Assembly: GCA_016763995.1 (NCBI GenBank)
Contig: JAESST010000086.1
Coordinates: 1 to 36,348 of the forward strand
Direction: 5' to 3'
Length of the DNA stretch: 36,348 bases
Source of the DNA: Flavobacteriales bacterium
GTDB taxonomy: Bacteria > Bacteroidota > Bacteroidia > Flavobacteriales_E > Vicingaceae
In this document: positions 1 through 36,348 of the stretch, piece after piece
Layout of the letters: every line of letters starts with the position of its first letter
Numbering within the stretch: position 1 is the stretch's first letter
The notes under the pieces: model-generated
Told to the model about the DNA's origin: nothing
The model's input: only the letters and a program-made list of their open reading frames with translations
The model's database searches: none
Position numbers and translations under genes: made by a program

Positions 1-72
1 AGCAGCTGCAGCTGAAGCTTCGCAACCTGCGTGGCCACCACCAACAACAATTACGTCGTATTCTTTTAGCAT
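1..72 (-). CDS. mnmG: tRNA uridine-5-carboxymethylaminomethyl modification enzyme MnmG (GidA), N-terminal fragment running off the window
   Basis: Reverse complement reads MLKEYDVIVVGGGHAGCEASAAAA, the typical FAD-binding GGGHAGCEA N-terminus of MnmG. Confidence 0.93.
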   Translation of the reverse strand, partial: MLKEYDVIVVGGGHAGCEASAAAA

Positions 73-82
73 ATCCTTTTAA

Positions 83-98
83 GGTTTCACGTGAAACA
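83..98. promoter_or_regulatory. parS-like ParB/Spo0J binding site (GGTTTCACGTGAAACA)
   Basis: 14-bp perfect palindrome GTTTCACGTGAAAC at 84-97; 15/16 match to consensus TGTTTCACGTGAAACA; located just upstream of mnmG. Confidence 0.8.
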
Positions 99-107
99 AT
101 TTCTTCT

Positions 108-533
108 CTAAGGGTGCAAAGTTAGATAAAAATCCTCTTTAGCCCTTATTTCTTGGGCTTCTAAGTCAGTCTTATCATTATAGCCTATTAAATGCAAAAC
201 ACCATGTATAATGACTCTATTTAACTCGTTTTGGAAAGAGGTGGTAAATTGATTAGCATTTTCTTTAACTCGTTCAATGCTGATAAAAATATCTCCTGAA
301 ATAAGCTTGTCTTCAACATAATTGAAGGTGATAATATCAGTATATGTATTGTGGTTGAGATATTCTTGGTTGATAGTGAGCAGGTATTCGTCTGTACAAA
401 ATATAAAGCTCAAATGACCAAGCTCTTTTTGTTCTTTTTTAATTGTTAGTGAAACCCATTCTTTCGTTTTTTCTAGGGGAATTAACTTAATGTCAATTTC
501 TTCTGAATGAAAATCGATAGGCAAGGAATCCAA
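108..533 (-). CDS. ybeY: Endoribonuclease YbeY (rRNA maturation RNase)
   Basis: HGVLHLIGYNDKTD metal-binding motif (HGxLHLxGYDH-like) and family-typical length of 141 aa. Confidence 0.93.
   Translation of the reverse strand: MDSLPIDFHSEEIDIKLIPLEKTKEWVSLTIKKEQKELGHLSFIFCTDEYLLTINQEYLNHNTYTDIITFNYVEDKLISGDIFISIERVKENANQFTTSFQNELNRVIIHGVLHLIGYNDKTDLEAQEIRAKEDFYLTLHP
117..124 (-). promoter_or_regulatory. Bacteroidota -7 promoter element TAACTTTG, candidate promoter of mnmG
   Basis: Reverse complement of CAAAGTTA matches TAnnTTTG; 45 nt upstream of the mnmG start. Confidence 0.45.
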
Positions 534-536
534 AAA

Positions 537-950
537 CTAAACTCTATTAAAAGAAATTTTCACGATTCTTCCTTCCTCTTCAAACCCAATAGTATCAGAT
601 AAATTTTTCATAATAAATATGCCTCTACCGTCTAGTTTATCAATATTATCAGGATGAGTAGGGTCAGGAGTATTTGTAAAATCGAAACCCATTCCTTGAT
701 CTGTTACTGTGAAAATATATTCTTTATCGCTAATGTCAAACGAAAAATTTACTTCTTTTTCAGGATGGTATTTATTTCCATGCTTAATGGCATTATTAAC
801 TGCTTCAGAAATCGAAACAAGAATATTTCCATAGATCTCTTCAGGAACAGAGTGTTCAGATCTAATATCTTCTATTATCTGTTCTACTTTCGCTAAAGTA
901 TCAATTGTAGAAGGCAATATATGTCGTTGTAATGAGAAACTTGTCATCAT
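537..950 (-). CDS. ATP-binding protein, RsbW/SpoIIAB-like serine kinase (HATPase_c)
   Basis: Motifs ISEAVNNAIKHGNKY, VTDQGMGFDF and GRGIFIMKNLSD match N, G1 and G2 boxes of RsbW-type HATPases. Confidence 0.88.
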   Translation of the reverse strand: MMTSFSLQRHILPSTIDTLAKVEQIIEDIRSEHSVPEEIYGNILVSISEAVNNAIKHGNKYHPEKEVNFSFDISDKEYIFTVTDQGMGFDFTNTPDPTHPDNIDKLDGRGIFIMKNLSDTIGFEEEGRIVKISFNRV

Positions 951-3900
951 TGTTCGATCTTATTAAAATACTCCGAAACTTTTAATTTATAGTAGTTATT
1001 AAATGTAGGAGGAAGGGTTCTTAGTAATTCTATTTCTTGTTCTTTTCGTTTGTTATACTCGAAAAAAGAATTAGGGTTACGAGAAATATCATCAGTAAAC
1101 TCTGTTGATTCTCTTTTTTCATCTTTTTCTCTCTCTCTTTCTGCTTTCTCAGACTCTAACAAACGTGTAAGGATTTCTTGCTGACGAAGTAACGTTTGGT
1201 TCGTTATGTTTTTATTAACTAGATCTGTTTCGGTTTGTTCCATTAAGTCTCCTAGCTTTTTTAGATTACCACCACCTTTTCCAAGACTTTCTCCTATCTG
1301 ATTCCTTAACTGTTCTACTGCTTTTCGAATGGCAGCTTGTTTTGCAGCCATTTGAGCTAGCTCTTTACTCATTCCTCCCATTCCTCCTTGGCCTCCTGGT
1401 TTTTTACCTTTTCCAGACTTTTTACCCTCTTCCATGGCTTTTTTCAAGCCTTCCATTTGTTTATTCAGCTGTTGTTGTAGTTTTTTCATTCCTCCGGCTC
1501 CAGGTTTAGGTTTATTTCCGCCAGGGTTTTTGCATTCTCCTTTTCCTTGTTGCTGCATACTCTGTTGCATGCTTTGTACCGCCGCATCTAACAATAGAGC
1601 AAGGTTGTTTAAAGATGTCATAGAGAACTGTTGTAAGGAGTTCGCCTGTGCAGTTTTTCGCTCGCCAAGTTGGTCCAGAGCTTTTTCCATATTGAAGTTA
1701 ACCGCAGTCATCTCTTTATTGATGATGTTGCTGAGTTGTTGTATTCGTTTACTTAAGGCAAATAAAGAATCTTCAACAATTTTAGAATCATCTTTTAACT
1801 TCTTTTGCTCTTGAGTATAGATAACGTATTTTGGATCGTTAACATTTATTATTTTGAGGTTTTCCATTACAGCTTCTTGATCAAAAGAAAGTTGGATGAT
1901 ATTTTCTAATAGCGCTCTTAAGTCTTCCAGGTTTTCTTCATTCGCCTCAGATTGCATCTGTGATTGCATTTCGCTTAATTTTTTAGAGAGGTCATCCATT
2001 TTCTCTTCTGCGCTTTCTTGTTGTTCTCCTGCCTTTTTTTTGTTCTTTTTTTCTAACTCCTCAGAGCTTTTTTTCATGTCTTCTTTAATTTCTTCTTCTA
2101 AATTTTTTGTGTCTTCCAGTTTATTGGGCTCTTCTAACTCCTCGTTTTTCTTCTTAATGTCTTCTAACTCCTCAGAAAGTTTGTCAAATTCTTTATTCAA
2201 TTCATCTTGTTTCTCTTTTGTTTCTTGAGCATCAGATTTTTATCTTGGGACTCTTCTTTTAATTTTTTTTGTTCTTCTATTAATTCGTCCAGCTTTTCTT
2301 TGGCATCTGCTAATTGTTTTTCTAATTCTAATTGTTTAAATAGTTCTAAGTTTCTATCTAGTTCTTTTTCAAGTTCTTTGTTATTTAGCTCCATTTCCTC
2401 TAAGGCTTTTTGAAGATCATCCTTTTTAAGATGATCCATCATTTCCTCCATCTTCTTCATCATCTCCTTCATCTCATCGGTCATGACTTTTTCGAAGAGT
2501 TCTTGAAGTTGCCCTTGTTTCTCTAACAAAGCTTCATCTTCAGGCGAAAACTCTTCCTGTAATTTGTTATTCTTCTCGTTTTTTGACTTGAGCTTGTCTA
2601 ATGATTTTTGTACTTTTTTCTGTTTATCTATTAGTGATTGAAGTTGCTTCTTTTCTTGAAACCCTAGTTCTTTCTTATTCAGTAGTTTTTCACTTAACGC
2701 GTCTATTTCTTTTTTTATCTCTTTAGTCAGCTCAATACTTTCCTCTAATTCTTTTTTAACTTCTTCACTGTTTTTTTTATTCTTCTCGTTTAGCTCTTCC
2801 TTTGTAGGCGCTTTATATCGAATCTTTTGTGTTCTGCTAGATTTACTACCCTTCACTCCATCGTTATCCCATACCTCGAAAAAGTACTCTATTTCATCTC
2901 CTGCTTTTAAAGCATATTGGTCTGTATTCAATAGGTGGTAAAAATCCGTTTGGGGAACATTTACATTAATGGGAATATCTTGACGAGTTAATTCTCCAAC
3001 AGAGTCGTTTATTCCAATATATTGACTGTAAAAAGTCAAGCGACTAAATCCGTAGTCATCTTTTACATACCCTTTAAAATACCTCATTTTAGGATTTAAA
3101 GAGTCAACCTTCGTGTCTACTTCAATGTTTGGCCTAAGGTCAGGAATAACATCTAGGGTATAGAAGATAGTATCTTCATGTTCTAGGTATTGATTTGCCG
3201 TGCTTAAACCGTACTTAGTGGTGTTATAGAAACGATTACTGAATAAATATTCATTTTCCCCACTTCTTGCCAAACTCACGCTAGAGTTTGCCTGAATAAA
3301 AAGCACTTTGTCTGTATTTTCTGTACGAAATGTCCACTTAACAGAAGTTCCTTCTGGCACAGTAAAGTCTCCTGTATTCGTGAGTGAAATGTCTTTTTTG
3401 TTAAGGTATTTAGGGAAAGAAAAATCTACTAAAAAATTGACTAGAAGCGGTTTTGGGAGTGTTTTTAGTTCGTATAATTGAGATTCGAATTCCCCATCGA
3501 AAAGGGTGAAATCGATATCGCTCTGAATGTTTTTAAAAGCATGAGAGAATTCGTTCTTCTTATTTTTCTTCATTAAGAATCGATTCCCCATAAAAATGAT
3601 ATTCAATTTATTGGGAATTTCTTCCCCAACAAGCTTGACTCTTAAGTTAAAATCTTCGTTTTTATAGGCGGTCAACTCCTTATTCTCTATGGTGATTAAA
3701 TAAGGTGCTGTTGGGATAAAATCTTGATTGTGAGCAATGATTCGATTAGAACTGTCTTTGATAATTTTAGGTTCGAATGCAGCAAGTCCAACAATAATAA
3801 TTACTGGAACAACAAGGTACTTTAAATACCTTCTATTCTCTTTAAAATTGATCGCTACGCCAAAAGGAATAGGACTTAACTCACTAATTTTTTGATCGAT

Positions 3901-4293
3901 GCTGGCTAAAATTAGATCAGAAGAACCATTGTTTTCTTGAATCTTCAATTGTAAAATATTAACCAATTTGTCGTTTACTTCATTAAAATGCTTTCCAATA
4001 ATAGTAGAGGCCTCTTTGTGGCTAATTTTCTTACCAATGGAAAGTAATTTAAGTGTAGGTTTTGCGATAAGAAGAGCAAAAACGATGAATAATAAAGAGG
4101 TAAAACCATAAAATAATCCAGTTCGAACCAGAGAGCTGAATTGGCCGAAATATTCTAGAAAAACAATACTTAAGAAAAGAGCGATCGCAAGAGCAAAGAA
4201 TAAAATGAATCCCCTAATGGTTTGGTTTACATAGTATTTCCTAACAAACTCGTCGAGTTTTTTCAGAAGTAAAGAGTAATTGTTTTTTTGCAT
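947..4293 (-). pseudogene. DUF4175 family membrane/coiled-coil protein, split into two ORFs (2197-4293 N-terminal, 947-2200 C-terminal) by an apparent -1 frameshift at 2237-2241
   Basis: N-terminal ORF has TM helices and DUF4175-like ectodomain, then K/E-rich coiled coil. A 1-nt shift in AAAAA at 2237-2241 fuses it as ...SQDKKSDAQETKEKQDELNKEFDKLSEEL... The second ORF would otherwise need a TTG start overlapping the upstream stop. Confidence 0.75.
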
Positions 4294-4365
4294 AAGAATT
4301 AATTCGCAAGCCCAAACGAAGGAGTTTACTTATAAGTATTTCAACCAATGAAGTTAAGTAAAAGT

Positions 4366-5268
4366 TTATTTCGAAAAACGAATTAAATTACCAAGGGGTA
4401 AAACTTGTCCTTTAGAAGATTTTAATCCTAGAATTGTTGCATCGTATTTCGTTGGAAAACGATCAACTTTGCTCAACATTGTCTTTAACTTAGGGAGAGA
4501 TAATTTGAGAGAGTAGGTGTTTAAGATAAAGAAGTGACGTTTTGGGTGAAGCAGTTGAGTGACATCTTCAAGTAGCTGTTGCAAATCGTTTTCCAATTTC
4601 CACTTTTCTTTGTTGGCTCCATATCCAAATGCAGGAGGGTCCATAATAATACCTTGGAATTTTTCTCCTCTTCGAATTGCCTTTTGAACAAACTTTCGGG
4701 CATCTTCTAGAATCCATCGAATATTTTTAACACTATTGGTTTCTGCATTTAGCTTTCCCCAGTTTAGCACTTGTTTTACAGAGTCTACATTGGTAACATG
4801 GGCCCCAGCTGCTGCGGCAACAACACTTGCCGCACCAGTGTAAGCAAATAGATTTAAAACTTTAACCTCTCCTCTATACTTTGCAATTTCTCGCTGCATA
4901 AATTTCCAATTCTCTGCCTGTTCAGGAAAAATACCTAAATGTTTAAACGCTGTGGACTTCAAGTTAAAACTCAAAAAAACATCTTGATAATTATAGTTAA
5001 TTGTCCATTCTTCGGGAGCATTAGACTTATTGGTCCAGTGACCTTTCTTTCCTCTTTCTTCGTAAAAACGCCAGTCACATTTCAACCATTCCGACTTGTT
5101 TACTTTAGGATCCCAATTGGCTTCTATTTCAGGTCGGTCAAAAATATATTTTCCAAAACGCTCTAATTTTCTCCTATTTCCGCTGTCAATTAATTCATAG
5201 TCAATTGCTGAAGAAAGGTGAAGGAAGTTGGGCTTTCCTTGTTTAGATGTTTTTTTGTTTCCGTGCAT
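4366..5268 (-). CDS. Class I SAM-dependent rRNA methyltransferase, RlmI-like
   Basis: VLNLFAYTGAASVVAAAAGAHVTNVDSVKQ SAM motif, IIMDPPAFGYG catalytic motif. Confidence 0.85.
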   Translation of the reverse strand: MHGNKKTSKQGKPNFLHLSSAIDYELIDSGNRRKLERFGKYIFDRPEIEANWDPKVNKSEWLKCDWRFYEERGKKGHWTNKSNAPEEWTINYNYQDVFLSFNLKSTAFKHLGIFPEQAENWKFMQREIAKYRGEVKVLNLFAYTGAASVVAAAAGAHVTNVDSVKQVLNWGKLNAETNSVKNIRWILEDARKFVQKAIRRGEKFQGIIMDPPAFGYGANKEKWKLENDLQQLLEDVTQLLHPKRHFFILNTYSLKLSLPKLKTMLSKVDRFPTKYDATILGLKSSKGQVLPLGNLIRFSK

Positions 5269-5275
5269 TTCACAG

Positions 5276-5283
5276 CAAACTTA
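5276..5283 (-). promoter_or_regulatory. Candidate -7 element TAAGTTTG for the methyltransferase gene
   Basis: Matches TAnnTTTG just upstream of the start at 5268; implies a very short leader. Confidence 0.3.
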
Positions 5284-5306
5284 ACCAATAAGCAAGCTTA
5301 AAGATT

Positions 5307-5314
5307 TACCTTTG
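5307..5314 (+). promoter_or_regulatory. Candidate -7 element TACCTTTG for gltX
   Basis: Matches TAnnTTTG, 25 nt upstream of the gltX ATG. Confidence 0.5.
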
Positions 5315-5339
5315 CACACCTAAAATCAAAAGCATAGAA

Positions 5340-6878
5340 ATGGAAAGAAGAGTTAGAGTTCGGTTTGCACCAAGTCCAACAGGCGCGTTGCACATGGGTG
5401 GCGTTAGAACAGCTTTATACAACTACCTATTTGCCAAAAAGCATGGAGGAGATTTTTTGTTGAGAATAGAAGATACAGATCAGACCCGTTTTGTTGAAGG
5501 TGCCGAAAGTTATATTCAAGAAGCTTTAAAATGGTGTGGAATTGTTCCAAATGAAGGCCAAGGTTATGGCGGAGATCTGGGGCCGTACAAACAATCTGAG
5601 CGAAAGGAACAGGATTTGTATCGGAAGTATGCTGAACAATTAGTGACAGAAAACAAAGCCTATTATGCGTTTGATACTCCGGAGGAACTGGACAAAATGA
5701 GAGAGGATTTGAAAAAAGCAGGAGTTGCTGCACCTCAATACAATTCTATTTCTCGTGCAAGAATGCAAAACTCTATTTCGCTTTCAGCGGAAGAGGTGGA
5801 AAAAAGAATGCAAGCAGGAGAGCCCTACGTAATTAGAATTAAGATGCCTAGAAATGAGGAAATTAAATTTAAAGACATTATCCGTGGCTGGGTTTCTGTG
5901 CATACCTCTAACCTGGATGATAAAGTGTTATTTAAGGCAGATGGTATGCCAACCTATCATTTGGCAAACATTGTAGACGATCATTTAATGAACATATCTC
6001 ACGTTATTCGTGGAGAAGAATGGTTACCATCAGCACCTTTGCACATTCATTTATACGAAGCATTTGGATGGTCAGATACTATGCCAGAGTTTGCTCACTT
6101 ACCTTTGTTGTTGAAGCCTGATGGGAATGGCAAGTTGAGTAAAAGGGATGGAGATCGTTTAGGTTTTCCTGTTTTTCCTTTGGAGTGGAAAGACCCTACT
6201 TCGGGAGAAGTTTCTTCAGGGTATAGAGAAAAGGGATATTTTTCAAGTGCCTTTGTAAATATTTTAGCCTTTTTAGGGTGGAATCCGGGAACGAGCCAAG
6301 AAATATTTAGCATGGATGAGTTGGTGGAGGCTTTCTCTTTAGAAAGAGTAGGGAAAGCAGGTTCAAAATATGATCCAAACAAAGCTAGATGGTTTAATCA
6401 GCAGTATTTGAGAGAAAAAAACAACGAATCGTTAGCAGAGGAATTATTAGAAAATCATGCAGATATAGAAGAGCTAAAGGGAATTGACAAAACGTTCTTA
6501 GCAGAGGTTTGTGGAATGATGAAGGAAAGAGCTACTTTTTTGGTAGATATTCCAAAGGAAGGAGATTATTTTTTTGCTGCTCCTACTGAGTTTGATGAAA
6601 AAACAACTCGTAAAAAATGGAAAGAAGATAGTGCTTCACTAATGACAGGGTGGTTGACAGAATTTGAAGCAATAGCAGAGCCTTCTTCTGAAATCATAGA
6701 AACAAAGTTTAAGTTATTCTTAGAAAAAAGAGAACTAGGAATAGGAAGAGTTTTACCACTATTTCGATTGTTAGTAACAGGAAAAGGAATGGGTCCGTCC
6801 ATGTTTCAGATTGCAGCCTTATTAGGAAAAGAAGAAACGGCTAATCGAATGAAGGTAGGAATTTCAACCTTAGGATAA
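5340..6878 (+). CDS. gltX: Glutamyl-tRNA synthetase
   Basis: RFAPSPTGALHMGGVRTALYNYLFA HIGH-type motif and KLSKRDGD KMSKS-type motif. Confidence 0.97.
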   Translation: MERRVRVRFAPSPTGALHMGGVRTALYNYLFAKKHGGDFLLRIEDTDQTRFVEGAESYIQEALKWCGIVPNEGQGYGGDLGPYKQSERKEQDLYRKYAEQLVTENKAYYAFDTPEELDKMREDLKKAGVAAPQYNSISRARMQNSISLSAEEVEKRMQAGEPYVIRIKMPRNEEIKFKDIIRGWVSVHTSNLDDKVLFKADGMPTYHLANIVDDHLMNISHVIRGEEWLPSAPLHIHLYEAFGWSDTMPEFAHLPLLLKPDGNGKLSKRDGDRLGFPVFPLEWKDPTSGEVSSGYREKGYFSSAFVNILAFLGWNPGTSQEIFSMDELVEAFSLERVGKAGSKYDPNKARWFNQQYLREKNNESLAEELLENHADIEELKGIDKTFLAEVCGMMKERATFLVDIPKEGDYFFAAPTEFDEKTTRKKWKEDSASLMTGWLTEFEAIAEPSSEIIETKFKLFLEKRELGIGRVLPLFRLLVTGKGMGPSMFQIAALLGKEETANRMKVGISTLG

Positions 6879-6879
6879 A

Positions 6880-7230
6880 ATGCATAAAATTCTGCTAGAA
6901 AATTTGATATTCCATGCCTATCATGGTGTTTTTGAAGAAGAACAAACGATTGGAGGGAAGTTTGAAATAAATATTGAACTAGATACAGATTTCAGCGAAA
7001 GTATGGAGACCGACGCATTAGAAGGAACCATTGATTATAGCAAAGTATATGACCTGATTGCTCAGGAAATGGATAAAAAATCAAAATTGATAGAGCATTT
7101 AGGTAAACGCATTGTTGATGTGTTGTATACTAATTTTAAAGAAATCAAATTTATTAGATTAAAAATAAGCAAGTTAAACCCTCCAGTAAGTGGGGAAATA
7201 GGAAGAGTAAGTATTGTTATTGAGGAATAA
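6880..7230 (+). CDS. folB: Dihydroneopterin aldolase
   Basis: LENLIFHAYHGVFEEEQTIGGKFEINIEL start and LIEHLGKRIVDVL region typical of FolB. Confidence 0.93.
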   Translation: MHKILLENLIFHAYHGVFEEEQTIGGKFEINIELDTDFSESMETDALEGTIDYSKVYDLIAQEMDKKSKLIEHLGKRIVDVLYTNFKEIKFIRLKISKLNPPVSGEIGRVSIVIEE

Positions 7231-7286
7231 CTCGAAGGAGGACAAAAGACTAAGCGAATTGCTTAATTTTGACTTTCCTTGAAAAG

Positions 7287-7357
7287 GGTCTCGTGGCCGA
7301 GTGGCTAGGCAGTGGTCTGCAAAACCATCTACAGCGGTTCGAATCCGCTCGAGACCT
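7287..7357 (+). tRNA. tRNA-Cys (GCA anticodon)
   Basis: 7-bp acceptor stem GGTCTCG/CGAGACC, anticodon loop CTGCAAA, T-arm GGTTCGAATCC; no encoded CCA. Confidence 0.93.
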
Positions 7358-7366
7358 CAAGATTTG

Positions 7367-7396
7367 AAAAGCCCTTCGTGAGAAGGGCTTTTTTAT
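7367..7396 (+). terminator. Rho-independent terminator downstream of tRNA-Cys
   Basis: AAAAGCCCTTC-GTGA-GAAGGGCTTTTTT stem-loop with T tract. Confidence 0.85.
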
Positions 7397-7537
7397 TTTC
7401 CGATAGAACGTCAAAGTTATTTGTAAGTGATAATGGATCAAGATTAAAAGTTGTGGGTCAGTTAATCTCTATACTGGCGCTATAGTTTTCTGTCATTTAT
7501 TCAGTATATTCATTTTAATAGATTGTAATCTAAATTT

Positions 7538-7887
7538 TTAGTGTCGGTTAAGTGCTTTTAAAAAAATAACAAACTCCACAGTCATTCGGCTTCCTTTTGC
7601 TACTACATTCCAATCTAATTGAATCACTTCTTTCGTCGATTTGTCTAGCTATCTAGGCCGCTTAATGTGTAGAGAGATCTGTTTATCTCTTAATGGGAAA
7701 CCTTGAAAGCAATTTCCTTGTGGAACCCTTTAGGCTTTATGAGACGATGCTGAAGTTTTTGAGGAGCTTCATTCTTTTCACAAAGTGCAAGTGAAATCTC
7801 TCTCTTAATCTTATTGATGGTTGAATCAAAATGAGAAACTAGTAGTTCCGGTAGTATCTGTTTCAATAGATCTATATAATCCTCCAT
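7538..7887 (-). pseudogene. Degraded ISAon1-family transposase N-terminal region protein
   Basis: MEDYIDLLKQILPELLVSHFD..., then a frameshift near 7700 restores FPLRDKQISLHIKRPR, then an in-frame TAG and LDKSTKEVIQLDWNVVAKGSRMTVEFVIFLKALNRH, the expected order of ISAon1 ORF A. Confidence 0.8.
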
Positions 7888-8273
7888 CTAAGTTTATTTA
7901 AACTCAAATTTCCGATACTTCTCCACAATTTTTGCGCATGTTCCTTAATTACATTCCTTATACTAAGCACTTATCAAATTTAGTTGGATTTATAGATTTT
8001 AATCTCTTTGTTAAAGTTGGCTACGGGTGTAGTTAGATCGTTCTTTTGAAGAAATGAAAGTCCTTCTAGAAATAAAACTTGCCAAGGGATCTTTTTTAGA
8101 TAGGAATTTTTACCTTAAAAATAGACTAATAATCAGGCGATAGCATTTTTTAGTAGAATCGTTCAGGACATTTTTGATTAAAAATCAAAACAAAAACCCT
8201 TTATTCTCGTAGCATCAGTCATAAGAAAGTTATAAAATCATTAACTAATAAAGTTCTAGTCAAATAAATTTAT

Positions 8274-8930
8274 ATGAAAACATTAGATAGATTAATGAGG
8301 AAGCTTAGGAAACCAATAATTGGAAAAAGTTTAGAAAAAAAAGGAAGTTATTCAAGTAGAAGTTACATTGAAAGTTTCTTAAAAAAGTATGATTCTCCAT
8401 CTATTTACCAGAACTTATTTGAGGAATGCTATGATAAATCAAGTCTTGCAACTAAGACCAATATTCGTCATTCTAAAAAAATTAAATTTGGAGACTCTTT
8501 ATCTGATATAGTAGCGATAAAGAACTCTAATTCGCTTATTATAAAAGAAATGGCCCCATTTTCTTTGTTGTTTTCGAGAACTAGAATTGGGAACTATAAA
8601 GCGAAGTCTGTTATGTCCTTTTATAACATGAAGCTTTTTGCATATAATTATTCTTTCTCTTGCCTTGATGAAGAGGATAGAAGCAATATTATTGGCAATA
8701 TTCATGAAAAATATTTAGACAAAAACTCTTCCTTCGATATTGAAAAGAATAGTATTATAGATCAATTTGGGAATTGCTTATTGATTGAAGATCAGGTTAA
8801 TTTAACTATTTACTATACTAAATTGAAAGAAGGGATTTACAATAATTTACTTTTGCTTTCGAAAGAGGAGAAGGAAAACAAAGCTTTGCTGGCTGAATAT
8901 CAGAAAAACGAGTTGCAATTACGCTTGTAA
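8274..8930 (+). CDS. Hypothetical protein (orphan ORF between IS remnants)
   Basis: Intact 218-aa ORF with no recognised family motifs. Confidence 0.6.
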   Translation: MKTLDRLMRKLRKPIIGKSLEKKGSYSSRSYIESFLKKYDSPSIYQNLFEECYDKSSLATKTNIRHSKKIKFGDSLSDIVAIKNSNSLIIKEMAPFSLLFSRTRIGNYKAKSVMSFYNMKLFAYNYSFSCLDEEDRSNIIGNIHEKYLDKNSSFDIEKNSIIDQFGNCLLIEDQVNLTIYYTKLKEGIYNNLLLLSKEEKENKALLAEYQKNELQLRL

Positions 8931-9263
8931 AAGTATTTTTTAGGTAAATATATTGCCTATAACTAGCTTGTTATTAAAGGATTGCCGCTTAACTCGATTC
9001 TCTGAGTATTGTGATCGAGTCGAGCTAAAATGGTATCAGCTACTGTTTTTTATCAATAATTCCATAGCATTCGTTATAGGAATTTGAGAAGTGAATGATT
9101 TAAACTGCTCTCTTTACTCCGGGAATAGGTACTTAACATAACTGGCACCTCCAGCTTGGGCTTTTAACGTGGAATAGATAGAGCGATGCTATATAAGGAG
9201 AAGCTTTAAATAGAGAACTTGCCTTCACACAAACCGCTTATGCTTCAGATATCTTAAGCTTTA

Positions 9264-9614
9264 ATGACAGAAGTACTGAACCTGTTAATGATCATAGAAA
9301 CCAACCTTAACAAAAAACAACTCTCTACAGGATTGGCTTCTTACTTCTTTTTTATAATGGGAACGCTTCATAGAAGCACTCCAGTTCCTCAGACAAGTGT
9401 GCCCGAGTGGGGGATATGTAAATTGGGTAAATCACAACTTAGAAAAGCACTTTATTTATGTTCTTGGTCGACAAAAAAATGTAATAAAAATTGCATTGAA
9501 ATGTATGACAGATTGAAAGCCAAAGGAAAACCTGAGAAGGTTATAAAGGTTCCGATTGCTAATAAATGGATTAAATAAGCCTTTTCAGTTGTAAAAAAAG
9601 CAAAATCATTATGA
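9264..9614 (+). pseudogene. IS110-family transposase C-terminal remnant
   Basis: TSVPEWGICKLGKSQLRKALYLCSWSTKKCNKNCIEMYDRLKAKGKPEKVIKVPIANKWIK matches IS110/IS116/IS902 C-terminal domain pattern; homology continues past an in-frame TAA as AFSVVKKAKSL. The left boundary is uncertain. Confidence 0.8.
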
Positions 9615-9853
9615 TAAAATACTTGCGAGTTAACACGGGTCATTGCGAATTCAAGTAGCAAAGTGTTGAATGAAGTAATCTTGATAATTACAAAAAAAAT
9701 CAGGTCTCTAGATACTTTTTTAGTATGCTAATTGAAAATTATGCATTTTGATACATCCCTCATACTTCGGAATACTCAATGTACAATTTTTGTATCGAAG
9801 TGCATTTAAAAAAGTGCTCCGTTTCCGAATAGAATGATTGCGTCGCTCCTATC

Positions 9854-10666
9854 CTATTCGTCTTTGTTTTCTTTCTTTTGAAATATTTTTTTGAGTCCTT
9901 GGAATCGTTCTTTCTTATCCTTTTTCATTTCTGTTTTTTCTGTTTTGTCTTCTTTCTTTGGGAACCATTGTTTCCATTTCATTTGAAATTTACTCTCTTC
10001 TTTGTTTTCCTGTTTAGGTTCCTTTGTTTTATCCTTCTTTATTTTTTTTGGCTTTGGAATTTGAAGTTCTCCACTCTTATACTTTTCTATTTTTCTTTCT
10101 CCATTTTCATTGTAAAGGTTTACTTTGCCATTTTTCAGCCCAGCTTTATACTTTCCTTTTTCTTTCAGCTTTGCCTTTGCGTTAAAAATTTCATACACTC
10201 CATGCTTCTGACCTTCTTTAAAATTGAATACTTCTTTTTTAGCACCTGAAGGCAAGTAAGAGATAGCTTCTCCGTCTAAACGTCCTTCTTTCCATTGGTA
10301 AGTTTGTTCATATCCTCCTTCTTCTGTCCATGCTTTCCACTCTCCCGTTTTTAGGCCATTGGCAAAGCTTCCTTTCAAAATCAACTTCTCTTTTTTGAAT
10401 AACTCGAATTTTCCATCTAATAAATTACCATGAAATCCTCCTAGGTTAGATTGGATTTTTCCTTTATAATACCAGTAGTATCGTTTAAAGTTATCTAATT
10501 CTATTTCTGTTGTAATTCGAGACACTTCTGCTAGAATAATCGAATCATTCTTTACAATTTTAATGTCCTTTCTTGTCGACACTTCATAGTTTTCTTGTCC
10601 TACTAATAAGCCAGAAGCAAAAAGAAGCATTGTCAGTATGCTTACTGCTTTTCTATATTCCTTCAT
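9854..10666 (-). CDS. YwqK-like MORN-repeat-variant protein with signal peptide
   Basis: Repeats such as GNLLDGKFELFKKEKLILKGSFANGLKTGEWKAW and KEGRLDGEAISYLPSG; 4-nt ATGA overlap with the upstream gene. Confidence 0.75.
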   Translation of the reverse strand: MKEYRKAVSILTMLLFASGLLVGQENYEVSTRKDIKIVKNDSIILAEVSRITTEIELDNFKRYYWYYKGKIQSNLGGFHGNLLDGKFELFKKEKLILKGSFANGLKTGEWKAWTEEGGYEQTYQWKEGRLDGEAISYLPSGAKKEVFNFKEGQKHGVYEIFNAKAKLKEKGKYKAGLKNGKVNLYNENGERKIEKYKSGELQIPKPKKIKKDKTKEPKQENKEESKFQMKWKQWFPKKEDKTEKTEMKKDKKERFQGLKKIFQKKENKDE

Positions 10667-11157
10667 TTTGAAATTACTTTTTGTTCATTCATGTATTCTA
10701 AAGAAATGTTTTCTTCCGAATAGTCCTTTACTGTTACTTTTTTCACTGTTTGCCCTTTCTTCACTAAAAAACTTCTACCTGCAATAGTTAATAAGCCTAC
10801 TTCTTTATTGTTGCTACTTTTTACCTTTCCTCCATATTTAATAAATGGCCATTGGATCTCTTTTTTTTCAACTAGTGGAGTTGACTTCCTATTAGGTATT
10901 GTAGAATTTACTGTAGAATTTATCGATCGATTTAAATTCTTCAAAGAGCTTGAAACACGAAAAGGGTCTTCATAATCAAGCGCTAACTCGTATCGCACAG
11001 TTTCTTTTTCTACTACAGGTTTTATTAGTGTTTTTTGAGAAATATTTTGCAATACTTCATCAGGTGACATTCCGTTCATAATTTGATACGCAATCCCTCC
11101 CCAAACAACTAGCATTAGAGGAATCAAAAGATATAAATTTTTCTTATTGCTTTTCAA
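10663..11157 (-). CDS. PilP/GspC-like inner-membrane component
   Basis: N-terminal TM, DYEDPFRV motif, then IKYGGKVKSSNNKEVGLLTIAGRSFLVKKGQTV resembling PilP/GspC HR domain; apparent TTG start abutting the upstream stop. Confidence 0.6.
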   Translation of the reverse strand: MKSNKKNLYLLIPLMLVVWGGIAYQIMNGMSPDEVLQNISQKTLIKPVVEKETVRYELALDYEDPFRVSSSLKNLNRSINSTVNSTIPNRKSTPLVEKKEIQWPFIKYGGKVKSSNNKEVGLLTIAGRSFLVKKGQTVKKVTVKDYSEENISLEYMNEQKVISK

Positions 11158-12096
11158 CTATTGTGCTGTAAATGATCTATTCGTACTAAATACACTTTCA
11201 TTATTAACGACATCAAAACTTTTGATTCTCCAAAAATAGCTACTGCCTACATTTAAACTAGAATCTATATAAGTGTTAGTTGTAATTCGATATTGAGCAG
11301 GGTTTGCAGATAAGGATCCTTCGTAGAGATACAAAATATCATAAGCCCAATTGTCATTGGCATCTACTCCACTTTGCCAAGTAAAAGTAATTACTGGGCC
11401 AATCGGAGGTGTCAGGCCATCTGCTGGAGTTTGTGGCGTTGGTGCAGAAGGACTTATTTGATCTATTTTAAAATTCGATTCTGAGAATTCTGTTTGACTT
11501 TCATTGTTAACTGCTTTAACCCTCCACGTGTACTTGTTGCTAGTTAATATTTTCCCAGTGTTGATGGTATTCGTTAGTGTTGTGTCTTGAAAAACAATGT
11601 TTCCATTTGCATTATTAATGACCTGCGTAATGTAGCTTTGTGCACTAAATAAACCTTCCCATCTAAGTGTTAAAGAAGAATCCTTGTATACACTATCTTT
11701 TAACGGAAATGTTATAATAACTGAACTTAAACTTATGTTCGTTGTGCTATCAATAGTAAACGATCGGACAACATAACTTGTGGAACTAACACTATTTAAA
11801 GCTCGTAAACTCCATTCATACTCTCCTGGGTTAAAGTTATAAGTAAACTGATTTCCCCGAATAAAGGTATCTACAGCAAAGCTAACGACACTGTCAAATC
11901 TTCCTCGAACTACCTCTAGTTGATAATCATCTGCTCCTTCTGAATAATCCCAGAAAAAATTAACAGTCGTATTTCCCGATTTAAATTGATCGGGCGGACT
12001 TAACACATTTAGCCCTTTTTTTGAGATGTCTTTTTCAATTACATCATCACAAGAAAACAAAAAAACAGCGAGAATTAATAAGCAACAATTTTTCAT
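11158..12096 (-). CDS. Lipoprotein with three FN3-like repeats
   Basis: Lipobox MKNCCLLILAVFLFSC; three approximately 90-aa repeats ending in EWSLRALN / TWRVKAVN / FWRIKSFD. Confidence 0.75.
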   Translation of the reverse strand: MKNCCLLILAVFLFSCDDVIEKDISKKGLNVLSPPDQFKSGNTTVNFFWDYSEGADDYQLEVVRGRFDSVVSFAVDTFIRGNQFTYNFNPGEYEWSLRALNSVSSTSYVVRSFTIDSTTNISLSSVIITFPLKDSVYKDSSLTLRWEGLFSAQSYITQVINNANGNIVFQDTTLTNTINTGKILTSNKYTWRVKAVNNESQTEFSESNFKIDQISPSAPTPQTPADGLTPPIGPVITFTWQSGVDANDNWAYDILYLYEGSLSANPAQYRITTNTYIDSSLNVGSSYFWRIKSFDVVNNESVFSTNRSFTAQ

Positions 12097-12099
12097 TTC

Positions 12100-12615
12100 T
12101 TAAACATTTATTGATTGTATATATAAGGTAAGAGAAAGACTCCTTTTCTTTGTTCTCGGCGATTCCTCAATGTTGAAATATGCCGAAGAAACTTTTCCGG
12201 ATGTATTCATCTTTTCAAACTCATCCATCAGCATTACTAAATTTTTAAAAGTGCCTTGCAACACAATTGGCGATGTAGTCAATTCAAAATTTTCTTTATC
12301 CTGTATATAATACTCTGGAAAACTCTTTAAGCTTACATTGTATTTGCTCGAGAGTTCAGATATTTCATACAAGAGAGATTCTCTCATGTCTAACACACTG
12401 GAGTAAAGCATTTTTGTGCTTCCTTGCAGCTGCTTAAGTTCTGATTCTAGTTTTGCTATTTCCTTTGGAGCTCTTTCTATATTAATTAGTTGGTTTTCAA
12501 TGTTTTCAATATTCTGACTCAAATCAAGAGTTTCTTGGAATGCTAGATTCCACGATATCATGAAAAAAAGTAAAGTTGACACCCATAGAATAATATTTTT
12601 CTTCTTAAAACTCAT
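12100..12615 (-). CDS. PilO/GspM-like alignment-complex protein
   Basis: N-terminal TM, coiled coil, C-terminal small domain TSPIVLQGTFKNLVMLMDEFEKM typical of PilO; operon position. Confidence 0.6.
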   Translation of the reverse strand: MSFKKKNIILWVSTLLFFMISWNLAFQETLDLSQNIENIENQLINIERAPKEIAKLESELKQLQGSTKMLYSSVLDMRESLLYEISELSSKYNVSLKSFPEYYIQDKENFELTTSPIVLQGTFKNLVMLMDEFEKMNTSGKVSSAYFNIEESPRTKKRSLSLTLYIQSINV

Positions 12616-13820
12616 CTTACCTCCACTTGCAATTTAAATTTTGAAATTTCTTTTCTTTCTAACTTTTGAAAGTTCTTTATATTGATCGTTTTAATCCATT
12701 CTTCTTGTTTCAACAAAGTAATCCAGTCGTTTAACACTGTGCTGGATTTAGCAATTCCACTTATGTTGATTGTTTTAATGTCAAACTCAATGTCTTCTCC
12801 TTTTTCAATTTTACGTTTAGAGGGATTAATGTTCAACTCATTCCATGTAATCCCCTTAGGCTTGCTAGAGGCCAAACGATCGGCATAATAAGTGCTATTT
12901 GATGCTGAGATTAAATCTGTTTTCAAAAAAAACGTCTCTTTATTTTCTTTCTCTATTCTCAATTGATTCAGGCGATCCAACTGGTTTTTATTTAATTGTA
13001 ATCGATCATTCAGCTGATTAAATTCTAACGAATAATCTTGGAAAAGGAAAAAGTTTATCAGTAGGGAACTAAGAAAAAAGGCCAAAATTACTTTCAGCCC
13101 TAAACTGAACATTTTTCTTTGAGTGAACTCTTCACGTTCATGCATTATGTTTTCAGAAAGTATACTTTCTCCGGTAGAAGCTAAAAAGTGATTAAACGCA
13201 ACTGCATAAGCCAACAACCAGTATGATGGAATGAATTCATCTCCTAGTTTTACGTTCGAACTCTCTTCCTTAGAATCATTCCAACCTAAAAGTCTCCCTT
13301 CTACTATTTCAAGCTCTTTCGACTCGAAAACGATACGTTGATTTTCTATTATGCTCGTAATATTATTCACTCCTGAAGTTCCCAAGTTAACCTCAATTAC
13401 CTGAAAACCCTCTGCTTTAAACTTCTTTAATAGCTCATCTAAAATTGACTTTCGAATGAATTGGATCCATGATTGTGAGGCTGTAATCGAAGCAGAATAA
13501 AAATATAATTCATCTGCTTTTATATTGGGTAAGCTTTTTTGAATTAAGTCTAGATCTGAGTCTCCTTCTTTATGACTACTTATTTTGCTGAGTACTCCCC
13601 TTCCTCTCACGTTCAAATAAACTGGTAGCTTATTGTCAAGATCTTTTGAAAATAATTCCTCTAGTCCATTCCCTTTTAACTTTTGCAACAATAGAACTTC
13701 GTTCTTCTTAAGACTGAGCTCTGTTAAAAAGAAATCCACCTCTCCTCTATCGGATAATTTAAGATCTATCCCATAAGCAGTATTGCCTTCAATAAAAGAT
13801 GTTAATTTCTCCTTCAGCAT
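12612..13820 (-). CDS. PilM/PilN- or GspL-like protein
   Basis: N-terminal cytoplasmic region, TM near residue 245 (KVILAFFLSSLLINFFLF), coiled coil and PilN-like C-terminus INISGIAKSSTVLNDWITLLKQ. Confidence 0.6.
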   Translation of the reverse strand: MLKEKLTSFIEGNTAYGIDLKLSDRGEVDFFLTELSLKKNEVLLLQKLKGNGLEELFSKDLDNKLPVYLNVRGRGVLSKISSHKEGDSDLDLIQKSLPNIKADELYFYSASITASQSWIQFIRKSILDELLKKFKAEGFQVIEVNLGTSGVNNITSIIENQRIVFESKELEIVEGRLLGWNDSKEESSNVKLGDEFIPSYWLLAYAVAFNHFLASTGESILSENIMHEREEFTQRKMFSLGLKVILAFFLSSLLINFFLFQDYSLEFNQLNDRLQLNKNQLDRLNQLRIEKENKETFFLKTDLISASNSTYYADRLASSKPKGITWNELNINPSKRKIEKGEDIEFDIKTINISGIAKSSTVLNDWITLLKQEEWIKTINIKNFQKLERKEISKFKLQVEVR

Positions 13821-15745
13821 TAGTAGATAACAGTAGGTTTGATAAAAATATTCAACTGAGAACTTGATTTAGATCTAGTTCTATTTCCAAAAATCCATTT
13901 CAGAACAGGAATTCTAGCAATTAACGGTAAGCCGGAACCAGAATCATTGGTTGACTTTTCTTCTAATCCACCAAGAAGAACAATTTCATTGTCTTTCACT
14001 CTAAGGATAGATGTAAAACTTCTAGTTACCTTTCCTGGAGGAGCATCCTCAGTAATTCTCTCTGTAAAATCAGATTGCTCAACAGATATTTCCATTGTAA
14101 TTTGATCGTTACCGCTCACAAAAGGTTTAATTTTTATGGATAAATCTGCGTTAACAGCTACATAGGTTCTATTATTCTGCGTTTGAGGACTTAAACTTCC
14201 TTGAAATATACTTTGCTCATTTACATAGTATTCCGTGTTCCCAATTTTTAAATTAGCTTCATGACCGTTTAAGGTAGCCAGTTTTGGTGTCGACCTTACT
14301 TTTAAGATCCCATCTGTTTCTAAAGCCTTGATGCTCAGGTAAAAATTTGGGGTTACTTTTCCTAAGTTAATGGTACTTCCTTTGTTAATGCTACCAATTA
14401 CATTGTTCAATGAACTTGAACTAAAATTAAAGCTTGCATCTGGTAATATTTGGCCGTTAGTAGCTGCCGAAGGCTCATTTCCCAAACCAGCCGTTATTCC
14501 AGTTGAAACGCTTCTATTTTTACGATAATCAACAATAATTACTTCAATAGCAATCATTGGCACTACCTGATCAATTTTTTCTAAAAAATGAACTAGATCT
14601 TGGATTTGTGGAACAGACCCACTAATTACCAAGCTATTCAAGTCTGGAAATTCCTTTAATTCTACTTCTTTTGTTAAATCAGATGGTATAAATGTTATTA
14701 AATCTTCTATTGACCTATTTTGTAGCTGAAATATAATCGTGTTTCTTAAGCCTTCTGCTTTTCGCTCTCCAATCAAATATACTCCGTTTGATTTTGAATA
14801 GGTATAGATTGTAGACTCAAACAAGTTAGACAATAAATCATCAAAAGTGCTAGACTGTAAATTGAGGGATTTGTTTCCTTGCAAATTAGCCATAAGGTAA
14901 TAGTTCAGCTTTAACTCTGCTCCCAATGCTTTCACTATCTCATCAATTGAAATGTCTTCTGCTGATATTTCAATGTCATTTGGTCCATTTACTTTTAAGA
15001 ATAAGCCTTCTTCTTTCTTTCTTTCGTATCTCTCATTTCTTATTTTAGATTTATTTTGGTTCGCCTTTTTAAGATCTTCTGAGTTTTCTGCTTTTCCTTT
15101 CTCCGATAAAAGGTAAAAGTTGTCTTCCGTCTCTACAAGCTCCAGATCATTTGCAAAAGCAAACTTTTCAATTGCATTTTTAAAGGGTACACCTTTAATG
15201 TAAACAGATACTTTCTTACTGGAAATTTGAGGGGCTAACACCACATTCTTACCTGAAACTTCTGTTATTTTCCTCACTACTTTACTTAAATCATCGTTGT
15301 TTAAGTCCAACAGTAGAAAATCTGTGCTTTTGAAGTACTGTACTATTATCGCCTTTTCTTTTACTTCTTCGATTTCTTGTGCAGGGGGATTGTATTTCCC
15401 AATGGACATGATGTTTCCTGTAAATTCAATATCTAATTGATACTTTTTTACTAAAAAAGTCAAAACATCTGCTACAGTTACATTTGAGAAATTATTGACA
15501 ACCAATACGTCTAAACCTTTGTCAACACTAACGTTCAAATCATTGGTGTTTGCAATTCCCCTAATAAACTCATCGAGTGATGATCCATTAATTGAAAGTT
15601 CAACTAGATTACTTAAGCCTGGGTTATCTACGGCAATAATATCGAGCTGTGCTTTTATTTGATCAATCCTTCCTTGTGAAAAGCCCAAACTTCCATGAAG
15701 CATAAACAAGCTCAATAAAACAATCAATAGGTAGTTATTTTTCAT
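13820..15745 (-). CDS. Secretin (GspD/PilQ family)
   Basis: Signal peptide, repeated N-domains, LKEFPDLNSLVISGSVPQIQDLVHFLEKID and MIAIEVIIVDYRKN, C-terminal VLLGGLEEKS...GLPLIARIPVLKWIFGNRTRSKSSSQLNIFIKPTVI. Confidence 0.92.
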   Translation of the reverse strand: MKNNYLLIVLLSLFMLHGSLGFSQGRIDQIKAQLDIIAVDNPGLSNLVELSINGSSLDEFIRGIANTNDLNVSVDKGLDVLVVNNFSNVTVADVLTFLVKKYQLDIEFTGNIMSIGKYNPPAQEIEEVKEKAIIVQYFKSTDFLLLDLNNDDLSKVVRKITEVSGKNVVLAPQISSKKVSVYIKGVPFKNAIEKFAFANDLELVETEDNFYLLSEKGKAENSEDLKKANQNKSKIRNERYERKKEEGLFLKVNGPNDIEISAEDISIDEIVKALGAELKLNYYLMANLQGNKSLNLQSSTFDDLLSNLFESTIYTYSKSNGVYLIGERKAEGLRNTIIFQLQNRSIEDLITFIPSDLTKEVELKEFPDLNSLVISGSVPQIQDLVHFLEKIDQVVPMIAIEVIIVDYRKNRSVSTGITAGLGNEPSAATNGQILPDASFNFSSSSLNNVIGSINKGSTINLGKVTPNFYLSIKALETDGILKVRSTPKLATLNGHEANLKIGNTEYYVNEQSIFQGSLSPQTQNNRTYVAVNADLSIKIKPFVSGNDQITMEISVEQSDFTERITEDAPPGKVTRSFTSILRVKDNEIVLLGGLEEKSTNDSGSGLPLIARIPVLKWIFGNRTRSKSSSQLNIFIKPTVIY

Positions 15746-17197
15746 TTAGTTCGTCATCAATAAATAATATACTTCTTCAATAGAACTTGCTCCTTTTGCC
15801 AATAATTCAAAGGCAATCTGATCTAAGCCTCTAATCCCTTTCTGCTCCAAATAGTCTGTTACGTTGTATTCTGATTCCCTAACCTTTGATGCTAGGTAAT
15901 TATCAATGGGTATAATTTCATACAATGCTTTTCTTCCTGTATATCCTGTATAGTGACAACTTTCACATCCAACAGGTTCATATACTTCTTTGATGTCATA
16001 AGGTAATTCATATCCTAATGGTAATTCCGAGGAATTCAACTCCTTCTTTTGCTTACAATTGTTGCACAATAAACGCACAAGTCTTTGAGACGCGGTTACG
16101 TTTAATGTTCCTGCCAATAAATAAGGCGGCACTCCCATATCTACCAATCGGGAAATAGTTCCCCATGCTGAATTAGTATGGATAGTTGATAGGACTAAAT
16201 GCCCTGTTAAGGCCGCTCTTATGGCCATTTTTGCCGTTTCTCCATCTCGAATCTCTCCTAGCATAATAATATCAGGATCTTGTCTTAAAAACGATTTTAA
16301 AGCACTTGAAAAAGTGAGTCCAATTTGCTCCTTCAATTGAACTTGGTTAATTCCTTCTAAAGTATATTCAATTGGATCTTCAATTGTAACAATGTTTGTT
16401 TTTTCATCGTTGAGTTCCTTCAAGGTAGCATAAAGTGTTGTTGTTTTACCTGACCCTGTTGGCCCACTAATTAATACAATTCCGTGCCCCTTCTTCACTC
16501 CTTCTAAATAGTTCAACAATTGAGTTTCTTCAAAGCCCAATGCATTAATATTTATATCTGTAGCATCTCTACTCAAGAGCCTCAATACAATCTTTTCTCC
16601 ATGAAGTGTTGGTAAAACCGAAACCCGAATATCAAAGTTCTTCCCATCTTCAGAAAAAGATATCCTTCCATCTTGAGGCAATCTTTTTTCCGCAATATCG
16701 AGATTCGCTCTAATCTTTAACTTGTTAATAATTGCGGGATATTCATCTTTATGGATGATGTATTTTTCAATGAGTTTTCCATCTATTCTCAACCTTACAC
16801 GACACTTTTCTTCGTAAATTTCTATGTGAATATCACTAGACTCAAGTCGCTCTGCTTCTGAAATTAGTTCAAGAACAAAGTCATCGTTGGAATAACTTAA
16901 AACAGTATCCTTTTGTTGCTTCTTTTTACTTCTTCGATATAGGCGGCTAAGTGTTTGTTGTAAAATTTCTGTTTCTAACGATTCTAATTCTACTGTTCTG
17001 CCAAAAACCAGTTCTAGTTCTTCTTGTACTCCAACAGAATTTACCTTGCTGTCCAAGTAAAAGGTCACTTTTTCGGTGCTTACTTTTTTAGGAATAATAC
17101 GGTAATGCCATGCCTGATCAGCAGACAAAAATTGCTGATATTCAACTTTTATATCTATAAATTCTTGATTAATCATAAAAGTATTGAATTCATCCAT
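15746..17197 (-). CDS. GspE/PilB family secretion/assembly ATPase
   Basis: Walker A GPTGSGKTTTLY, Asp box IVTIEDPIEY, Walker B MLGEIRDGETA, C-terminal CxxC...CxxC zinc motif. Confidence 0.95.
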   Translation of the reverse strand: MDEFNTFMINQEFIDIKVEYQQFLSADQAWHYRIIPKKVSTEKVTFYLDSKVNSVGVQEELELVFGRTVELESLETEILQQTLSRLYRRSKKKQQKDTVLSYSNDDFVLELISEAERLESSDIHIEIYEEKCRVRLRIDGKLIEKYIIHKDEYPAIINKLKIRANLDIAEKRLPQDGRISFSEDGKNFDIRVSVLPTLHGEKIVLRLLSRDATDININALGFEETQLLNYLEGVKKGHGIVLISGPTGSGKTTTLYATLKELNDEKTNIVTIEDPIEYTLEGINQVQLKEQIGLTFSSALKSFLRQDPDIIMLGEIRDGETAKMAIRAALTGHLVLSTIHTNSAWGTISRLVDMGVPPYLLAGTLNVTASQRLVRLLCNNCKQKKELNSSELPLGYELPYDIKEVYEPVGCESCHYTGYTGRKALYEIIPIDNYLASKVRESEYNVTDYLEQKGIRGLDQIAFELLAKGASSIEEVYYLLMTN

Positions 17198-17682
17198 TCA
17201 TCATTTCGCATAAAATCAATCGACATTAAACGGCTTGAAGTACTCAATAGAAATAATATTCCCGACATTATTCCTGCAAGGGGGATGTTTCTTTCTTGCA
17301 TTTTAGTTTTGAAAACGACAGCAATAATAGCACTAAGCAAAAGGGAGAAAGTGAAAAAGAGAATAAAGCTTGGGAGGTTAAATATAAAGGCACAAACAAC
17401 AAAAAATAAAATATCGCCCAGTCCTATTTTGGAATCGACAATATTTACTAAAGAAGATTCCTTTATAGAGAAATAGATGGTTATCACCAATAAGTTAACG
17501 ACAATAAATAATAGATTTAATAAGAAAGAGTTTAGTATTTCATCTATTAGTTGATCCGAATACACTAAATAAGCGATTAGTGTAACAGGTAAAATCCACC
17601 ATGAGATTGACCGCTGCTTAAAATCTTGAAAAACAATAACACCAAGACTAATTAGGAAAATAATGAAGGGGAATAATTTCAT
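17173..17682 (-). CDS. Type IV prepilin peptidase-like A24 protease (short, no methyltransferase domain)
   Basis: Polytopic 169-aa protein with FQDFKQRSISWW and GLGDILFF motifs carrying both catalytic Asp residues of GxGD proteases. Confidence 0.82.
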   Translation of the reverse strand: MKLFPFIIFLISLGVIVFQDFKQRSISWWILPVTLIAYLVYSDQLIDEILNSFLLNLLFIVVNLLVITIYFSIKESSLVNIVDSKIGLGDILFFVVCAFIFNLPSFILFFTFSLLLSAIIAVVFKTKMQERNIPLAGIMSGILFLLSTSSRLMSIDFMRNDEWMNSILL

Positions 17683-17685
17683 GAA

Positions 17686-18078
17686 TTAGTCTTTAGTTAC
17701 TTCTTTTAATTTCTGATCCTGATCAATTTCCCAAATATTATAAATTCCATCTCCATCGAAATCTGTTACTGAAGTTGCTGTTATTTTAAAGCGATTATTT
17801 GTTGCTTCTTGAATTTCTATTTTATAATTTCCTGACCCACCATCGCTTACTAGGGTGGCGTGTTCAAAGTCAATTTCGTTAAAATCTGTAGAATACTTTG
17901 AATTCATATAGAAAAATGTTTTTTCTAAGGTATAAATGTGTTTCAGCTGCAATTGTGCTTCAGTACTCTTTGCTTTAGCTATTAAAGGCATCAACTTCGG
18001 TAACGCTAATAGAATTAAAATCCCGACAATAATTAGGACAACAAGTAGTTCGGTGATGGTAAATGCTTTCAACTTCAT
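17686..18078 (-). CDS. Type IV pilin / GspG-like major pseudopilin
   Basis: MKLKA|FTITELLVVLIIVGILILLALPKL class III signal; C-terminal DFDGDGIYNIWEID Ca-binding-like loop. Confidence 0.88.
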   Translation of the reverse strand: MKLKAFTITELLVVLIIVGILILLALPKLMPLIAKAKSTEAQLQLKHIYTLEKTFFYMNSKYSTDFNEIDFEHATLVSDGGSGNYKIEIQEATNNRFKITATSVTDFDGDGIYNIWEIDQDQKLKEVTKD

Positions 18079-18121
18079 AAGTAAAAAAAATAGGATAGCA
18101 AATCTAAAGATTATGTTTTGT

Positions 18122-19270
18122 TTATTGAATACCTGAGCCTAATTCGAAAAGAGGTAAATACATGGCAATTAATATAATCCCAACAAAGAATCCGATAAAG
18201 ATAATTAAGAATGGTTCTAAGAGGCTACTTATGGTTTTTGAGCTATTTTCTGTTTCACTATCATATTGACTTTGTATTTGTTCAAAAACAATAGTTAACT
18301 TATTTACTTCTTCTGCCACTTTCACCAATGAGACCATCCTTTTCGGGAAAATAGAATGCTTGCTCATCGATTCATATAACAAGGAGCCTTTTAGAATATC
18401 TTTCTCCATCTGAATAAGTGCCTCTTCTAAAGGATAGAACTTCATCATTTTTCTAACCAATAACATAGAGCTCACTAAAGGGTTATTCACCCTGATTAAT
18501 AGGCTCATAGAATGGCAGAATCGTGATAGGTAAGTTTTCGAAGTAATGTCTCCTAAAATTGGTGTTTTCAAAACCACAATGGTTAGATACTTCCTAAACC
18601 AATCTTTCTTTCGCTGACTAAAAATAAATACCACAATACCTGCAATAATTAAGAGTATAATTAATCCATAAGCTTGCAACGATTCTGATAAATCCAATAC
18701 TCTTTGAGTTAAATAAGGCAACTCTCCTCCAAATCGCTTAAAAGCATCTTCAAATATGGGCACAATAAAACTCAACATAAAAACAACTGCCAGCATCGCC
18801 GTTACCAGTACAATCACAGGATAAGAAAAGGCACTGACCATTTTACGCTTAAACTCTAATCTTCCTTCATAAAAATTGGCTAAATCCTCCAGAATTGTTA
18901 TAATAGTACCACTTTCTTCTCCAATCTTTATACTATAATATTCATATTCAGAAAAGTAAGCAGTTTTTTTTAACCCTTCGGAAAAGGTTAATCCCTTAAT
19001 AATATTATCAAAAACTTCTTGTAATATATTCTTTGTCTTTATATTTTTTTCTCCATCAATACTTAACTCAATACTCATTCTGATGTCAATTCCTGCAGAT
19101 AAAAGTAAACTCAGGTCTTTATAGAATCGAAATTTCTTTTTATCAGAAAGGCTTTTTGAAAGAGAAAGGTCAGTACTTAAGAGTTCTGATAAACTTCTAG
19201 TCTTCTTTTTAAGAGAAGAATCGATGTTATCTGCTTGATTATTTTTAAGCTCTTGTATATTAATTCCCAC
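18122..19270 (-). CDS. GspF/PilC family inner membrane platform protein
   Basis: DKKKFRFYKDLSLLLSAGIDIRMSIEL and two T2SSF-type repeats with C-terminal TM; apparent GTG start. Confidence 0.92.
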   Translation of the reverse strand: MGINIQELKNNQADNIDSSLKKKTRSLSELLSTDLSLSKSLSDKKKFRFYKDLSLLLSAGIDIRMSIELSIDGEKNIKTKNILQEVFDNIIKGLTFSEGLKKTAYFSEYEYYSIKIGEESGTIITILEDLANFYEGRLEFKRKMVSAFSYPVIVLVTAMLAVVFMLSFIVPIFEDAFKRFGGELPYLTQRVLDLSESLQAYGLIILLIIAGIVVFIFSQRKKDWFRKYLTIVVLKTPILGDITSKTYLSRFCHSMSLLIRVNNPLVSSMLLVRKMMKFYPLEEALIQMEKDILKGSLLYESMSKHSIFPKRMVSLVKVAEEVNKLTIVFEQIQSQYDSETENSSKTISSLLEPFLIIFIGFFVGIILIAMYLPLFELGSGIQ

Positions 19271-19391
19271 AGGACAGTAAAATTAAAAAAGGATCGGCTA
19301 CATTCAACTTCTTGTAAGCCTCAATTCCATCTTCTGTAAAGGTAATTGAATTCGTTTCTAAAATAGCTATAGTATTAATAGAATAAGGCAT
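19260..19391 (-). CDS. Candidate small 43-aa protein between pseudopilin and GspF-like genes
   Basis: MPYSINTIAILETNSITFTEDGIEAYKKLNVADPFLILLSCGN*, AAGGA immediately upstream; absent from the supplied ORF track because of length. Confidence 0.35.
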   Translation of the reverse strand: MPYSINTIAILETNSITFTEDGIEAYKKLNVADPFLILLSCGN

Positions 19392-19417
19392 ATTCCTTAT
19401 TGATCTGTACAATTACT

Positions 19418-19900
19418 TTACCTTTTAAACAGGGGGCTTTTTGTTTGATTTATAAAAAAAGAAGCTTCTATGTTAATTCTTGGGCGTATATAGTGTTTTT
19501 GTTTGTTTTTGGTTATTTCTAATAGTATTGAATTTAAAACGAATGATTGTTCATTGATCTGCTGCTGCACCAAAACAGAATCAAACTGAAAAACCAGTTC
19601 TTGATTCATCTCTGATCGAGTAATCTCTTTTTCTGTAAATCGATATTGAATGCCTCCTCTGTTACTTCTTATCACTCCTCTACTTTTTGAAGACCAGTCA
19701 TGATAACGACTAAAATCATGCTTTAGTAAAAAGCGTAATTCTTGAGTTTGTTCTATGTAATTAAGATTTTCGTTTCTTAATCTTAAGACTTTACTAACTA
19801 TTTCAATGGAATGATATCCAATAGTTGTTACTATAGCTGAAATGGCTAAAGCAATGGTTAATTCAGTTATCGTAAAGGCCTTAATCTTCATCAGCTTCAT
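19418..19900 (-). CDS. Pseudopilin-like protein (GspJ-like position)
   Basis: MKIKA|FTITELTIALAISAIVTTIGYHSIEIV class III signal. Confidence 0.82.
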   Translation of the reverse strand: MKLMKIKAFTITELTIALAISAIVTTIGYHSIEIVSKVLRLRNENLNYIEQTQELRFLLKHDFSRYHDWSSKSRGVIRSNRGGIQYRFTEKEITRSEMNQELVFQFDSVLVQQQINEQSFVLNSILLEITKNKQKHYIRPRINIEASFFINQTKSPLFKR

Positions 19901-20243
19901 TTATTAGAATGATTCTCTTTATTGTATATAGTACCTCTTCTTTTTGAAGCACCAATAATTGAACGGCAAAAGCACTCTCTATTCTTTCATAATTATCTAC
20001 TAGTACTGATACTTCTAACTCCCTGATTCGAAAAGAATGATTCTCTAATTTGTGCTTCCCTTCTTCCAATTCCATTAGATACTGTTCCGTAACCAAAACA
20101 GCTTCTTGCTTTAAATTTTGCCCTATAGACACCTGATTGAACACAATAAAGCAGATACCAAAGCTAACACTTATCAAAATTAGTGATACAATAGTTTCTA
20201 CTAAAGTAAAGGCTTTTAATCGATGTTTATTTAATCTAACCAT
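19881..20243 (-). CDS. Pseudopilin-like protein (GspI-like position)
   Basis: RLKA|FTLVETIVSLILISVSFGICFIVFNQV class III signal. Confidence 0.82.
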   Translation of the reverse strand: MVRLNKHRLKAFTLVETIVSLILISVSFGICFIVFNQVSIGQNLKQEAVLVTEQYLMELEEGKHKLENHSFRIRELEVSVLVDNYERIESAFAVQLLVLQKEEVLYTIKRIILINEADED

Positions 20244-21478
20244 TTTGCTATTCCCCTTATTCTTTGAGATGTTTTGATTTGAATTCCCAAATATTCTTGA
20301 GGCATTTCTTCTGCATTAATCACACCATCTAGTAAGTGATTTTCGTAAATCGAAGAGCTTGTTTTTAGAATAAATTTCTCACAAGTAATACTTCCTTTTA
20401 CCTTTCCTCTCAATTCTACTTTGTCAAAGCTATAAACATTACCTGTTAGTTCTGCTGCCTCTTTTATACTCACAACTCCTTTGTTTGTATAGTTATCTGT
20501 ACCATATAAGATCACTTCTCCTGCAATTTTTGCCGACTCTTGAATTATAATAGCCGAACGTTCTCTTTTCGACTCTAATAAAATGGAAGAAGGGTAGTAT
20601 AATTCAGAATAGGCGCCAATAATAATAGTATCAGAAGCAATTAAATGAATAGATCCTTTGAAGTTGGCTGCAAGTTCTATTCGAGGAGCTATTAGTAAAA
20701 TATCTTCTGCGAAAACCGTACCCTCTAAATAAATACTTTCTTCAGACTTTACTATAATTCTCCCCTTCAATTTTCCATCGTACAAATAGATTCTCTCGGG
20801 TGAATAATAACAAAGCGTACTGTCTTGAAAGCTTTGCTGACTTTCTAATACTCCTTCTGATGCTACATCGTTGTATGAAACTACCTTGTGAGCCTCTTTG
20901 GGAATCCCGTCCAATAAAATGCGATCTAAATAGTCTTTTAAGGGATCATTTAAGTCGGGAATCTTATTTTCACTTGTTGTTTTAGTTCCGTTTATTAAGT
21001 CTTTACCTGAATAGCTTTTCCCTTCTATGTATGCTCTTTTAAGTCCTCTTTGGGGAATAAAAGAATTCCCAATAACCCTTGCATCTCCGCACAAAGATAA
21101 GGGATGGTTATTGTCTGCTAAATACAAAGCAAAGGGTGTTTCATTTTTATACCCTAAGAGAACGGATTCTTGAAAAGAAGATTGACGAAAACTCGTTTTT
21201 GCTGTTGCTAGATAAAAGCCTCCCCAATGCTCTAATTGAAGTTGTATGGCTTGTTCATCTCTTGAAAAAAGATATGTTTTATCAGGATCAAAATCTTTAA
21301 TCTCCTGTGTTCGCAACAAATTCATTGCTGAATGAACCCGCTCAATTGCCTCTATCCGGCCTTCATACTGTGCCATTCGTAATTTCTGGTAATAGGAATA
21401 CAAGACAAAAGAGGTCGCAATCGACCCAATAATGAGCGATATAAAAATAGCATACAAAAGAGATCCGGCTTTAAGCAT
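20231..21478 (-). CDS. GspK-position pseudopilin-like protein with bactofilin-like beta-helical body
   Basis: MLKAGSLLYAIFISLIIGSIATSFVLYSYYQK N-terminal helix; repeated GRIIVKSEESIYLEGTVFAEDILLIAP / GEVILYG / GNVYSFDKVELRGKVKGSITCEKFIL repeats. Confidence 0.6.
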   Translation of the reverse strand: MLKAGSLLYAIFISLIIGSIATSFVLYSYYQKLRMAQYEGRIEAIERVHSAMNLLRTQEIKDFDPDKTYLFSRDEQAIQLQLEHWGGFYLATAKTSFRQSSFQESVLLGYKNETPFALYLADNNHPLSLCGDARVIGNSFIPQRGLKRAYIEGKSYSGKDLINGTKTTSENKIPDLNDPLKDYLDRILLDGIPKEAHKVVSYNDVASEGVLESQQSFQDSTLCYYSPERIYLYDGKLKGRIIVKSEESIYLEGTVFAEDILLIAPRIELAANFKGSIHLIASDTIIIGAYSELYYPSSILLESKRERSAIIIQESAKIAGEVILYGTDNYTNKGVVSIKEAAELTGNVYSFDKVELRGKVKGSITCEKFILKTSSSIYENHLLDGVINAEEMPQEYLGIQIKTSQRIRGIAKWLD

Positions 21479-21963
21479 AATTTAGCAATTCAATGCTGAC
21501 TTAAAACTAGGCTCAAAAATTCAATTTTGTGAATTTCCCATATTAAAAAAACTGGAATTACTTTTATTGGTCTCAAAAAGAGTTAAAACTATGCCCTTTC
21601 AGTGCATCTAGCTTTAGCTTTTAAAAATAGTAGTTTTATTGAGTATCTGAGCAACGCAATAATGCTCATAGTGTATCGAGATTAACAACTCATATAGTTT
21701 GGAGTTATCGAAGTAGAATCTCCTCACTTGAAAAATACTACTAGGGTCCTCATTTTTGAGCTATTGGATATGGTTGTTGAGGTACGTAATAGAACAGATG
21801 AAAGGGTAAATGAATATCTAGAGCACTAAAGAAAGCCATCTGATAATTCAGAAAATGCATTTTTTATTGAGAATTAATGAGGCGATCGACATCTAGTCAC
21901 TTCGAATGAAAACTATTGTACTTTCAGTCCATGGTGGGTTATTCCCAAATTAATCTAAGTTCT

Positions 21964-23343
21964 CTATTTATGGTCTTTGAATATTGCGAATACAGTTAAT
22001 AATACGATTCGGATGTCAAAGTATACTGTCCAATTGTTGACGTAGAAACGATCTAATCGTACTCTATTTTGTAACAAAGCAAAGTCATCAATTTCACCTC
22101 TAAAGCCTTTAATCTGAGCTAAGCCTGTTATTCCTGGTTTAATCGCATGGCGATTCATAAAATTCCCTACTAAATTGCTGTATTCTTCAGTATGCTTCAA
22201 CATATGAGGTCTGGGGCCCACAATACTCATTTGTCCTTTTATTACATTGATAAATTGTGGTAATTCATCCAATGATGTTTTTCTTAGAAAGGCCCCAATT
22301 TTTGTAATTCTTGGGTCGTTTTGTGTTGCTTGCAAGTTGTCTGCCTCTGAATTTGGACGCATGCTTCTAAATTTATAACAATTGAATCCTTTGTTGTTTA
22401 TTCCAGACCTTTTCTGCTTAAAGAATACTGGCCCTTTGGAACTTAGTTTCACTGCTATTGCCAAAATTGGAAACAGCCAACTAAATAATAAAATTGTAAG
22501 CAATAAAGAGAATATTAAATCAAAACTTCTTTTGATCAGTGCATTGTACTGATCATCTAAAGGAGTAAGTGCAATTTTTAACACAGTTGTTTGATTGTAT
22601 CTGCTTAGGTTTAACTTTCTTGCGCTAACCTTCTTCCAATCAAAAATTAACCGAAGGCGAATAAATCGATTATCACAGAAGTTAGAAATTACCTCAATAT
22701 CATTTTCAGTATAATTAGAAAGAGGAATAAAAATTTCAGAAATTGGGTTAACATTATTAATCCTTTCAAGTTCTTCCAATTGAACTCCTTTGGCCTCAAG
22801 TTCAATAATTTGCTGTGTTTCAGTAGAAATATTACTCTTTAAAAAATCTGATACTTCTGATAAATTATTTTTACTCCCGAAAAGTACAATTGAGTTTTGC
22901 TTCGTTTTTTTGGCTATTCTCCATTGTGAGATCCAGTAGGTAGTTTTTCTGCCAACTAATAATAGAACAGCAAAACTTAGATAGGTACTCAATAGAAATA
23001 TCCTTGAATAAAATGTTTTGATAAGCCCATTAAAAGCAATTGTGATTAAAAACTGAAGAACAATAGCAGTAGTTACTGCAAATACATAGCGGTTCTTACT
23101 CACAAAGGACTGAAGGGAATAAATTTTTTGGGAATTAGAGATAAAGAGCCAAGTAATGTTGATGAATAACAATAGACTTGCATATTCATTGTCAATGAAA
23201 GAAAAACTCAACTTTTCCTCTAAGCCTAAAAGCTCTGACAAATAAAATCTAAAGTATATTCCTAAGAAAAAGGCAATATTTAACCCTACTAGGTCTATTA
23301 CTCTATAATAGAGTGATAGAAGATATTCATGATTTTTATACAC
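21964..23343 (-). CDS. Undecaprenyl-phosphate sugar phosphotransferase, WcaJ-like
   Basis: KRSFDLIFSLLLTILLFSWLFPILAIAVKLSSKGPVFFKQKRSGINNKGFNCYKFRSM and SIVGPRPHM bacterial sugar transferase motifs. Confidence 0.93.
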   Translation of the reverse strand: MYKNHEYLLSLYYRVIDLVGLNIAFFLGIYFRFYLSELLGLEEKLSFSFIDNEYASLLLFINITWLFISNSQKIYSLQSFVSKNRYVFAVTTAIVLQFLITIAFNGLIKTFYSRIFLLSTYLSFAVLLLVGRKTTYWISQWRIAKKTKQNSIVLFGSKNNLSEVSDFLKSNISTETQQIIELEAKGVQLEELERINNVNPISEIFIPLSNYTENDIEVISNFCDNRFIRLRLIFDWKKVSARKLNLSRYNQTTVLKIALTPLDDQYNALIKRSFDLIFSLLLTILLFSWLFPILAIAVKLSSKGPVFFKQKRSGINNKGFNCYKFRSMRPNSEADNLQATQNDPRITKIGAFLRKTSLDELPQFINVIKGQMSIVGPRPHMLKHTEEYSNLVGNFMNRHAIKPGITGLAQIKGFRGEIDDFALLQNRVRLDRFYVNNWTVYFDIRIVLLTVFAIFKDHK

Positions 23344-24446
23344 TAATGTTGCTTTCTTTCGGCTAATTTAAGGAATAAGTCCTCATAGCTCTGAATGATA
23401 ATTTCCCAAGCATATTGTTTTTCTATTTTACTGCGATTTAATCGAATGTATTCTTTTTCAAGTTCAGGCCCTATGGGAGTATCCATAATTTTTTTAACAT
23501 CCTCTACTGAAGAGAAATAGTACGCTTCTGATTCTAATATGGCTTTATTAAATATATTATCATGAGCAACAATAAACGCAGAAGATGCCATTGCTTCCAA
23601 TAATGAAGGGTTGGTGCCTCCAACGGAATGACCATGAAAATATAAGTTAGAATAATGTCTTAGATTATTCAATACAAGTAAATCATAAATCCCTCCTAAA
23701 AATTGAATATTGGGTTTTGATTTATATTTATTTACCAAATATTTACCAAATTCATTTTCAGTTTTCCCCACGACTAAAAACGTTCGTTGGTTCGCTGCAG
23801 AAACAACTCCATCTAGAATAATCTCTATATTATTTTCAGGTTCCATTCTAGCAATCAGCATATTGTAAGACCCTTTAGACACGTTATACCGTTCTAATAT
23901 TGAAAGGTCTGGTGTCGAAAACAAATCTGAGCCATAGGCAATAAAGGTAGAATCTAATTGATATTTGTCTTTTAAATAGGACTGTATTCCTTTAGAGTCA
24001 GCAACCAAATGATTAGAACTTTCTACTGCCCACTTCTCTGCTTTTTTTAAGAACCCTTGAACTGGAGAGCTAAATTTAGTTCGTTTCCATTCTAGCCCAT
24101 CCATATTGGTAACTACAATCGACTTTCGAGGTAATAAGCTTTTCCAAATAGAACTACTTGTGTACCCTAACTGAAGAAGTATATCAAAGTTCTGCTTTCG
24201 GGCATTCATGATGCAGTTAAAATCATATAAAAACTGACCTGTTGTTCCTATTTTATCTTCCCAATCTTTACAGTGTTGAAGCCTAACCCCATTCCATTCT
24301 TTTTTTTGATATGGATGATCGGAAGAATTGTAAACCACCACCTCATGCCCTCTTTTCACCAATCCAACCGAAAGGTATTCTGCAAACTGCTCGAACCCTC
24401 CATAATGATTTGGTATCCCCCTAGTTCCGAGTATCCCTATCTTCAT
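23343..24446 (-). CDS. Glycosyltransferase with DUF1972-type N-terminus (GT4-like)
   Basis: MKIGILGTRGIPNHYGGFEQFAEYLSVGLVKRGHEVVVYN and HSVGGTNPSLLEAMA. Confidence 0.9.
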   Translation of the reverse strand: MKIGILGTRGIPNHYGGFEQFAEYLSVGLVKRGHEVVVYNSSDHPYQKKEWNGVRLQHCKDWEDKIGTTGQFLYDFNCIMNARKQNFDILLQLGYTSSSIWKSLLPRKSIVVTNMDGLEWKRTKFSSPVQGFLKKAEKWAVESSNHLVADSKGIQSYLKDKYQLDSTFIAYGSDLFSTPDLSILERYNVSKGSYNMLIARMEPENNIEIILDGVVSAANQRTFLVVGKTENEFGKYLVNKYKSKPNIQFLGGIYDLLVLNNLRHYSNLYFHGHSVGGTNPSLLEAMASSAFIVAHDNIFNKAILESEAYYFSSVEDVKKIMDTPIGPELEKEYIRLNRSKIEKQYAWEIIIQSYEDLFLKLAERKQH

Positions 24447-25713
24447 TTAAATATGGTTTAAGTTGTAAAAGAAGGAGTAAGAAGAATATAAAAAATACAA
24501 TTCCTTTGTTTCGTTCGATAATAGACTCCGTCATTTGAAAAATAACGAAACCAATTAAAAATGCTGCTAAAAGAAAGTTTTTCTTCTCAATGGCAGCCAT
24601 TAAGAAACTAAAATGAAGCATTATGTATAGCCCTAAGCCAATCAAGCCTAGCTCAGCCAAAACTTGAACAAACTGATTGTGGATGTTATAATTTTCATAC
24701 CAAGGGTTCAAGCCATTTTTATAGAACTCTTTATTAATAATAGCTCTACGATCTCCAGGGGAATATCCTAAAATCATTGTACCTTCATCTAACATTTTGT
24801 TTACTACTACATACCAAAAGGTAATGCGCATGGAGGTTCCATTAAATTTAGGAATATCTTCTGCAACTATTAATTCTCCACGTTTAATCTTTTCTAGGTT
24901 TTCCATCCCATTCAGTTGTGCTAACTCCGCAATACGATTCTTAACCGCCGGAACTTTAGAGATTCCAAATACTGAGACAACTCCAATTAACAGTACGATG
25001 CTGACTTCTTTCCATCCAACTTTTTGTTTGATGGCACGAATTAGAAAGCCAATAATTAAGAAAAAGCTTGTTACTACCAATACATTTTTAGAAGCCGAAA
25101 TCAGCAATCCAACAAGCGATAAGACAATGCTTATTATCAAAAGAAATTTCTCTGTATTCTTTAATTCGTTCTTTTGAAAAAGAAAGGCAGTTATTAATAT
25201 GGATAGGAAAATGTAATACGAGTAAAAAACTGCATGAAATGCCAGAGAGCTTGTAAAATCATGATAGGTTAATAAGCTGCCTTCTGTAAAATAATGTGAG
25301 ATAGACTGAACCAGCAAAACAATGGTACAAAGTGCCATCGAATATACATACGCCTTTAACCAAAAAAGAAACTGCTGATAACTTGGCCTTAGATCAAATA
25401 AGATTAAAGGAAAGATCAGCAAACTTAGCTTGCTTTCCACATTCTTAATCCCATAGCTTATGTCTGTTGTATAAAACAAAGAGATGATTTGCCAAACAAA
25501 AAATCCTAAAAACGAAAAAAAGATCCATTTCTCATACCTACTTTCAAAATTGAACGACGGTTTACGTTTCGTTACTATTTTCTGAATAATCCAAAATACA
25601 AGTAAGGCAACAATCCCTAAATTAGAAACCTTGTAAGGTAGTGGAAATGAAATTGCAATAAAAAGTATACTGAAATGTATTCCTCTGCTTAAATATTGGT
25701 TTAACTTGCTCAT
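24421..25713 (-). CDS. O-antigen ligase family protein
   Basis: Multi-TM protein with NYNIHNQFVQVLAELGLIGLGLY, typical Wzy_C / O-antigen ligase motif. Confidence 0.88.
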   Translation of the reverse strand: MSKLNQYLSRGIHFSILFIAISFPLPYKVSNLGIVALLVFWIIQKIVTKRKPSFNFESRYEKWIFFSFLGFFVWQIISLFYTTDISYGIKNVESKLSLLIFPLILFDLRPSYQQFLFWLKAYVYSMALCTIVLLVQSISHYFTEGSLLTYHDFTSSLAFHAVFYSYYIFLSILITAFLFQKNELKNTEKFLLIISIVLSLVGLLISASKNVLVVTSFFLIIGFLIRAIKQKVGWKEVSIVLLIGVVSVFGISKVPAVKNRIAELAQLNGMENLEKIKRGELIVAEDIPKFNGTSMRITFWYVVVNKMLDEGTMILGYSPGDRRAIINKEFYKNGLNPWYENYNIHNQFVQVLAELGLIGLGLYIMLHFSFLMAAIEKKNFLLAAFLIGFVIFQMTESIIERNKGIVFFIFFLLLLLQLKPYLNEDRDTRN

Positions 25714-25818
25714 TTCCGATTAGAAGATTTGTAAATCTACCTTTAATAGAATAGCTAGCATCAGGTCTCAGTTATTTTTTATCCACTATAGCTCTTCAAT
25801 AAGTTTTACTTGCCAATA

Positions 25819-26637
25819 CTAAACTCTTTGCTTGTTCAATTTCCATTTAGATTGAATCAACTTTAGGATAGAAATTTCATTCCCAAAGTGGGTCCTAATG
25901 TATTTCCAACGCTGCCATATTTCCATAAGAGAACTAATCTTAGAAAAGAAATAAGACTTATTTATTTCATGAGAGCCTACTACATTTGATTGATGTTGCC
26001 TATAATAAACCGTTTTTTCTAAGCTATAACCAATAACTCCATAATAAGATGCATGCATTGTTAGCCAATGGTCGTGTTGAAATAAAGGAGCCTTTATTGG
26101 GTGCAATCTATGAATTAAAGCCTTTGTAAAAATCATAGTGCAGCCTGCAGCTATGCTTTGGGTAAAAGAATGGTATGGAGTAGCGCTCCACTCTGGGTTT
26201 AATTTTTGCTGTTCGAAAAAAGAAGGATATAATTCCGTCATGTTTTCATTTACAATCTTCATGTCAGTATAGTGCAATGCTAGAGGGTTTTGTTTTTCTA
26301 GGCTTTGGATTGCATTAAAAGCGTTTTGAACTTTTTCAGTAACCCAAACATCATCCTGGTCACAGAACATAATGTATGGAGAATCTACAAAGTGTAGCAT
26401 AGATATAAAGCTGCTACTTGCGTCTCCTCCCTTTCCTCCGGAAACAAACTTTATTCGATTTGCATGTTTAGTACAATATTCTTCAATAATTGCCTCTGTT
26501 CCATCTGATGATCCATCATCGCGAATTAAGAGCTGCCAATTGCGGTAGCTTTGGTTTACAATACTATCCAATTGTTCCCTTAAAAACCTTGATCCATTGT
26601 AGGTAGAAAGTAAAATTTGAATGAGAGGCTTATCCAT
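25819..26637 (-). CDS. Family 2 glycosyltransferase
   Basis: IQILLSTYNGSRFLREQLDSIVNQSYRNWQLLIRDDGSSDGT and MFCDQDDVW. Confidence 0.92.
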   Translation of the reverse strand: MDKPLIQILLSTYNGSRFLREQLDSIVNQSYRNWQLLIRDDGSSDGTEAIIEEYCTKHANRIKFVSGGKGGDASSSFISMLHFVDSPYIMFCDQDDVWVTEKVQNAFNAIQSLEKQNPLALHYTDMKIVNENMTELYPSFFEQQKLNPEWSATPYHSFTQSIAAGCTMIFTKALIHRLHPIKAPLFQHDHWLTMHASYYGVIGYSLEKTVYYRQHQSNVVGSHEINKSYFFSKISSLMEIWQRWKYIRTHFGNEISILKLIQSKWKLNKQRV

Positions 26638-27433
26638 AAAGTCTCTTTACAAATTGAATTAGAAACCATGGTGAAGTATAATGAATTCCCAATTTTGTCG
26701 CTTTTAATTTTGCCCAAAAGTACATCATTAACTTTTCTCCTTTGCTGTCTGAAACCTCAGAGATTCCCTTCAAATATAATCCAAATCTAAACTTGACAGA
26801 AGAAAGAGTCCTTTCTTCATGCTCAGACAGGCTATGCTCTATAGTTAAAGGAATATGTTGTGCTTTAATTGATGTCTTAGAAAGCTCTCGAAAAAAGTAA
26901 ACATCACTCCAATCCAAAGGAAGCTTCTCATTAAAATTCACATTCTCTAAATGAGCCAACGGAAGCAATGATCCTGCATTAATCGCCAATTGTCTTCCTA
27001 GTTGTAAATTCCCTTCTTTTATGGAGTCTCCATAATGACTTTTCCCATTGAAAAAATAAAATGGAGAGATCTTTCTTCCTGCGGAAGTTAGACTTGGTAA
27101 TATTAGTTGATTGGGAAAATTTACTGCCGCCGTTGTATATGTTTCTAAAGCAATTTTAGGAAAATTAGAATCACTGTCCAATAGCAATAAGTGACTTGCT
27201 GAAATGCCTTTAGCCCATTTAATCGCTTCATTATATGCTTTACTTACTCCAGGGTTGTTTGAATTATGTATATAGCTTATATTTTTCTCTACTAAAGCTT
27301 GTGCATTAGGGCTATTATCATAAACCATATAAGGAATGTTTGCCCCTTCTAGAAGTGTACGATAAGTTTCTGTGTCTTTTAGAAATTGTTGGTAAACAAC
27401 TATTACGGCGACAATTTTTATTCCTACTGCCAT
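26630..27433 (-). CDS. Family 2-like glycosyltransferase (rhamnosyltransferase-like)
   Basis: IVAVIVVYQQ, MVYDNSPN, LLLLDSDSNFP motifs. Confidence 0.8.
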   Translation of the reverse strand: MAVGIKIVAVIVVYQQFLKDTETYRTLLEGANIPYMVYDNSPNAQALVEKNISYIHNSNNPGVSKAYNEAIKWAKGISASHLLLLDSDSNFPKIALETYTTAAVNFPNQLILPSLTSAGRKISPFYFFNGKSHYGDSIKEGNLQLGRQLAINAGSLLPLAHLENVNFNEKLPLDWSDVYFFRELSKTSIKAQHIPLTIEHSLSEHEERTLSSVKFRFGLYLKGISEVSDSKGEKLMMYFWAKLKATKLGIHYTSPWFLIQFVKRLYG

Positions 27434-28230
27434 TACTTCATCAGTTTGAGACTCATAAAAGGTTTCATCAATAAATTCCCCACCTTGTTTGCAGTACTCT
27501 CTTCTATAAATTTATACTCAAAACTTTCTGTCGGATCTACAAAATAAGTGGCATATAGGTCTTTGTGTTTGTCCCAAATTTGTCTTCTTAATAGCTTAAA
27601 ATCTTTCTGTTTTAAAGAGCTATTTCTACTTTCCTTTCTAATTCTATACCGAAATAGTGGCTCTTCTATTGTTGCTACTTTTCCACCATCTTTTAAAAGG
27701 TTAATCCAATATTCCCAATCTTCAAAGCCTAAAATAAAGTCGGCATCAAAGCCTCCTATTCTTTCCCAATCTTCTCTTTTAAATAGAGAAGTGACAACCA
27801 TTAAATTGCGTGCAAGGAGCACAGAAAAATCATAGCTTGGAAATTTTATTGTTCCTGACTTTTTACCAAACAATTCTACTTGCGTTCTCACAACAGAAAC
27901 TGTGGAATCTTTTTGCATTTGCTCTATACATTTTTCAACAAATGGAGGCTTAATTATATCGTCAGAATCAAGTGCTAGAATATACTCTCCTTTTGCTTTT
28001 TTAATTGCTACATTTCTTGCAGCAGCTACTCCAGTTCTTCCGGTATAGAGCACCTTGTATTTCTCTTGAATTTCTTTTAAATAGGCAATGGTATGTTCGT
28101 CATCTGAACTGTTATCAACAATAATTAGCTCAATATTTTCATAGGTTTGCTTGTTAACAGAAGCTATGGTTTCAGGTAAATATGCCCCTGAATTATAAAC
28201 CGGAATAACAATGCTTACTAATGGTTTCAA
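27433..28230 (-). CDS. Family 2 glycosyltransferase
   Basis: VSIVIPVYNSGAYLPETIASVNKQTYENIELIIVDNSSDD and ILALDSDDII. Confidence 0.92.
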   Translation of the reverse strand: MKPLVSIVIPVYNSGAYLPETIASVNKQTYENIELIIVDNSSDDEHTIAYLKEIQEKYKVLYTGRTGVAAARNVAIKKAKGEYILALDSDDIIKPPFVEKCIEQMQKDSTVSVVRTQVELFGKKSGTIKFPSYDFSVLLARNLMVVTSLFKREDWERIGGFDADFILGFEDWEYWINLLKDGGKVATIEEPLFRYRIRKESRNSSLKQKDFKLLRRQIWDKHKDLYATYFVDPTESFEYKFIEESTANKVGNLLMKPFMSLKLMK

Positions 28231-28231
28231 A

Positions 28232-29254
28232 CTATTTTTTTTTAAGTATTGATTTTACAAAGAAAATGGAATTCCCCTTCAAATCCCCTTTAATGTATTT
28301 TGAAAGGCGTGATTTTTTGAAAAAAGAAATTGCTTTTATCCCTAATCCACTTCCCTGACAGTATCTTCTAAAGAAAAAACCACAGTAATAATTAAAAATA
28401 TCTTCAGAATAAGTCATCGATTTTTGATTTACAGAAACGAGATTTAATAACCAGTCTTCTGTAACTTGAAGATCGTTCTCGTTTGCTTTAGTAGGGCCAT
28501 GCACTAAATTTGAATGATCATCGAGCTCCTTTGATGTCGGAATTACCGTTAAAGCTTGTAACGCTCTTTCTTGAATTTTTTTTATAGCAGAAAGTTGTTC
28601 AAGCCTTTTTATACTGCTAATATTTTGGTCATGAATTCTATATTCAACAAGTTTATCGTTTAAATTCCCAATATGCCCGAGTTGACACAGTTGAGAAAAA
28701 AATTGATAATCTTCTGCTGGAGCAAAACCTTCCATATATCGAAGTGTTTTTGCCTGATCTGCTCTCATCATTACAGAAGAGTTAATAAAATAATTACTGA
28801 ATAATAGTAATGCTTTAAGATGCTCATTCGGTATGTTTCTTTTTACCGATGCAATCTTCTTCCCTTTTTCATTAATGTGAATACAGGCAGATCCTAGAAG
28901 AACATATTCTAAATTTCTCTCTAAGAAAGTTACCTGTTTCTCTAATCGATCTGAACTTGCAATGTCATCACTATCTAAATTAGCAATGTATTTTCCTCTA
29001 GCACACTCAAGTCCTTTGTTCCTCGTAAAAACTAATCCCTTATTCGTTTCATTATCAGACAAACGTAAACGCTTATCTTTCTTTAAAAATTCCTTAATTA
29101 TTTGTGACGTTTGATCAGTAGAACCGTCATTTATTATAATTAGTTCCCAATTTCGATACGTTTGATTAATAATTGATAAGATCGATTCCGAAATATATTT
29201 TTCTGCATTATATGCAGGCATGATTACACTTACCAATGGAGCTTCTGAATTCAT
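28232..29254 (-). CDS. Family 2 glycosyltransferase
   Basis: VSVIMPAYNAEKYISESILSIINQTYRNWELIIINDGSTDQT and IANLDSDDIA. Confidence 0.93.
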   Translation of the reverse strand: MNSEAPLVSVIMPAYNAEKYISESILSIINQTYRNWELIIINDGSTDQTSQIIKEFLKKDKRLRLSDNETNKGLVFTRNKGLECARGKYIANLDSDDIASSDRLEKQVTFLERNLEYVLLGSACIHINEKGKKIASVKRNIPNEHLKALLLFSNYFINSSVMMRADQAKTLRYMEGFAPAEDYQFFSQLCQLGHIGNLNDKLVEYRIHDQNISSIKRLEQLSAIKKIQERALQALTVIPTSKELDDHSNLVHGPTKANENDLQVTEDWLLNLVSVNQKSMTYSEDIFNYYCGFFFRRYCQGSGLGIKAISFFKKSRLSKYIKGDLKGNSIFFVKSILKKK

Positions 29255-30186
29255 CTCTTCACAAATTCTAATGTCAACTCTTGATGAGCACTGTTATTTA
29301 ATATGCCTTTGTATTTTTCGAATTCAATACGATATCCTGACAACCATTTATTGTTCAACTCTTCAATCGTCATTTCTCCAGAAATGTTATTGTTCTCTAG
29401 TTGCACCTTATTGCAAGGGTTATTGACAATAATAGATTCTTCATAACAAAGACCAACTCTATTCTCAAATAAAGGATTCATTAATTGAAGGGCTTCTTCA
29501 AAAGAATTTGGTGCTTTAAATTCGAGTTCACCCACAATAATTTTTAGCTCATTGAAGTCAAATAAATGTCCATCAACTGAAAGCGGGTAGGCCCAATCTA
29601 GTTCAGAATTTCTATAAGACCAACTCATCATGTCAGGGTATTTCTTTGATTTATTGAACTTTGGTAGACCCTGTTCTTTTTGCAAAGTGTATGCAAAGCT
29701 TAAATGCTTCCCCATCCTTAAACTCGCAACGTATTTTTTTGTATCAATTGAGGTAAACGTATTAAGATCTAAAGGGTTCTTAAAAACCAAATCATCTACT
29801 AAAAACAAGATCTTAGAAGCCGAAATTCGATCAAAGACTCTCACTAGATCATTCCTGAAAGATTGCTCTTCATTAAATTCAACGTTTTTGTCTTTGTAAC
29901 TTGAAATAAGTTCTTTGTATCCATTTTTAAATTCCTCTGCCGAAGCATGATATAAGATATAAACAGGAATTGTATTCTTGCAAAAATGAAAATAACTTCT
30001 CAATAATGCATCTAATTGCATTGCTCTATCTTTTGAAAAAATCACTATAACAGCACTAGAGTCATTAGAAAAAGAGGTATGTTGTTCTATCTTCCGGTTT
30101 AATTCGGAGAATTTACGAAACCTATGATTATCGTATTTATTACGAATGCCTATTGCAGCTAGTGCTTTTTTAATTAGGCTTTTCAT
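29251..30186 (-). CDS. Hypothetical protein, possible GT-A-fold transferase
   Basis: VIVIFSKDRAMQLDALLRSYFHF start and ILFLVDDLVF (possible DxD-like site); sits inside the GT cluster. Confidence 0.6.
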   Translation of the reverse strand: MKSLIKKALAAIGIRNKYDNHRFRKFSELNRKIEQHTSFSNDSSAVIVIFSKDRAMQLDALLRSYFHFCKNTIPVYILYHASAEEFKNGYKELISSYKDKNVEFNEEQSFRNDLVRVFDRISASKILFLVDDLVFKNPLDLNTFTSIDTKKYVASLRMGKHLSFAYTLQKEQGLPKFNKSKKYPDMMSWSYRNSELDWAYPLSVDGHLFDFNELKIIVGELEFKAPNSFEEALQLMNPLFENRVGLCYEESIIVNNPCNKVQLENNNISGEMTIEELNNKWLSGYRIEFEKYKGILNNSAHQELTLEFVKR

Positions 30187-30187
30187 C

Positions 30188-30982
30188 TTAAGAACTTTTC
30201 TTTTTCAATTCAAAGATTCCACAAGCATAATTGAAATTGTACTTGTGCTTTACTGAATCTTGATCTAATTCTGCGTTCTCAAAAAAGTCTCCTTCATCAT
30301 TTACATAAGAAAACCTTTCTACTTGATAATTTTCTTCGAAAATAGAGAGAAGGTATTCAACAGAAAACACACGATGTGCATTAAACTCTATACGCTGTCT
30401 CCCAATTGGGGTTGAAAAGTAAAAAGTACCACCGACTTCCAATAATTTAGTAATGTTTTCTATCGCCTTTAAGTATCCAAAATAGTCAATAGGGTCACCA
30501 TATCTACCCAATCCGAAATGCTCAATAACATGCAAAGATGAAATCGAGTCATATTTCCCTACTAGGTCGGCAGGAAGAACCATCAGGTCTGCCTGTCTAA
30601 ATGAAATATTTTCAATATCGATATTTTGAGGTCGAATATCCATAACCTCTATTTCTCTATAACAAGCAACATGAGCAACAAATCCATCTGTTCTAGAGCC
30701 AATGTCTAAATGTTGCTTTGGGCTTGCTTTAAAAATTCTTCTGGCTACATATAAATCTTGATGAAAGTAATGCCCCGTCATATTTCCTGAAGATTCTGTT
30801 CTCTCATCAAGTATGGGTTTCTTCTCTCCTAAAGGGAAGGTATTATCTTGCCCTTTTTGCTTTAGCAGTTCCTTTAAATCTTTTTTATAGAATGAGAGGC
30901 CTTTAATGCTTCTTTTAAATTTATACACATCAAAACCAAACAAATAAGCTTTGGAAATGTATTTTCTTAATCTTTCTTTCAT
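30188..30982 (-). CDS. DUF268 domain-containing methyltransferase-like protein
   Basis: HLDIGSRTDGFVAHVA, SSLHVIEHFGLGRYGDPIDYFG, FSTPIGRQRIEFNAHRVFS. Confidence 0.8.
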   Translation of the reverse strand: MKERLRKYISKAYLFGFDVYKFKRSIKGLSFYKKDLKELLKQKGQDNTFPLGEKKPILDERTESSGNMTGHYFHQDLYVARRIFKASPKQHLDIGSRTDGFVAHVACYREIEVMDIRPQNIDIENISFRQADLMVLPADLVGKYDSISSLHVIEHFGLGRYGDPIDYFGYLKAIENITKLLEVGGTFYFSTPIGRQRIEFNAHRVFSVEYLLSIFEENYQVERFSYVNDEGDFFENAELDQDSVKHKYNFNYACGIFELKKKSS

Positions 30983-31043
30983 AGCATTCGTACTTAATAA
31001 ATAGGATACTTAACAGGCATAAATTAGCTTACTCTTCTCCTCT

Positions 31044-31688
31044 TTAATAGGTAACACTAATTGTATCCGAAGCAACATTAATTTTAGCATTTGGTCGGTT
31101 TTCCAAAATATATGCTTTTAACTCTTCTAACTTAGGGTAATCTTCGGTTCCATTAAATAATCTAGCATCGTCAATTAGCAGGCAATGGGGCAAAGTTGAA
31201 CTAAATATTGCTCTTAATTCTTCATAAATAGGAGACATTTTTTCTCCCATTGCAGTATTGGCTCCAGAATAATGACCATCTAACCAAAATACTGCAGGAG
31301 TGCTTAGTTGCTTAATTAACTTATGCATTACTTCTCCGCTATCTCCATTCAATAACTTTACTTTCGGCTCATCATTAAACAATACTTGTGCATTCTCCCA
31401 AAACTCCTTACTCAACTCTATGGAATAAATGGTGTCAAAGTTTTTTAATTGAGATAGGATCATATCTCCCATAAACGTTCCAGTCTCTACTAATACGGTA
31501 TAATTTGTTTGTTTTTGAAACTGTGTAACAGTTCTTACCTTTATTGCATGTGGGGGTGGTAATAGCTTATCTGATTCTTCCCATTTTATAATGTTTCTCT
31601 CATCTATCTTCTTTTGATAGCTCTTTTTTCTATTTACTGGCAAAAGGCTCTTCATCCACCTTTCTGCTCTACTATTGTACCTGCTCAT
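31044..31688 (-). CDS. Class I SAM-methyltransferase-like protein
   Basis: VLVETGTFMGDMILSQLKNFDTIYSIELS and VFWLDGHYSGANTAMGE. Confidence 0.65.
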   Translation of the reverse strand: MSRYNSRAERWMKSLLPVNRKKSYQKKIDERNIIKWEESDKLLPPPHAIKVRTVTQFQKQTNYTVLVETGTFMGDMILSQLKNFDTIYSIELSKEFWENAQVLFNDEPKVKLLNGDSGEVMHKLIKQLSTPAVFWLDGHYSGANTAMGEKMSPIYEELRAIFSSTLPHCLLIDDARLFNGTEDYPKLEELKAYILENRPNAKINVASDTISVTY

Positions 31689-31771
31689 GAAATGCTTTTA
31701 TTGCCAAAAATACAAATCTAATAGCTGTTAACCTGAATTCGGTTATTCTTAAGGATTCGAGAATTACCTGT

Positions 31772-33079
31772 TTAATATTTTAAAAATCTCCTTATCGAGG
31801 AAAGGTTAAACGGAGATAAAATTAGTTCTAATTGAGAGTGATTATCTTTCAAAGCTAAAATTAAGAAGGTAGAAACAAAGTTTGAAACCATAGAAGCTAT
31901 TGCTGCACCAATGATTCCCATTTTAGGAATCAACCATAAATTGAGGCCAATATTTAATCCAAGGCCAATGATGCTTTTAAAAAAGATGAACTTTTTTAGA
32001 TTTCGAACAATCAAATAGCTCCCAGTCGCCATTCCTATAAAAACAAAATAGAAGCCTAGTCCAATAATTTGTAAAACCTCTCCTGAACCTTCATAAGCCT
32101 CTCCGTACAACAGATTCATTACCCAAGGCCCAAAAAACCAAACTCCGATTGTAAAAATGAGAGCCAAATAAGTCACAATGCTATACAGTTGCTTTAAACT
32201 CGCTTTAAATTCAAGCCCATTTTTCTTATAATTCTGAGTAAGAACTGGTAAAAATGATGAAACTAAAACAGCGGGTAATAAGGTAAACAGTTCATAAATT
32301 CGAATTGCAATGGAGTAAATTCCATTTTCTTGTTCCCCCAGAATCTCAGTTACCATAATTTGATCTATTTTATAATAGATTACTATTACCAATGCACTGA
32401 TCGAAAAAACCAAAGAATCTTTTAATAATGCCTTTGCCAATTCCCAATCAAACGTTTTTAATTTTAACTGGATTGGGGATTTTTTAAGGGAATAAATCAA
32501 GCCTATTGCTCCAAGGCCAAAATCTATTGTTGAAGAAGCCACGAACCAAATCAATGGAGCTCCAGATTGAACAAGGTACAGTTTGTAAAGAGAGACCAAT
32601 ACGAAAGCAATCATGCGGGCTATTACAGATTTTTTCTGCTCTAGTTTTGATTGATAATAATAGTCTATTACATCTAATGATTGAAACAGATAACCGGAGG
32701 TTAGAATAAAAATAAGAGGGATAAGGTAACTTGAAAAACCTTTGAAAAACCCCATGAAAAGAACTGCAAATACAATTCCTAGGGTAGCCCCAATAAATTT
32801 TAGAACAATAGAGGTATTCAACAGTTTTTCCTCCTCGCCCGATCTATTTACAAATTCTCTTGGTCCAATGTATTCCAAGCCTAAAGAAGGGAAAACGATA
32901 AAAAAAGTAAATATGGCTATGCAATAATTCCAGATGCCCATTTTTTCGGGACCTAAATATCTCGCCACCAAAACACCAACAAACAAGCCAACAAATAATC
33001 GAACTAACTTATCTATGAACAGCCACATAGAGTTCCCTAAAAGCTTTCTGCCAATCTTATCTATTAGCCTTTTAATCAT
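31772..33079 (-). CDS. Oligosaccharide flippase (Wzx/RfbX-type)
   Basis: N-terminal LFIDKLVRLFVGLFVGVLVARYLGPEKMGIWNY typical of polysaccharide_synt family, many TM helices. Confidence 0.92.
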   Translation of the reverse strand: MIKRLIDKIGRKLLGNSMWLFIDKLVRLFVGLFVGVLVARYLGPEKMGIWNYCIAIFTFFIVFPSLGLEYIGPREFVNRSGEEEKLLNTSIVLKFIGATLGIVFAVLFMGFFKGFSSYLIPLIFILTSGYLFQSLDVIDYYYQSKLEQKKSVIARMIAFVLVSLYKLYLVQSGAPLIWFVASSTIDFGLGAIGLIYSLKKSPIQLKLKTFDWELAKALLKDSLVFSISALVIVIYYKIDQIMVTEILGEQENGIYSIAIRIYELFTLLPAVLVSSFLPVLTQNYKKNGLEFKASLKQLYSIVTYLALIFTIGVWFFGPWVMNLLYGEAYEGSGEVLQIIGLGFYFVFIGMATGSYLIVRNLKKFIFFKSIIGLGLNIGLNLWLIPKMGIIGAAIASMVSNFVSTFLILALKDNHSQLELILSPFNLSSIRRFLKY

Positions 33080-33198
33080 TCTGTTTATCTTGCTTTATTT
33101 TAAAGCTAAACTACTTCAAATTTTGATTCTTTAACGAGGGAGTAGGCTTCATGTTCAATTTGATTTAAAAAAACACACTTTTGCACGGTATTTGAATA

Positions 33199-34548
33199 AT
33201 GCCTCTTATGAGAAATCTAGTCCTGCTTAATCTTTTGGTTTTTATAAGCGCTCCAATCTTTGCTCAAACACAAATGAGTCAGCAGTCTTTTGACTTAGGA
33301 GAAATTTCACTTTTAAATGAGGATGTCGTAGACCTAAGTGTAAAAAACCTTACTTCGAAAGATATTTTTATTCTTAGAATAGATTCCGAAGAAAATACAA
33401 GCATCAAGTATACTTCGAAAACTTTAGCCGTTGGTCGTCCACAAACAATTCGAATCAAGTTGAACCCAAGTCGCAAAGGGAAAACGAATAAGACAGTTAA
33501 AGTTTACCTCAGCAGTAATTCAGATCCAATAGAATTGAATTTTTCTGCGAATATTAAGGCAATTCCAAAAGACAATAAACAAGCTTGTCCCGACTTTAGA
33601 AATATTCCCACTCAGAGCAGTGCTCCACAAAAAGTAGCGGGAATTAGAAAAAAATTCTACGTGACTCTTTATGATGAAATCTCTGAAGAAAACCACATTG
33701 CAGAAAATAGAGCTACCATCGTTACTACGAAAGCTGTTACTCGTACTGAAACAGCCATAAAACCCCCTTCAAAAATCAAAGGGAAAAAAGTTAGAAAAAC
33801 TCCTGAGGAAAGAAGAAACAGCCCTTCGTTGGGAAAAATATTGTTTGGTAAGCAAGATTTACCTGAAGTAGCAAGCGTAGAAAAAGATACTATTTCAAAA
33901 GAAATAATCGTTGAAAAAGAAGAACCAGAGGTTTTAGTATCAAAAGAGGTCACATCAAAGTCGGTTCCTGTTGACTCCTTGCTTTTAGATGATCGTTTTA
34001 AGCCCAACAACATTGTTTTCTTAATTGATGCTTCTACTTCTATGAAGCAGGAAGAGAAAATGGACATTCTAAAAGAAGCAATGATTACTTTATTAGAACC
34101 TCTAAGGTCAATAGACTATATCTCGATTGTAACGTATTCAGGAGAAGCAAAAGTTGTATTGGCTCCGACGTCAGGGGATAAAAAAGAAGCCATTGCTGAA
34201 CAGATCAGAAATTTAAATACAGATGGTAGTACAAATGCGGTAAAAGGGATTAAAAAAGCAATTGTCGTAGGAAAAGGGAACTTTATTGATGGGGGAAATA
34301 ATCAAATATTCCTTGCTTCTGATGGAGCATTTGATATCGGGGAGAGGAATCAAAGTTTAAGAAGAAAGATAGAGTCTACTGCTAGAGAGGGGTTGACGAT
34401 TACTGTTTTGGGAATCAAAAATGATAATTGGACCAACAAATCGTTAAAAGAAATAGCAGAGCTTGGAAAAGGAGATCTAATCAGAATTAAAAGTATGACC
34501 GGAGCCTCTAAGGTATTAAAAGAGGTGAAAAAGAAAGCTGCTCGTTAA
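33199..34548 (+). CDS. Secreted DUF1573-like / von Willebrand factor type A domain protein
   Basis: Signal peptide; Ig-like segment FDLGEISLLNEDVVDLSVKNLTSKDIFI; VWA with MIDAS NIVFLIDASTSM. Confidence 0.82.
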   Translation: MPLMRNLVLLNLLVFISAPIFAQTQMSQQSFDLGEISLLNEDVVDLSVKNLTSKDIFILRIDSEENTSIKYTSKTLAVGRPQTIRIKLNPSRKGKTNKTVKVYLSSNSDPIELNFSANIKAIPKDNKQACPDFRNIPTQSSAPQKVAGIRKKFYVTLYDEISEENHIAENRATIVTTKAVTRTETAIKPPSKIKGKKVRKTPEERRNSPSLGKILFGKQDLPEVASVEKDTISKEIIVEKEEPEVLVSKEVTSKSVPVDSLLLDDRFKPNNIVFLIDASTSMKQEEKMDILKEAMITLLEPLRSIDYISIVTYSGEAKVVLAPTSGDKKEAIAEQIRNLNTDGSTNAVKGIKKAIVVGKGNFIDGGNNQIFLASDGAFDIGERNQSLRRKIESTAREGLTITVLGIKNDNWTNKSLKEIAELGKGDLIRIKSMTGASKVLKEVKKKAAR

Positions 34549-34716
34549 TCATTTTTTCATCAAATAGGAAGCTTTTGGATAAACCTTGGCTTCGAATTTG
34601 TTGTTTTTTAAATCACTTTCTGTCGTATAATTCTGAATCAGCAGGGACAAAAAAGCTGTCGCCAAAGCTATACTAAATGATATAGCTGTTCGTTTTACTG
34701 TATTTTGATTTCCCAT
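34549..34716 (-). CDS. Small 55-aa predicted membrane protein
   Basis: MGNQNTVKRTAISFSIALATAFLSLLIQNYTTESDLKNNKFEAKVYPKASYLMKK*, one hydrophobic segment, convergent with the VWA gene. Confidence 0.4.
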   Translation of the reverse strand: MGNQNTVKRTAISFSIALATAFLSLLIQNYTTESDLKNNKFEAKVYPKASYLMKK

Positions 34717-34812
34717 GATTAGATTAATATACCTTTAAGAGACAAATATCCCTATTTGGTTATTCATACACGGTTAAATCTACGTTACTTTTACAAAAAA
34801 AGTTTTTATAAA

Positions 34813-35976
34813 ATGGGAGAAGGCTCGAAAAAGAAGAGAATTGCTCTTCTTGGATCTACAGGATCTATTGGTAGACAAGCACTTGACGTTGTGAGGCAAA
34901 ATTCGGATAAGTTTGAAATTGAGGTGCTTACCGCTTATTCAAATGACGAATTATTGCTTGAACAAGCCTTAGAGTTCAAGCCTAATACAGTGGTTATTGT
35001 AGATGAATCTAAGTATGAAAACCTTTCTGAACGATTATGGAAAGAAGGTATTAAGACCTATACAGGAGAAAGTTCCTTAGAAGATGTGGTTCGAATGGAA
35101 GATGTAGACTTGGTACTAACCGCATTGGTTGGATATTCTGGTTTAAAACCAACCATTGCTGCCATAGAAGCGAAGAAAGCAATAGCTCTCGCTAACAAAG
35201 AGACTCTTGTTGTTGCAGGAGATCTCATTACTGATTTAGCCAACAAGAATAGAGTTCCTCTTTTACCAGTAGATTCAGAGCATTCTGCAATTTTTCAGTG
35301 CTTAGCAGGAGAATTTCACAATAAAATAGAAAAAATATACCTTACTGCTTCTGGTGGCCCCTTTAGAGGCTGGACAACCGAGCAACTCGCGCAAGTAACA
35401 AAGGAAAAAGCGCTAAAACACCCAAATTGGGAAATGGGAGCTAAAATAACGATTGATTCTGCCACTCTCATGAATAAAGGTTTAGAAGTAATCGAGGCAA
35501 AATGGCTTTTTCAATTAGAAAGTAGTCAGATCGATACTATTGTTCACCCTCAATCTATTATCCACTCGATTGTTCAATTTGATGATGGAAGTATGAAAGC
35601 TCAGATGGGCTTACCTGATATGAAACTTCCGATTCAGTATGCTATGGCTTATCCCACTAGAATCAAATCTGACTTTCCCCGATTCAATTTTATGGATTAC
35701 CCACAATTGACTTTTGAAAAAGCTGATATAGAAACCTTTAAAAACCTAGGTTTAGCATACCAAGCTCTTGACTTAGGAGGTACAGCAGCCTGTGCACTCA
35801 ATGCTGCAAACGAGATAACTAACGCTGCTTTTTTGCAAGATAAAATTAAATTTTTGCAAATTGCCGAAATAAATGAGAGGGTAATGAATACTGCCTCTTT
35901 TGTAAAAAAGCCAAGTCTAGAAGATTATGTCAGTTGTAACTCTGAAGCAAGAAGATTAGCCGTTGAACTTCTCTGA
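34813..35976 (+). CDS. dxr: 1-deoxy-D-xylulose 5-phosphate reductoisomerase
   Basis: RIALLGSTGSIGRQALDVV, ANKETLVVAGDL, LPVDSEHSAIFQ, SGGPFRGW, HPNWEMGAKITIDSATLMNKGLE. The supplied ORF begins at 34756; ATG at 34813 is the more likely start. Confidence 0.97.
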   Translation: MGEGSKKKRIALLGSTGSIGRQALDVVRQNSDKFEIEVLTAYSNDELLLEQALEFKPNTVVIVDESKYENLSERLWKEGIKTYTGESSLEDVVRMEDVDLVLTALVGYSGLKPTIAAIEAKKAIALANKETLVVAGDLITDLANKNRVPLLPVDSEHSAIFQCLAGEFHNKIEKIYLTASGGPFRGWTTEQLAQVTKEKALKHPNWEMGAKITIDSATLMNKGLEVIEAKWLFQLESSQIDTIVHPQSIIHSIVQFDDGSMKAQMGLPDMKLPIQYAMAYPTRIKSDFPRFNFMDYPQLTFEKADIETFKNLGLAYQALDLGGTAACALNAANEITNAAFLQDKIKFLQIAEINERVMNTASFVKKPSLEDYVSCNSEARRLAVELL

Positions 35977-36030
35977 TATAATTCTTGTTAAAGCTTTTAC
36001 AAGAGCAACTCCACAACTTTTATTAATGAT

Positions 36031-36038
36031 TACCTTTG
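36031..36038 (+). promoter_or_regulatory. Candidate -7 element TACCTTTG for rseP
   Basis: Matches TAnnTTTG, 17 nt upstream of the rseP ATG. Confidence 0.45.
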
Positions 36039-36055
36039 CCCCTTAATTTTTTTGA

Positions 36056-36348
36056 ATGGAAATTCTTATCCAAGCTGCACAGCTTCTCTTGAGCTTATCG
36101 ATTTTAGTGATCCTACATGAATTAGGTCATTTTATTCCTGCTAAACTTTTTAAAACTCGAGTTGAAAAGTTTTACCTCTTTTTCGATCCATGGTTCTCTC
36201 TTTTTAAGTTTAAAAAGGGGGATACTGAGTACGGTATTGGCTGGTTACCTTTAGGTGGATATGTTAAGATTTCGGGAATGATTGACGAGTCTATGGATAA
36301 GGAGCAGATGAAAAAGCCTGCTCAACCATGGGAGTTTAGATCTAAACC
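36056..36348 (+). CDS. rseP: Site-2 protease RseP, N-terminal fragment running off the window
   Basis: MEILIQAAQLLLSLSILVILHELGHFIPAKLF... with HExxH motif and YGIGWLPLGGYVKISGMIDES. Confidence 0.93.
   Translation, partial: MEILIQAAQLLLSLSILVILHELGHFIPAKLFKTRVEKFYLFFDPWFSLFKFKKGDTEYGIGWLPLGGYVKISGMIDESMDKEQMKKPAQPWEFRSK

What the first reader, a model, noticed from the sequence alone, without database searches (positions are those of the whole stretch)
9854..21478. Complete, compact T2SS / type IV filament-like assembly operon in a Bacteroidota genome
Thirteen supplied ORFs on one strand, mostly overlapping or abutting, encode secretin, one assembly ATPase, platform protein, short prepilin peptidase, four pilin-like proteins, PilMN/PilO/PilP-like proteins, an FN3 lipoprotein and a MORN protein. 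Most Bacteroidota rely on T9SS and gliding, and type IV filament machines in this phylum are poorly characterised (Cytophaga hutchinsonii T2SS is one reported case). No PilT-like retraction ATPase is visible here, favouring a secretion or non-retractile filament role. Function is inferred.
Basis: partly seen in the sequence, partly recalled or inferred. Interest (0 to 1): 0.8.

Follow-up and report, generated by a model that had tools for sequence, protein, structure and literature searches.

The report
Bacteroidota type-II-like secretion operon, RHS-linked
The window carries a complete thirteen-gene protein-export machine of a kind already known from Cytophaga, and comparing about 250 related genomes suggests, as a new and testable idea, that this machine exports giant RHS/YD-type shell proteins.

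Summary
In detail: thirteen intact, mostly overlapping minus-strand genes (9854-21478) encode a secretin, one assembly ATPase, a platform protein, a short prepilin peptidase, four pilin-like proteins (one with a beta-solenoid), a GspL-like PilM-PilN fusion, PilO/GspM-like and PilP/GspC-like proteins, an FN3 lipoprotein and a MORN protein. It is not a new kind. Gene order matches the Cytophaga hutchinsonii 'T2SS' chu_3191-3202 (PMC5553014). The operon is in 41 of 247 sampled species of the class, with one ATPase and no PilT. The ATPase tree puts the Bacteroidota clade with T4aP PilB, outside proteobacterial T2SS, as Denise 2019 reported.

New here is a cargo hypothesis. Giant signal-peptide YD/RHS proteins (RHSn) occur in 38/41 operon-positive versus 31/206 operon-negative genomes; within families, 30/33 versus 4/57 (exact stratified P = 3e-14). 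In 23 of 38 genomes one lies within 30 kb of the operon (1.3 expected). Of the 31 operon-negative RHSn genomes, 27 carry an unrelated partner gene (fam4) instead; 4 of the 38 operon-positive ones do. Likeliest reading: a non-retracting pseudopilus machine exporting folded RHS/YD shells. Export is inferred, not shown. This genome's RHS genes lie on other contigs.

The parts
20231..21478 (-). GspK-like minor pilin with beta-solenoid domain (415 aa)
   Evidence: Model (pLDDT 70): 54-residue N-terminal helix, then beta-sheet and beta-helix; best PDB fold ComZ, a Thermus competence pilin, weak E 6e-3; sub-threshold Bactofilin hit; N-terminus 'KAGSLLYAIF...' conserved across genomes
19881..20243 (-). 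minor pilin-like protein (120 aa)
   Evidence: N-terminus RLKAFTLVETIVSLILIS, prepilin-like; same place in relatives
19418..19900 (-). minor pilin-like protein (160 aa)
   Evidence: N-terminus KIKAFTITELTIALAISA, prepilin-like; same place in relatives
18122..19270 (-). inner-membrane platform protein, GspF/PilC (382 aa, GTG start)
   Evidence: PF00482 3e-39; NCBIfam GspF 215 bits, below the 424-bit cut-off; start agrees with relatives
17686..18078 (-). major (pseudo)pilin, GspG/PilA-like (130 aa)
   Evidence: N-methylation motif, GspG 1e-8, PilA_Myxo 6e-14, ComP_DUS 2e-6; up to 77% identical in relatives
17173..17682 (-). short prepilin peptidase, A24 domain only (169 aa)
   Evidence: PF01478 5.8e-6; both catalytic Asp motifs QDF and GLGD; no methyltransferase domain
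15746..17197 (-). assembly ATPase, GspE/PilB-like (483 aa)
   Evidence: PF00437 1e-124, Walker A, two CxxC; GspE and PilB HMMs tie at 480 bits, both below cut-off; tree
13820..15745 (-). secretin, GspD/PilQ-like (641 aa)
   Evidence: PF00263 2e-35, Secretin_N, STN and weak GspD-N0 hit; GspD 139 bits, below the 351-bit cut-off
12612..13820 (-). GspL-like protein: actin-like domain, membrane helix and PilN-like domain in one chain (402 aa)
   Evidence: PF05137 9e-7; model pLDDT 77.5; best folds are the GspL/EpsL cytoplasmic domain (E 4e-8) and, weakly, XcpY/EpsL periplasmic domains for the C-terminus
12100..12615 (-). PilO/GspM-like protein (171 aa)
   Evidence: PilO hit 0.028, sub-threshold; conserved place after the GspL-like gene
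11158..12096 (-). FN3-repeat lipoprotein (312 aa)
   Evidence: lipobox FLFSC|DD; conserved C.D.IEKDI N-terminus and FN3-like repeats in 11 aligned sequences; present in 44 of 47 regions
10663..11157 (-). PilP/GspC-like protein (164 aa)
   Evidence: N-terminal membrane anchor plus small C-terminal domain; place conserved; no HMM hit, assignment by position and analogy to chu_3191
9854..10666 (-). MORN-type exported protein (270 aa)
   Evidence: signal peptide; weak adhesin-model hit; syntenic in 38 of 47 regions, usually next to the beta-solenoid pilin elsewhere

Best explanation
The operon encodes the Bacteroidota (C. hutchinsonii-type) type-II-like secretion machine. One ATPase and the platform protein assemble a short pseudopilus from the major pilin and three minor pilins, with the GspK-like beta-solenoid protein probably at the tip. 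GspL-, GspM- and GspC-like proteins tie this to the outer-membrane secretin, which the FN3 lipoprotein probably assists. With no retraction ATPase, the pseudopilus acts as a piston and not as a twitching pilus. Its main cargo is most likely the giant RHS/YD shell proteins (RHSn and its RHSc partner): Sec exports them to the periplasm, an OmpH/Skp-like chaperone and a lipoprotein encoded beside RHSn help them fold, and the secretin lets the folded product out. Shown by sequence: the parts list, the single ATPase, the co-occurrence and the linkage. Inferred: pseudopilus action, tip position, and that RHS/YD proteins pass through the machine. (Identity of the machine alone: about 0.9; RHS cargo: about 0.55.)
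For: Parts, order and folds; same order as chu_3191-3202. One ATPase in every operon-positive genome of the class; true PilT neighbours score 1e-23 to 1e-34 against this ATPase in reference loci. RHSn domain (A1) in 38/41 operon-positive versus 31/206 operon-negative genomes; in 13 families holding both states, 30/33 versus 4/57, exact stratified P 3e-14. In the window's own family, 12/14 versus 3/23, two of the three being fragments. Linkage: RHSn within 30 kb of the ATPase gene in 23 of 38 genomes, 1.3 expected, P 7e-27; with the curated Rhs_assc_core model, which owes nothing to these loci, 11 of 41 within 15 kb, 1.9 expected, P 1e-6. Rhs core in 41/41 operon-positive genomes versus 97/206. 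RHSn genomes without the operon have no secretin at all, and 27 of 31 carry fam4 beside RHSn, versus 4 of 38 operon-positive genomes (Fisher 1e-10, or 4e-8 without the nine seed genomes). OmpH-like and lipoprotein genes recur beside RHSn. Neighbouring RHS proteins scanned carry no T9SS sorting domain. Named examples: Tenacibaculum sp. and Leptobacterium flavescens.
Against: No RHS gene lies in this window; the six RHSn and ten RHS cores of this genome are on other contigs. RHSn occurs without the operon in 31 genomes. The A1 profile was seeded from operon-adjacent genes. In C. hutchinsonii, the published mutants lost cellulose-bound outer-membrane proteins (CHU_1277, CHU_1253), extracellular profiles did not change, and RHS proteins are not mentioned. 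Whether an RHS shell fits through a secretin is untested.
Confidence: 0.6

Rival explanations
1. The machine is a general T2SS-like exporter of outer-membrane or surface enzymes (such as cellulose-binding proteins). RHS genes are its neighbours because both belong to the flexible, free-living part of the genome.
For: C. hutchinsonii mutants lose surface cellulose-bound proteins and adhesion. Operon-positive genomes tend to be larger than operon-negative relatives.
Against: The association holds within families and, in the window's family, goes the same way in each of five genera that have both states. Linkage is well over ten times expectation. Operon and fam4 alternate as RHSn partners.
Confidence: 0.25
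2. It builds a surface-exposed adhesive or DNA-binding filament (a non-retracting T4P), with the beta-solenoid pilin as tip adhesin or DNA receptor.
For: The ATPase branches with T4aP PilB. The major pilin hits ComP_DUS. The beta-solenoid pilin's nearest fold is ComZ, a competence pilin.
Against: No PilT in any operon-positive genome. GspL-like fusion. Compact T2SS-like parts list. The C. hutchinsonii authors found no typical type 4 pilin genes (PMC5553014).
Confidence: 0.12
3. RHS shells leave by T9SS or by cell lysis, and the operon acts on the RHS proteins only indirectly, for example by assembling a surface anchor for them.
For: T9SS (SprA) is present in 239 of 247 genomes, including all operon-positive ones. 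RHSn exists in 31 genomes without any secretin.
Against: T9SS is there whether or not RHSn is, so it cannot explain the pattern. No Por_Secre_tail or CHU_C domain on the RHS proteins scanned.
Confidence: 0.08

Closest known systems
Cytophaga hutchinsonii putative T2SS, chu_3191-3202 (PMC5553014)
   Same: Same gene order: (3202), two minor pilins 3201 and 3200, F 3199, G 3198, O 3197, E 3196, D 3195, L-like 3194, M-like 3193, (3192), P/C-like 3191. Single short peptidase, one ATPase.
   Different: The FN3 lipoprotein, MORN and beta-solenoid pilin are not named as subunits in the passages read; cargo there was linked to cellulose use, not RHS proteins.
Proteobacterial T2SS (Gsp/Xcp/Pul/Eps)
   Same: Secretin, E, F, G, minor pilins, fused GspL, M-like and C-like proteins, single locus, no PilT.
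   Different: ATPase outside the T2SS clade; GspD/E/F HMM scores below curated cut-offs; short peptidase without methyltransferase domain; extra FN3, MORN and beta-solenoid parts.
Type IVa pilus (PilB/PilC/PilQ/PilM-P)
   Same: ATPase branches with PilB; PilN/O/P-like proteins.
   Different: No PilT; PilM and PilN fused; single compact operon.
Tc toxin BC / Rhs cocoon proteins (candidate cargo)
   Same: A window-genome RHSc has SpvB, TcdB-middle, FG-GAP and Rhs core matches; RHSn has an SpvB-like N-terminus (weak) and often a C-terminal YD motif.
   Different: Two separate giant ORFs (RHSn, RHSc) with their own OmpH-like chaperone and lipoprotein; full-length RHSn matches no Pfam family.

Membership tests
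Bacteroidota (C. hutchinsonii-type) T2SS-like machine | gene set and order D-E-O-G-F with L/M/C-like genes downstream and minor pilins upstream | tested here: met
   against the order given in PMC5553014
Bacteroidota (C. hutchinsonii-type) T2SS-like machine | ATPase groups with T4aP, away from proteobacterial T2SS (Denise 2019, PMC6668835) | tested here: met
   statement
Canonical T2SS | ATPase within the T2SS GspE clade; GspD/E/F over curated HMM cut-offs | tested here: not met
Canonical T2SS | fused GspL (actin-like plus periplasmic ferredoxin-like) | tested here: met
Canonical T2SS | two-domain prepilin peptidase with methyltransferase | tested here: not met
   169 aa, A24 domain only
Canonical T2SS | exports folded periplasmic proteins | not testable with these tools
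   needs a mutant secretome
Type IVa pilus | retraction ATPase PilT | tested here: not met
   the window's own genome is 87% complete, but all operon-positive genomes agree
Type IVa pilus | separate PilM and PilN | tested here: not met
   one 402-aa chain
Tad pilus | TadA-type ATPase | tested here: not met
   TadA model 54 bits, cut-off 373
MSHA pilus | no prepilin peptidase in the locus; MshL secretin | tested here: not met
   peptidase present; MshL 114 bits, cut-off 250

The most novel reading that the evidence does not exclude
In Bacteroidota the T2SS-like machine is a dedicated exporter of giant RHS/YD shell proteins (RHSn-RHSc, with their own Skp-like chaperone and lipoprotein). It is interchangeable, across species, with a second, secretin-free module (fam4 and the barrel-like fam5), so two unrelated exporters serve the same cargo.
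Probability: 0.45. Interest if true: 0.8.

Novelty: new member of a known kind. Interest (0 to 1): 0.55.

Why it matters
What the Bacteroidota T2SS-like machine carries, and how Bacteroidota RHS proteins without T9SS signals leave the cell, are both open questions. The association found here proposes one as the answer to the other and can be tested with mutants of cultured strains, some already made (C. hutchinsonii chu_3195, 3198, 3199). It would also show a type IV filament machine from the T4aP side of the tree that converged on T2SS-like export.

Tried and rejected
Novelty of the operon itself: rejected, known and common. Canonical T2SS membership: rejected on the ATPase tree and HMM cut-offs. 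FN3 lipoprotein as a homologue of fam4 (which would give both modules a shared docking part): hhalign only 34% probability, not claimed. G009 match: a different 610-aa ATPase on a 4.4-kb contig, not the operon, so not counted. PDB search with a full RHSn: no hit. T9SS as a confounder: rejected, near universal. A phylum-wide search outside the class found only other, 34-50% identical ATPases, mostly of PilB length.
Full report
Observation. The thirteen ORFs are real, intact and on the minus strand at 9854-21478. Reading in the direction of transcription: beta-solenoid pilin, two minor pilins, platform, major pilin, prepilin peptidase, ATPase, secretin, GspL-like fusion, PilO/GspM-like, FN3 lipoprotein, PilP/GspC-like, MORN. 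HMM hits are strong for secretin, ATPase and platform, moderate for peptidase, pilin and PilN domain, and weak or absent for PilO, PilP, MORN and FN3. The flanks are ordinary: a polysaccharide-synthesis cluster upstream (21964-33079) and tRNA-Cys, folB and gltX downstream (names by sequence resemblance).

Structure. The 402-aa 'PilMN' model (pLDDT 77.5) has an actin-like domain, a long membrane helix and a ferredoxin-like C-terminus; its best PDB matches are the GspL/EpsL cytoplasmic domain (E 4e-8), with the C-terminus on XcpY/EpsL periplasmic domains at weak E-values. The 415-aa model (pLDDT 70, confident in the N-terminal helix and much of the solenoid) has a 54-residue pilin-type helix followed by a beta-helix; the nearest solved fold is ComZ, a competence pilin, but only at E 6e-3. 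Its N-terminus lacks Glu5, as in GspK (own knowledge). The peptidase has both Asp motifs but only the A24 domain.

One ATPase, no PilT. The window's genome has one T2SSE-family ATPase. Across 247 genomes of the class, operon-positive ones have one match at E 1e-20 (one genome shows a split gene). In reference loci, true PilT neighbours score 1e-23 to 1e-34 against this ATPase, so a PilT would mostly have been seen, though the database sizes differ.

Phylogeny. With 73 reference ATPase loci from a named collection, the 21 Bacteroidota ATPases form one clade (100% SH-aLRT) inside a group with PilT-linked PilB proteins (92%), apart from the proteobacterial T2SS clade (100%) (quick search, no bootstrap). 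Denise and colleagues state the same for Cytophaga (PMC6668835). So it probably works like a T2SS, but by descent is not a member of the canonical T2SS clade.

Distribution and known status. Operon loci from about 50 genomes keep the same two blocks (G-O-E-D-L-M-fn3-C and MORN-betahelix-pB-pA-F), joined or split. Gene order equals that of chu_3191-3202 of C. hutchinsonii. Named carriers include Tenacibaculum sp. and Leptobacterium flavescens KCTC 22160.

The RHS link. Several loci had giant RHS-type genes beside the operon. I built a 72-position profile (A1) of the N-terminus of the large signal-peptide protein (RHSn). RHSn is 1500-2300 aa, matches no Pfam family, aligns weakly with the SpvB N-terminus, carries a C-terminal YD motif in 15 of 28 long copies (16 motifs in all, 1.0 expected) and is often followed by an Rhs-core ORF (RHSc), a layout like TcB/TcC (inference). 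In 247 genomes RHSn is in 38 of 41 with the operon and 31 of 206 without. The three misses still have Rhs cores, and G116 has a weaker RHSn-RHSc pair next to the operon. Stratified by family: 30/33 versus 4/57, exact P 3e-14. In the window's family 12/14 versus 3/23; the two misses are fragmented assemblies and two of the three exceptions are 188-219 aa fragments.

Linkage. Of 38 genomes with both, 23 have an RHSn within 30 kb of the ATPase gene, 1.3 expected from RHSn number and genome size (P 7e-27). Because A1 was seeded from operon neighbours, I repeated this with the curated Rhs_assc_core model, using only the listed part of its matches: 11 of 41 within 15 kb, 1.9 expected, P 1e-6.

Two alternative partners. 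RHSn genomes without the operon have no secretin. There, RHSn sits with two other genes, fam4 (about 370 aa) and fam5 (about 745 aa, barrel-like C-terminus), in 10 and 9 of 10 loci. In the class sample full-length fam4 is in 27 of 31 RHSn-positive operon-negative genomes and 4 of 38 operon-positive ones; in three of these four it lies beside an extra RHSn. Only 4 of 69 RHSn genomes have neither partner. An OmpH/Skp-like protein and a lipoprotein of about 200 aa precede RHSn in both settings, also in the window's genome (L123, L124).

Mechanism and limits. The simplest reading is export of RHS/YD shells by the T2SS-like machine where present, and by fam4/fam5 elsewhere. Co-occurrence and linkage are shown; transport is not. 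T9SS is near universal in the class (239/247) and cannot explain the pattern, and the RHS proteins scanned lack T9SS tails. Contrary facts: the C. hutchinsonii mutant phenotype points to cellulose-binding surface proteins, and no RHS gene is in this window. Zhang 2012 (PMC3482391) listed RHS toxins in Bacteroidetes under 'T2SS', but its table describes that pathway as Sec/signal-peptide export. I found no paper that links RHS proteins to this operon in the open library searched; subscription papers were not searched.

Verdict. The operon is a new member of a known kind. The cargo hypothesis is, as far as I could search, new, well supported statistically and directly testable.

Noticed in passing
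window 19260-19391 (-): Small ORF (43 aa, MPYSINTIAILETNSITFTEDGIEAYKKLNVADPFLILLSCGN) fills the only real gap in the operon, before the platform gene; the relatives looked at have no such gap.
   Followed up: partly
L133-L142 (for example L138:11424-14709): fam4 and fam5: two uncharacterised exported proteins, fam5 ending like an outer-membrane barrel, beside RHSn in genomes without any secretin; a candidate second RHS exporter.
   Followed up: partly
L037:2866-8436 and 1065-1457; L039:12582-18560: In one genus eCIS_core proteins and a DUF4280 protein lie next to the operon instead of, or besides, RHS genes.
   Followed up: no
L036:12597-13070, L038:8167-8640, L041:3409-3903, L049:15442-15921: LytTR-domain regulators with a coiled-coil N-terminus sit next to the operon in the window's family; possible regulators of it.
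   Followed up: no
L049 (G032), ATPase at 8921-10316: The ATPase gene is split by a frameshift although the rest of the operon is intact; assembly error or decay.
   Followed up: no
L052 (G009:C3): A 610-aa PilB-like ATPase with small ORFs on a 4.4-kb contig, unlike the operon; perhaps a foreign contig in that assembly.
   Followed up: no
PDB 3hrg (BT_3980): A Bacteroides protein of unknown function with an actin-like fold matches the GspL-like model (E 2e-4), alongside PilM and FtsA.
   Followed up: no
window 21964-33079: Polysaccharide-synthesis gene cluster (glycosyltransferases, flippase, polymerase-like protein) upstream on the same strand; not found beside the operon in the other genomes mapped.
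   Followed up: partly
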